The position numbers were made by a program, and so were the translations under genes. DNA of 64,000 bases from Anadara kagoshimensis (taxonomy: Eukaryota; Mollusca; Bivalvia; Arcoida; Arcidae). Below, one piece after another: positions 1 through 64,000 of the stretch. The notes beneath the pieces were generated by a model. It was given only the letters and a program-made list of their open reading frames with translations. It had not been told where the DNA came from and ran no database searches. The stretch lies in assembly GCA_021292105.1 (NCBI GenBank), contig CM037861.1, forward strand, positions 52,168,920-52,232,919, written 5' to 3'. Positions within the stretch are counted from its first letter, which is position 1. Each line of letters opens with the position of its first letter.

Positions 1-175
1 CCTACAGTAGTCAAAACTGTGAAAGTTTCCTACCGCTAATGTTTCTTCTTACACAGTAATAGTGCATCATGTTTTAGAGAATTTCTCCAGACAAGAAGTG
101 TATGGATGGACAGAAAGAAAGACAGAATTTCAAATTTAATATCCTCCTTTTTTTGAAAGCAGGGAATAATAATCA
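1..175. repeat. Partial interspersed repeat at window edge
   Basis: The stretch from about 60 to 170 resembles 16185-16320: an 'agaatttctccagacaag' type segment, then a GGA(T/C)GGA(C/T)-rich piece, then 'tcaaatttaatatcc' and a T-rich 'cctc(c/t)tt' end. The two copies are diverged. This is seen directly by comparing the two places; the family name is not known to me. The left end lies outside the window. Confidence 0.5.
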
Positions 176-324
176 GGTATCTGATAGCCCCCAAAAAGGC
201 TTAAAGTTAAAATAATAAATGTAATAAGAGCTGTTTGTCTGAGTATTCAATGTTATAATTGAAAGAACTATAATGCAGAATAGAGATTCTGACTGTTTTT
301 ACCTTTCACTGCTTCATGGGTCAG

Positions 325-470
325 ATTACATTATACCAGTATTAATTTTACAGCACTAGGCGACCGTTTTGGAATACAATTCCTCATCAGTAGTGCTTGG
401 ACCAAAATTATGAAACCAAAATTGTTTTCAAGATGTTGAAAAAATTACCAAAGGATCAAATAATATTTTG
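325..470 (+). repeat. Interspersed repeat, copy 1 of an inverted pair
   Basis: Contains 'ttttacagcactag', then 'ttggaatacaattcctca', 'agtagtgcttg' and 'ttttcaagatgttgaaaa'. The reverse complement of 2625-2785 carries the same blocks in the same order with about 75-80% identity by eye, so the two copies are in opposite orientation about 2.2 kb apart. No coding capacity is seen. Confidence 0.7.
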
Positions 471-1649
471 CCAAATTTAGCTAAGGAAATACGTTGCATG
501 AGGGAGTATACCTTAGCTTTTGAGGAATTTCAAATTTTTACTTGCAGCAAATTTAGCCAGTAGTATATTTCAGGGTCAGAATAAGTCTCTAATTGAACCC
601 TACTCACATTTACTTTAAATGTTAAGGTTATATAGCAGAATTTAACATAATAAATACTTGATGGAAATTAGGATCGCAATGTGCCACTTGCTCATAACCT
701 TGTGCCATTTGATCATAACCTTTGTGTAGAATATCCAGAGAAATTTGTATGTTGCAAATTCCTGGAATAATGTTTTACAGGTGTGATTTCATATCCAAAT
801 GTTAGCTTAATATTAGCTTAGCATAAATATTAAGGATATCACATGGCATGTTGGTGAACCAAATTATTATTAATTATTTCAAGGTTGTATCATATGACTG
901 GCAATATTTCATATGATTTTTTTTAAAAATATTTTCAAAGTTGTAAGCAGCTGACAACAACAGCTTCAAGGTTACAACTTAATGGTGTTTTAGTAGATGT
1001 TATGCAATATCAGGTTTTAATGGAAATTTTCAAAAAAGAAATTATATACTCTGACAAAAAAGTTCCATATACTGTATAAGAAGAAATATTTGTGGGGAAA
1101 AATATTCGAGATTTTTATGGTGACTCTTGTACCATGAATATATCTTCTTCGTGATTTTTTTCCCTTTTTTTAATTTCTTTTGGTACAATTTCCCTACAGC
1201 TAAAACCCTGAAAAATTCTTACCGCAAAATAATTTATAAGGTCAAAACTGGGAAAGTTTCCTCTTATACACTATAAGTAAATACAAGTTTAATCAATATT
1301 AAAATGATAAAAATTGATAAATAAAACCCCTCCCCACCCCCACCACCACCCACACACATACACACAGAAAAACTAATTAAAAATAACAAGGATTTCAATA
1401 CGAACCAAAAACCAAATAAAGAAAATATTATTCAGTGTATCAATAAAATAAATACTATATTTAGTCACAGCTAACAATCAGATATTTCTTACAGGCTTTA
1501 CACAAATAAAAAGTTTATTTTGAGTTTAGTCAATACCGAGGTTATATGGAAAAATACCAGAATATATTGATCCTTGGAAGCAGTACAACTTGACAGGCAC
1601 CAAAATCAACATTCAGTAATGAACAAAATTGATGATCAAAAAAACATGA
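471..1649. other. AT-rich stretch without recognisable gene
   Basis: No open frame of note and no convincing exon on either strand. It holds short simple tracts (poly-T near 918 and 1157, a C/A-rich 'ccccacccccaccacc' run near 1330) and a short echo of the window's first bases at 1225-1258 ('gtcaaaactgggaaagtttcc'). Confidence 0.5.
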
Positions 1650-3045
1650 TATACACACTTATTATAGCGGTTATTATTTGGAAAGCATTCAAGTTCAAAA
1701 TAATGGAAAATGGCTCAAGATTATGAGCCTTTATAAACACACTTATAGCCATTATTATTTGGATAAAATTCTAGTTCAAAACGACGTAAAATGACTCAAA
1801 ATATATAAGATAAAATATATAAACACACTTCTTATAGCCATTATTATTTGGATAAAATTCTAGTTCAAAACGACGTAAAATGACTCAAAATATATAAGAT
1901 AAAATATATAAACACACTTCTTATAGCCATTATTATTTGGATAAAATTCTACTTCAAAATGATGTAAAATGACTCAAAATATATAAGATAAAATATATAA
2001 ACACACTTCTTATAGCTGTTATTATTTGGATAAAATTTTATTTCAAAACGAAGTAAAATGACTCAAAATATATAAGATAAAATATATAAACACACTTCTT
2101 ATAGCCATTATTATTTGGATAAAATTCTACTTTAAAATGATGTAAAATGACTCAAAATATATAAGATAAAATATATAAACACACTTCTTATAGCTGTTAT
2201 TATTTGGATAAAATTTTAGTTCAATACGAAGTAAAATGACTCAAAATATATAAGATAAAATATATAAACACACTTCTTATAGCCATTATTATTTGGATAA
2301 AATTCTACTTTAAAATGATGTAAAATGACTCAAAATATATAAGATAAAATATATAAACACACTTCTTATAGCCATTATTATTTGGATAAAATTCTACTTC
2401 AAAATGATGTAAAATGACTCAAAATATATAAGATAAAATATATAAACACACTTCTTATAGCCATTATTATTTGGATAAAATTCTACTTCAAAATGATGTA
2501 AAATGACTCAAAATATATAAGATAATATATAAACACACTTCTTATAGCTGTTATTATTTGGATAAAATTCTAGTTCAAAATGAAGTAAAACAGCTCAAGA
2601 CTAAGACCCTTTAATATATAAAGTATTCATATTTTCGTCCTTTTGATATCTTTTCGACATCTTGAAAAAAATGATAGTTTTTTTTTTTAATTTTTGTACA
2701 AGCACTACTAATGATTGAGGAATTGTATTCCGAAACGGCGGTCTAGTGCTGTAAAAATTAAAACTAGTGTAATATGTTATATAAACACCATTTTAATAGC
2801 CATTAATATTTGAATAACATTCAAGTTAAAAATGATTAATAAAAAAACGAGACTATAATATCTACACTTATTAAGGTTCTGTTATTATTTGGATAACTTT
2901 CAAGTTCAAAATAATGTAAAACCGCTCAAGATCATGAGCCTATAATATGTAGATAAACATCTTATAGCCATTATTATTTGGATAACATTCTAGTACAAAA
3001 CGATGTAAACAGACTTAAGACTATTGAGCCTATAATTCAGATTGT
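1650..3045. repeat. Satellite array, 89-bp monomer
   Basis: The motif 'aaacacactt' recurs at 1821, 1910, 1999, 2088 and 2177, an exact 89-bp step, and continues to about 2533. More diverged monomers occupy 1650-1820 and 2790-3045. A monomer contains 'ttattatttggataaaatt', a 'caaaaYgaNgtaaaatg' block and 'tatataagataaaatatat'. Two monomer types ('agccatta' with 'aatgatg', and 'agctgtta' with 'acgaag') alternate in the middle, suggesting a partly dimeric 178-bp higher-order unit. The array is interrupted at 2625-2785 by an interspersed repeat copy. Confidence 0.92.
2625..2785 (-). repeat. Interspersed repeat, copy 2 of an inverted pair
   Basis: Reverse complement reads 'tttttacagcactag', 'cggaatacaattcctca', 'tagtagtgcttgtac' and 'tttttcaagatgtcgaaa', matching 325-470. 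Monomer-like 89-bp sequence lies on both sides, so this copy appears to have inserted into the satellite array rather than bounding it. Confidence 0.65.
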
Positions 3046-6000
3046 TACATTAATACTTGGAAAAGTCTGGCGTGTTTGAAGGGCTCTTCCCATAATCCAA
3101 TAAGTCAAGACAAATGCCATGTTAAGTGGTAGTTAATGCCATAAACATGGATGTAACAGCATTAATAACATTATAAAGGATTTAAAGGATTTTCTTAGAA
3201 AATCGATCTGGCCTTCATTATCATACAACTAGACACGAACCAATGGAAATATGAACAGGGCTGCTACAAAATGGCTAAGTATGCCAGATAGGAGGAAAAT
3301 ACGAGTAAAACAAGAAAACATGATTTAAATCTAGATTTATTGGTTAAGATCCTCAACATAAGTCATTCATCAGCCAATAAAAAATATACATGGCTTCATT
3401 CATCACCCAATGAAAAAAAAAGAGATGCTCGATGACTTTGTTACCTATTAATATTGATTATTACCCCAGTGAAGTGGAAATAAAAGAGAAGGAGGATGAC
3501 ACTTCCATCTGGATGGATTTACACAAGTTTAAATTAAGTTTTTTTTTTAATGATTATGTTTGCTTACAATTACTATCAAATATGAATGGTTTCCTCTGGG
3601 GGAAAAGCCTAAAATTTCCAAATTTAAGCACTAAACTTTCCAAAATAACAGTGATATCAAAACACGAACAAATTAAATCTAGTTGTCCTTCAAACCACAA
3701 AACTTTAAGTTACTGTTAAAATTAAGTTATAACTTGTTTTAGCTATTTGACTTGGTGGCTTGTGTTTGTTTCTTCAGAGTCAAATACACACTGTTCACAA
3801 ATAGCTACACTGCTTCAGTCTAAGCAACAATGGGGTTCACTGCTGTACCACTTGATCAATACCACTTAACATTTGTGCGGAACATTTTTCTGTTTTAAAA
3901 AACGATAACATCAAAAACTCATGGAATAACATTGTTTTTTTCAGGAAAACATCATCTTTTGTTATTCCAATATCCATGGAAATATGTGTTCTGCACAAAC
4001 CTTAGCGGGTATATCAAGGGGTACAAAGGTTAACTCCATTATGCCAAAATTAAACTGTTGCTAAATTTTCTAAGTTTTAACAAGAATAAAACAAGTTACT
4101 TTATAAGGATGATATGTTCAGTTAATTAAATCTTGTGACAATAATTTATTCCTTACTGCTAATTTTGATCATTCATCACCATATACAGTTCATAACCCGG
4201 AAACAAATCATGAATATGATTAAGACTACATTGGTTTATTCTGGGCATTCAATATTATCCATCATTTATATACACCCCCACAGTCAATAAACAGTAGTAG
4301 ATAAAGATAAGCAATCAAATCTTCCAAAATCTACCAATCTGTAATATACAACTAAAAACTAATGGCACCATTGTTATCATTGGTCTGGTTATGCTTACAT
4401 GTTACAAACTTAAATTGATTGATCGATTGTTGGTCGATTGATTTATTGATTGTAGGGTCCCTAATGAAAAAGTTGTCTGAATGTAAGCATACTTTTTCAT
4501 GTTTTCAGAATTAATTCCAGAATTTTTTAAAATAAAATTAGAACAAATATTTTCGATACTTTGAACCTTTTCACGTTTTCAGAATGAATTCAGAATTTTT
4601 GAAAACAAAAATTAAAAACAAATATTTTGCGAAATACTCAGGCAAAATTTAGAATGGTTATTTCATGAGGTCATGGGGGTGGTTTTACGGTATTTAGTAA
4701 GATAAAGCTACATTATACACAAAAAGGGATGTTAACAAAAAGTCAAATCTAATTGAAATTTCCCAGAAAGTTACATGACTTCTGATATATGCAGCCTTAA
4801 TATGTCATTCAATAATTTCATACATATATTCCAGGTTTTATTTTTATACAACTTATTTTTAGATTTTCTTGGTATATCATTTATTAAATAGCTTTTTGTT
4901 TAATATGCAAAACATTTATCAGACTAAGACTATTTTTCTCTCAGTGTTAACTATAATCATCAGAATGGATTTTAGCTACAAGCTCTTCATCAACTTAGAT
5001 AGTTTCAATATCTCTAGGGAAACATTAGGTGATAATTACCACCATCACTTAATCAGCCTTCATTCAAACATTGTATTGATCCTGATTATACAACAAGCAC
5101 TGAGGAGCACACAGCCGTTAAATCTAAGCAACACAACTTTAACTTCATCACCTTGATCAGTCTTTTGGGCATCGTTTGATAACGATCTTTTGTGTAAATA
5201 ATCATCTATTGGTGTTTATCTTCATCACCTGGTACAAATTACATTTATTTCTTATTTAACAACTGAATGTCAATTGAAAAGTTAGCTAATCAAGATATTT
5301 TACAAATTCCTATGACATGTTACCAGTTATTACAAAAATCGGAATTAAAGCACACAAGATGTATCATGTACTTTGTGGAAACATTAATTACTGAAAATGT
5401 TACCACACCATTCGGGATTAAAACACACAATTTATTCACCCCCCCCCCCCATGAGAATTATGGCAAGTCATTTTTTGCTAAATACCTCAAGAATGAACAG
5501 ATTCTGGAAAGAAACTTCACACAATGCCTAAAATAAGATTTTTGAAAATTTCTACATACAAAAATCACCACATTTTCAGTAATATTGCACTTGCCAAGTC
5601 ATTCATATCAAGAAGGTCAAACAGAGTTGCTAGTTCTAAGATTTGACTCTATGACCTTGACCCTTGACCTATGCACCTAAATTTGGTATGTGACACATTA
5701 ATTCATGTTTGTTTACATTTGTGCCAAGTTTGATCAAAATCTATTCATGGACATATAAGATATGGAGCAGATATGATATTTGGGATGAATGGCCAGACAG
5801 ACAGATCCAATATATATACCCTTATCTTGGAATTCATTTTTGTGTGTGTATTTAGAGGGAGGGAGTTAAAAAGGTCTGGTCCACTGATTTATTAGTTTGA
5901 TCTACAATTTTACTTATACAAAGAGAATATTAAAAACACTAAATACATGTTTAAATCTTCAATCCTCAACTTTATAATACTCCTGAGAAATTAACATATG

Positions 6001-6110
6001 TGATTAACAATCTGAGATATACATGTATAAATCAATTTCAATCTCCTATCGTAGACACAGAGGCCAATTACATGTGGTAAAGCTAGTCTAAAATGTCTTC
6101 TTGTATTACT
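3046..6110. other. AT-rich region, no gene recognised
   Basis: Several frames of 60-95 codons are open (for example 3432-3719, 4869-5156 and 5267-5536, plus strand). Their translations are low-complexity, Asn/Ile/Lys/Phe-rich and resemble no family I know, as expected by chance in AT-rich DNA. Two parts look repetitive: 3588-3720, which resembles the interior of the TIR element at 35149-35410, and 5585-5830, with the 'gaccttgacccttgacct' and 'ggccagacagacagatcc' motifs seen in other repeats here. Confidence 0.45.
3588..3720 (+). repeat. Fragment of TIR element family Y
   Basis: Shares 'gggggaaa', 'aaaatttcc', 'aacagtgatatcaaaacac' and 'aaattaaatctagttgtcc' in order with 35180-35285, and with the reverse complement of 37655-37956. 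The outer ends of the element are missing, so this is a partial copy. Confidence 0.55.
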
Positions 6111-6159
6111 ACAGGGTTCTAAATTAGCTAAATGTCATTTGTATTATAGCAGGGTGTAT

Positions 6160-6405
6160 GAGTTACTGTAAAGGGGGAAATATTCGCATGGGGAAAAATT
6201 TAGCTTATTTCATGCTAAAGGAATTGCTGCAAAAATTTTACCCGTGCAAAAATGTCTACAATACAGGCTAATATATCATAATATATAGAATATACACCTG
6301 TTATATTGGTTACGTGAAAATTACACCCATGCGAAATGCCAAATTTCACAAAATTGCAAAATTTTCACCCAGCAAAGATAATTCCATTTACATTATCTGT
6401 CATTA
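6160..6405. repeat. Possible palindromic mini-element
   Basis: The left side has 'aaatattcgcatgggg' and the right side has 'acacccatgcgaaatg' and 'attccatttacat', which are roughly inverted. The arms are imperfect and the borders cannot be fixed. It may be a decayed TIR element. Confidence 0.3.
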
Positions 6406-6420
6406 GAAGTACAATTAACA

Positions 6421-6664
6421 GGCCCCAGTCCTTAACTAAAACTTTTCCTTAACTTATATTTTGGCAAATTTGAAATCTTAATTTATTTGTTGATTTTTAA
6501 GATATTCTGGAATTTAAGGTGTCATTTAAGATTATAACATTTATATTTAGTTTTGTAAAAAAAAAAAAATATAGGTAATTTGTAGTTCCAATAGAGCTTG
6601 TCAAAATTTGCTAAATTTAAGTACAGAAACATCTTAGTTAAGAATTGATTGTGAAACTTTGGCC
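6421..6664. mobile_element. TIR mini-element family A, diverged copy
   Basis: Begins 'ggcccc' with 'ccttaactaaaacttttcc' and ends 'catcttagttaagaattg', 'attgtgaaac' and 'ggcc'. Better preserved copies of the same layout lie at 14340-14598 and 50259-50521, where both ends read GGCCCCGGTTTCAC in inverted orientation. About 245 bp with no coding capacity, so it is non-autonomous. This copy has lost most of the outer left repeat. Confidence 0.6.
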
Positions 6665-6916
6665 AGGGTGGTATTAATGTTAGCTGCCAGACTAGAGTAC
6701 AACACATTGTATCAGATATTTGAATTAAAACAGGATGGTATTATGTCTATCCAACAATTGTCGGACACAATTTTAGGAAAATTTCAGAACAACATCACAA
6801 AATCTAGTCACTGTAATGTATTCAAATTGTCTCAAAAATTAAAAAAAAAAAATAATTTCAACTACCAACAGTTTCATACATGTAAGTAAAACCTACCTTA
6901 AAAGCCACCTATATAT

Positions 6917-8521
6917 ATGGTCAACCTGCTTTTAAAGGCCAGTAGAATTTTAACCCAATTGTCTTTATTTATAACTCCGCATGTGGGCTCTCTGAGACAA
7001 CAGCCGGTCCCAAGCCCGGATAAAGGAAGAGGGTTGGGCGTAGGGTTAGCAACCCACCCTGTAAAAAACCCACATGCTACAGAAACATTCACAACTACCC
7101 AAGAAACTTCAGTCCTGGAAGAAGAGGGTCCTGCTCCGACAGGACATATGACGTGCTGGAGCAAAAGCCAAAAGGAAGTTTCAGTGCCGACAACCCTTAT
7201 GTCAACCAGGACGGCCACCACCATCCGTACATGGAACGTCAAGACCATGTACGAAGCAGGGAAGGTAGCACAAGTGTCAGCAGAGATGCGCCGATACAAC
7301 ATCACCCTGCTAGGACTGAGGGAGACAAGATGGCTACAGGCTGGTCAACTAAGACTGGCTACAGGCGAACTCTTGCTGTACTCAGTACACGAAGATGAGA
7401 ATGCAGCACACACTGAAGGCGTAGCAATCATGCTTTCAAGAACAGCACAGAAAGCTCTGATTGGGTGGGAAGCGCACGGTCCAAGGATTATAACAGCAAC
7501 CTTCACCACCAAGAAGACGAACATCAAGATGAACGTAATCCAATGCTATGCACCCACCAATGACCATGACGAAGAATCCAAAGACCAGTTCTATAACAGA
7601 CTGCAGGCAGTCCTAGACAAGCTTAAGGACAAAGACATCAACATCCTAATGGGGGACTTAAACGCAAAGGTGGGATTGGACAACAGAGGCTATGAGGAAG
7701 TAATGGGACAACATGCTCTCGGAGAGATGAACGAAAACGGAGAAAAATTTGCCAACCTCTGTGGACTAAACAACCTTGTCATCGGAGGCAGCATCTTTGC
7801 CCACAAAAGGATACACAAGGCCACCTGGGTATCGCCTGACCATGTCACTGAAAACCAAATAGACCACCTCTGTATCAACAAGAAGTTTAGACGATCTCTT
7901 CAAGACGTGCGAGTGAGAAGGGGAGCAGACGCAGCATCAGACCACCACCTTCTGACTGTGAGACTCAAGATGAAGCTGAAGAGAACTGACAGGCAGACAG
8001 CAGGCAGGCTGAAGTACAACGTGAACGTACTGAAAGAACAAACAACTCAGGCAGCTTTTACCGTGAGCCTGAAGAACAGATTCCAAGTACTACAGGAGCT
8101 TATCACCGAAGACACCGATGCCCACGACCTTTGGAAAAGAACGAAAGACACCTTCACAGAAACATGCCAGGAAGTGCTTGGGCCAAAGAAGAAGCAAATC
8201 AAAGACTGGATCTCAGTGGACACCATTCAGACGATCCAAACCAGAAGACTCAAGAAAGAAGCAGTCAACACGAGCCGCACAAGAGTCAGCAAAGCTACAG
8301 CACAAGCAGAATACATACAGGCCCACAAGGAAGTGAAGAGGAATTTGAAAAAGGACAAAAGAGACTATATAGACAGCCTGGCAGAAGAAGCGGACGAAGC
8401 AGCTTATCACGGTAATATGAAGGAACTGTACATGATAACCAAGAAGCTTGCAGGCAAGACCAGAACGACCGATCAAAGACAAGCAGGGACAAACCATCAC
8501 AGACTCAAAACAACAGCTTGA
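6917..8521 (+). pseudogene. LINE endonuclease segment of broken ORF
   Basis: Open frame of 534 codons. The first 19 codons (6917-6972) belong to the host mini-element, not the LINE, so the annotated start is artificial; the element's own initiator is probably Met78 (7148) or Met95 (7199). Residues 103-350 form an exonuclease-endonuclease-phosphatase fold: TWNV with Asn107, RETRW with Glu136, YAPT, GDLNAKVG with Asp247 and Asn249, QIDH and SDHHLL with Asp342 and His343. All expected catalytic positions look intact. In active elements this domain nicks target DNA to prime reverse transcription. After about 8460 this frame leaves the consensus: the conserved linker before the reverse transcriptase continues in another frame, so codons after about 515 are out of frame. 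Related proteins are often labelled 'craniofacial development protein 2-like' in databases. Confidence 0.88.
6961..6972. repeat. Left target-site duplication of LINE
   Basis: GTCTTTATTTAT is repeated exactly at 10152-10163. Both copies correspond to one segment of the surrounding family B element (compare 'ttctttattcat' in the minus copy at 45651-45829), so this is a true target-site duplication. Confidence 0.9.
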
Positions 8522-8735
8522 GAGATGGGCGGAACACTTTGAGGAACTTCTCAACAGACCAGCACCTGAGGACCCTCCAAACATTCCTGAAGCAGATACT
8601 GACATTGAAATAAACTGCAATCCACCAACAAGAGACGAAATCATCCGCGCCATTAAGAAGATGAAGCACGGCAAGGCAGCCGGCCCAGATGGAATTCCCC
8701 CAGAAGCCCTCAAGACAGATGAAAACAACAGCTGA
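8448..8735 (+). pseudogene. LINE linker and start of reverse transcriptase
   Basis: This frame continues the LINE protein after a frameshift near 8455-8466. It carries the conserved linker with ERWAEHFEELLNRPAP and the motif KAAGPDGIPPEAL, the usual entry into the non-LTR reverse transcriptase domain (GPDGI box). It opens with a TTG, not an ATG, so it is not an independent gene. A second frameshift near 8715-8735 moves the protein into the next frame. The adjoining segments overlap it at both ends, as expected for small indels in one ancestral reading frame. Confidence 0.85.
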
Positions 8736-9720
8736 CATGCTGCTACCACTTTTTGTGAAGATCTGGGAACAGGAAGAAATACCAACAGACTGGAAAGATG
8801 GACACATCATCAAGCTACCAAAGAAGGGAGACCTCAGCAGCTGCGAGAACTACAGAGGCATCACACTTCTGTCAGTACCAGGGAAAGTGTTCAACAGGAT
8901 ACTTTTAGAGAGGATGCAGGATGCAGTGGACGTCAGGCTCCGGGACCACCAGGCGGGCTTCAGGCAAGACAGATCCTGTACCGACCAGATTGCCACACTA
9001 CGTATCATTGTCGAGCAGTCCCTAGAGTGGAATTCCTCACTGTACATCAACTTTGTGGATTTCCGCAAGGCTTTTGACAGTCTCCACCGTGACACCCTGT
9101 GGCAGCTCCTACGACACTACGGAATCCCAGGCAAACTGACACGAATCATCAAGGAGTCATACGAGAGGATGGCTTGTCAGGTCGTTCATGGAGGCCAGTT
9201 AACACGTCGCTTCAACGTAAGGACCAGCGTACGTCAGGGATGCCTTCTGTCACCATTCCTGTTCCTCCTCGCCATTGACTGGGTGATGAAGCGGACGACA
9301 GATGGACAGAGGGACGGCATCCAATGGACCCTCTGGACTCAGCTAGACAATTTAGACTTCGCCGACAACCTCGCTCTGCTATCCCACAATCGGCAACAGA
9401 TGCAGAACAAAACCACAAGCTTGGCTTCCCACTCCTCCCAAGTCGGCCTTCACATCCATCCTGACAAAACCAAGATACTGAAGATCAACGCCTCCAGCAC
9501 AGAGGTAGTGAAGTTGGGAGACAACAACTTGGAGGAGGTAAAGTCCTTCACGTACCTTGGGAGCGTGATCAACCAGCAGGGAGGAACAGATGCAGATGTG
9601 AAGACCCGCATCGGAAAGGCAAGAGCATCATACAAAGCCCTGAAGAACATCTGGCGATCGCACCTAATCTCATCTCGCACCAAAATCCCCTGTTCAATTC
9701 CAACGTCAAATCAGTATTAG
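8689..9720 (+). pseudogene. LINE reverse transcriptase core, catalytic Asp lost
   Basis: About 335 codons covering the fingers and palm of a non-LTR reverse transcriptase: LPKKGDLSSCENYRGITLL, QAGFRQDRSCTDQI, FVDFRKAFDSL with the first catalytic Asp, and VRQGCLLSPFLFLLAIDW. The normally invariant FADD box reads FADN (9358-9369, last codon AAC), so one of the two adjacent metal-binding aspartates is replaced. The thumb follows with [10 protein letters not shown]. The frame ends soon after a third frameshift near 9680. The enzyme would have copied the element RNA into DNA at the nicked target; this copy should be inactive on the FADN change alone. Confidence 0.9.
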
Positions 9721-10142
9721 TGTATGGGGCAGAGACGTGGCGAACAACAAAGACCACCATCAAAAATGTGCAAACATTCATAAATTCCTGCCTACGCGGA
9801 ATACTGAAGATCCACTGGCCAGTTACCATCAGCAACACAGATCTTTGGGAGAGAACCAACCAAATGCAAGCAGAAGAAGAGATCAGAAGAAGAAGATGGA
9901 GATGGATTGGTCACACCCTTAGGAAACCACCGACCAACATCACTCGCCAGGCCCTGACCTGGAATCCTCAAGGGAAGAGAAGGAGAGGCAGACCCAAGAA
10001 CACCTGGAGAAGGGACCTCGAGGCAGACGCCAAGAAAACCGGCTGCTCCTGGGGGGAGCTAGAGCAGATCGCCCAGGACCGGAGACAGTGGCGGGCGGTT
10101 GTGGATGGCCTATGCCCCTCTAGGGGTTCAAGGCCTAAGTAA
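9720..10142 (+). pseudogene. LINE C-terminal segment
   Basis: Continues the LINE protein in another frame from [12 protein letters not shown] (the usual block after the thumb) through [30 protein letters not shown] and [13 protein letters not shown]. This basic tail is typical of RTE-like and related LINEs in invertebrates. It stops at 10142, inside the TAAG tail, so the 3' untranslated part is essentially nothing but the microsatellite. The opening codon here is not an ATG; it is only the C-terminus of the ancestral protein. Confidence 0.86.
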
Positions 10143-10151
10143 GTAAGTAAA

Positions 10152-10163
10152 GTCTTTATTTAT
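10152..10163. repeat. Right target-site duplication of LINE
   Basis: Exact copy of GTCTTTATTTAT at 6961-6972, directly after the TAAG tail. The sequence then resumes family B element sequence ('gttaatt...aacctgtatataa'). Confidence 0.9.
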
Positions 10164-10296
10164 GTTAATTAAACCTGTATATAAGAATCACCTGCCCATA
10201 AAGGCCACTTTTCTGGTTCCCTTAGGTGGCCTTTATAGACAGGTTTGACTGTATTGCTAGACAGCAATAGGATAAAGAACTTTAAAAACTTAAATG

Positions 10297-10577
10297 TCAC
10301 ACCCATGGTTCATGCAGCCTGACTTGGGTTCAAACCCATTGTTCAAGCAGCCAGACTTAGGTTCAACCCCATGGTTCATGCAGACTGAGTTAGGTTCAAA
10401 CCAATGGTTCATGCAGCCTGACTTGGGTTCAAACCCATGGTTCATGCAGCCTGACTTGGGTTCAAATCCATTGTTCATGCAGACTGAGTTAGGTTCAACC
10501 CCATGGTTCATGCAGACTGAGTTAGGTTCAAACCAATGGTTCATGCAGCCTGATGTGGGTTCAAACCCAAGGTTTTG
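10297..10577. repeat. Minisatellite, 33-bp unit
   Basis: About 8.5 copies of a 33-bp unit built from 'catgcagcctgacttggg' plus 'ttcaaacccatggtt', with small variants ('cagactgagttagg'). Because 33 is a multiple of three, frames stay open on both strands and translate as 11-residue repeats ([11 protein letters not shown] on plus, an FEPxSGCMNHG-like unit on minus). It sits in the first coding-side intron of the choline transporter gene, 39 bp past the splice donor. I read the open frames as a by-product of the repeat length. Confidence 0.9.
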
Positions 10578-10615
10578 TGCCCTAAGTGATTTTATCCAAA
10601 CCTGATACCACTTAC

Positions 10616-10790
10616 CTGTCATTGTAAATATTCCTACAACAAGACCAATATTTCTTCCTGCTAACATAACATTTTCACTGTCCGCTTCATCTCCCTTCTG
10701 TTTCGCTTTTCTAGCTGCCCAAAGTCCAACCAGTAATATAGCCACATAGAAAAGTACAATAGCTATCAAACCTGGGATATGTATTGCCAT
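10616..10790 (-). CDS. SLC5A7: High-affinity choline transporter, first coding exon
   Basis: Encodes the first 58 residues of a sodium-coupled choline transporter of the SLC5 family (CHT1), which takes choline into cholinergic nerve endings for acetylcholine synthesis. It opens [20 protein letters not shown], the first membrane segment, followed by a basic loop (ARKAKQK) and [18 protein letters not shown], the start of membrane segment 2, close to vertebrate and arthropod CHT1 from memory. The ATG at 10790 has an in-frame TAA two codons upstream. The exon ends ACAATGACAG followed by the donor GTAAGTG (intron from 10615), phase 1, where ATWVGGGY would be expected to follow. No later exon was recognised to the left, so intron 1 probably exceeds 10.6 kb. 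Reading on past the donor gives only minisatellite-encoded repeats. Subfamily identification rests on a short exon. Confidence 0.88.
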
Positions 10791-10827
10791 TCTGACTTAG
10801 AATCTGTTGTTATATCAAAACTTTAAC
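10791..10827 (-). other. 5' UTR part of the choline transporter exon, with acceptor
   Basis: On the minus strand a T-rich tract ('cttttttcattatttttag') ends in AG at 10828, directly before 37 nt leading to the ATG. This looks like a normal 3' splice site, so the transcript should begin in a separate non-coding exon further right. Confidence 0.6.
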
Positions 10828-10845
10828 CTAAAAATAATGAAAAAA

Positions 10846-10876
10846 GTATTATTTATTTATTTATTTATTTATTTAT
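10846..10876. repeat. Microsatellite (TTTA)n
   Basis: About seven tandem TTTA/ATTT units. Confidence 0.9.
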
Positions 10877-11039
10877 CCACAGCATGTACATACTGTTGGT
10901 CAGGGAATTTTTATCCACTTTCAACTATTGTAGAATGGCGCAAAATTTAAACTTGTCAATAATGAGTTTTTGTGTGGTCCATCAGGAACAGAAATTCACT
11001 AACTGACTACCCATATAAACTTTGCTACTGCATTCAAGA

Positions 11040-11097
11040 TGAAAAGAGATGAGATGACACAAGACAAGATGGAGACGAGATGAGACGAGACAAGATG

Positions 11098-11175
<78 letters not shown>
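11040..11175. repeat. GA-rich minisatellite grading into (GA)n
   Basis: Begins with loose repeats of 'gagatgagacgagacaagatg' type sequence and becomes nearly pure GA with occasional GAAA from about 11098. The minus-strand open frame here is a Ser/Leu simple-repeat translation and not a gene. Confidence 0.9.
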
Positions 11176-11176
<1 letters not shown>

Positions 11177-11383
11177 GTGCTTTATGCTAAAAAAAGTTTC
11201 TTTCACTCATACCAAAGCAGTCAGTTCTAAAGTGATGAAAAAAGCACTAACCAAACCAAAACCAAGAGAAAAGGGGGAAATAATCACTTTTTGATGTTTA
11301 TTAATAAATATTAATAATACTGTACTATGCATACATGTATGTGCACAAACAAACACAAATACACACACTCAGAAATATAAACA

Positions 11384-12925
11384 AGAGGCCCATGGGCCTT
11401 AACGCTCACCTGTGACCTTTGAAGCCATGAGCTTCATTCAAATATCAAAATGATAATTCGGCCAACATTCTAATATGCATCCCTATACAAACAGTTTATA
11501 GTTTTTGAGATAAATAATCATTTCAGTATTTGTTTGTATCTGTGATCTTGACATTTGAACCCATGCTCTTCATTCATAAATCAAAATGACCACTGTGCCA
11601 GTACCAACAATATTCTAATATACATGCCTATACAAAAAGTTAATAGTTTTCAAGATAATTACCCATTTAGGTATTCATTCGCATCTGTGACCTTGACCTT
11701 TGAACCCATGACCTTCATTCATATATCAAAATGATCATTAGGATAATACCTAATTATTCTAATATACATGCCTATACAAAAGGTTTATAGTTTTTGAAAT
11801 AAATAATCATTTCAGACCTTGTTCACATCTGTGAACTTGACCTTTGAACCCATAACCTTCATTTATATATCAAAATGGTTGTTAGGCTAATACCTACAAT
11901 ATTTTAATATACATGCCTATACAAAAAGTTCATAGTTTTTGAGATAAATAATCATTTCAGTACTTGTTTACATCTGTGACCTTGACCTTTGAACTCATGA
12001 CCTTTATTCATATATCAAAATGACCATTGGGCCATTACCTACAATATTCTAATATACATGCCTATACAAAAAGTCTATAGTTTTAGAGATAAATAATCAT
12101 TTCAGTACTTGTTTACATCTGTGACCTTGACCTTTGAACTCATGACCTTTAATTATATATCAAAATGACCATTGGGCCATTACCTACAATATTCTAATAT
12201 ACATGCCTATACAAAAAGTTCATAGTTTTGCAGATAATTAACTATTTTGGTAACTTTGTACATCTGTGACCTTGACCTTTGAAACCATGAACTTAATCAA
12301 TATATCAAAATGATCGTCATGTCAATACCTACAATTAACCAAAAATCCTACATCATTATCACCAGAAATGTTTTAAAAAAAGCATTTTTTATCAAAGGTC
12401 AAAGACTGGGACATGACCTTGACCTTTGACCTTGACATCAATCGGAAGAAAATCGCAAGACAAGATCAACAGTGAAAACGCCATACAATTATCTTCAGCC
12501 ATTATGAAGTTATAACAATAAATGTCTCATTTTAAAAATTACATAATTTTACGCAAAAAACGCGTAACCTATTTTTCGTCCAATTTTCATGAAAAACACA
12601 ATTTTAGTGTATCTAGGTATCCTGAATCCAAATATCCAATCAAAATTTGCCTGCACCTTTTGGTTTCAGAGAAGAAGATTTTTTTGTCTTTTGGCTATTT
12701 ATAGTAACGGCAGCCATATTGTTGGGCGTGGTCAAACCCCGAACACAATTTTGAAAGCCTGTTACCCAGGCATAATAATCACCAAGTTTCATCAAATTTG
12801 GCTCAGTAGTTTTGGTGGAGAAGATTAAAATGTAAAGTTTACGCACGACGCACGACGAACGACGCACGACGGACGGTGATAGATAGCAATAGCTCATCTG
12901 AGCCTTTCGGCTAAGGTGAGCTAAA
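11384..12925 (+). mobile_element. Helentron-like non-autonomous element with ~145-bp internal array, copy 1
   Basis: Starts 'caagaggcccatgggcct' then 'gctcacctg'; ends in a hairpin 'gctcatctgagcc' / 'ggctaaggtgagc' followed at once by CTAA. The 5' 'gctcacct' and 3' 'aggtgagc' form subterminal inverted repeats. Inside are about six copies of a ~145-bp monomer containing 'catctgtgaccttgacc', 'tatatcaaaatga', 'atatacatgcctataca' and 'gataaataatcatttc'. A unique 3' part includes 'gcaaaaaacgcgtaacc' and a CGACG-rich run near 12845. A 3' hairpin, CTAR end and central tandem array fit Helentron/HINE elements (inference). No protein is encoded. Confidence 0.75.
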
Positions 12926-14339
12926 AAAGAGAGAAATTTAATGCTTTGACAAAGTGTACATGTCAGAAATGTTGAGACTGTTCTATTAAGTGTCTTGAAT
13001 GTGTAGAATTGATATAGTAGTGTTGTGCATGTCTTGTAGTCGTAATCAATAACAGAGAAGAACCAATTATCATCAATTCACTTCCACAAAAACGACCATT
13101 ATAATTTTTAAGTAGCAGATACACACCAATGACATCACTTTTATGTAACTATACATTTTAATTTAAATTGCATTAGATTTAAGTCAAATGTGTGCGATAA
13201 CTTCGTGGCAATAACTTTAAGACTAACACACTGTTAATTATTAAGTAAAGAAGTATAGTATAGATTCAAGCCAATTATCATTAAATTGATTTTGTAAGTG
13301 TGCTTTTTTTGTGTCGTGTAAATTTCAGCTATTTTGGGGAATTGCAAAAAAAAAATTGAATAAATAAAATGTGAAAATTCCCTAAGGCATGTTAAATTCC
13401 TAAATATTGGCAAAACTGCAAAAATATGCCCTCTTGCAAAATGACAACAATACAATTTCTAAAAAATTTCCAGACTCAAAAAAATAAACATGTACCTCAA
13501 CAGTAAATTAGAACTTGAAAACTCATACTTTTTTCAAATTTCACAGATTCAGACTCTAACTCAAAATTTCATTTGTTCCAAAAAAGATTAAATTTTTTAC
13601 CATTTCAAATTTATTTAATTGTACAAATTAACCCCAAAAACTGTCATCCAAAATTGAAGTCTAAGGCACTTAAAGTTACTTCTAACTGTATTATTGGTAT
13701 GAAATGGCTACTACAACAAAAAGTGCAAGTTCAAACTTCAGCATGATTACAGCATGGAAAAATAAAAGCACTAATTGTACAAACATTAGAACATAAATAT
13801 GAAAAATGATGTAACCAATTATCTTTGGTGGCTGCTAAGTTAAATAATGGTTCATTAAATACTATATTCATTACATTAATTTACATTTTTTTCTTAAAAT
13901 TTATTTTTTTAACAGGAAGTTGAAGTTAAAAATATTTGATGACAACATAATACAACTTCAGCTCAGACTCACTGATTAGATGTTTAAATATCAATAGTTA
14001 TCTGAACAATTTAGTCTGTTTGATGATTTAAGAATTAGTAACATAATTTTGAAGTTTTTGTGACATACAATGATGAAGTTGTTACTTGTTGAAAATATGT
14101 TTAATTAGAGATAATACATAAATAAAATATGTCAATTTAAGTACAGAAAAATTAATTCAGAGTCAAAACATGCACTTACCAAAAGTGTTTCTATAAATGC
14201 TCTTAAATAAGGGTCACTAGATAGATATTTTAATTTTTTTTTACAATACCTATATGGGGCAAGGGTACCAACTTTTACAGTGCTTGTCAAAATGTTGTAA
14301 TAAAAACTTCTTTAGGGTAGCATAACCATTTAGGGCCCA
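12926..14339. other. AT-rich stretch without recognisable gene
   Basis: No exon-like frame or strong repeat structure on either strand. The minus-strand frame at 13234-13455 is Phe/Ile/Leu-rich and unlike any family I know. Confidence 0.5.
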
Positions 14340-14598
14340 GGCCCCGGTTTCACAATCATTCCTTAGCTAAGATTTTCCTTAACTTAAATTTAGCAAATTT
14401 TGGTAATCATTTTCTGGAACTATTGATTAATATTTTTGTCAAAACTAAATGCAAATGTTTTAATCTAGAAAATATCTTAAGATTGACACCTTAAAATCCC
14501 GAATATCTTCTTAATTAACAAACTTAAAAAAGATTAAAATTTTGCAAGATTTAAGTTAAGGAAAATCTTAGCCAAGAAATGATTGTGAAACCGGGGCC
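14340..14598. mobile_element. TIR mini-element family A, well-preserved copy
   Basis: Left end GGCCCCGGTTTCACAATCAT continuing 'tccttagctaagattttcc'; the right end is the near-exact reverse complement ('ggaaaatcttagccaag' to 'gtgaaaccggggcc'). Inverted ends of roughly 50 bp, 259 bp in total, no coding capacity. Related copies lie at 50259-50521 and 6421-6664. Confidence 0.88.
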
Positions 14599-16089
14599 AG
14601 TCAAGTTAAGGGAAACACATTTATTTATATTTAGGACTATTATGACAGAATTAGACAACAAGTGAAACTCGGACTTCTAAATAAAGGTCCTGATGAGAGG
14701 TCAAGAAAAGAACTGTGAATAATAAATGACATAAGGTAGGACAGCAGAACATCAAGAGGGTTGTTGAGGGAAAAACGGCAAAATCACAAAACAGCAGAAC
14801 TCTAAAGATCTAGATGCAATAATACAGTAACAAGGTATTTAATGCATCTACAGCTTAAATGTTTTCAGAATAAAAATTTGGCAATGTCAGAACATGACAA
14901 AAGCAGCAGGTAATATGGTAAAGGTCATGCAGTCACAGCCAGATGAAAATACATAACAGAAATACATGTATAAGTCATTGTGTGATTTTAAATTGCTCCC
15001 GGGAAGGTGTGTTTCAAGTGAAAAATGTAGTATTGTGAAGTAATATAAATGCTGGCTAATATTGGAAATACCATACCAATTCTTCATAAAGACTGAATAA
15101 TGCTGGCAATTTATAATATTGTGTGTGCATGTGTGTGTGTGTGTGTGTGTGTGTGTATGAGAGAGAGAGAGTGAGAGAGAGAGAGAGAAATTGAATGGTT
15201 TAAATGCCAATATTAACAAACGTATGCTTAATAAATGAAATAATTGGACTAAATTAAACATTGTATTTCTTCATATCTGTCCAACAAAAATCAATTACTA
15301 GCTGATTAGTAAAACAAGTAGTTTTGATTGTACATTAAACCAGTGTATAAATGCCGATAGTTTGACCGTGAAGTGCCATAAATGATGTCTGCCATGACAC
15401 TAATGTGATGTAAGCTAATGTAATGGAACAATATCCACTTTGGTGGTTATAGTCAGTGGCTTAATAAAACTATTCCCGACCGTAATATTCATCTAATATA
15501 CTGTGCAAATGAAAAACTTGTTGATGACAACATGAGACATTCGGGTAAAATATATACTGTCTTGATTTGATTTTTTCAATAAAATGCTGTACTTCATCAT
15601 GTTCATTATAATACAAGAATCATAAACTGGTAAAGTTTCATTCATTTTTCCAGAAACACTTTTAATCTACAGATTAATAATATAGAAAGTTTATAGGCTT
15701 TGGTGGTGTTTAATCCAAACAATTTCTAGAAGAAATTGAAATATGACAAACTGGTCTAAAAATGATCTAGATGGACTAAAAAATCATTATATTGTGTGAT
15801 ATAAAGAGTTCATTTAGCATGTAGATCAAAAATATATTTGGTTTTAATGGTGTTTATTCTACCAATTAAAAAGAAAACCATCTGTCCAAAATGGAACAAA
15901 CAGGGCTTGTTATAGACTACCAAACAAGAAGAAAACCTCTGGCTCCAAATGGATCCCAAAATGGACTAAATAGACTCTAGTCCAAATTTTATTCTTGAAT
16001 TTGCGGCATAAATGTTTTACATATTTTCAACACATACAATTTGGGGCATTGACCATGTGGTATGCAGGTCCTGTTTTTGTAATTAGCAC
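14599..16089. other. No gene recognised; simple repeat and echo motifs
   Basis: Includes a (GT)n tract at 15121-15158 running into GA repeats to 15188. Near 15690-15980 two loose copies of a 'ggtgttta...ccaa...aagaaa' theme alternate with 'aaatggactaaa'. No exon signal was seen. Confidence 0.45.
15121..15188. repeat. Microsatellite (GT)n-(GA)n
   Basis: Compound dinucleotide repeat; the minus-strand open frame over it translates as Ser-Leu and Thr-His runs. Confidence 0.92.
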
Positions 16090-16322
16090 TAATTTCAAAG
16101 GGCAATAACTCCGAGGAAAATCAGCAAACTAGGGTTAACAAAATGTGCATCTCCTATCAATGCTGATGCTTTGCATAATTTTTCATGAAATAGTGCTCTA
16201 TAGTTTAGGAGAATTTGCACAGACAAGAATGTTGGATGGAGGACAGGGAGAAGGATGGAAGGAAAGATGGACAGACGGACTCTCAAATTTAATATCCGCC
16301 TCTTTCTTCGAAAGACGAGGTT
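16090..16322 (+). repeat. Interspersed repeat, same family as window start
   Basis: 'caaagggcaataactccgag', then 'gcataatttttcatgaaa', 'cacagacaagaatgttgga', a GGAC/GGAAG-rich stretch and 'tcaaatttaatatccgcctc' with 'cttcgaaagacgagg'. The last half matches 60-170. A common style of bivalve repeat in my experience; name unknown. Confidence 0.55.
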
Positions 16323-16364
16323 AAAATGAAATCATGATACATGGTAAACAAATATTGAGATTGA

Positions 16365-16600
16365 GAGTTTAATGGTTGAGAAGTCTTAAGTGTGTACTTC
16401 TGATCACACTGCTTTCACTGTCTTTGGTCGAATCCCACTTGGGGCACATCCTAGTGAAAGATAGTTTATCAGTTTTTCAATGATTGATGGTATTCTCCTG
16501 AGGCATTCTGGGTTCCTTCACCATCCATGAAATGACCACCTTGATATAAGTGAAAAAAACTTGACTTGAGAATTAAAATCTCATTACTTGACCACTCCTC
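16365..16600 (+). mobile_element. Diverged tRNA-derived SINE
   Basis: A box-B-like GGTCGAATCCC lies at 16426-16436, and the tail carries 'gatataagtgaaa' and 'cttgactt', the tail motif of the better SINE copy at 43229-43565. The box A region is poorly conserved. An old, inactive copy. Confidence 0.55.
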
Positions 16601-17984
16601 TCAACTCTACATATTGAGACCATTGGTTATAAAACAGAAAATTTTATCAATCTCAGAACCAGATATTAGTACATGTATGCGTTTTAAAATTAACATTTTT
16701 GTAAATTATAAGGAATTGATTTGAGTTTAGTTATATAATGAATCGGCCAACTAACAAACCTGCAATCAATCATGTACATGCAGTTCATTATTTTGTATTA
16801 CATTTTTCATACACGGAATATATTGACATATTTTCCAATATTTGATTAACGACAAGTTTCTTACTCAATTACCGTTTTAACAAACACACATGTATAATGA
16901 AAATATCTTAAAATAAATTCATTTCTAGGTTCAATAGAACTTTTAATTAAATGGAGACAAGTTGCATTAGTTGCTAGAAAATTTGAACGTTCCAAGATTT
17001 TCACAAAAACAGGTGGGCAACTACAGTACTAATAACTCAGATTTTTACAGAACCTTGCCAGTTTGGGGTTTCAAAACCCTGCAATGTTAATACTGATTTC
17101 TTTTAATTTATTTCATCAAACTATATATGTAGGAATTATTTCTGAGACTTAAAGGGGTTAACCTACACACATAGACCAAACATGACTATGGATTCGAATT
17201 ACGATTTTGACTTCGAGGCGATCTCTAGTAACCTACCCTGACCATTAAGATTGTTGAGGATTTCCAAACATATAATTTAAGTGTTTCTTCTATATCATTC
17301 CAGATGATGAAACAGCTATCAATACAATGTTTCCTAATTCCATTTAATGTGTATAGCCTGTTAAGTGTTGCTGGGATTTTTTGTAGAGAATTTCTTCAAA
17401 GTAACCCATAATTAAAGTGGCATATGTGAGAGCAAACTTTAATTCTTCCAACATTTGTTGGTACTTTTTATCACTGAAGAAACATTTAGTTGTTTTTTTT
17501 TTTTTATTGTTGTTGCTTTTTTTTTGGGGGGGGGGGGTTAGATTCACCTGTGTTCATAAACTGAGAGCCAACAGGTTGCAAATGGCCAACAATAATTTTT
17601 CATATTAAAGCCTAGTACAAAATACTTTTAATTTGCTTGTATGGTTCTCCATGGTTTGTCTGTTAGAATAAACCCACAAAATTCATACACCATATCAGTT
17701 AATAGAATTTCTGATTGAATTCTGTTTTTGTTTTGTGGATAATGTATAAACATGTAGACATTTTGGAATAAGTTTCAAGGTTAACAGAGTATATGGTCAT
17801 TAGAAGTATAAAATAAATGTAGCAAGTCTAGCTTATGTGTGCTTAATCAGGCTGTATAATATGCTTACACATGACTTCATCTTATTTACCAAGAGACTGC
17901 TCATGTCACAAAACCTCACTCTACCATTGGTATGATAAATGGACAATTAAGATCGCTGCTGTTTTATATAGACTGTAGTCAAGT
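16601..17984. other. AT-rich stretch without recognisable gene
   Basis: Holds a poly-T tract (17492-17525) running straight into 12 G residues (17526-17537). The small frames over this tract are low complexity. Nothing exon-like was found. Confidence 0.5.
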
Positions 17985-18420
17985 TTTTAGAGTTAGAGTG
18001 AGCAAGGTCAAAAGTACTTCTGTTATGCAAATTTTATGCACTGTCAGTGTACTAATTTTCACTATTTAGCTGTAAAATTTTTGTAAAAACTGCCAAAAAA
18101 ATTTGTTCTATGTGTAAAATAATGTATATTCTTTGTCTTAGTCAGTTTCATAAATTCACGAACAAGAGCATTTATAATACTTATGTTATGCAAGTTTTAA
18201 CAAAGTCAAATTATGAAATTTTGTCACTAAAGTTAAGAGTTTTGAGTGAATAACGTCAAAAGTACTTCTGTTATGCAAATTTTAATTACTGTCAGTGTAG
18301 TTTTATGCTAGCTGTGTACTAATTTTTGCTATTTCATGGTCAAACATTTTCTACAAACATTAGTACCATGTGGAATAGTATATATTCTTCTTCTTAGTCA
18401 GTTTCATAAAAATGGGAATA
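17985..18420. repeat. Imperfect tandem duplication, ~245-bp step
   Basis: 'gtcaaaagtacttctgttat' followed by 'gcaaattttaa/tgcactgtcagtgta' and, further on, 'cttagtcagtttcataaa' occur in the same order twice (from about 18006 and 18252), with indels between the copies. Confidence 0.75.
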
Positions 18421-18477
18421 TTACACCTCGTAAAAAAGTCAGAAATTACAAAACTGTATCCAGTGTCTGCAGTATCA

Positions 18478-18565
18478 GCATGATTATAAAGCCAAGTTGA
18501 CAGTTACCTATAATACATGACATGATTATAAAGCCACGTTGACAGATGCCTATAATACATGAGAT
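18478..18565. repeat. Short tandem duplication (~52 bp)
   Basis: 'catgattataaagcca(a/c)gttgacag' followed by 'cctataatacatga' occurs twice in a row. Confidence 0.8.
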
Positions 18566-18939
18566 GTTTGATATTCATTTTTAATGATTCACCAGTAATA
18601 ACTGATATCACTGTGCAATGGTCACTAAAATTCTGTCAAATAGTTGTATTTATTTTTTAATAACTGTTCGGTACATTGATTCTCTGTAGACTATCAGGAG
18701 AAAAAATGACACCAATCCATCATGGATGCTTCTAATAAACATCCAAGTAAGAAATTAAGTATATAGGCAAACAGCTTTAACCAGTCGCTTGAACTTTCAT
18801 TAGGAATATCTACATGTGATGATATATGTAATACAAAGGTAGTAATAGGATTCATAGTTAATACATAAACGAAGTATGTTCCCAGTTTTGTAGACACCTG
18901 TGTCCCCTTTACATTGATGTACCGGTCATTTAATAAACA

Positions 18940-19071
18940 TTTAAATTAAAGGTCAAGCAGATAGGTCAATATTGTTTGCCTATACCTTGCTTAGCTCACC
19001 ACTGTTATAATCGAGCTCAGCATATATCGTGCATCAAGTTTGACCTTGTCGTTCGACCTTTAATTTGATTA
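18940..19071. mobile_element. TIR mini-element family C
   Basis: Left 'aaattaaaggtcaagcag' plus 'aggtcaa' is inverted at the right as 'tttgacctt' with 'gacctttaattt'. A further half-copy lies at 19205-19255 ('aaattaaaggtcaaacgg'), and a larger relative at 34366-34568 shares the 'gcttgacctttaattt' block and the GGCAAAC end. Confidence 0.6.
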
Positions 19072-19599
19072 TTAGATTAAGATTGGACTAATAGATTGTA
19101 ATTTAGGTAAGACAGCATATTTCATTACCACAGACACCCGGTCATCTAACCTTATATATTAACTTTATATAGCCACTATATTACACAATAGATATATGTC
19201 TGTTTGAATATTCAAATTAAAGGTCAAACGGCCAGGTCAAACTTAACACACTATACCTTCGGATACATTTGACATGAATCCACTCTGATGATATTAAGAA
19301 ATGTAATCAAATGGGAAGTTATTAAATTTTTCTTGTTATATGTTTGGCAAGACTAAAATCAGATTAAGTGTCACAGATATTTTGTGTAGAACTAGGGTAA
19401 TTCATGGATATATACAACATCTCATTCTAATAGTTAGTCTGTACTAGTCAAATTAGGCCTTAGAGGAATACTATCAATGTAAAACTTCTATGTTAAGATT
19501 TTTTTCTTTTATTCTATATCCAATTTTTTGACAGTATGTTCAATGTATGTTATATGTATTCGATTTTCAATTCCTAAATATTTTCATCATATTTATAAA

Positions 19600-20510
19600 T
19601 CATAATAGAACTTCAATCATCTAAGATCCATTTTTCTCTAGCATGGTTGAACTTCTGAATTATTGAACTTGGTTCTCTAGCACGACTTAACATAACTTTG
19701 AACTTGGTCCTCTGGAATAGTTAAACATCTGAAAAATTGGACTTGGTCTAACTTAACTTTGAATCTGATTGTCTGGAATGGTTTAACTTCTGAACTTTGA
19801 ACTTGGTCCTCTGAAATAGTTTAACTTCTGAACTTTGAACTTGGGTCCTCTGTCATGGTTTGACTTTTGAACTTTGAAATTGGTCCTCTGGCAAGGTTTC
19901 ACTTTTCAACTTTGAACTAGGTGATCTAACATGAATTAACTTGTGAATAGATGAACTAGCATGATTTAACCTATGAACTTTGACCTTGGTCCTCTAGCAT
20001 GGTTTGACTCGAACCTCTGAAATAGTTTAACTTCTAAACTTTAAACTCAGTCCTCTGAAATAGTTTAACTTCTGAACTTTGGACTTCATCAAGTCTTTTA
20101 GGATGGTTTAACTTCTAAACCTTGAACTTGGTTCTCTAGCATGGCTTAACTTCTGAACTTTGAACTTACAATTCTACAATGGTTTAACTTTTGAACTTGG
20201 TTCTCTAGCATGATTTCGATTTTTTTTAACTTTAAACTTACACCTCTAGAATGGTTTATACTTTAAACTGTTGAACTTGGTCTTTTAGTATGGTTTATAC
20301 TTTTGAACTTTGACTTGGTCTTCTTGAATGGTTTAACTTCGAAACTTTGAACTTGGGTCCTCTGTCGTGGTTTGACTTTTGAACTTTGAAATTGGTCCTC
20401 TGGCAAGGATTCACTTTTCAACTTTGAACTAGGTGATCTAACATAGATTAACTTGTGAATAGATGAACTAGCATGATTTAACCTATGAACTTCTGCCAAT
20501 ATTTGTGACA
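19600..20510. repeat. Degenerate minisatellite, ~40-bp theme
   Basis: Roughly twenty diverged repeats of 'gaactttgaacttggtcctc' plus 'tggaatggtttaacttct'. A block of about 140 bp at 19843-19985 ('cttgggtcctctgtc' to 'gatttaacctatgaac') recurs nearly unchanged at 20350-20490, so the array has also grown by a segmental step of about 505 bp. The minus-strand frame at 20263-20511 translates the repeat and is not a gene. Confidence 0.85.
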
Positions 20511-20937
20511 TTGGCTGACATGTAGCACATACACTTTGACCTTAACTTCTGACATTTACCCCAACTCCATTAGCAATGATTAAAGAATATCAGATTACAG
20601 TGGGCTCATAAACCCTAGGGCTTAATACTGCTGCAAGAAACCTACAAATATTGTAGTGTCCCCATGGCAATATGTTTTTCCCTTCCATTATTTGGTTTCA
20701 ATCATCGTAAATCCAAACCACAAAGTTGCACTGGCAGATTAACATAATGACTGTCCAATGCTAGGGACATAAATGGAGGTTGTCCAGTCCCCACATATAG
20801 GAAAAAATATAAAACTCAAGGAACAGTGTCTGGATGAATGGATGGTCAGATGGACTGAAGATAATGGAACTTGAACTTAAAAAATGAAAAATAAATAATA
20901 AACATAATTTTATTATGACAATACTGCAGTCAAGTGC

Positions 20938-21011
20938 TATAGTATATGAGATGCTCAGATAACTAAGTGATTGCTAAAATGTTATTAAATTCCAAAGCCT
21001 CGTTATAAATA
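20938..21011. repeat. Left flank of filled insertion site (duplicated at 22427)
   Basis: 'tgctcagataact' to 'gcctcgttataaata' matches 22440-22502 closely ('tactcagataaca' to 'gcctcattataaata'). The family B element begins directly after the TA at 21010-21011. Confidence 0.85.
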
Positions 21012-21189
21012 CAGTCAAACCTGTCTATAAAGGTCACACAGGGGACTAGTAAAAGTGTCCTTTATGGGCAGGTGACCCTTATATACAGGTTCAAATTACA
21101 TGAATAAAGAACAATTGGGATATAATTCTACTGGCCTTTTTAAGCAGGTGGTCCTTGTATAGAGGTGGTTTTTAAAGCAAGTTTGACTG
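21012..21189 (+). mobile_element. TIR mini-element family B, intact 178-bp copy
   Basis: Starts CAGTCAAACCTGTCTATAAA, ends 'gcaagtttgactg', and is flanked by TA on both sides. Inner blocks include 'gggcaggtgacccttatata', 'caggttcaaatta', 'aaagaacaattggga' and 'gcaggtggtccttgtataga'. The arms are partly self-complementary, so the element can fold on itself. It is non-coding. The same length (178 bp) is found at 62293-62470. TA duplication fits a Tc1/mariner-type mobiliser (inference). Confidence 0.92.
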
Positions 21190-21262
21190 TAGATGTAAAA
21201 CCTTATAATGCCAATTGATGATTTTGCCACCTCACATATCGCCACACTATTAACCATTTTTT

Positions 21263-21560
21263 AGACCACTTTGGTATCTGAGTTGGTAAAATGTGTGCTC
21301 CTTAAGTGGGAGGTTTTTGGTTTAAACCCTCGACCTCGTCTGACCCAAGACTTGAAAGTGGGTAGTGACTGTTCTTGAGCCAAGTACTCTACATTGCAGA
21401 ATTAAAGTTGTGGTTCTTTTGGATGGGAACTAAAATTAAATGAGGTCCCGTGTCAGGGAAGATGTGCACAGGTAAAATTTCTGCACCTTTTCCTATAGCT
21501 GGCAATATCTTCATATAGGTGAAATATGTTTGACTAGAACATTAAACACAATTACTCATT
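21263..21560 (+). mobile_element. tRNA-derived SINE, diverged
   Basis: Parallel to 43229-43565: 'gagttggta' (box A remnant), 'tccttaagtgggaggt', a decayed box B, 'tctgacccaagacttgaaag', 'tgggtagtgactgttctt', 'gatgggaact', 'atttctgcacc', 'cctatagctgg' and the tail 'gaaatatgtttgactagaac' with 'attaaacacaatta'. RNA polymerase III promoter boxes are damaged. Confidence 0.75.
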
Positions 21561-21689
21561 AACCATTTCTTATCTAATTCTTTCTAAGCCTCTCTTGATC
21601 TATAAATCCAAACCCTTTACACTCCTAAAATCTGACAGAAAATTTAAAGAATGGCAATGAAGCAAGGTTTTACTGTGCATAATGATGAG

Positions 21690-21885
21690 TTGAGATGTGT
21701 AATGGTGTTTAAGATCCCAGTCAAGAACTTTTATTGAGACATCGCCAACTATAGGCAAAGGTTCAGAAATTCTGCCTGTGCATTGTGCTAATGACATTAC
21801 ACAGCAGGGTTATGCATCATGCAACACCTACCATGACACAGGACCTTGTTTATTTTAAGTTCCCATCTGAAAGAACTGCTATTTT
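21690..21885 (-). mobile_element. tRNA-derived SINE, 5'-truncated
   Basis: Minus-strand copy: the plus strand shows 'aatggtgtttaag', 'cagtcaagaac', 'gagacatcgccaactatagg', 'cagaaattctgcc', 'catgacacaggaccttgttt' and 'gttcccatctgaaa', the complement of the SINE body and tail seen at 43380-43555. The tRNA head is missing. Confidence 0.75.
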
Positions 21886-22426
21886 CATTTCGTAATGCCA
21901 AGTGCAACTGTACATAATGTTAAATACCAGTTATTCCTTATTAACTTGCTGCTGTGGCAAATGATTACAAACAATAGTTACCACTTACTCAACATCAGTA
22001 GCGTTACCTTAATATTTCATGAAAACACTACAGGTAGCTATCATACATACCCTTCTCCTCAATTTTTGAATCATTTTATAATTATCATAATTTAAAAAAA
22101 ATGAAATTACAGATAACTAATTGTATATTTGACTTGATTTGTGGGTGGCAGGTCATTGATTGGTTAATCAGTCTGACATCAAAATCATTTCCATGCTAGA
22201 TGTCTGGCATAATTTGAAGGTCAAAGTTCTTGTGCATATTAAAACTATGATGTCTAGTCTAGGTATCAACTGATTTTCATTTACCCCATTGGTTCAAAAT
22301 TGTATATAACATGGGACATACCATATCACAAAACTGTAAGGGAGAGAGATCAAGGTAAATCACTAGGGTGTGGGAGTTCTGGGGGTGTGGGGTTAAGAGC
22401 AAGGGCAATGCAGAAATTTTTTAGTG
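21886..22426. other. No gene recognised
   Basis: The plus frame at 21895-22095 is short and hydrophobic without family resemblance. Nothing else stands out. Confidence 0.45.
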
Positions 22427-22524
22427 CTATATTACTTGAAATACTCAGATAACAAAATGATTGCTAAGATGTTATTAAATTTCAAAGCCTCATTATAAAT
22501 ACAGTGAAACCTTATAATGGCAAA
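22427..22524. repeat. Empty-site paralogue of the family B insertion at 21012
   Basis: Matches 20938-21011 and then 21192-21212 without the 178-bp element between: 'cattataaata' is followed directly by 'cagtgaaaccttataatgg', versus 'gatgtaaaaccttataatgc' after the element in the filled copy. Confidence 0.85.
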
Positions 22525-23123
22525 GGGGGAAAGGGGGGAAGAGGGAATTTTTAATGAAATATTTGAGAAATTAAGAGGAAGGGGGGGGGGGGGTTGCAGG
22601 AATTTTCAGTGGAAATTTAAATCTTAAATCTATGTTTAAAATCATTTTAATATTCTAGATTATATTCGACACCCGACACATTTTTAATTTTCACATTTCT
22701 ACTAAATGATAACCAATTTACTATAAAATAGAAAATTTATAGCTAACTTATAATTTTTACAAGTGTGGCAAACTTAATTAATAAACTTTCTCATAGCAAC
22801 ATAAAGCATTTCCATAAAGATGAATATTATTCACCTAGAATCAAATATTGATGAACCAAACAGGAAATAAAAAAATCATTCAAGTGATCTATACTTTTTA
22901 TTCCCATTCCTTTCAACATTTTAAATTTTATTTTAAATGTAATTTCATTAATTAAATATCTAAGAAACAGCAGTTTAAACATTCAATATAAATACACACA
23001 TTTTGAATTACATAATAACTTGATAGAAAATTAAACAAAAATGTGTTTAAAATAAATATAAAGAATATAAAGTATAGATTAATTTTTAATAGGCTTGTTA
23101 AACAATGAATGTAAAAGTCTTAC
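22525..23123. other. AT-rich stretch with poly-G
   Basis: A run of 13 G residues lies at 22581-22593 within a GA-rich patch. The remainder is A/T-rich with no exon signal. Confidence 0.45.
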
Positions 23124-23255
23124 CGTTTCTAATACCTTTGTTCCGTCTCTTACTGTGCCGGCGTCTGATAGAGCTTCACCAATAACTTCCTATTAGGAAT
23201 TAGTTTTACTGTGATGAATTTCAATCGTCAATTTCCTCACCGGTATTTAAGACTA
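23124..23255 (-). other. Candidate exon, possibly 5' non-coding exon of the choline transporter
   Basis: A GC-richer island in AT-rich DNA. On the minus strand 'ggtattagaaacg' is followed by a good donor GTAAGA (intron from 23123). A TATA-like 'ttttataaac' lies at about 23286-23295, giving a plausible start near 23255. The last 66 nt are also open (EVIGEALSDAGTVRDGTKVL), with in-frame TAA-TAG just before, so a short internal coding exon of an unknown gene is the alternative. It lies upstream of, and on the same strand as, the choline transporter exon, which needs an upstream exon. Only the donor and composition support this. Confidence 0.3.
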
Positions 23256-24400
23256 TCGGCATTTAATTTACAAGCTTATACACCTGTTTATAAAACATAA
23301 AAACAGAAAATCACAAAACTGTTAATACGACATAACAATAAAAGATTTTACAATATTCTATCAATTTCCTTTTAACGTTTGTTAGGACACTGTAGCTGGA
23401 GATATGCCATTTTCTTCGCAGCGGCTTGCTGGGATTATAAGATTGGACTTGTCCTCCCCAGTGTGATTTCTGAGACTGGAAACAGAATCAATAATCCTAC
23501 TCCTCTAGTGAAATTGATCAATCTTTGATTGATGATGTAATGGTGAAATTGACAATTATTAGGAGTCATTCAAATAATTCTTCTTGGATACAGACACTAA
23601 TTTACGTCATCTCAAAACTTAAATTAGACACATATAATTTTCACAATCCTAAAAATATCCCTTGTTAAATTACAAAATTAAGAGGTATAACTCTAATGTT
23701 TGTTTCACTAAGAATCCTATAATAACGACTTTGTAAATCTTTACATATGATTAATTATTCATTTGATAAAATCAATTTCATTTTTACACAAGAATAAATT
23801 GTGCAATTTATTATATATCGGTACATACAGTTTTCTAACTGCCCAGTAAGATACGGATCAGAGTGTCTATATAATCCTGCGTGAAAAGGAGATATCCACT
23901 CTATTGTGTTAAGAAACTCAGTTCAGTGAGTGGGTTAGATTTCTAATACAAATTACAAGTAGCAAAATCTCATTTTATAGAATGTTTTCAATTGCAAATG
24001 AATATTTTTGCTGGAGATGTTAAGTTTTTATTTAGATTTCATAATTAGCTGTATGATTTGGTTCTATCAAAAACATTTCAGAAACATTTTACCAGTATAT
24101 TAATATTTTACAATGGTAATTAATTTATCCTATTTTCTCAATAGTGAAGCTAAAAGTAATTTTACAAATGATATTTCGTTGTTGTTTTTTTTTCAATAAA
24201 GCATTACTTTCACCAACATTTTATTCTATAACTTTAAAAACAAATTCTTTTAAAAACATTTTTTTTTGTAAAAGTTTGCTTTGAAATTAAATTTAAAAAA
24301 TCTTAAAATCGCACATTGGAGAATTTTGCATGCTGCATTTTTAAAAAATAATGAAAATAACAAAAGTTTCTGTCTGTGGTACACTTATCATTGGTGTACT
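23256..24400. other. No gene established; GC-richer patch at 23390-23490
   Basis: The patch around 'cttcgcagcggcttgctggg' stands out in composition and could belong to a promoter next to the candidate exon. The rest is AT-rich. Confidence 0.35.
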
Positions 24401-24404
24401 GACT

Positions 24405-24580
24405 CGGTGAGCTAGCACCTTAAATTTGTGTACTGACTCTGTGAGCTAGCACCTTAAAGTCGCCCTAAGTGTGCGCTGGTACAAGGCAGACCATAAAACA
24501 CACTTGCACTTCACATGCATATACGGATAGCTAAAAAATTGCTGATGCGATGTTAAGCAACATTCAACCAACCATTACCA
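24405..24580 (+). repeat. Short direct duplication and SINE-like tail
   Basis: 'gtactgactcggtgagctag' with 'caccttaaa' is repeated after about 34 bp. The end 'gcgatgttaagcaacattca' resembles the 'acgttaaacacca' tail of the SINEs elsewhere, so this may be a SINE remnant. Confidence 0.45.
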
Positions 24581-24762
24581 ACACAGAGTAAAGATGCTGC
24601 ACAACACATTTATATTTAATATGTCTAAATGTACACAATGGTTTATTTCATAGCCACAAATTCTATATCTTTAAAACATTCATCATGTAATTTTTCAATT
24701 TTTTTTATAGAAATATTGTGATTTTTTAAAATCAGGAATCATTCCTTTATTACAAAAACCAT

Positions 24763-24780
24763 CATAATATATATATATAT

Positions 24781-24839
<59 letters not shown>

Positions 24840-24845
24840 TATAAA
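24763..24845. repeat. Microsatellite (AT)n
   Basis: About 80 bp of nearly pure AT, interrupted once by 'aaaatt'. Confidence 0.95.
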
Positions 24846-25273
24846 TAACATGTAGGAAGGCATGTATGATACCAGAATACCATAGATAGCCTACAGAATC
24901 ACAAAGTTATTATACACAGCACAATGAACATTTCTATCTGTCTCCTATAATAGTATTGTTTATAAATCCAATATACTGGAAATAAAATACATTTGATTGT
25001 CCCTCAAACTCTATAAAGACATGAATAATGACATCCAAGTTACAATAGATCACTGGAATTTATATATTTTTATAGATTTCTTAGTACACTGAATATCATT
25101 TCATTCAAGATTTTGTGTTTAAAGGGATTGTCTTGACATGTATTCTAAGGCCTTGGAATATTTTAGATAAATCTGGTAAAATGATATACAGAATTGGAAT
25201 ATTTCTGAAATGATACTAAAAGATATGACCTAAAAATCAGAGTGTTTGAAAACTGCCAGACACAAATAAACTT

Positions 25274-25278
<5 letters not shown>

Positions 25279-25335
<57 letters not shown>
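25279..25335. repeat. Microsatellite (GA)n
   Basis: About 28 uninterrupted GA units, with smaller GA patches at 25343, 25384 and 25419. Confidence 0.95.
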
Positions 25336-25337
<2 letters not shown>

Positions 25338-25429
25338 AACACAAGAGAGAGAGCACATGCATATGCATGTTTAATAATAATATGAGAGAGAATATGTGTG
25401 GGTTTAAAAATTATAATGAGAGAGAGAAT

Positions 25430-27461
25430 TAATATGTCATTTTATAGAGGTTTTCCTATTCAGAAAGAAAAACTGACATTGGTATGACGAAAGCTCTTTT
25501 GGCCTTTGTGCAAGTGAGCTATAAAGTGTAAAGAAATAAATTTCAAATTCCTATATTTATGGATGTTTTCTCTTGTTTTTGATACTACCAGAAATTCTAA
25601 ACAAAAAGATCACCTACTGGGTGTATATAATACTATATCTATTAGTGTTCACTTTTAAAACATTGGGATGTCTGTTTTGAAACACTGAAATGGACGATAA
25701 ATTAATGCTAACGGACACATATAGCAACTGTACACAATGTGAAATGGTATTCTTAGGTTCAGTGTATATAGAAATGGAAACCCAAATTAATGGTTAATTT
25801 TAAAGCTAAATATGGTAAATCTTGTTGGCTTAACAACCTACACACCTTAATGAACTTGTAACCTTTTGCATGATCAATCTCTAATAGGAAATCAAAATGA
25901 ATTGAAGACGAAAGTCTAAAACCTACACTAAATGATATAGAAGATATAAATTTAGTTTGTAATATATAGTTTCTGGTTGCATGAAGAAATAAATTGGAAG
26001 TTAGAGTATAGTTTATATCACGTTAATTCTGTAATATCAGGGACTCAAAAGTATTCTCTGACAGCACTAACAGACAACTGGATAAAAACGCCCTAGCATT
26101 TCGCATTTGATTGTTGGCGGGATCTTCTCTTCCTTAGCTGGAGTTCATGACTATTAAATATTTGTTCTTGTTAAGGAAGAAATCTATATCTCCACGAGCT
26201 CGGCAATAAAATTTTCTTATCCAAAGAAAGTAATGATTGATTTTCCTTCCTAGATCAGAAGCTGGCGGAGTAAATTATCAAGCGCTTGATGTAAATCTTT
26301 ACCTGCTATTACGAACCAGTAATCTATGTGTGAAGCACTGATTACAGAAAGTAAATGTTTTTAAAAAGGACTGTAATTTTTGTATATTTTTATTCACTTT
26401 TACTAAGATGGGTCTCTTAATTACACATTAAATATTTGACCAAACCAAATTCAAATTTCATTATTCCGCCAAAATCACATTTAGAAAATACACATCAAAT
26501 AAATTATTACATTTTCATTTACATCAAATGAAAAAAATAAATTGTAAAATTTAAGATAAATTTTATTGACAAAATGTTGATACTAAATAAAAAATTTGAC
26601 GTGTGAAAGATAAAAAAAAAAATTGTAGTGATGAACCATGCACGATTTAGGTATAAAAATATATTTCCTTCTTCTAATTAGATATTTTGGTTTCATTTAA
26701 CACACAAATTGGAAATAAAGTAAAAATACCAACTTTAGAATTTTCTGACTGAATAATGAACTATGAATAAAGTAATTGGATATGAACGGAAAAACCATTT
26801 CTGCAATCAAAATGGTAAATTTATCTGAATTACTGAAAATAAACTTATTTCCTCCTGAAATTAAATGTGAAATATTTATGGCATATTTTGAGTCTCTTAT
26901 TATTACAGGCAGTAAAAAAACAACATTAACCATGCTGTTAAAAATGCTTTATTAGTTGACTTGCTTAGATGTTAAATTGTTTTAATTTTACACAAGTCTG
27001 TTTTATTAGGAATAAATTTAATAAAACTACAAACAGCTGAACGTAAAATTTTGTGGGAAAATTGAAATGCTATGTAATCTGATAAATTTTGGACCTGTAG
27101 CCCTATAAAATCTAATTTTTATTGTCATAAGCAGCATGAAAATTTTCGATGTGACACATACTTCCCATTATGTAAGATTTTAAAAAATTAATTTTTTTTA
27201 TTCAAATCATTCAAATTTAACAACATTTTTAATTGATATTTTAACTTGGTTAAATTACAATTTAGTTTAACAATTAAAAGATGTCATTAACATGTACTGG
27301 TTTCAAGTTGTCTCCCTTTGTCTACAAGTGAATAAAGGAGATATGTTAGCTATGATAGCTAAAATTAAACAACTTAAAATTTTCCATAAATATTTAGATT
27401 ATTAATTGTCACAGAGGATATCATCATTGTTTTTGGTGATTATATCATGTGAAGATTTGTA
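25430..27461. other. AT-rich region, no gene recognised
   Basis: A slightly GC-richer stretch at 26080-26320 contains 'ggcgggatcttctcttcc' and 'agaagctggcggagtaaatt' but has neither a long frame nor a convincing pair of splice sites. The minus frame at 26697-26933 is Ile/Phe-rich and not family-like. Confidence 0.4.
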
Positions 27462-27591
27462 GTACACAAATTTTGTTCATGTGAGTTTCACATGAAATTT
27501 AAACCTGAATTTCACATGAAAAAGTTCAAATGAAATTAACGTGAATAAAGCTTATACGTTAAATTCATGTGAACAAAATTTAGCTGTGTAC
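27462..27591. mobile_element. Short TIR element
   Basis: 'gtacacaaattttgttcatg' at the left is inverted at the right as 'catgtgaacaaaatt' plus 'gctgtgtac'. The centre repeats 'tttcacatgaaa' palindromes. 130 bp, non-coding. No other copy was noticed. Confidence 0.6.
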
Positions 27592-29101
27592 GAGGTCAGA
27601 GGGAGAAAACCCAGAAAAAAATATTTTTCTGTACCAAGACTGTGAACCTGGACCTTTTGTGTGAAAACAAGTACATGGTCATATAAGAGTTCAGGACTAA
27701 AAAGACTAAAAGTACATTATTAGCATATCAAAAATAAGTCATTTTTGTTACTAATAACTACTTTGGCTAATTATTTGTTCATACTCAAATAAATAATTGG
27801 GCTTAATAATATGTTATACGTGTGTACAATCCCAGCAACCTGTATATTTAAATCTAAACTGTATTTTGTATTTTTTTCTTTCAGTATTTCAAAAGCATGT
27901 TTTTATAAAAAAAAACTATATATAAAACATTCATGTAATTATATATTTTATTTATCTAGGCATTTTGTTTTTATTATTTCTCATAAATTCATACACAGGA
28001 ACCTGCATGTAACCGTAATATATTTCTTTTATACTGCAAACATTTAATTTCGCATGTATTTATCTTTGTATTATATGAAATTTAGACATATCAGCGTAGT
28101 TAAATTTTCATGTTTTTGAAATATGCACTATAACACAATAAACATGATATAATTTTTGCGCAAAACAAACGTCCGCCAAATAAGTAAAAATTAGTACGAC
28201 CTGAAAATCAATATGTTAAACGTGTTTCTATCTTCTTTTTTTCTTCTTTATTTATTTGGTAATTTATTATCTAAAACAATTATTTTCAGTTTAAATTTTG
28301 TTATTTATTAATTATTTATTTATTATTTGGAAAAACTGTGGGATCACAAATCATGGGCCATTAGCATATATTACAATCTAAAAATATTCCTTGATGTGTG
28401 AAATTTATTTTGATCGGCGCAAGTTTAATTGACAAGAAAGCAGCTAATTATTTTTCTGGCTTCTAATCTGAAATAAACCCTTACATGTACTATAATTGGA
28501 TATTGGAGGGAGATTGATTTGTTTTACATTGATATGGATGTTTTAATCTCTAACAAATCTTAATTTGTTTTATAAATAACAACTTTGAAAGTCAATATAA
28601 TGTTGTTTTTATACAGTTGGTAACTTTCACTTTTAGTTCCATTTTCATCAGAAAATGAAAAATATGATGTAATCGGTACTCATTTGATCAATGTTTATTT
28701 ATTTATTTATTGTTGGTTGGTTGGTTGGGTGGGTGGGTGTGTGTGTGTGTTTATTTATTTATCTATTTGTAATATGCAAGTTACTAACATGATATGTATT
28801 ACTGCATAGTATGTTGGACAGGGAAATTTAATTTAAATTATGGTAGTAACTTATCTATAATGTCAACTCTGTCTACTTCAATGTTCAGTTGAGAAAGGCT
28901 GCAAGACCAATACGTCCAGAAAAGATGAGTTAAAAGTTTTATTTTATACATTAGAGGTGTATCTAATGATTCCAATTTTAAAATTTTAATATAAGAGCAT
29001 GCAAGAAATTTTATTGAAACTATCCTGTGTAATCAAAGAAAAATATTCAGTCTTACAAACTATGACCAATGTATGTCCCACTGAATTACAAATAAATAAA
29101 T
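27592..29101. other. AT-rich region with simple repeats, no gene
   Basis: Contains TTTA/GGTT/GGGT/GT simple repeats at 28693-28765. The plus frame at 27811-28047 is Phe/Tyr/Lys-rich without resemblance to a family. Confidence 0.45.
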
Positions 29102-29275
29102 CAGGCTGACCAATCAATTCTATTGATTTAGCCGGAATTGGTACATTTTTAATGAGAAAAGCCATAATTTTGGTACATTTTTAACATGCGATGTTATAGT
29201 GTTAGTACAATTTACATCCGTTTTTGCAGTACATATCCGTTGAAAATGGATAAATCAGTCAAATTGGTCAGCCTG
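29102..29275. mobile_element. TIR mini-element family D next to (AAAT)n
   Basis: Left end CAGGCTGACCAAT followed by 'ctattgattta'; right end 'taaatcagtcaaattggt' then CAGCCTG, inverted. About 174 bp. 'aaataaataaat' lies directly on the left and a long AAAT array on the right, so it inserted into, or seeded, the microsatellite. Confidence 0.75.
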
Positions 29276-29276
29276 G

Positions 29277-29339
<63 letters not shown>

Positions 29340-29340
29340 G
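29276..29340. repeat. Microsatellite (AAAT)n
   Basis: About 15 clean AAAT units directly after the family D element. Confidence 0.95.
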
Positions 29341-30860
29341 TCATGCACTAAAAGGGTGCTTAAAAATGCCAATATTTTCTACCAGTCACTAAATATATCC
29401 TTTATAGGAAGCAGACAGAACAAATCTATAAAAGAGGTTACATTACTAATCCATCTATACACTAATTATATATGTCTCTCATCATTCTATCTTTTTATCT
29501 GATAAATGTTCATTTAAGTTTCCATGGCAACACAGAATTTTGAATGAAATTGAGCAGAATAATTTCAGTAATTTGGAAATTTTGCCTTTCCAATACTGAG
29601 ACTAATGAAGGCTATAGGATTGTAAGAATCGGGGGCAAACTTGGATCATTTACGGAAGAAGACAGCGCTAATGATTTCCAAATGGTAGATTCAGGATAAT
29701 TTCTTGTTTCACAGACAAACAGCCAGTTTCCATACTTTAAATAAAATAAATTGTCTCATCTTAAACAAACTGCTAAAAGACTGGAAATAACAAAGTTCAA
29801 TCACCTATCTAAGTACAGTAATGTATTTTTTTGTTAGTAAGGTATTGTTAAGTAAGAGTCAGGTTTTTGCTCATTTTATCTTATAGATCAGAACTAGACC
29901 CTTTTTTTTGATAACAATTTTTTTCTTAATTATTGAATGAATTTAAAATTCATCTGCATGGACATAAAGAACAATGTTCTCCTTTTAACCCTGAATTACT
30001 GATACTGTGACCCTGATCCTTGACCAATTTTGCAGACAATATTTCTAGATAGAACAGGCCTAAAATACGTAAGCATAATTTTGGTTACAAAAGATAAAAA
30101 GATATAACAAAAGGCAAAATTGTCTCCAGAAGTTTCCAAAAAAATTAAAGACGTTAAAGATGTTCATTTTGACTACAATAAGATGGAAGTGCTTTAGTCA
30201 TATGTCAAACAAAAATATTTAACCTTAAAAATGTTGCTTCTGGAGACACCCCTCCCCAAGAGAGATATTTCTTTATTTTCAACTTTCTAAGTAGCATGCT
30301 GTTTGTAATATCAATTTATGCATTTATATCTAAATACACTTTTACTGCATTAAATTTCCTGCAATTATATCTTTCTTCAATACAGTATCTAATATCACGC
30401 CAAAAATGGAACAAAAGTCAAACATATATATTTATATCTTTTATTAGTTAATGTCTTCTCCCCAATCCATCATCCCAGGATTCTAAGTAAATTAAATTAT
30501 TGCTGCTCAGTTAGCATCTAACAATTTAAACTACAGTTGACCCAGGACGTTATTGTTTAACAATGCATGTCTGACTTCAGAAGAATAATGTACATATTTC
30601 AATGATGGCACTGCGTTAGGTTATGGCGTCAAGAGATCCTCCCCATCCAAGTCTTATAGAGAATAAATCACGCCAACTCAAATGCCAATTTTCACGAAAG
30701 ATCATACGTCCCATCGGTCTAGGAAAATAAGCAATCTAATCGGAGAATTTCAGTGATTTATCATATTTCTCTATTAATAATTCTGACAATGTGTTATACA
30801 CTTTCTCCAATAGGATTCCTTATCACTTCACACTCTGAACATTTTCAAATAACACGTCGC
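29341..30860. other. AT-rich region, no gene recognised
   Basis: A 49-codon frame at 29544-29693 (plus) is open but matches nothing known and has no supporting signals. The rest shows no structure. Confidence 0.4.
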
Positions 30861-30889
30861 TTGCCAACAAAACATCTGATAGTCATATT

Positions 30890-31484
30890 TTGGAATAACA
30901 TGAATTTTGGCCAACAAAAAACCGAGATTTGTATTTTCAAATAACAGAATTGTTGGCCAACAAATCTGATAGTCATAATTTTAAAATAAAATTCTGGCCA
31001 AACAAAAAACCTGAGATGTTGTATATTTCAAATAACAGAATTGTTGGCCAAACAAATCTGATAGTCATAATTTTAAATAGAATTGTTGGCCAAACAAAAA
31101 ATCTGAGATGTTGTATTTTCAACAATAAAATTCTAGCCAAACAAAAACCTGAAATGTTACATTTTCAAATAATAAAATTCTTGGCCAAACAAAAAAAACT
31201 TATAGTCATATTTTCAATACAGACTTGTTGGCCAAACAAAAAATCTGAGATGTGTATTTTCAAACAATAAAATTCTTGGCCAAACAAAAACCTGAGATGT
31301 TGTATTTTCAAAAAACAGAATTGTTGGCCAAACAAAAAACCTGAGATGTTGTATTTTCAAATAATAAAATTCTTGTCCAAACAAAAACCTGAAATGTTAT
31401 ATTTTCAAATAATAAAATTCTTGGCCAAACAAAAACCTGAAATGTTATATTTTCAAATAATAAAATTCTTGAAAATCTTTTTCA
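30890..31484. repeat. Minisatellite, ~49-bp unit (left part)
   Basis: About twelve units built from 'ttggccaaacaaaaacctga' plus 'gatgttgtattttcaaataa' and 'taaaattc' ('ttggcc' at 31276, 31324 and a variant at 31373 show the 48-49 bp step). The 113-codon plus frame at 30929-31270 is a translation of the repeat. The array resumes at 33955. Confidence 0.9.
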
Positions 31485-33948
31485 AACAAACAAGAGCCCA
31501 TGGGCCTGATACGCTCACCTGATAATACTAATGGCTAGCTGATAGATTTAAAGACAACATAAATACTAAACCCCAATGACTTTTTTCTTTACATCATGAT
31601 AACACTTTGTTTTAATACCTACAACATTCTAGTATACATGGCTATACAAAAAGTTAATAGTTTTCAAGATAATTAAACCATTACAGTATTGTTTCACATC
31701 TGTGACCTTGACCTTTGAACCCATGACCTTTTTCTATAACATCAAAATGATCGTTGTATCAATACCTACAACATTCTAATATACATGCCTATACAAAAAG
31801 TTTATAGTTTTGGAATGAATTAACCATTTCGGTATTGTTTCACATCTGTGACCTTGACCTTTGAACCCATAACCTTTTTCTATACATCAAAATGATCGTT
31901 GTATCAATACCTACAACTAAATACATGCCTATACAAAAAGTTTATAGTTTTCGAGATAATTAACCATTTCGGTATTGTTTCACATCTGTGACCTTGACCT
32001 TTGAACCCATGACCTTTTTCTATACATCAAAATGATCGTTTATCAATACCTACAACATTCTAATATACATGCCTATACAAAAAGTTTATAGTTTTCGAGA
32101 TAATTAACCATTTCGGTATTGTTTCACATCTGTGACCTTGACCTTTGAACCCATGACCTTTTTCTATACATCAAAATGATCGTTGTATCAATACCTACAA
32201 CATTCTAATATACATGCCTATACAAAAAGTTTATAGTTTTCGAGATAATTAACCATTTCGGTATTGTTTTGCATCTGTGACCTTGACCTTTGAACCCATG
32301 ACCTTTTTCTATACATCAAAATGATCGTTGTATCAATACTTACAACATTCTAATATACATGCCTATACAAAAAGTTTATAGTTTTCGAGATAATTAACCA
32401 TTTCGGTATTGTTTCACATCTGTGACCTTGACCTTTGAACCCATGACCTTTTTCTATACATCAAAATGATCGTTGTATCAATACCTACAACATTCTATTA
32501 TACATGCCAATACAAAATGTTTATAGTTTTCGAGATAATTAACCATTTCGGTATTGTTTCACATCTGTGACCTTGACCTTTGAACCCATGACCTTTTTCT
32601 ATACATCAAAATGATCGTTGTATCAATACCTACAACATTCTAATATACATGCCTATACAAAATGTTTATAGTTTTCGAGATAATTAACCATTTCGGTATT
32701 GTTTCACATCTGTAACCTTGACCTTTGAACCCATGACCTTTTTCTATACATCAAAATGATTGTTGTATCAATACCTACAACATTCTAATATACATGCCTA
32801 TACAAAAAGTTTATAGTTTTTGAGATAATTAACCATTTCGGTATTGTTTCACATCTGTAACCTTGACCTTTGAACCCATGACCTTTTTCTTTTCATCAAA
32901 ATGATCGTTGTATCAATACCTACAACATTCTGATATACATGCCTATACAAAAAGTTTATAGTTTTCGAGATAATTAACCATTTCGGTATTGTTTCGCATC
33001 TGTGACTTTGACCTTTGAACCCATGATCTTTTTCTATACATCAAAATGATTGTGTATCAATACCTACAACATTCTAATATACATGCCTATACAAAATGTT
33101 TATAGTTTTCGAGATAATTAACCATTTCGGTATTGTTTTGCATCTGTGACCTTGACCTTTGAACCCATGACCTTTTTCTATACATCAAAATGATCGTTGT
33201 ATCAATACCTACAACATTCTAATATACATGCCTACACAAAATGTTTATAGTTTTTGAGATAATTAACCATTTGGGTATTGTTTCGCATCTGTGACCTTGA
33301 CCTTTGAACCCATGACCTTTTTCTATACATCAAAATGATCGTTGTATCAATACCTACAACATTCTAATATATATGCCTATACAAAAAGTTTATAGTTTTT
33401 GAGATAATAATTATAATCAGAGGTAAAAAAAATTAGGTCACGACCTTCACAATTGACCTTGACCTCCTTTTGAAGATACTAACAAGAAAATGTCAAAACT
33501 GAAAACATCTGGTCAAATAGTCAAGTTATAACAATTTGAAGCTATTTTACGATTTTTTCAAAATTAAACGCAAAAACGCGTTACCTATTTTTTATCGGAA
33601 TTTCACAAAATGAACAAATTATAGGCTTAAGCCCCTAGAGAAGCCAAATATCACATCAGAATTTTTCTCCAATCAGTACTTTCGGAGAAGAAGATTTTTT
33701 AAGATTTTTGCACCCCTAGGTCACCTTGACCTAGTTATGGTAGCCATGGCAATGCCACGAACAATCTGAATTGCACCGGCCCATATATACTTCTGACAAA
33801 GTTTCATTAAAAACTGTCTGGTAGTTTCAGAGGAGAAGTCGAAAATAGGTGTTAACGACGCACGCACGCACACACGATTGCACGCACACACGCACATACA
33901 CACGCTGCGCTATGCCATAAGCTCACATGACCTTCGGTCAGGTGAGCT
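31485..33948 (+). mobile_element. Helentron-like element with ~145-bp internal array, copy 2
   Basis: Starts 'caagagcccatgggcctg' with 'cgctcacctga'; ends with hairpin 'gctcacatgacc' / 'ggtcaggtgagc' followed by TAAA, so hairpin plus CTAA as in copy 1. The internal array has about thirteen monomers of 144-145 bp ('catctg' steps at 31983, 32127, 32272) containing 'gtgaccttgacctttgaacc', 'catgacctttttctata', 'catcaaaatgatcgttgta' and 'gagataattaaccatttcgg'. The monomers are nearly identical, so the array is recently homogenised. The 3' unique part includes 'gcaaaaacgcgttacc' and a CGCACG-rich run, both shared with copy 1. It is inserted inside the 49-bp minisatellite. Confidence 0.82.
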
Positions 33949-34085
33949 AAAAAGACTAATAGTCATAATTTCAAATTACAGAATTGTTGGCCAAACAAAA
34001 AAAAACCTGATAGTCATGTTTTCAAGTAGCAAGATTGTTGGCCAAACAAAAAACATGAAACCTATGGACAAACAGACAAAATAAA
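33949..34085. repeat. Minisatellite, ~49-bp unit (right remainder)
   Basis: 'tagtcataatttcaaattac', 'agaattgttggccaaac' and 'gattgttggccaaac' continue the array that stops at 31484, showing that the Helentron-like element landed within it. Confidence 0.88.
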
Positions 34086-34365
34086 ACAAACTACACAATA
34101 TATTGTTCCTTTACAAATAGTTCTACCTGAGATAATTATATTAGTCCATAGATCTTTTATAAACATCAATGTTGGGATGTTTTTATTTTTCATATTTTAA
34201 AACATAATATAGCTGAGATTAGGGTCATGGATCAGTTTTATTGTAAAATTGGTAGAAATGTTTAATGTATGTACACAAAAACTGAGGCTGGTCAAGTATG
34301 TTAATTTTTACAGAGCATGATTCTAAAGTGGCATAGGAGCTCTGAATAAATATGTGGGTGTAATA

Positions 34366-34568
34366 GGCAAACACTGACATTAACCTGTCCGCTTGACCTT
34401 TAATTTAAATATTTATTATAGAGTACATTATAGTACACAATTGGAAACCCTGTTACTATTTTAGGAGTATAACAGCAGGTGTCACCTGCATTGTGTATGT
34501 ATTAACCACAAACCATATTGGGTAGATCCTCTTATATGAATATTCAGGACAGGTCAATGCTGTTTGCC
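34366..34568. mobile_element. TIR mini-element family C, longer copy
   Basis: Left GGCAAACACTGACAT with 'aacctgtccgcttgacc'; right 'ggacaggtcaatgctgtttg' closing CC, inverted. 'gcttgacctttaattt' is shared with 18940-19071. About 203 bp, non-coding. Confidence 0.68.
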
Positions 34569-34702
34569 TGTAACTTTTGTTTTAGTACAAAAATAATATA
34601 AATGCACATTACAGGTTTTACTACAAGTGAAAGATTATTTGTGACATTACAGTTTACTATGTGAACAATTGTCTGTACATAGTTGGACTAAATAGGCCTA
34701 TG

Positions 34703-34856
34703 TAATAGTTTTTGAAGTGATAAAAGATTTAACAGTAGAATCAGTGCATTACAACTTACTTGATTATGAACTGACCATGTACATGTAATAGTTTTTCAAG
34801 TGATAAAAGATTGTAACAGTAGAATCAGTGCATTACAACTTACTTGATTACATCAC
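34703..34856. repeat. Tandem duplication, 83-bp step
   Basis: 'taatagtttttgaagtgata' to 'acaacttacttgatta' occurs twice with only a few differences. Confidence 0.85.
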
Positions 34857-34997
34857 AGTGTCTAGTAGCAGAATGGATGATCAATACCTAATGGTCAGGA
34901 GAGTAGTAAAAAGCTGATAAAAGTTATCAAAAATTGTTTTGTATACTCTATCTCTATGGCTAAATCTCTCAAGTCTAAGATGGGTATACAATACAGA

Positions 34998-35520
34998 TCT
35001 GTTTAAAGTTTAACACTTAGGTAACAAATTAGTATGGCGCACTACCTAATTGACATATTGTCTCGGCCTTTGTCAGCTTTATCTTGGCAGCTGCTATGAA
35101 TCTCTGTAGTTTTTAAGCCACGCAAAAGCTTTCAGTGTGTTTGTTTGCTTAAAATTACTACCGAATAAAGGTAGTTTTCCCATGGGAAAAATTATGGAAA
35201 TTTCCCAATTTGTCCACAAAAATTCCCCAAAACATCAGTGATGCACTTGAAAATTAAATCTAGTTGTCCTTACCCACAAAATATCAGATAGAACCACACT
35301 ATAGTATCTGCAAAAGATACTAGCTATTGTCAGCGTATCAGAATGCTAGATCTCAGAATTTCAATTCTCCCAAACTTAAAGGCAGAAGGTAGTTTTTAGC
35401 AAATGTAACAAAATCACTGGCTTTCCATATCTGCATGGGTCACTCCGCAGTCGAGTTTTGACTCCTTTTTGTTACTTAGTGTTAAACTATTGACAGACAT
35501 GTATACTGTATGTAAACTTA
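34998..35520 (+). mobile_element. Interspersed element X, interrupted by element Y
   Basis: The left part (34998-35148) has 'gtttaacacttaggtaac' and 'attgtctcggcc'; the right part (35440-35520) has 'cagtcgagttttgactcc', 'ttagtgttaaacta' and 'acagacatgtatactgta'. The same two ends frame the uninterrupted copy at 58622-58815, and the right end recurs at 53340-53430. The terminal 'gtttaacac' and 'gtgttaaac' are inverted. Confidence 0.6.
35149..35410 (+). mobile_element. TIR mini-element family Y, nested in X
   Basis: Starts 'ttaaaattactaccgaataa' then 'aggtagttttcccatggg'; ends 'aaaggcagaaggtagttttt'. Short inverted ends (TTAAAANTACTACC-like). The full length matches the reverse complement of 37655-37956 with moderate identity; an inner fragment lies at 3588-3720. 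Confidence 0.68.
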
Positions 35521-35732
35521 CTGTATTACACTGAAAAAGGAAAATTATAATGATCATCTCTATCTTGGTGGTGATGGCAGCTTATTTATCAGCCAAATAT
35601 TGAATTATGTCTGGAGATTATCAGAGTGAATCAGCAAACTGTTTTCATGGCAATATATAACCTTCTTAAACATGTGTCAGATAATCATATTGAGTAACAC
35701 TTTGAACATTATCCAAATTTGTAAAGGAATCC

Positions 35733-36810
35733 TCTGAATGACACCACCTAGTAAATGAGTATCTCACAAGTGTGGCTTCAACTGTCATCTACTGAATTTG
35801 ATAAATGGGTTTTCTTGACCTTGGTTATTAATGTCTGGTGTCAGTATAATATGGCAAGAAGGTTTCAAATGTTAAGTTTTCTCTGATTTCTGAATGACAC
35901 CACCTAGTAAATGAGTATCTCACAAGTGTGGCTTCAACCGTCATCTACTGAATATGATAAATGGGTTTTCTTGACCTTGGTTATTAATGTCTGGTGTCAG
36001 TATAATATGGCAGGAAGGTTTCAAATGTTAAGTTTTCTCCAATTTCTGAATGACACCACCTAGTAAATGAGTATCTCACAAGTGTGGCTTCAACCGTCAT
36101 CTACTGAATTTGATAAATGGGTTTTCTTGACCTTTGTTTATAATGTGTGGTGCCAGTTTAATATGGCAGGAAGGTTTCAAATGTTAAGTTTTCTACGATT
36201 TCTGAATGACACCACCTAGTAAATGAGTATCTCACAAGTGTGGCTTCAACCGTCATCTACTGAATTTGATAAATGGGTTTTCTTGACCTTTGTTTATAAT
36301 GTGTGGTGCCAGTTTAATATGGCAAGAAGGTTTCAAATGTTAAGTTTTCTACGATTTCTGAATGACACCACCTAGTAAATGAGTATCTCACAAGTGTGGC
36401 TTCAACCGTCATCTACTGAATTTGATAAATGGGTTTTCTTGACCTTGGTTTATAATGTCTGGTGCCAGTTTAATATCGCAAGATGGTTTCAAATGTTAAG
36501 TTTTCTCCGATTTCTGAATGACACCACCTAGTAAATGAGTGTCTCACAAGTGTGGCTTCAACCGTCATCTACTGAATATGATAAATGGGTTTCCTTGACC
36601 TTGGTTTATAATGTCTGGTCTGGTGTCAGTATAATATGGCAGGAAGGTTTCAAATGTTAAGTTTTCTCCAATTTCTGAATGACACCACATAGTAAATGAG
36701 TATCTCACAAGTGTGACTTCAACCGTCATCTACTGAATATGATAAATAGGTTTTCTTGACCTTGGTTTATAATGTCTGGTTATGGATGGTTTCAAATGTT
36801 ACCCGTTTTC
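35733..36810. repeat. Satellite array, 156-bp monomer
   Basis: 'ctgaatgacaccac' recurs at 35733, 35890, 36046, 36202, 36358, 36514 and 36675, steps of 156-157 bp with one 161-bp step caused by a short 'tctgg' insertion. Monomers contain 'tagtaaatgagtatctcaca', 'aagtgtggcttcaaccgtca' and 'ggtttcaaatgttaag'. About seven copies, highly similar. No coding signal. Confidence 0.93.
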
Positions 36811-36954
36811 TAGCACTTACAAAGTTGAAAGATCATGAAGAATCTTCATGCAATTACAGAGATTGAAGATCAGAAACAATTGCACAAACTCACATACAAC
36901 ATGAATCTGTGTTTAGATTCATCCTTTATATCAAATAGATATACATATTATATA

Positions 36955-37100
36955 CACAGTGTGTATGTACAACACTCAGTATCAGGTCGAGTCCTTTTTT
37001 TGTAGCTGTATCACTACGAGTCGCGCTTGCGTGACGAGTAGTGATACAGCTACGAAAAAAGGACGAGACCTGATACGAAGGGTTGTACATACACACTGTG
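36955..37100. repeat. Long inverted repeat (hairpin), ~65-bp arms
   Basis: The left arm 'cacagtgtgtatgtacaac' to 'tagctgtatcactac' is inverted as 'gtagtgatacagcta' to 'gttgtacatacacactgtg' around a short 'gagtcgcgcttgcgtgac' centre. A second small palindrome at 37284-37308 ('gtatcaccacagtgtggtga') uses related letters. Confidence 0.88.
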
Positions 37101-37110
37101 TATGTAATAT

Positions 37111-37386
37111 TTTTATCTAACATTTCCAATTAGGTTATTTAAAATAATAAAAAAAAAAATACTTTATGTGAAAAAATTACATTTTACCACTGAAAACCAC
37201 TGAACTATGTTATGACTGACAAATCCAAGACTCCCTGATGACGTAACAATGAGAAAGTGCATGTGCGCTTTACCGCCAATGTTGTATCACCACAGTGTGG
37301 TGATACAAGATTCCGTATCATACATGTTCGATAAAACTTGTATTTCGTCAAATCAGATAGAAAAACTAGTCTAATGTTAGATAAAA
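37111..37386. mobile_element. Possible TIR element
   Basis: 'ttttatctaacatt' at the left and 'aatgttagataaaa' at the right are exact inverted repeats 276 bp apart. The interior is GC-richer ('gatgacgtaacaatgag', 'gtgcgctttaccgccaatg'). Confidence 0.55.
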
Positions 37387-37654
37387 TGTTTGATCAAATT
37401 TAGCTGAACAATTGCATGTTTATCTAGGTTTCCATTCCTGGGCGTCATTTGCTACTAATTTTCAAGAAATGATTTAAAAAAATAACCTATCCAGCAAATT
37501 TGTGAAAAACACTTTAAAAAGGACTTCCACTATCTATTATAACAATGTCCGAGAAACACTTTAAAAGAGGAACCCATATTTTAGCAAATTTTAACAAAAA
37601 TTAAAAACTGAAAAAAAAAGAAAATTTGTCAAATTTGTAGTTCAATTTACAGTT

Positions 37655-37956
37655 TTTAAAAACTACCGTCTGTCTTTTAAATTGGGAAAATTTGAAGTTC
37701 TGTAATACAGCAAACTGGACGATTACATGTATGTAATAAAGCTTGGGATCCTCATTGCTCTGTTGCTAAGATGGTATATTGTGACAATATCTTACATTTT
37801 GTGGGTTAAAATACAACTAACGGTATTACATAAATAGATTTAAATTGGTAGTATATCTCTGTTGTTTTGGAAATTTTAGTGGTCAATTTGTGAAAATTTA
37901 GTCATTTTTCCCCATGGGGGAAACTACCTTTATTCGGTAGTAATTTTAAAAACCAC
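37655..37956 (-). mobile_element. TIR mini-element family Y, opposite orientation
   Basis: The reverse complement starts 'ttaaaattactaccgaataa' with 'aggtagtttcccccatgggg' and ends 'agacagacggtagttttt', as in 35149-35410. Together the two copies frame the 156-bp satellite. Confidence 0.7.
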
Positions 37957-38720
37957 TGCAACTAATATTTTTAAATTTGTAGAAACCTAATTTAACAATA
38001 AGCAAGATACTTTCAGCCTATCAGAATGATCAGATTGTTACAACAATGTGTAAGACACATTTAACGCCAAAGATCTAAAGTCATATCAGAAAAACTATAA
38101 TACTCTAATCATCCCGAGACAAAATATTTCTCAGACAACACAGATTTTTTACTGCTAGATAATTGAATATTTTATGTTGCTTGGATAAGCCATAAAATCC
38201 TATCTACAAACTATGCTGATTAGTTTTATTCCTTGTTGTTCTGGCAGTATAAAAATAGATATGATTGAACAGAAATCTATTCTGTTTCTTAAAACAAGCA
38301 ATAAAGTGGTTTATGTATGATTTCACTAACATGTTACTAACTAATTAAGCACAATTTTTCATTGGATTGGCAGGTTGTCCTTATCTTTACAGTATAAACC
38401 TTAAGCTACAATATAGCTAATCAATTTCACTGGAAACTTACAGCTGCTATTGATTGGCAGGTAACTCGTTAGTGTTAAACAACTTCCCCAATCATCTTTT
38501 ATTACACAATATTTCATATTTCAATGTTCGGAATTTTTATACAACACTTGATGTTACATATATGTAAAGTTCATTGTTAATTTTTAAAGGTTATCACAAA
38601 AAAAAGTTATCATAAAAATTATCAATGATTTAAAGACATGATCATGAATTTACATAATTCCACATATTGAAATATACAATATTTTAGTGCATCACATGTT
38701 AATTTCTCAAAGGCAGCTGT
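37957..38720. other. AT-rich stretch, no gene recognised
   Basis: No structure beyond base composition was found. Confidence 0.45.
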
Positions 38721-39062
38721 ATTGATTGATTGATTGATTGATTGATTGAGTGGGATTTTACATCTCAGTCAAGAATATTTTAATTATATCGAGACATCGC
38801 CAACTATAGGTGAAGGGGCAGAAATTTTTACCTTTCCAGTGTGCTCAGGGCTATGTTCTTTAACATCATGCCTGTTGTGATACAGCACATCAGTTTTTAA
38901 GGTCTTTTAATGACCCTGTGACTTTCATTTGCATTTTCTAAATACAGAATGCTTGGTGAAATAACGGTCAATACCTATTTTCAAGTCTTGGTCAGACCCA
39001 TGACCTTCCATATACCGGTAAAAAGCGAGCACTCTATCCATTTACCTACCATTGTGGTCTAT
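38721..39062 (-). mobile_element. tRNA-derived SINE with (TCAA)n tail
   Basis: The plus strand shows a TTGA/GATT microsatellite (the SINE 3' tail), then 'cagtcaagaatattt', 'gagacatcgccaactatagg', 'caagtcttggtcagaccca' and 'gagcactctatccattt' (degenerate box A in reverse). The order is the complement of 43229-43565 with an internal insertion near 38890-38960. A nearly full-length but diverged copy. Confidence 0.75.
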
Positions 39063-40902
39063 TCTCTAGCACAGGCACTGAACTAATGAATTTGTTTGAT
39101 ATAGTGGTCATCTGCCCTTGGCTCTAGGGTACTATACATATCAATAGGGTTAGGCTATACTTGAAATATCTTAAAGTGGTTATTTCTCATATCAGTGAAA
39201 TGTGAACTTCCAGTTTACACCAAGTGGTTTTGCTTCAAACCATAAAATTATTCAAAATTTGTCAATAATCATACTCTAGACTTATAATTCTCAGATGAGT
39301 AAATGTTGTCAAATAATGTGCCTTAATCCCCATATCAGTCTGGTATTTTTGCACTTTTTGGCTCAAAAAAATTAGGAAATTGGGAGGGATTTGAGTTAAA
39401 AGTCAGGAGATTATCAGGAACTTTGAGTATAAAAAGTGATAAAAATCACACACACACACAAAAAAAGAAAAGGCAGTATTTTTATTTTGGTAACGACAAG
39501 AACAAAAAAATCTATAAATAAAAAAAGAAAATTGACCTAATGTAGCTGCCAACATGATGTTGAGTGGTAAACAACAATATATCCTCAAATCAATCTTACT
39601 TACCTACAAAGCAAACTTGCTTTACACTAAAATAATACCAACATATTATTATATTTTTTTGTGTGGGAAAAATGCTCAAAATCAGGAGTTATCAGTAGTT
39701 TATCTAACAAATTAAGGAAAAAACCAGGAATAGCTCAAAATCAGGAAAATAAGAAAAAAAATCAGGAGTCGCTTGACAGACTACCATATTATACAGAAAG
39801 CATTATTCTGAAGTTTCAAGAAAATTGAGCACAATTTTTAGAGAATATGTAGACAAAAATTGTGATAAGACATTCCCCTGAAATCCTGAAAAGGGGTTTA
39901 AAAACTAAGTGTAACAAAATCAGGTTTCTAACGATATTTAATTAAAAAATTCACATAGTAGGAATTAACTTTGGCCTACTTTGTCTACAAAGATCAAAAT
40001 GAAAATATCTGTCTGTTAGTTAGCATTTTTCTTGCGTTTCTTTCATCAAGTTTTAAACAAATACCAAAAGTTAATTAACAAAATAAGGAATTATTAATAT
40101 ACTGATAGAAAATTTAATCTTTTTTACCTTGAGGTTCTGTGTGATTTCTGTTAGATAAATTTCAGAGAAATCTAAAAAAAAAAAAATTTTTTTTTTAAAT
40201 TCCTACCAATATTTAAGAAAAGACTTGTTTTGATCTAATTAATATAAACTTGTAACTAATTACCATATTAATAGATTTTTATATGGACATGAGTACATGA
40301 ACAAAAATTGAAATTCTGATCAAATGAAGAAAAGCAATGCATACTTTTATCCTTGTTTATTGAAAATAGAGAAAAAAAAAAAGAGTTTAATCAATCAAAA
40401 CACAGGTTATATAATGTTTATTTTTCACAGAAGATTAAAGTCTCAATATTCTGATATTGTAATTAATATAAACTGAACCAGTTGAATATCTGGTTTGAGA
40501 AGTTAGAACTACATGTACTGTAAAAGAATTAATTTTAGCAATTTCCGTGATTATCGATACAGCAACACCGCAGCCAAATTTAAAAGGGCGATAGCGCACA
40601 AGGTGATTAATGTGATAATCCCAATTCAAGTTAGCATGAATTTATCCAAAAATATTTACAATATGACTGTATCTCTCTTCAGTGAAACATACAGAAGCAA
40701 TTGTATTTCAATTCCTGTTGAAAGACAATAGGGGTCATGACCCTTGATGTATCAATTTTCCCGCAATATTACATCATTTCCCGCACAGGGGGTCACAAGA
40801 TCATGTGAGATACGCCGATCAACCCTATATCAGACAAGCAGATATGGAAAAAATAGCACCAAGGTACAATTAAAATATTTATTAAAAGAAAGAATTGTAA
40901 AT
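39063..40902. other. AT-rich region, no gene recognised
   Basis: Repeated 'aatcaggag' phrases at 39400-39780 suggest decayed short repeats. At 40520-40620 'cagcaacaccgcagccaaat' and 'agggcgatagcgcacaagg' form a GC-richer patch that looks like part of an interspersed element; the frames open on both strands there (40435-40731) fit no known family. Confidence 0.4.
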
Positions 40903-41012
40903 ATAAGAAATGACATTTCTGCTCATGGTATTTGCCCTTCATCGAATTTGGCACGCGCCACACTATCTTTCATTACCCCTTGAAATACCATGATCAGAAT
41001 GTCATTTCTTAA
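40903..41012. mobile_element. Short TIR element, 110 bp
   Basis: 'taagaaatgacatttctgct' with 'catggtattt' at the left is inverted at the right ('gaaataccatgatcagaatg' with 'tcatttctta'). The inner part is GC-richer ('ggcacgcgccac'). The plus frame at 40744-40983 runs across it by chance. Confidence 0.65.
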
Positions 41013-41429
41013 GTATAATTTGCAGTAAAGATCATGCATATGGTCACTAATTTAAATATGTTTCTTTTGATTTGCTGTAAAGTGCCAAGGTGCTCTTCTT
41101 TAATATAAACTACAGTTGAATCTGTCTATACGGACACCGACTGGACCATTATAGTTTTTGTTCATTTCCTAATGATATCATTTGGTGTAGACAGGTTGTG
41201 AATTTATTCTGAAGGGTTTCGGGTTGAAATCAGGACCAGTGGTTCATGTTGTTGCCTGAGGTATGACATATAAATCGACATTTTTGCACTTAGTGAGGGT
41301 GAGTATATAATACCCAAAAAGAAACCCACTCATATCTGCTAAAAGTGGGTTATAAGTTCTGTTGATTATTGCTGATTTCAAATTAATGAATCTTTGGTTT
41401 ACTGAAATCTCAAGGGATCTAGCCCACAA

Positions 41430-41720
41430 CCTCCCACAATCAGAACATATGGTTTTTACACAAGGAAATAGAATGTCATTCAATAGCCCAGTACAACCTC
41501 CCACAATCGGAGAGAGAGAGAGAGCAGATGGCCATTTACACAAGGAAATAGAATGTCATTCAATAGCCCAGTACAACCTCCCACAATCGGAGAGAGAGAG
41601 AGAGCAGATGACCATTTACACAAGGAAATAGAATGTCAGTCAATAGGGGCTCAACCCCCTATAATCAAAAGGAGCAGATGACCACTATACAAGCAAGGAA
41701 ACAAAATGTCAAAGGTCAGG
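41430..41720. repeat. Tandem repeat, 80-bp unit
   Basis: 'caaggaaatagaatgtca' starts at 41461, 41541 and 41621 (exact 80-bp steps), with 'caatagcccagtacaacctc' and 'cacaatcggagagagagaga' in each unit; partial units lie on both sides. Open frames over it translate the repeat. Confidence 0.9.
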
Positions 41721-42255
41721 CTTAAATGTTAAGCATATCATTACACAATATCTGTCTTATGTTACCATCATACAAATAAATACTCCACATTCTTTCAATT
41801 CCCTCTAGGACCTTTGTTTTATCTTATTCTAATTACACATATATAACTTCAACTACTGCAGTTACGTAAGTTACATTATTGTAACCATTCATAAAATACC
41901 AACATGACAGAACTATCTCAGTCAATAACTCGTTAATTTCATGAAATCGATTTCACTATCAGCTGACCAGACCACACCTTATGTCTATGCTTGATGTAAA
42001 TAAATCACTATGCTACACCGAAACCAATGCCAAGATTTTTTTTCTCAAAACTTCGGGTTTTCACATGAATCGATCTACAATAAGTCTATAACTCAGCTAT
42101 GACCATTGGTATTTATGATTGCCTGAAGTAGTATCTCATTATTTGTATTTACAAAAGATATTTTGTCAAATTAAATAATTTCATTACTTCCGCCAAATAT
42201 CTATGAATCAATTTTTGCTGAATCAGAAAAATCAAAACATATTATGTGTACTTTG

Positions 42256-42293
<38 letters not shown>

Positions 42294-43228
42294 TTTATAA
42301 AAAATTTAACATTTTTCCATTTGATTGTCAGATTGCTTGCCAAAGTTTGTAGGAATTTCTTTTACTCCAGTACAGACCTGTGATCTAATGAGAAAAGTAT
42401 AATCAGAACTTGATCATTAACAATAAACCATTGCACCCATCCCATCCTTTCCTGATATTTTTTTCTTTTTGGGGATTTCATATAAATACAGACATTCTTA
42501 ACTAAAAGATCTATATAACCTCATGCAGCAGCATACTGATCTCCTTATACAAAATCTATATAATTATTGGTAAACACTTTAATGTGTTTAATTCCTGAAT
42601 AATGTTGCGATTTTTAACTTAATTCATGATTCTGTTAATTAAATAAATCCATAGAGCTACTTATTAAACCTGTAAGATCATAAACTTAGGTTTACTAAAA
42701 GAACTCGGGAGATTTCTGAAAGTGTAAAAACAAATGCAATATGGTAAAAAAAATTGTGTGCAAATTAAACTTAAGGTTTACTAAAAGAACTTGGGAGATT
42801 TTTGAAAGTGTAAAAAAAATGCAATATGGTAAAAAAATTTGAGTGCAAATTACACCTCAATAAATAATTTTGTAGTAATTTATCAATCCAGATTTTCTGT
42901 ATCTTCTGTATGATGTTAAATGTCATATCAAATTTGACAAAAACTTTTGATTCTCATTTCTATTTGCTATGGGGTATATTTTTTTTTCTTCTTTAAAACT
43001 TTCCATACATCTCTCTTGATTACTTGAGGGGTTGTCTACCTTTATCTGTATGTGTAAAGTCATGACTACAAGGCCCATAGAACATGTTGTTCACCTGGTA
43101 CATAAATCACATGCACTGAACAACAGTTTTGCATTTAATCAGACTAACATTACATGACCAAAAGTTGGTTTTGTGACAAGTGATACAGATTATATGAATA
43201 TAATTTTTTTTCCATATTATCATATCAC
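41721..43228. other. AT-rich region with simple repeats
   Basis: Contains (TG)n at 42255-42284 with a GA end, and an 86-bp tandem duplication at 42688-42860 ('aggtttactaaaagaact' to 'gtgcaaatta'). No exon was recognised. Confidence 0.5.
42688..42860. repeat. Tandem duplication, 86-bp step
   Basis: 'aggtttactaaaagaact' followed by 'gggagattt', 'gaaagtgtaaaa' and 'tgcaatatggtaaaaaaa' occurs twice. Confidence 0.85.
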
Positions 43229-43565
43229 CACTGCAGTAGCTCAGTTGGTAGAGTGCAAGTTCCCTAAGTGGGAGGTCATGGATTCGAACCCCGAACAGTC
43301 TGACCCAAGACTTGAAAGTGGGTAGTGACTGTTCTTTCCCCAAGTAATCGACATTACGAAATGAAAATCATGTTTTTTTCTGATGGGAACTTAAAATAAA
43401 CGAGGTCCTATGTCATGGTAGGCTTGGCACGCTAAAGAACCCTGCTGTATAATGCCAACGCAACGCACAAGCAAAATTTCTGCACCTGTGCCTATAGCTG
43501 GTGACATCTCGATATAAGTGAAATATTCTTGACTGGGACGTTAAACACCATTACTCAACTTAACT
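43229..43565 (+). mobile_element. tRNA-derived SINE, best copy in the window
   Basis: Has a tRNA-like head with RNA polymerase III boxes: box A TAGCTCAGTTGGTAGAG (43237-43253) and box B GGATTCGAACCCC (43280-43292). The body contains 'tctgacccaagacttgaaag', 'gggtagtgactgttctt', 'cgaggtcctatgtcatgg' and 'cctatagctggtgacatctc'; the tail has 'gatataagtgaaatattctt' and 'gacgttaaacacca'. It could still be transcribed by polymerase III but encodes nothing and would borrow LINE machinery. The head cannot be a working tRNA because the acceptor and the second half of the cloverleaf do not follow. Confidence 0.85.
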
Positions 43566-44010
43566 CTATATTAACATATCCTGTGGATTCTAATGTGATT
43601 TTAGTCAAAAACGTTTATGATTATTTGTTTTAAAAAATCAATGAAAAAACCTGTAATAAGAAAAGGAATAAATGTAGAGACCAAATTTCCCAGGGTGAGT
43701 AAAAACCTCAAATATACCAGGAAAGGGGAAAATGCAGTGGCTATACCAAGACTTAACCTTGAAGCATAAAGCTCTTTTGAATGAGCTACCAGATACCTAC
43801 TGACTGCTCTGTCACAAACTATTTTAGCAAATTTTGATTCTAGTATGTTTAGAATTTTTTAGTAATTCAATTATTTTACATTATTACAACCAATCATTAA
43901 TAAAATGCTGCTTATTTTCTAAATTTTAAAAAATTCCATGAAAGCACCATAAAAATCAGGAGTTAAGTCGTTATATTCAGAAGGAGGAAAGATCAGATTT
44001 CAAAACCAAT

Positions 44011-44062
<52 letters not shown>

Positions 44063-44726
44063 ACCTGCATAAATATTTACAAAAATATTTAAAATAATCT
44101 TGACATGTGTCAACATCTTAAAATTTTTCTTGCATTTAAGAAGTCCTTTGCACTTTAATGCATATATTAAGTATTACATAACTTAAAAATATGCGATTGG
44201 CTAAAAATATTTACAATCTGTGAATTACTGATCATAAATTTTCTAGGAAACAACTTATAACATATCAGAAGTTTGAACACTTGAATGTACTTTTTCAAGC
44301 ATTTTATCACATGGAAAATTTTGATTGGCTAATCATAATGTTATGATCTGAGGCTAGTCATGCAGCAATGTTCAGTCAGGGAATTCTTTAAAAAGGAACA
44401 AAACCCCTAGTGTTTTCAAATTCCTTGAAATGAAAACACTATTAATTTTATTCCAACAGAATAAGCTGATACTAGGAAAAGATTTCAACAGAAAAAAACT
44501 GCACTAGTGTTATTTTTCTATGTTTAACTTATCATTTACCAGAAATTCTTTACCAGGATAGAAATTTACACTAACATCTATCAGGAAATGTTTTGTATTG
44601 TTATTAAAGATGGGATTTAAGATAATTCTAAATAAAATAAATGATGTAAATTTTATCACAAGATAATTTTTAACCACAGAGGAGTGTAAACATGAGTAAA
44701 GATAAAAACTGTAAATCTATTAATTA
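43566..44726. other. AT-rich region with (TG)n
   Basis: A (TG)n tract of about 23 units lies at 44013-44060. Otherwise no structure was seen. Confidence 0.5.
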
Positions 44727-44881
44727 CAGTCAATCTTCTCTATAAAAGCCACCAAAGGGAACCAGTAACATGGTCTTTATGGACAGGTGGCCCTTATATA
44801 CAGGTTCAAATAACACGAATAAAGAGCAATTGGAAAGCAGGTTGACCTCATATATAGAGGTGGCCTTTAAGGCAGGTTCCA
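44727..44881 (+). mobile_element. TIR mini-element family B, diverged copy
   Basis: Begins TA then 'cagtcaatcttctctataaa', with 'gggaaccagtaacatgg', 'ggacaggtggcccttatata', 'caggttcaaataacacgaat' and 'tagaggtggcctttaaggca'. The terminal 'tttgactg' is lost and about 20 bp are missing in the middle. Confidence 0.82.
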
Positions 44882-45650
44882 CATACTGTATTGTAAAGTC
44901 AATTAATCAATAGATATAAACCTATTAATTATCAACTTCTACTACGTATTTTATCATGAGTTTAAAAGCAGGCGGCTCTTATAGTCATCAGATACTTGTC
45001 AAAAAGTAATCCCAATTTTTACAATGGCAGAAGGATAAAAACTTGTAAAACCGAAAGACGATTCCTAGAAATTGGAGTGTTGGCATTCCTACTGTAAGTT
45101 TTCTGTTTCCCAGAAAAACAATAATATGTGTTAAAACTGAAAGTACAATAATAATTTTTATCATCTTCAAGATCAGATGTGGTCTTCTAGTACAAACTTT
45201 AATATAGTCCACCTAGAGACCTTCCACACCAAGTTTAGTTTCAATTGGCCCTTTTGTTTCAGAGGAAAACAAGGTTTACCAAAGCACATTTCCCCATGCC
45301 ACACACTGTATAGCTCAGCTGGCTCAAAATCTTCCACATTATACAACATAGTAGATATATAAGGATTGATTGATCATGTTTTACAAATGGAAAGTTTTAG
45401 AACACATCATTAGCACATTGCAAAACAAGAGTTACAACATAGATTTCAACTCTGTTTGTCCACATATGGAAAAGGGCTTTTCTTGACATAGAGGTTACCG
45501 TAGTAATGATGTTTAACATCCCCCATGACACAGGTCCTTGTTTACTTTGACATTTTGAGACTTCTACTGATTGGAATTACACAGTATATAATGGATCTTC
45601 AACACTTAAAATCAGTGTACCAGCAGTCTCTAAGTCACTGTATAGGTGTA
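44882..45650. other. No gene; possible SINE scrap
   Basis: 45500-45560 has 'gatgtttaacatcccccatg' and 'acacaggtccttgttta', the complement of the SINE tail and body with the middle deleted. The small frames here are not family-like. Confidence 0.4.
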
Positions 45651-45829
45651 CAGCCCAACCTGCCTTAATGGCCACCTCTATATAAGGGCCACCTGCTTAT
45701 ATAGACCAGTAGAATTGTATCCCAATAGTTCTTTATTCATATTATTTGAACCTGTATATAAAGGCAACTTGCCCATTAAGGCCACCTTTACCAGTTCCCT
45801 TGGGTGGCCTTTATAGACAGGTTTGACTG
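45651..45829 (-). mobile_element. TIR mini-element family B, minus orientation
   Basis: The right end 'ctttatagacaggtttgact' then G is followed by TA; the left end 'cagcccaacctgccttaatg' is mutated. The inner blocks match the 178-bp copies; length 179 bp. Confidence 0.87.
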
Positions 45830-45899
45830 TAGTATATTACATAGCATATAATAGTAGGAATATTAGCACATGAACCTCTATATGAAATAGAGTAAAGAG

Positions 45900-46075
45900 A
45901 CATAAAATTAACGCTCTGTGTCATGGCAGGTGTGGCATATTATCAACCCTCCTTGCAAACTGACCTGTGCACACTGCAAAATTTCTGCCACTTCACCTAT
46001 AGTGGGCAACATCTTGATATAAGTGAAATATTCTTGAATGGGAATTAAACCCCATTCAATCAATCAATCCATACT
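45900..46075 (+). mobile_element. tRNA-derived SINE, 5'-truncated, (TCAA)n tail
   Basis: 'ctctgtgtcatggcaggt', 'gcaaaatttctgccacttca', 'cctatagtgggcaacatctt', 'gatataagtgaaatattctt' and 'caatcaatcaatcc' match the 3' half of the SINE at 43229-43565. Confidence 0.8.
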
Positions 46076-47700
46076 GATTAAACCCTAAAAAAAGAAAATT
46101 ATAACTTGCTGCAAATACTCTGATGGCATTCCTGATGTGGTGTTAATCAACGACCAACGTAAATTCCCTTCACATGCAGTTCATCATAATTCTATCTGGA
46201 AAGTCTTAAAAACTGCAAAAACTGCAATCACTTTCCTGGTGTGGCTGTATGTATCCTAATAATACCTTTACAGCTATAGTGAATTTTTTTTACCTGAACC
46301 TGCCTTAAATATACAATGTCAAGATATTTAAACATAAAAGTTGAGTAGGTTTGAATACCTGAATGCACACAACTATAAAGTTAGTAGTACTCATTATGGG
46401 ACAGACATGTACCGGCACCTATATCCGGTAAATTCCAGTGAAAACCTATATATATATTTTACATTCATAAAACTTACCAAAATTGTTCAATCTGTAGAAT
46501 TTTTAGTGTTTCATCCAGTTCAGACATTCTTATGTCTAAAAGAAAAAAGAAACATTAATTTAGTATATACTATTTTCCCAAATAGATAGGTATTCTATTT
46601 ACTGGGGTGATAAGGTGAGTAAATCCATTAGAGATGTAGATAATATGTCCTGGATTCATTGAGGCGTATCAATAAAAATTGTGGGAGGTGGGAATAACAA
46701 AATCAAATACATATACGATGTATTCAGAAAAATCATATTTTTTATATGTTTATTGGTTATTTTGTAATAAAAACATTTTATGAAGTACAAAATGTAAAGA
46801 TGCACATAGTGTTTATTAACTAACCAGGCATTACAAATTGTCAAATTTCATATAAAAATTACCATCCTTGAAATTACTCAAAAGAATTCAGTGCACATTT
46901 TAATTTTAAAATATTTTATCTTATTCTGCTGTTGCTCTCTCTCCCTCCCTTTTTTATCTTTCTCCTTTTCTCTATCTCTCTGTGTTAACACAGACCACCT
47001 GTTATAATGATGTCAAATTGGGAAACCCCTTTGTTAAATTATGCAACTGTCTTGGTAGCATATCTGGTAGAGCAATCCCCCTAAGGTGGTAGGATCCTAT
47101 GTTAAAGAATTCTGAGCAACTTTACAAATTTCCCCTATTTACACAAAAACTTGTCCGACCTATTTCTATTCAACTCCTCAAAAGTTATATACATGTATTT
47201 ACTTAACAGGTGAAGATCAGCCAGGTGTACATCATGTATTTTACAGGAGTTTATCATATACAGATGCATTTTACAAGGGTTCAACATATACAGGATCATT
47301 CAAATTAACTGACAATACATATTAATTGAATAATTCTGAAAGCTAAAATACAGCAATGCACTTACCCTGAGCATCAAGTTCCAATTATCATGTTGGTTAT
47401 ATTACTACTTTACCTGTAACCTGTTGAACACAATAGTGACAAGGCAGGTCAACCATCAGATTGCATGGCCAATTGGTTTTATTGCCCAATACCAAAACAG
47501 GTTTTTAATGGGGATACAGACTTAAGTTGCAGGTATTTAATGGTTAAATTAGTCTCTATGTGATACCCGAAAGGGGCAAAGGGGCGGGTAAAGTCGTTAC
47601 ACATCTTTGAGAAATAAAAGGTTGAAAGTGTCCATAGCATGTTTAAGTTGTGCAAAATGGAACTAAGGTTTCCTAAATCCAGGATACATGTGACGAGCAT
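46076..47700. other. AT-rich region, no gene recognised
   Basis: 47050-47105 ('cttggtagcatatctggtag' and 'agcaatccccctaagg') may be a decayed SINE head. A CT-rich tract lies at 46930-46980. No exon was found. Confidence 0.4.
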
Positions 47701-48330
47701 CATTACATCACCTGGAAAATGCATTCGCTCCTGTCTAGTGTTTGAAACAACTCGAGTGCTAAAAGTTATCTAATCTGTGGTGGGCAACATTGCCGTAGGT
47801 TGCCGCCCCATATTTGCATCATCATTGCAACTGCTAAGTCAGCGACAGCGTGATAAGAAGCCATTTTCAAAAGGTTACTTACCACGTTTTCAAGTAAAAA
47901 ACCCAATGCAGAAAAACGGCATCAGTCCAACATCCAATATCAAGGGTAAGAAAGTATCAATCTCAACCAGAAATTTGCATAACACTGTTAATTTACACCG
48001 AGGGCAAATTTTAGGCTTTTAGGTGTTGGCGTTTGAAGAAGTTGCCGTTACATAATAAGTCGGGGTCAATGTGACTTTTCTTTGGTTACCGTCACGATAA
48101 GATCCCCTGCCCCCTCATTGAATCTTAAGCCGACGCACTGAAGAATGTGTCACATGTTTTCTTTTTGGGCTCCAAAGCAATTGCCATTTAAATCGACGTC
48201 TGTCGTTTTACAAACTTTTGGCGCGAAAACCATATGGTGCACATGCGTGCTTTGGTCTACACAAAACACGGTTACACTTACTGCACGATTGTTTCGCTAG
48301 CGAAATACTGATGGGGTGTCGTTTGATACC
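47700..48330. promoter_or_regulatory. GC-richer island, possible promoter or first exon
   Basis: Composition rises clearly above the flanks, with many CpGs. It carries an E2F-like palindrome TTTGGCGCGAAA (48217-48228) and a 'tttcgctagcgaaa' palindrome near 48291-48304. The plus strand is open at 47777-48022 from a GTG, with a GTAAGA donor-like site near 47946. The minus strand has a 32-codon ATG frame starting MASYHAVADLAVAMMMQIWG near 47863. None resembles a known protein. I treat it as a possible transcription start region and no more. Confidence 0.25.
48217..48228. promoter_or_regulatory. E2F-like palindrome
   Basis: TTTGGCGCGAAA; the complement reads TTTCGCGCCAAA, a classic E2F consensus. 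It stands in the only CpG-rich island in this part of the window. A chance match cannot be excluded. Confidence 0.3.
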
Positions 48331-48399
48331 ATAAAATGAATTTATGTTTTTATAAAGTCGAATTTAATAAATTTATAATTTATGACGAACACACAGACA

Positions 48400-48700
48400 A
48401 ATAAAAATGGCTGTTCATCCGCTAATTGCAACAATGGGGATTTCCAAAATTCTTTTAACCAAGTCCTAACATATAGGTTCACGACCTTGAAAACGGGCAA
48501 ATTATTTTTTCACGAGGGAAGTGGGGTAAGTGCTCTCGAAGCGTAAACACCTCCTTATTTATGTTGTCATGTGCTGATTTTGAATTTTTATTAACTTGAA
48601 TAATACATTCAAAATCAGCACATGACAACTATTTTGAATTCATTATTTTAATAAAAATTCAAAATCAGAACATGACAATGCTAACTTATTTTATAATACC
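48400..48700. repeat. Family F fragment and nested inverted repeats
   Basis: 48425-48555 follows the family F order ('gggaagtgggg', 'gtgctctcgaag', 'taaacacctcc'). At 48567-48677, 'gtcatgtgctgattttgaat' faces 'attcaaaatcagcacatgac' and then 'attcaaaatcagaacatgac', making alternative hairpins. Confidence 0.55.
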
Positions 48701-50258
48701 ATAAAATCGAATTTATGATCTTTCAAAACGAATTTATGATATCATAAAATGCCCCTACTGAATAGTAAAATGGCACCCCATAAATAAAAATGTTAAAGCA
48801 AAGCAAGGAGTGCGAGGTTACACTTATTTATTTTTTCTTTATTTTTTTTAAAAACATTGAAATGCTTATATTGTATTTTATCGTATCAACTTTATATATA
48901 GATTTTGTAAATAATTACTAAAAGGGTTACTTATAAGTGATTTTAATCATTATACAGGTTTTTATTAGTATCTTATATAGTTGAGAACTGATTTTTATGC
49001 ATTATGTGATAAAAGTGTCTCATAAGTCTTTTAGGCTGGATGTCGTAATTCTTATATGTAAATAATGTTTTTATGTATTTGTTATTGTTTTATGACATGT
49101 GACACTATAATAAAATATTATTATCATCATTATTATTATTATTATACTAAATCATTAAAAATCATTAATAAATGAACTAATCATAATAAATGTAACCTGA
49201 ATAACCCAGCGTGTCCGTTTTGATTGGAGGTGTTCATCTAATTAATGGATCATTATAATATTATTTCCTCCCCCTATACACATATCAATATGACGAACAT
49301 TCAAATTCTCTGGAATTACACGCATTTTGTTTATATTTAAAAAATATTATTAGAAGAAAATCGACAGTCAATAAAATCATGAATAATTTACTTAATACCC
49401 AATGTTGACCCAGACCTCCATATGTACATTGTACTCTGCACAATCTCATATTCACGGCAATTTTCATTAAAACTCTTTATTAGCAGTTAAACAGCGGAGA
49501 GGTTAACAGAAAACAATCTTTCTAGTTTTATGCATGTCTTTGACTTGGACACCCATGTATTGTGCTCTGTATCTCCTCTGGATATGACAAACGTTCATGA
49601 TAGATTTCATTAAAATTGCGTGTCGCTGTCTTTATAAATTTTGAAGCATTCTAGCTCTCATTTTGCTATTGTGTTATGTTGCTTTCACTGTTTTCCATTA
49701 TGTTTTTTCAAGCAGCTACAACTTCATGAATAGTTGAAACAGTAATGTTGTTCCAAAAGTAAAAAGCACACGTGCTTATGTGTGGGTGTGGGTGTTGGGG
49801 GTACATGGTTTGACAAATTCCAATCTTTAGGGTAATTTTAAATGTGCTACTTCTGATTTATAAAATAGAGCACCCAAAAGACAAAACTGTTTCATTTTGA
49901 GTCTTGGGTCTGGGGTATTTTAATTATTAATTACCTAATATCGTTATGACTAATTAACTGAGGATATAACAAAACATGCGGACGTGATCCACTGACAATA
50001 TTGGTTAATAATAATAGGATGTGATACTTTAAAAATCCTTGTGAGGCTGTCGGTGTCGAATATCTTCGTTCGTTGTTTTACTTACCATAATGAATAAAAC
50101 AGAGTATTAGAACTTCACAGTACAAGGTGATATTTTCTACTTTCAAGGTCGTCAAAACAGTTTTACCTTGTTACTGCTGCCAGAACAATATCAAATATTT
50201 TCGTTAGCATATTTATTTTCTCGTGTAACATCCTAGTCATATTATATTGATGTTTCAA
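48701..50258. other. AT-rich region, no gene recognised
   Basis: Contains a short ATT repeat at 49125-49145. Nothing exon-like was seen. Confidence 0.45.
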
Positions 50259-50521
50259 GCCCCGGTTTCACGATCATTCCTTAAATAAGATTTCCCTTAA
50301 CTGAAATACGGTAAATTTTAACAACATTCTTTGGCACTACAAATAAACGATTCGACAAAATTGAATTTCAGCTGTAATAAGTTTAAACTTATCTTAAAAA
50401 GACACCTTTAATTCCTGAGTATCTTAAAAAAAAAAAACCAACAACAAAATTATTACAGTATCAAATATGCCAGATCAGTTAAGAAAATTCTTAGTTAAGA
50501 AATGACTGTGAAACCGGGGAC
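50259..50521. mobile_element. TIR mini-element family A, second good copy
   Basis: Left 'gccccggtttcacgatcatt', right 'aagaaatgactgtgaaaccg' then GGG, inverted; 263 bp. The inner region is A/T-rich as in 14340-14598. Confidence 0.85.
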
Positions 50522-51822
50522 TGATTCTTACCAATAGTTGGTAAAAGAACTGTAATTAGCTATTTCGATTTGTGAGTATCAAGGTCAAGGTCAAGGTCAC
50601 AGGGAAATAAAAACTTTGAAAATTGCAGTAAAAGAATTGTATTTATAAGCTATTTCGATTTGTGACTATCTCACTTCACAAATAGACATTAGGCTTTACT
50701 TCTATAACTAGAGCTCTGCTGCATAGGTTTGATTTTTTCCATTGCCTTTTATATGTTTAATTCAAACAATTCCTAACCATATATTTTGTATTAATTTTAA
50801 TTGATTAATAGATTCAATTCACCACGAAATGTTGCATGACAGAATTTTAGCATTTGGACAATGTCATGTACTGTACACTGTATTATTGTATGCCATTATA
50901 TAAATGTTAATTGTATCTGTATTGTCATGTAATTGTACATGATTAATATTGTATGCCAATGTATGTATGTATGTATAATACCACCTCCAGTGGTTTTTGA
51001 GAGACAAATTTGATTTGATTCGATTTTGTCTTGTGCTTTATTAATGTTACACGGCAATTCAAATACCACAAGAACAAACAAATACCGGTTATGCTATGTC
51101 AGATCCTTCAGTTGTATAAAATGTTGCTTGCAACGACATTGTGGTATTACTCAGTCTTTTACGAACTAGAAAAAATTTTGCTTTTTATAACCAGCTTTGC
51201 TTGATACGAATGGTGTCCAATGCAGATTTTGTAACCACGGTTATCCAATGGGTAATATTGTAACATTACGCGAAGTTAACACACCGAATCCGGAATAGTT
51301 CAACTGACTTAATTATTAACTTATTTTTTGCCGGGCATGTTAGTTCAGTGTTTGAACATTACGTGATGCTATGTTGTATGTAAATAATACAAAATTCATA
51401 TACGAGTCTTTTTTATTTTAAGTCACGAAAACAAATTTATCAAATTAAAGTTGAAAACCCTATCGGTAATTGAATACATACACTTAGTAAGTAAACCCCT
51501 TAATGTCTTTCCGAGGACTCTTCACCTACTAACGTGAGTAATTTCCGTATTAAGTTTTATTTTAGTAATGACTCTAAAGAGGACACATTTTCGGGAGTAA
51601 TTTCTGCGAATCGAAATTGCAGATTATACAGATGCATTGTATATATATTGTATATATACATTCTGAAAAACAGAAGCTGTTGATTATAAGCACATACGTA
51701 AATCACATCCGGGCAACTCGTAGTTAGAGACGTTCGTAGGGGGTAACATATATACATATATATTTATCATCACTGACCCATTTCTACTGAAGAAAAGTTT
51801 TTGAACTGTTAAGTTTGGAACT
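50522..51822. other. Upstream region of the PDZ gene
   Basis: No upstream exon was recognised. A TATA-rich segment ('acatatatacatatatattt', about 51748-51767) lies roughly 55-75 bp before the ATG and could set a start site, but TA-rich runs are common here. A (TGTA)n patch is at 50960-50976. Confidence 0.35.
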
Positions 51823-51936
51823 ATGTCTGAGGATCAGCCAGTTTTAATTCGATTGAGGAGAAATCAGTCAGGGACACAGTGGGGATTTCGGATGCATGGA
51901 GGGAGGGACCAAGGATCGTGCTTATATATACAAAAG
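51823..51936 (+). CDS. PDZ protein of ZASP/PDLIM type, first coding exon
   Basis: 38 codons, starting MSEDQPVLIRLRRNQSGTQW and continuing GFRMHGGRDQGSCLYIQK. The WGFR loop after a short basic strand is the carboxylate-binding loop of PDZ domains, and the 'LRR...WGFRxxGGxD' pattern right at the N-terminus is characteristic of Alp/Enigma proteins (PDLIM1-7, LDB3/ZASP, Drosophila Zasp52), which tether alpha-actinin and other partners at Z-discs and stress fibres. An in-frame TGA lies seven codons upstream of the ATG. The exon ends ATACAAAAG before GTTGGT, a weak but acceptable donor, phase 0; the alternative donor four bases on (GTAAAT) would break the frame into exon 2. The exact subfamily needs the later exons (LIM domains), which are outside the window. 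Confidence 0.85.
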
Positions 51937-52595
51937 GTTGGTAAATGATAAAGATATATTCATCCTTTAACTCATATAGCAGGACAGTATTCCAAACTTT
52001 TAAAAAGTTTAATTACTCCACGGAATAGATTCTATTTGTTTAATTTCAACTTTAAAGTTATTGAAATTTTATCTGTATTTTTAGTTATGTTGAAAATACT
52101 TTTGATTTAATTTTATTTTGGAATTAGTGTAATCTGGCACTGAGGTTTCTATACATACCCCATCCATCACACAAAACTTAGCTGTTTACTGTTTCTTATA
52201 CATCTAAACAGTCTCATTTCAACAGTACATATATAATATATTGTATGACATTTTACATACTTGCAACAAAAATACTGATAAATGATGTTAAATGTCCTCT
52301 TATAATCATCCAAGTAAATTATACTAGAAAATTGTCACATTATTTATATGGTGGCCCATTACTGTCATGTTAGCATGCTGTTCATACTAATCTTACAATA
52401 TTTGGCGACTTTTAAAGACGTATGTGTCTGCATCTCAAATTTAATGTGTCTGATATAATACTATTATATTTAATTAATCAATGCTAATCAGGATATTTAG
52501 AGATATAACTAATCCCAACATCCTCGTTAACAAAAACATGAATCTGGTCAATAAGTAGAAGGACATATAAGAATTCAGCAATTTAGATAATTTCT
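51937..52595. other. Start of PDZ intron 1, nothing recognised
   Basis: AT-rich intronic sequence without repeats I can define. Confidence 0.5.
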
Positions 52596-52890
52596 CTAAC
52601 CCTCCCGACCGTAAATCTCCCTTACTACTCTTAAATTCCCGACCCCTATCCATTACACCGTGTGTACCTGAATACTAATGAGTTTATCATTTTACTTACA
52701 TGACAATTAATAAACCTAAGTTTTTCTGTCTTTTTTACGTTTTCCCCTCACCCTCCCTGGCCTTAACCCTCCCTTACTACTCTTAAATTCCCAACCCCTA
52801 TCCATTACAACGTTTGTACCTGAATATCAATGGGCTTATCTATTTACTTATATAACAAATAATAAACCTAGAATTTTTTGCTGTCATTTT
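52596..52890. repeat. Tandem duplication, 152-bp step
   Basis: 'cccttactactcttaaattc' starts at 52619 and again at 52771, each followed by 'cccctatccattaca', 'gtacctgaata' and 'aataaacctag/a'. Lies in PDZ intron 1. Confidence 0.88.
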
Positions 52891-53264
52891 TTTGTAAAGT
52901 TCACCGAAATTGTTATCTCTTTACATTTTTGCATTATAAATATGCATAAATTAAAACTTAAACACAACAACTATTCATCCGATGTATAGTTTACAATATG
53001 ATAGATATTGTAAATACATATATATGTTACTAATTAGAACCACTGATTACACGTGTATGTATGTGTGCTACACGTGTGTGTATGTGTTGCACGTGTGTAT
53101 ATGTGTATTGGTGAATCTTAATCAAAGCATCAAACCAGATGATAAATGCATCAACGGGGGCGATATAAGAAGATACAACCACCATGCATATGTGTATATA
53201 TACAGTACAGACATGTTAAAAGTTTATAACTAACCCAACGAACCAAATTATTATCGAATTGACC
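52891..53264. other. Intronic, TA/TG-rich
   Basis: Includes loose repeats of 'tacacgtgtgtgtatgtg' at 53050-53105. The 83-codon plus frame across it is Cys/Tyr/Val-rich because of these repeats. Confidence 0.5.
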
Positions 53265-53440
53265 ATTAAATTCCACCCCTCGTTAGGTATATATATCGAC
53301 AGCATTTCGACAGCTACTGTCTATCTCGTCAACTAGCTATTCTATGTCTCGGCCACTCGGTAGCCTGGCGTTCTTTCGACTCTTTTTTCGTTAGTCTAGT
53401 GTTAAACTCTCGACGGGTCTATACTGTATTAACCCATAAA
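53265..53440 (+). repeat. Element X, partial copy
   Basis: 'ctcggccactcgg', 'tcgactcttttttcgttag', 'tagtgttaaactctcgac' and 'gggtctatactgta' match the right end of X at 35440-35520 and 58740-58815. Confidence 0.6.
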
Positions 53441-54646
53441 TAATTAACCTGTAATCTCTCAGCTAACTTTTTTGTCACAGTAGAGACACGTGTCTCTGTC
53501 TTCAATGATTTTTAGAAAAATGTATTAAAAATCAATAAAAAAAAAAAAGTCAACAATATCGAACACTTCAGTGCCAAATAAAAGAGTTGGGAGATGCCAA
53601 TATAATGTGTATGTTATACCCAATAGGTATGTAGACCTTGAGCATGTTGTCGGTAGAGATAACGGTAAATGATTATCAGATGTGTGCAGTGCCAAAGTCT
53701 TCATTAGAAGATGATTGTGTCCTCGGATTACCTCCTTTTTTTGCCAGATAGTGTAAATAAGTGATTAAACAGCGCAAAAAGTCTTTTAGCGAATTACGAT
53801 GTTTCGTATAAGATAGGACGTTGTATATTTTACACCCGATGGCTAAGATGGCTCGTGAGAGTAATTATGCTTACTGTATTTTGCACCCGATGGCTAACAT
53901 AGTTTGCGAGAGCAAGCATAGTTGCAACACTAAAATTGTTGTGTTAACTGTGTGAGCATGACAATAATTCTTAGCTTGCACCAACAAAACATGGTTGAAT
54001 TAAATAGTTTTATTGAATCTGCATTACTCTTAAGGAGCATGATCACAGTGTTAGTGGTGTGTGAATGTATGATTTTGGCCAGAGCACTATAGCAACGTTT
54101 AAAACGGTTGCAAGTAATGGAACATTGACGCTGCAATCTGCTTGGCCTCATCTATACATGTTTGCTTTCTATAGAGGTCGATGACAAAGCTACAAGAAGT
54201 ATTGAATTTGGAAATCAATGTCTTCTGTTACGGCACTTAAAAATTTGAGGGTACATTATAAAACCCCTTCAATCATGAGTTTTCATATGAGCAACTAAAA
54301 TCAATTGTTCAACCGGTTTCCAATCAGCAAATTTCATTTTAATTAGCTCATGCTTAACAATAGTTTTAGTTATAAAATAAACAATTTTCAAATTTTATTT
54401 ATTGTGATTAAATCTCAAATGTAAATATATCTGGTTGTTTTTGAAGGAAATTAAACAATGACCAATTTGTTGATTGTTGTGTGTATAATTGCGGTGTAAT
54501 GCTCGATTGTATTGTTGTGTGTATAATTGCGGTGTAATGCTCGATTGTAACGGCTGATTAATTTATAGACGTTAATTGTGCTAATCACTTGTTTACGATT
54601 ACCAGTTCGTTTCAGCTTCTAATAAAATGAAAATATATTTTTGTTT
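53441..54646. other. Intronic, short local duplications
   Basis: 53840-53930 contains two copies of 'cacccgatggctaa(g/c)at' followed by 'g(t/c)gagag'. 54481-54550 contains 'gtgtataattgcggtgtaat' with 'gctcgattgta' twice, 38 bp apart. No exon was seen. Confidence 0.55.
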
Positions 54647-54802
54647 AAGGAATGACATTTACTTTGACTGTACTGCATGGAGTTATGCAGTAGAATGGAC
54701 TGTCTCAAATTAAATGAAAGCCGAAGGCTTTCATGGTTATTTGAGACAGTCCATTCTACTGCATAACTCCATGCAGTACAGTCAAAGTAAATGTCATTCC
54801 TT
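54647..54802. repeat. Perfect 64-bp inverted repeat
   Basis: 54647-54710 and 54739-54802 are exact reverse complements over 64 bp, from 'aaggaatgacatttactttg' to 'ggactgtctcaaat' in the left arm. The 28-bp centre holds a further small stem ('tgaaagcc' / 'ggctttca'), so nearly the whole 156 bp can form one hairpin. It lies in PDZ intron 1 and would be in the pre-mRNA. 55071-55107 resembles part of one arm. Confidence 0.95.
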
Positions 54803-54899
54803 ATATTTACAATCATTTGTAACTTTTTCAAATAAACACAACATATAAACTGACATTTTAACACTTTTCATAAAAGAAAAACAACTTTAACTACCTCGT

Positions 54900-55110
54900 T
54901 AAAAATTGACTGTTCCAACTGTCGGCATCATTGACGTATTGCCGGCCACGCCCACAATGTTCCGACAAAGGCTGACATCACGGTACCAAAGCAGCGTCAC
55001 GGCAACTAATGACGTACTAGTATCAGTGACGTCATTAAATGGTACAATTCCCTGGTCGCGTGCTCCATTCAACTGCATCGAGTCATGAAGTAGAATCGAG
55101 GTCAAACACT
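54900..55110. promoter_or_regulatory. GC-richer intronic patch with CRE-like sites
   Basis: TGACGTAT (54932), TGACGTAC (55010) and a full palindromic TGACGTCA (55027-55034) occur within about 100 bp, plus TGACATCA near 54973. This could be an ATF/CREB-responsive enhancer or internal promoter of the PDZ gene. Alternatively it is part of a mobile element together with the neighbouring hairpin. Frames of 60-71 codons are open on both strands but match no family I recognise. Confidence 0.3.
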
Positions 55111-56565
55111 GCATTGAAGCAAAAACAATGTGATTGTAAATATATCTGAATAGTATTATTTGACAATAACCAGAGCAAAACTAACTCGACACAACAAAAC
55201 TAATGAAATACAGCGCATAATGAGGACGGTGATCATCAAACTAGACACAATAAAAGTTTGAAGTTATTCCAGTTATTATACTACCAGAGGGGTTCCAATG
55301 AGCATTCTATTATTATATTGGATCTTGATTGTCAAGAAAACTTCGAAGTTATTTCTGTCCAGAACAGAAGACATGGGTTCTGAAAAGCTGTCGATTAGTG
55401 TTGAATATTGATTTACAACAATATTTAACTAACTGCTTCACATGTACCATAAGTGAAAGAATCTTGGCTAGGGTGTGAAACACAATTACTTCACTCCATC
55501 CCACTCTACTCTACATGCACCAAAGTCACTACGGACACAATGCAATAGTTATATTACATAGGCACAAACGTGTTAATTAATATATGCACAAATCTTTAGA
55601 CCACATGGTCAAAAAACAACCAAGAGAAGCAGCAATTTATTTGCAGTAACCTTTCAGGCTCAATTTAAAAATGACATAGGTCACCAAACAGGTGCTATTT
55701 AAGCGTTATCCGAAGGTTACACAATAAATAGTTGGTTTTGCAACAAATTATATTTTTTAAATAAATTCTCCTTTTTTAAAAAAATACACTGACTAATATG
55801 TGACTAAAGGAATTAAATGTTAATGTTATCGAATGACTTGTTTTAAAGTAGTACTTTCTGTATTTTTAAAGTTGAGTGAAATTTTATAGTGATACAAGGC
55901 TGATAAAGATGATGGCTATCATTTACAAATAATTGTATAGTTTTATACAATATCATATACCCAAAAATGACACAGCGCATATTTGTATTGTGACAGTTCA
56001 ATTATTGTGTCACACGGCAAATTGAAACATGTTATAAATGCCATCTCTTCAGTGCTAAATTCAATAAATAATTGCATTATTGACCTTTAGGTTAATATAA
56101 TTAACTTAAAATTATTTCAAATATCTGACAAAACTTGATTCTCCGATAGCAGTAAAATGAAAGGAAATTTAATCTAATTTAATCATTCCAAAGCCGCCGT
56201 ATGCGCATATAGAGTTTCAAGAGTAAACCCCAATTACTCGTGTGAGCTGACACTATTTAAAACACTTGCCTTAAGAAATCACATGCTCAATCGAACTTTA
56301 TTAAAATAACAGTGGTTTCCTTCTCTCTCTAGACGGCATGAACTTTGATGTCTGCATCTGTGCACAACACAAAGCTGTATTTTGATATAGTCCCTTGTAG
56401 ACATCGTTCGATGAACTTGCGCAAAAAACTTCATGTTTTTCGAAACAGAACTAGTTAACAACTGCAAGTGAAAACAGTAAACAGTATTATTGCACGTCTG
56501 CATAATGACAGTGGTGATAGGATTGGAGAATATAGTGTTACAAAAACCAACGTTATTATAATGTT
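55111..56565. other. Intronic, nothing recognised
   Basis: AT-rich; no exon or defined repeat. The minus frame at 56279-56620 ends in the TIR element and is not family-like. Confidence 0.45.
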
Positions 56566-56809
56566 CTACGGAAACGCATTTAGGACCTCTTAAAATATTT
56601 TTAAAATAATTCGTGCCCACGAATTAAAATTCGAGGGAACGGATTACTAATCCGTGGGAACGAATAACTTATCTGTGAGAGCAAATTATAATTTGAGGGA
56701 AAGAGTTATAATCCGCGGGACTGAATTATAATTCGAGAGAACGAATGGATATCTGTGGGAACGAATTGATAATAAAAAAAATTTAGAGGTCCTAAATGCG
56801 CTTCCGTAG
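56566..56809. mobile_element. TIR mini-element family E with internal palindromic units
   Basis: Left end CTACGGAAACGCATTTAGGA then 'cctcttaaa'; right end 'tttagaggtcctaaatgcg' then 'cttccgtag', inverted. Between them are about six units of the type 'attcg(t/a)g(g/a)gaacgaatta', each itself nearly palindromic. 244 bp, non-coding. Confidence 0.88.
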
Positions 56810-57599
56810 GATTCAAATGGTATAACATCTTAAATAAAAAACTAAAATGATTATTAGTTGTATGATGCAGAGTTAAACATAAAACATCTCAAACTACCAA
56901 TACATGGTTATTAAATCTTTCGGAACATGAGGTCTCACCGCTTCGTCTAGAAATGTTTGAAAAATTGTGTTTTTGCAGATATGTTCCAAATGACTTGATT
57001 TCTTCATGCTTAGGCTTTTTTCAGTCAAAGGTGGGGGTACAAATGCTTTATATATTGGACGTCCGATATTACAGTTGTCATATAATAAATTTTCAGATAA
57101 TTCAAAAATTTACAATATGCATAACAATAGTACATAACTCGCATCGAATAGTTGTTGTCAATGCCTAATGTGGAAAAAATCATTGCATGTATTTGTGCCG
57201 AAACATATTTTATTTTAGTAAGTTGATATGATAGGATATCCTCAACTTCTCTTTGTAAATAGTATCACTTTTCTGTGATATAATTTTGATATAATTGTCT
57301 ATACATTTAAGTTATAAGTATTTGTGTATGTATAAATTCAATATCGAGTATAAACGAAATACCTTAGTTATCATGTTGTCATGAAAATCACCGGATTAAT
57401 AGTCAATGATATGAAATCTATCTACACAAGTATGTGGTCAAACAATTTTAATGTATGGTGACCAGCTGTATAGTTCTTCCAACTGACCACTACTGTCATG
57501 TGCTACTTTTGAATTTTTATAAAATAATGCATTTAAAAGACTATATAGGCCATACATTTATTCGCCTAAGATTGTCTTAAGATTTTTAAGTTCGAATTA
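56810..57599. other. Intronic, nothing recognised
   Basis: AT-rich. 'ctgtcatgtgctacttttga' with 'atttttata' at 57494 echoes the inverted-repeat block at 48567. Confidence 0.45.
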
Positions 57600-58165
57600 T
57601 CTTGATGCAGAAAATATGTATTGCATTACATTTTGCACTGTAAATATATTAATTTTAGCGTGTACAATTTAGCGGAAATTATAGTTTGGGAAATGCACGC
57701 TAATTCTCATGGATCAGCTTGAGCGCAATGGTGCTCAAATACAAACATACAAGTCCATGTCCAAATTTCAATCCAAAATTCAAAGTAAAAACTTTTAAAA
57801 ATTAGCAACTTTAGCTAATTAGGTGAACTTCCACCAGGGAAGTGAGACCGAGTGCCTCGGAAGGGTAAGCACCGCCTGTTTAGCTACACACTAAAGCAAG
57901 AAATGGATATTTCATTACATTTAGCAATGAAAATGTATTGATTTTTGCGCAATTTACAGTTTAAGTGGACTTGAATTAGCGTGATTTTAATGGATCAGTT
58001 TAAATGCGCTATGATGATCAAAAATATGTCCAATCACAATCACAAAGCAAAGTTAAAACTTTGGAAAACTGGCAAATTAGGTTAAGCATGTGAACTTCCA
58101 CCAAGGAAATGATACCGGGTGCTCCGGAAGGGTAAGCACCTCAGGTTTAGCTGGCTATATCCGCC
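57600..58165 (+). repeat. Family F repeat, two tandem copies (~270-bp step)
   Basis: Both copies run: 'cattacattt(t)agca', 'atggatcag', 'caaagt(a/t)aaaactt', 'gtgaacttccacca', 'gggaagtga' or 'ggaaatgat', 'ggaagggtaagcacc' and 'gtttagct'. Similar units occur at 62775-62895 (plus), 63565-63710 (minus) and 62075-62200 (minus, partial). Confidence 0.7.
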
Positions 58166-58621
58166 ACATATAATCGTATTAATTTTGGTGATGATTTTAC
58201 ATGAGACCTACTGTACATCAAATCGCTAAAACTAGTACCCACTAAAATTGATACATTTACAGTATAAGAAGATGTAATGCGCTTTAGGATAGTTTACAGT
58301 AATATAAATATTAACATTGCAGTTTCAATGTTCATCAGTGCATTGACACTGCATTACATCACAGATTATGATAAATACACTTACTATAATGCGGTTTGAA
58401 TACATTAATTGTTTTAATAAGTAGACATGATTCGACACTTAAAGTGTGTGTGGAAGAGGCTCGTCTTAGTTTAAGATTTAATGTTAAGTGGGTTTGATAA
58501 TCATCATAAAATAATTGAACTACTCCTCTAGAACTGAGAGGACGGTACTTTTAAACTGTCTCTCATGACTAATGTTCTGTGGTAACGATCACGATTAGAG
58601 AGAGATAGTACATGCCTGTCT
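58166..58621. other. Intronic, nothing recognised
   Basis: No exon or defined repeat was seen. Confidence 0.45.
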
Positions 58622-58815
58622 AAAGTTTAACACCACGCTAACGAATTAGTGCCGATTTGACAGCCCATCTCGGGTCCTCGTTAGCAGTTGCTATCATTTT
58701 GTCCGTAGCTTGCCAGTAACTAGCTAACAATACCCCAGTCACTTGGCAGTCTAGTTTCGACTCTTTTTCGTTAGTTTGAAACGTTAATCTTTGGTCAGGT
58801 CTGTACTGTATCTGA
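58622..58815 (+). mobile_element. Element X, uninterrupted copy
   Basis: 'gtttaacaccacgctaacga' at the left, 'tttcgactctttttcgttag' and 'caggtctgtactgta' at the right; CTAACGAA and TTCGTTAG-like ends are inverted. About 190 bp. It serves as the reference for the copy split by Y at 34998-35520. Confidence 0.62.
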
Positions 58816-59819
58816 AATAAAACGATGACTTTTAGATGTCGGATATCATTGCATGATACGTACAGATAAATCATAAGTATTGCAGTGAATATATACATTT
58901 ACAAAGATCGTTACGACGTCATTTGGAATTATAATGACGTACACGGAAATAATTTTCACAAAATCGATTCATATCAAATCATTTCTAAATAGTTTATATA
59001 ACCATTTTGCTTGTGTATACTGCTGGGAAATGATTATTGTTTCAAGTTATATCATTATATTTTGTCATATCAGGAAATAGTTTATTGTAATAGCCCAATG
59101 TAGTCGCTTTTTAAAGTGCAAAAAAAACATCAAAGACCTTGTTCTTGTGTTATATTCTATTGCTGATGTCATACATAACATTTTTAAAATTTTATTATTG
59201 AATATGTATCATTTTTGAAGGTTTTTATGAAAAAAATTAAAAAAGGTATATATGACACCAATGTTAACATTATGTAAGGGAATCAATGGGTCATAGAGCT
59301 AGAGGGTCTGAGTTCTGTAATACTTATTTGGGACCTATTATTTTAATATTAGATTAGAGCCGTTTGAATGTGTGAAAACTATAAGCCACGCATAAAAAAG
59401 GTGCTTTGGTCAGATTGCAACCTCAACTAGCAGTCGAATGCAGCCAAATATAAAATATTCAGCTAATTAATGATCAAGCAAGTACTTTACAATGATCAAC
59501 ACAAATATCACTCTTCAACAATACAAAATACAAAACTACAAAAATAAACCTAGTGTTGCGGTTCAATCACAGTCATAGAATCTTACCATTCGAAAAATAG
59601 TAGACCACTTGTGGCAGCTACATATGACGCTTACAGCTAGAAGCAAATGAAACACACACACACTGGCTGAGCAAGATGATAAGATAAGTTAAAATAACAT
59701 TACAATAAAAATACTGCCACTAGATACCACTTTGTCATTATAAATAGTATTCGTCAAAAGTCCGGTACAACATCACCGAATACCACTTTTTCATTCTATC
59801 CATTGCCCGTTATGTTTCA
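58816..59819. other. Intronic, nothing recognised
   Basis: AT-rich; no exon or defined repeat. Confidence 0.45.
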
Positions 59820-60030
59820 ATACCCCGCAAACTAGTTTGAGGGGGTATATATAGGTCTGTCTGTCTGTTGGTGCAAAATAGTGTCCGGGCCATATCTCAT
59901 AGCTGCTTTGGACGAAGGTAAAAAAAACTTCACACGAATATTCTTCATGGTCTAAAGGTGTAGCATGGCCTTGAAACAAGGTCATATCTTAAAGGTCAAG
60001 GTCACATTAAATGTTGGGGCGGGGGTATTT
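59820..60030 (+). repeat. Interspersed repeat with ATACCCCGC ends
   Basis: Starts 'ataccccgcaaactagtttg' with 'agggggtata' (a small hairpin by itself) and ends 'ggggcgggggtat', inverted to the start. The inner part has 'gtctgtctgtctgttgg', 'gccatatctcatagctgc' and 'ggtcaaggtcac', a style of repeat common in mollusc genomes as I recall. Confidence 0.6.
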
Positions 60031-60707
60031 GGCTCTCAAAAGAAGACCTAGTTTGCCTAATTGTCTTATTTCATTCTTTAGTTGGGTGCCGCTCATGGTT
60101 GGTTTGGACATTGCAAAATATATATTTTTCAGGTACAAATTTATGTGTTCATCTAAGGATATAAATAACTCGTGTCAGAGTTGTATCTTTGTCTATAGAT
60201 CTATGAATGGATCAGAATTCAGATGACCTAGCACCTTACTTAAGGTGCAGTATATATAGGTAAGCTGGCAGGTATAAGTAATTACGTCTTGTCAGAACTT
60301 AATATTTATTACAAGATGTTGTTACTGTGTCTGTGAGTGATACTAATGCGTTAGTATACATAGTATATATCAGCCGTATGTTTTACACTGATGAAGGTCA
60401 TAACGCAGCCAGCTTCTGTAGATATTTCCACTTGTTAACTAAGAGATTAGTACATATATAGGCCAATATTTATTATTGAAAAATTATGATTATTGGTTTG
60501 TTACACAGAAGTGTTAGATTGTTTTGTCCGAAACGCAAAATTTCAAATACAAAAAGTTTAAATTAAGTAAAGATTATTAAGGTCCTACTAAATTACATAC
60601 TCTCATCAATGGGTATCAAGTTGTTACACTATCTCTTGACGTCAAAAGTCGTTAGTTTGAGTTGCATATTTAGGAACCACTAGTTTTGTACACACCACCG
60701 ACTCCTG
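60031..60707. other. Intronic, nothing recognised
   Basis: No exon or defined repeat was seen between the ATACCCCGC repeat and the LINE. Confidence 0.45.
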
Positions 60708-61893
60708 TATAAAATGTCTCATTATGGAATCCGAGGAAATACGCATAGATGGGTAGACTCATGGCTCACGCAGCGACAGCAAAGAGTATGTGTAGATGGA
60801 GAATCAAGTCCCAACAAACCAGTCAGATCGGGAGTGCCTCAAGGAACTGTTCTGGGCCCTCTGTGCTTCCTGATATACATCAATGATATGGGCAGCGACA
60901 TTACTTCTTCACTACGCCTATTTGCAGATGATTCCTTACTATTCAGAACAATATCTGATGAACAAGATGCTGAAACCCTTCAGAAAGATCTCGACGACCT
61001 TGTTGACTGGGCACAGAAGTGGCAAATGACATTCCACCCTGCCAAATGCTATATACTGCGGGTCACCAAGAAAAGAAACCCCATCAAATATAAATACCAC
61101 ATGATGGGACAGATTCTGGATACAGTCCACCATTATCCATATCTTGGTGTGGAAATCTCTGAAGACCTAGGATGGGAACCACACATCAGCAAAATTACAT
61201 CAAAGGCAAATAGAGTCCTAGGTTTTCTCCGCAGGAACATCTACAAATGCCCCATAGACGTCAAAGAACAGGCATACAAAGCACTGGTAAGGCCACATCT
61301 CGAGTATGCGTCGTCGGCCTGGGATCCATACAGAAAGAAACACATCCATGGAATTGAAATGGTACAGCGCAGAGCCGCCCGGTTTGTTACATCCAGCTAT
61401 TCCCGGGAACCAGGAACTGTGACCAACATCTTACAGACTCTTGGTTGGCAAAACCTCGAAACACGCAGAAGAATAGCCCGGCTCGTTCTCCTGTTTAAGA
61501 CCTTAAATGGAGAGGCAGCAGTAAACATGCCAGCATATGTACCAAGACTAACCATACAAACCCGCCAATTCCATCAACAACGGTTCTTACGACTAAGCAC
61601 CTCCACTGATGCCTACCAGAACAGCTTCATACCAAGAACCATAGCTGACTGGAACAGACTCCCGCCAGATGTGCTGCAAGCAACACCAGCAGACAGTTTC
61701 CGGGAGGCAGTGAGAGCAACATACAACATGTAAAGGAAATCCAGATTTTATCCAGTTTTTAATCAGCACTGAATTTGTCATTTTACCCTCTCTGTTATTC
61801 AACTTTTTAACCTGCACTCATGTTCACGTTTGCAGTATCTGCGATATGGGATTCCCTTTGCAGATCAACAGTATAGAAGTAGAAGTAGAAGAA
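60708..61893 (+). mobile_element. 5'-truncated LINE (CR1/Jockey-like) in PDZ intron 1
   Basis: Consists of the 3' half of a non-LTR retrotransposon: an open reverse transcriptase frame, about 140 bp of 3' UTR and a 'tagaagtagaagtagaagaa' tail (61873-61893). The 5' end breaks off inside the reverse transcriptase, as is usual when reverse transcription stops early. No clear target-site duplication was found (the left flank 'tgtataaa' and right flank 'tttgtaaa' are only similar). It has the same orientation as the PDZ gene. Confidence 0.9.
60714..61733 (+). CDS. Reverse transcriptase, C-terminal two thirds, open frame
   Basis: 339 codons without a stop. The ATG at 60714 is an internal codon of the ancestral protein (SHYGIRGNTHRW block), so the start is only formal. 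Visible motifs: SGVPQGTVLGPLCFLIYIND (residues 39-58), the catalytic FADD box at residues 70-73, HPAKCYILRV and PYLGVEIS of the palm-thumb border, then KALVRPHLEYASSAWDPY and RTIADWNRLPPDV near the end, typical of CR1/Jockey-like elements often labelled 'RNA-directed DNA polymerase from mobile element jockey'. The endonuclease and the N-terminal part, including the first catalytic Asp region, are absent, so it cannot work alone. The intact frame suggests a fairly recent insertion. It is spliced out with the PDZ intron if left in place. Confidence 0.92.
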   Translation: MSHYGIRGNTHRWVDSWLTQRQQRVCVDGESSPNKPVRSGVPQGTVLGPLCFLIYINDMGSDITSSLRLFADDSLLFRTISDEQDAETLQKDLDDLVDWAQKWQMTFHPAKCYILRVTKKRNPIKYKYHMMGQILDTVHHYPYLGVEISEDLGWEPHISKITSKANRVLGFLRRNIYKCPIDVKEQAYKALVRPHLEYASSAWDPYRKKHIHGIEMVQRRAARFVTSSYSREPGTVTNILQTLGWQNLETRRRIARLVLLFKTLNGEAAVNMPAYVPRLTIQTRQFHQQRFLRLSTSTDAYQNSFIPRTIADWNRLPPDVLQATPADSFREAVRATYNM

Positions 61894-62292
61894 GTTTGTA
61901 AAATGAACGAGATGGTCAACGCTGTAATTACCCCACTGGGCATCATGACGTTATTCAAAGTGTCACTGTCAATGGTTTTATAATCGATGGTTTCAAACTC
62001 TCTTGTTCCGTTTGTGATTTCCTGTTCGTGGTTATACGTCCGGATGCGCTTAGTGTTTACCCTTCTGGAAAACACGATCCCATTCCCTTCATGGTGGATG
62101 TTGGCCTTTTCAACTTAATTTGCTAGTTTTCAAAGTTTTTATTTGCATTTGGGATTGTGATTTAAACGTAGACTGTTTGTTTGTGTTTTATTAGATTTGT
62201 ATACAAAATTTCCAACTACAAATCATTTCAATAAAATCAGTGTGTTAATGTTGAGTTTATTCTGTTGCAAGACAAATTAAATCTGCAAATTA
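61894..62292. other. Intronic, with a family F scrap
   Basis: 62075-62200 has 'tggccttttcaacttaattt' and 'gctagttttcaaagttttta', the complement of the family F middle section. Confidence 0.45.
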
Positions 62293-62470
62293 GAACTCAA
62301 ACTTATCTATACAGGCGCCATAGGGAACCAGTAAAGTGGTCTTTATTGGCACGTGGCTCTTATATACAGGTTCAAATAACAAGAATAAACAGAAATTGGG
62401 CTAAACTTTTACTGGCCTTAAAAAGCAGGTGGTCCTTTTATAGAGGTGGCCTTTAAAGCAGGTTTGACTG
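62293..62470 (+). mobile_element. TIR mini-element family B, 178-bp copy before exon 2
   Basis: Flanked by TA on both sides. The left end 'gaactcaaacttatctatac' is mutated; the right end 'ggcctttaaagcaggtttga' then CTG is intact. Exactly as long as 21012-21189. It ends 110 bp before the splice acceptor of PDZ exon 2. Confidence 0.9.
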
Positions 62471-62580
62471 TATACACTAATAAAACGTCATTAGTATATA
62501 GATTTATTACTTCGATATAAACTACACGAATTACGATAAATAATAATGTTCTGATGTATGCTTGTATGGTTCTGTTTCAG

Positions 62581-62732
62581 ATAACCAACAGAAGCATAGC
62601 ACATAAGTGTGGCCTTAGAGTCGGAGATGGAATAATACAAATATGCAACACACCTGCTCAATTTCTAAACCACGAACAAGCCAAGATGGAAATTATTAGG
62701 AGTGGAAATGAACTAGACTTTCTAGTCCAGAG
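62581..62732 (+). CDS. PDZ protein of ZASP/PDLIM type, second coding exon
   Basis: Follows the acceptor 'ggttctgtttcag' and reads in phase 0 as ITNRSIAHKCGLRVGDGIIQ then ICNTPAQFLNHEQAKMEIIR and SGNELDFLVQR: the 'G-L-x-x-G-D' turn, the helix B region (HEQAKMEII, where the first His is the usual class I position) and the final strand of a PDZ domain. It completes the domain begun at 51823-51936. The ending 'RSGNELDFLVQR' parallels Zasp-type 'RSGNNFVITVQR' from memory. The donor GTATGT follows at 62733 in phase 2. Without splicing the frame runs on to a stop at 62764-62766, which I regard as intronic. Together the two exons encode about 89 residues. Confidence 0.85.
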
Positions 62733-62774
62733 GTATGTTTTCTTGAGCGAAACACAGATGATATAAAAAACAAA
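62733..62774 (+). other. Start of PDZ intron 2
   Basis: GTATGTTTTC donor. No further exon of the gene was found up to the window's end. Confidence 0.6.
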
Positions 62775-62895
62775 CACAAATTCACGTCCAAATCGCAATC
62801 CTAACGCAAAGTTGACAAATTAGCTTAAACACTATTGGTTCCATTAGGGAAGTGAGGCTGGGTGCTCCGGAAGGGTAGGCAACTCCTATTTAGCT
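62775..62895 (+). repeat. Family F repeat copy
   Basis: 'aatcctaacgcaaagttgac', 'ttagggaagtgaggctgggt', 'gctccggaagggtaggcaac' and 'tatttagctagct' match 57770-57890 and 58035-58155. Confidence 0.7.
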
Positions 62896-62999
62896 AGCTT
62901 CACCTGTCATGTTAATAAAACATATTCAAAACGGTCAAAATGAAAACAGCAAAAACAATCGACATTCTGTCGATGCGGTGAATGTTCCTTTCATTCTCA

Positions 63000-63240
63000 A
63001 TTTTGATTTCCAACTGTCGGATGTAGATGGACAAGAGTTGATTAACCTTCCGAAACACCCGGCCTTTTTTCTTTGTTGAAAGTTTTAGCCAATTTTCAAA
63101 ATATTTTCTTTGTTTTTTTTTTGTTTTTTTTTGGGGGGGGGGGGGGGGGGGGGGGGGGTTGGGTGGGGTGGTTGGTTGGGGTTGGGTGGGTTTGTGATTC
63201 GGACATGAACCAATGTGTTTGTTTTTGATTTATTCTGATA
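63000..63240 (-). repeat. Family F copy interrupted by poly-T/poly-G
   Basis: Complementary family F blocks ('ccgaaacacccgg', 'gaaagttttagccaattttc' and, further on, 'ttcggacatgaac') flank a poly-T tract and 26 G residues at 63133-63158, then a GGTT/GGGT patch. The Pro-rich minus frame across it is a by-product. Confidence 0.5.
63133..63158 (+). repeat. Poly-G run of 26
   Basis: Uninterrupted G tract after a T-rich tract. G-quadruplex potential is plausible; length errors are likely in any assembly. Confidence 0.9.
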
Positions 63241-63564
63241 ACAGAAAACCATATTGATTGGCATCCTGGGGTTCTACCCACAAATGCTCCTTCTGAGCAG
63301 CATATATATGCGTCATCTGTCATTAAGCTAAACTTTCTAACTAGAGGTATGGGTCTATGTATAAGCATTGCAACAAGACTGAAAGAGCACCAGCATACGA
63401 ACACCAGCACAAAATGTGTTGTCTAGAAAAGAATTATATACCTAGAGCCATTGTGCCGTAAAGTTATGGCTCTATATTTGCAAAATTACCCTGTATATAC
63501 AAGACGCCCAATAGTTCCTTGTTTCTTTCATTCTTATTTTTACTGGTGTAGCTAGCTAGACAGG
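63241..63564. other. Intronic, nothing recognised
   Basis: Only a small inverted motif, 'agagccat' / 'atggctct' at 63444-63472, stands out. Confidence 0.45.
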
Positions 63565-63710
63565 AGCTGCTTATAATCTTCCGGGGTACCCGGTTTCACT
63601 TTCTTGGTTCACGCGTTTAACTTAAATTGTCAGCTTTTAAAGTTTTTACTTTGGCATTGGGGATTTTGATTTGGACATTGACTTGTATGTTGTTTTTGAT
63701 ACATAATTGG
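63565..63710 (-). repeat. Family F repeat copy, minus orientation
   Basis: The reverse complement shows 'acatacaagtcaatgtccaa', 'gccaaagtaaaaacttt', 'gtgaaaccgggtaccccgga' and 'ctgtctagctagct', the family F order. Confidence 0.68.
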
Positions 63711-64000
63711 CTCTGCACAACAACACCCAAAAACACAGAACTAAGGCGGTACCATACAGAGCACCTGTTATAATATCCACTGTTCAATGATCAATGCCAA
63801 ATGTTTATATAGTACGTTAGAGTTAATCTAGTGCCAGTAAATAGATTCTCTCTGAGAACAACCAAACTTGCTATCCTGATTGATATTATAGACCGAATTA
63901 TCTTTCCTAACGATGGTAAGGCATTGTTTGACATTGCTATCATGTACGGTTTTAGCAATATCAAAAATGTCCTGCAATCGTAAGTGCAGATAATTCGGCC

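Follow-up and report, generated by a model that had tools for sequence, protein, structure and literature searches.

A 178-bp Stowaway-like MITE of Anadara kagoshimensis and a paralogous element-free site that probably retains bases of the lost element

Results

A block of approximately 100 bp that carries a 178-bp MITE is repeated without the element 1.5 kb away in the window (the whole stretch of 64,000 nucleotides that was analysed), and this repeat is real. The element-free copy at 22423-22523 appears, with moderate support that falls short of proof, to be a site that lost the element and retained its first 2-11 bases, rather than a clean pre-insertion site. A history of insertion, block copying, imperfect loss, inverted duplication and a later LINE insertion is the best explanation of the locus as a whole, and a likely one.

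Structure and copies of the element

The element (copy c1, 178 bp, 21012..21189, forward strand) lies between TA at 21010-21011 and TA at 21190-21191, and its ends read 5' CAGTCAAACCTG and 3' GTTTGACTG. The initial annotation had described a TA-flanked 178-bp element with inverted termini here, which was confirmed, and the letters and coordinates that it quoted were right to within a few bases. In the window consensus, the TIRs were 26-27 bp long, started with CAGTCAAACCTG and had a single mismatch and a single gap across 27 bp. The element measures 178-179 bp. A 17-bp unit taken from the element itself, ACCTGTCTATAAAGGCC, repeats part of the TIR; in the window consensus it has a forward copy close to the left end, reverse copies at 46, 63, 122 and 139, and a weak reverse match (6 mismatches) at 155-156. 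A total of 8 matches at ≤6 mismatches was counted with the unit itself included and overlaps allowed, whereas 500 random sequences from a first-order Markov model averaged 0.3 matches and never exceeded 3, and single copies held the unit 3 to 6 times at ≤5 mismatches. None of the listed ORFs (≥100 aa) overlapped 21012-21189, and 178 bp is too short for a transposase. The prediction of a non-autonomous, non-coding, TA-inserting MITE of the Tc1/mariner Stowaway-like kind is well supported by these sequence features; the superfamily was assigned because of the TA target, the ends and the features of known MITE superfamilies described in PMC2872659. Judging from this anatomy, a transposase supplied in trans would cut at the element ends and paste the element into a TA.

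Four other copies were found in the window. Copies c2 (179 bp, 45651..45829, reverse strand), c3 (62293..62470, forward strand) and c4 (44727..44888, forward strand, with an internal deletion) had TA on both sides. The initial annotation had taken c3 as an agreeing 178-bp copy, which was right for its intact right end and its TA flanks; its left end has diverged (TA-GAACTCAAAC) and its length of 178 bp results from compensating small indels. Copy c5, on the reverse strand, is interrupted by a LINE, with its 5' half at 10152..10251 next to TA 10252-10253 and its 3' half at 6885..6972 next to TA 6883-6884. Overall, TA adjoined 10/10 ends of the five copies, against a background of 9.3% of dinucleotide positions. 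At 41111-41206, TACAGTTGAATCTGTCTATACGGACACC is followed by a rough inverted counterpart (by eye), which may be a degraded relative of the MITE.

A search of the genome (1.115 Gb, 36 contigs) with the element produced 41 matches on many contigs, with 40 of 6266 first-look candidates scored. The 30 most similar of the 41 matches, a non-random sample that includes c1 and its duplicate, were inspected as loci: 28 measured 177-180 bp, and TA stood at the left end in 28, at the right end in 23 and at both ends in 22. The borders given for c1 are right because the other copies show them, with TA at 10/10 window ends and at both ends of 22/30 loci. That the element is a local satellite or chance repeat and no transposon is extremely improbable: the repeated 17-bp units inside it would suit such an origin, but the copies are dispersed over many contigs, nearly fixed in length and mostly flanked by TA. 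The family is an ordinary, abundant MITE, and a considerable part of bivalve genomes is occupied by MITEs according to PMC10294476. The 64-kb window had no Rfam matches and the viral contigs had no matches to two patterns. A 20-base pattern also hit a bacterial contig, which had an 18-base run in common with the element and little else; this was taken as a chance match. Among the papers listed for the element end sequences in an open-access library, none was a transposon paper by its title.

Filled and empty copies of the block

The left part of the filled block (20933..21011, forward strand) was identical at 69/79 positions to that of the empty copy (22423..22501, forward strand, with TA at its end). 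BLAST of 20933-21022 against 22423-22512 showed 87.8% identity over 90 bp, ungapped, with an E value of ~1e-27. The right part is GATGTAAAACCTTATAATGCC in the filled copy (21192..21212, forward strand), with the same letters in the filled copy of the inverted duplicate, and lies at 22513..22523 (forward strand) in the empty copy. The right flank at 21195-21214 matched 22504-22523 at 18/20 positions, a match that is weak alone (E 0.03-0.06) and collinear with the left one; its score was equalled in 1/1000 random window segments, and this exception, which scored 53, was presumably the query's own place. Since the left block and the right flank both match, the repeated block is real, and the statement of the initial annotation that the flanking sequence recurs here without the element was upheld.

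Between these two parts the empty copy carries the junction CAGTGAAACCT (22502..22512, forward strand), and the ungapped homology of the filled and empty copies extends 11 bp into the element (CAGTCAAACCT vs CAGTGAAACCT). The empty copy reads TA-CAGTGAAACCTTATAATGG and starts with TACAGTGAAACCT. The element starts with CAGTCAAACCTG, and on the right of the filled copy TA-GATGTAAAACCTTATAATGCC follows it; after the TA, the empty copy equals the element start in 10/11 bases. The junction is a probable remnant of the element, and retention of 2 to 11 bases fits equally well. Among the 11,947 TA sites of the window on both strands, 6 matched the first 11 bases of the element at 10 or 11 places, of which 5 were element ends and the sixth was the empty site. 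The gap in the best-scoring alignment was 181 bp long rather than 178+2 and could be placed in ten equivalent ways, and the empty copies show CAGT after the TA with the second TA absent. Because the homology extends 11 bp into the element, the filled/empty pair alone gives neither the left border nor the TA duplication. The exact borders that the initial annotation drew from this pair were correct but are fixed by the other copies, and its reading of the TA duplication from the single locus was not confirmed.

Inverted duplicate and order of events

A genome search with the left block showed four matches: the pair described above and a second pair, arranged likewise but in inverted orientation, on the same contig at a distance of approximately 0.93 Mb. 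Pieces across window positions 1-64000, with gaps and several large indels, aligned inverted to C5:51.214-51.284 Mb, mostly at 90-98% identity (pieces of ≥300 bp and ≥88%). This counterpart may be a segmental duplication or result from a haplotype that entered the assembly twice. All five MITE copies were also present in it, and the counterpart of c1 was 98% identical in the same context. The right flank is TAGATGTAAAACCTTATAATGCC in both filled copies, and the two empty copies share the sequence TACAGTGAAACCTTATAA. As both empty copies share the junction, it is older than the larger duplication, and it is an old change, not a recent private one. When the duplicate was used to infer the ancestral state of the filled and of the empty block, the two differed at 7/79 positions. 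A fifth copy of the block as outgroup was not found in the genome.

Copy c5 provides a different case. The LINE inside it (6973..10151, forward strand), with endonuclease and reverse-transcriptase frames, is bordered on each side by the 12 bases GTCTTTATTTAT (6961-6972 and 10152-10163), a target duplication. In the inverted duplicate the c5 MITE is unbroken, one copy of the 12 bases is present and the LINE is absent, and the flanks compared at this site (73 and 79 bp) were 100% identical between the window and the duplicate. The duplicate's c5 site is a genuine clean pre-insertion site for the LINE, in contrast with the MITE's own filled/empty pair, and it helps to order the events: block duplication came first, then the larger duplication, then the LINE. 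The stretch 6885-10251 was also considered as an autonomous element and rejected, since the LINE frames, the 12-bp target duplication and the unbroken MITE of the duplicate identify it as a nested insertion in which the MITE halves flank a LINE.

Other repeats were observed in the window. An insertion of ~1.2 kb with a reverse-transcriptase fragment at 60691-61894, with an apparent 6-bp target duplication TTTGTA, is absent from the corresponding site of the duplicate. A 145-bp tandem repeat family forms two arrays approximately 20 kb apart (11467-12345 and 31628-33515), and no alignment to the duplicate was among those listed for 11382-12922. Tandem arrays with units of 89 bp and 156 bp are located at 1653-2664 and 35733-36817, and at 54646-54803 two 65-nt arms separated by 28 nt form a perfect inverted repeat.

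Loss scar or pre-insertion site

A deletion that keeps 2-11 element bases scored 131 in alignment and a clean site 121. A clean site needs 2 substitutions and an indel in approximately 11 bp, and a partial loss needs 1 substitution. The likelihood of the best deletion relative to the clean site was ~600-5000 in a first comparison and 1800-7800 in a second, which was run mostly at the lower divergence of 7/79 given by the inferred ancestral blocks. Averaged over breakpoints local to the element ends, the ratio was 16-118 in the first comparison (with a divisor of 440 pairs, labelled 460) and 66-255 in the second. A flat average over all breakpoint pairs gave 0.56-4 and 1.8-7, respectively, so that with a flat breakpoint prior deletion has little or no advantage over the clean site. 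In simulations under the clean model, the observed advantage of loss was reached in 0, 1, 1 and 4 of 400 runs, in 14, 16 and 37 of 4000 further runs and, at the pre-duplication divergence of 7/79 (8.9%), in 6 and 14 of 6000 runs; overall, in approximately 0.1-1% of runs.

These results bear on the claim of the initial annotation that a local duplication predates the arrival of the element, i.e. that the block was duplicated first, that the element then entered the TA of one copy and that 22423-22523 is its untouched target, with any likeness to the element start due to chance mutation around a shared AAACCT. This origin agrees with a left flank that ends in TA in both copies and with right flanks that share GT.AAACCTTATAATG, it offers a simpler history with no loss, and it is not rejected when all deletion breakpoints are weighted equally. 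However, the 2 substitutions and the indel within approximately 11 bp would have to recreate CAGT.AAACCT by chance, and the simulations reached the observed advantage of loss rarely. An untouched target is rather unlikely on balance; the junction matches the element start in 10/11 bases and loss of the element fits better, so the claim of a pre-existing duplication was not sustained.

The element-age test was compatible with either order to a varying degree, with P ~0.11 for evenly split divergence and 0.76 if all divergence lay on the filled branch; its divergence of 18/171 was measured on a window consensus that included the joined c5 row carrying two LINE bases. Copy c1 differed at 15/178 positions from a consensus built from copies chosen for their likeness to c1.

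A further alternative is that the block ancestrally read TACAGTGAAACCT, e.g. because another Tc1/mariner-type element ended there, that the MITE entered that TA, and that the right flank of the filled copy later changed to GATGTAAAACC. CAGT starts are common to other Tc1/mariner elements, CAGTGCTTGGCC ends were present in 8/30 DDE_3 loci, and random mutation of the empty tail often destroyed the CAG start (675 and 770 of 2000), which all suit this reading. It is nevertheless improbable: the changed right flank is the same in both filled copies, which places the changes before the larger duplication, TACAGTGAAACC has no second exact match in the window, and the left block has four genome matches only, unlike a dispersed repeat.

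For the preferred reading, partial loss of the element, simple Tc1/mariner footprints (CA, TG, CAG or CTG with both TAs intact) were tried and fitted worse than the clean site. If a transposase caused the loss, repair must therefore have deleted the right TA together with part of the flank. The word AAACCT is present in both the element start and the right flank, and a deletion between the two words explains the junction as well as a transposase cut followed by resection.

Search for an autonomous partner

The initial annotation had proposed to look for an autonomous relative with the same TIRs. A search for DDE_3 transposases gave 1547 first-look candidates and 150 scored matches. Of these loci, 30 were inspected together with 1.5-kb flanks and another 20 through 801-bp downstream pieces, a length at which an end could be overlooked; MITE ends enclosed the transposase in none of the 50. 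At one locus (L054), MITE ends stand 783 bp apart, with the DDE_3 match beside and outside them; the longest open stretch between the ends is 122 aa and by eye resembles a LINE tail fragment. This MITE copy (L054:157-939) has approximately 675 bp of other sequence inside it, apparently an insertion. End repeats of their own were found in 12/30 DDE_3 loci (L043, L046, L047, L049-L052, L055, L057, L059, L065 and L066), with CAGTGCTTGGCC in 8 and CACCCAACAAAA in 4, and full-length copies of other Tc1/mariner-like families are therefore present in the genome.

Discussion

From the junction we infer both that it is a loss scar and how the loss may have come about. The element would have inserted at a TA, and a block of approximately 100 bp carrying it would then have been copied 1.5 kb away. 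One of the two block copies would have lost the element by imperfect excision or by a microhomology deletion. This event would have spared the 5' start of the element (a few bases, CAGT, or as many as 11) and taken out its remainder along with the second TA and some adjoining bases. Afterwards a segment that spans the window underwent an inverted duplication, and the LINE then split c5 only in the window's copy.

The element resembles Stowaway-like and other Tc1/mariner MITEs in being short and non-coding, in its TA duplication and TIRs and in its high copy number; excision that leaves a few terminal bases is described for such elements. Footprints of 2-4 bp of element beside the 5' TA were inferred for Stowaway losses (PMC1925063), and Stowaway and mariner excision is said to leave short terminal sequences (PMC4561436). 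PMC1925063 also has two flanking-deletion cases, whose status as losses is left open, and cites one such case for Osmar5 in yeast. The element differs from Stowaway-like MITEs in its further 17-bp units, one forward and approximately five reverse within 178 bp. Sleeping Beauty, an IR/DR-type Tc1 element, shares repeated motifs near the ends and a TA target, and leaves a footprint at excision (PMC7827188); its terminal repeats are ~220 bp long with two transposase-binding direct repeats each, whereas the units here are 17 bp long and only putative sites. The comparison of an element-free sequence with a filled one is also the principle of the RESites used for MITE-like insertions, e.g. ATon (PMC3422177), but the empty copy here keeps bases that match the element start and is probably not a pre-insertion site.

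A more specific reading, in which both empty copies are a fossil transposase excision footprint (with CAGT left behind after resection of the right TA and flank) and the 17-bp units are extra transposase-binding sites, is tentative and perhaps doubtful. If it is true, the sequence of insertion, block copying, excision and larger duplication would be recorded at one locus. The element is of an ordinary kind, and the locus is useful as a corrected example: before a paralogous 'empty site' is called pre-insertion, its junction should be checked for bases of the element.
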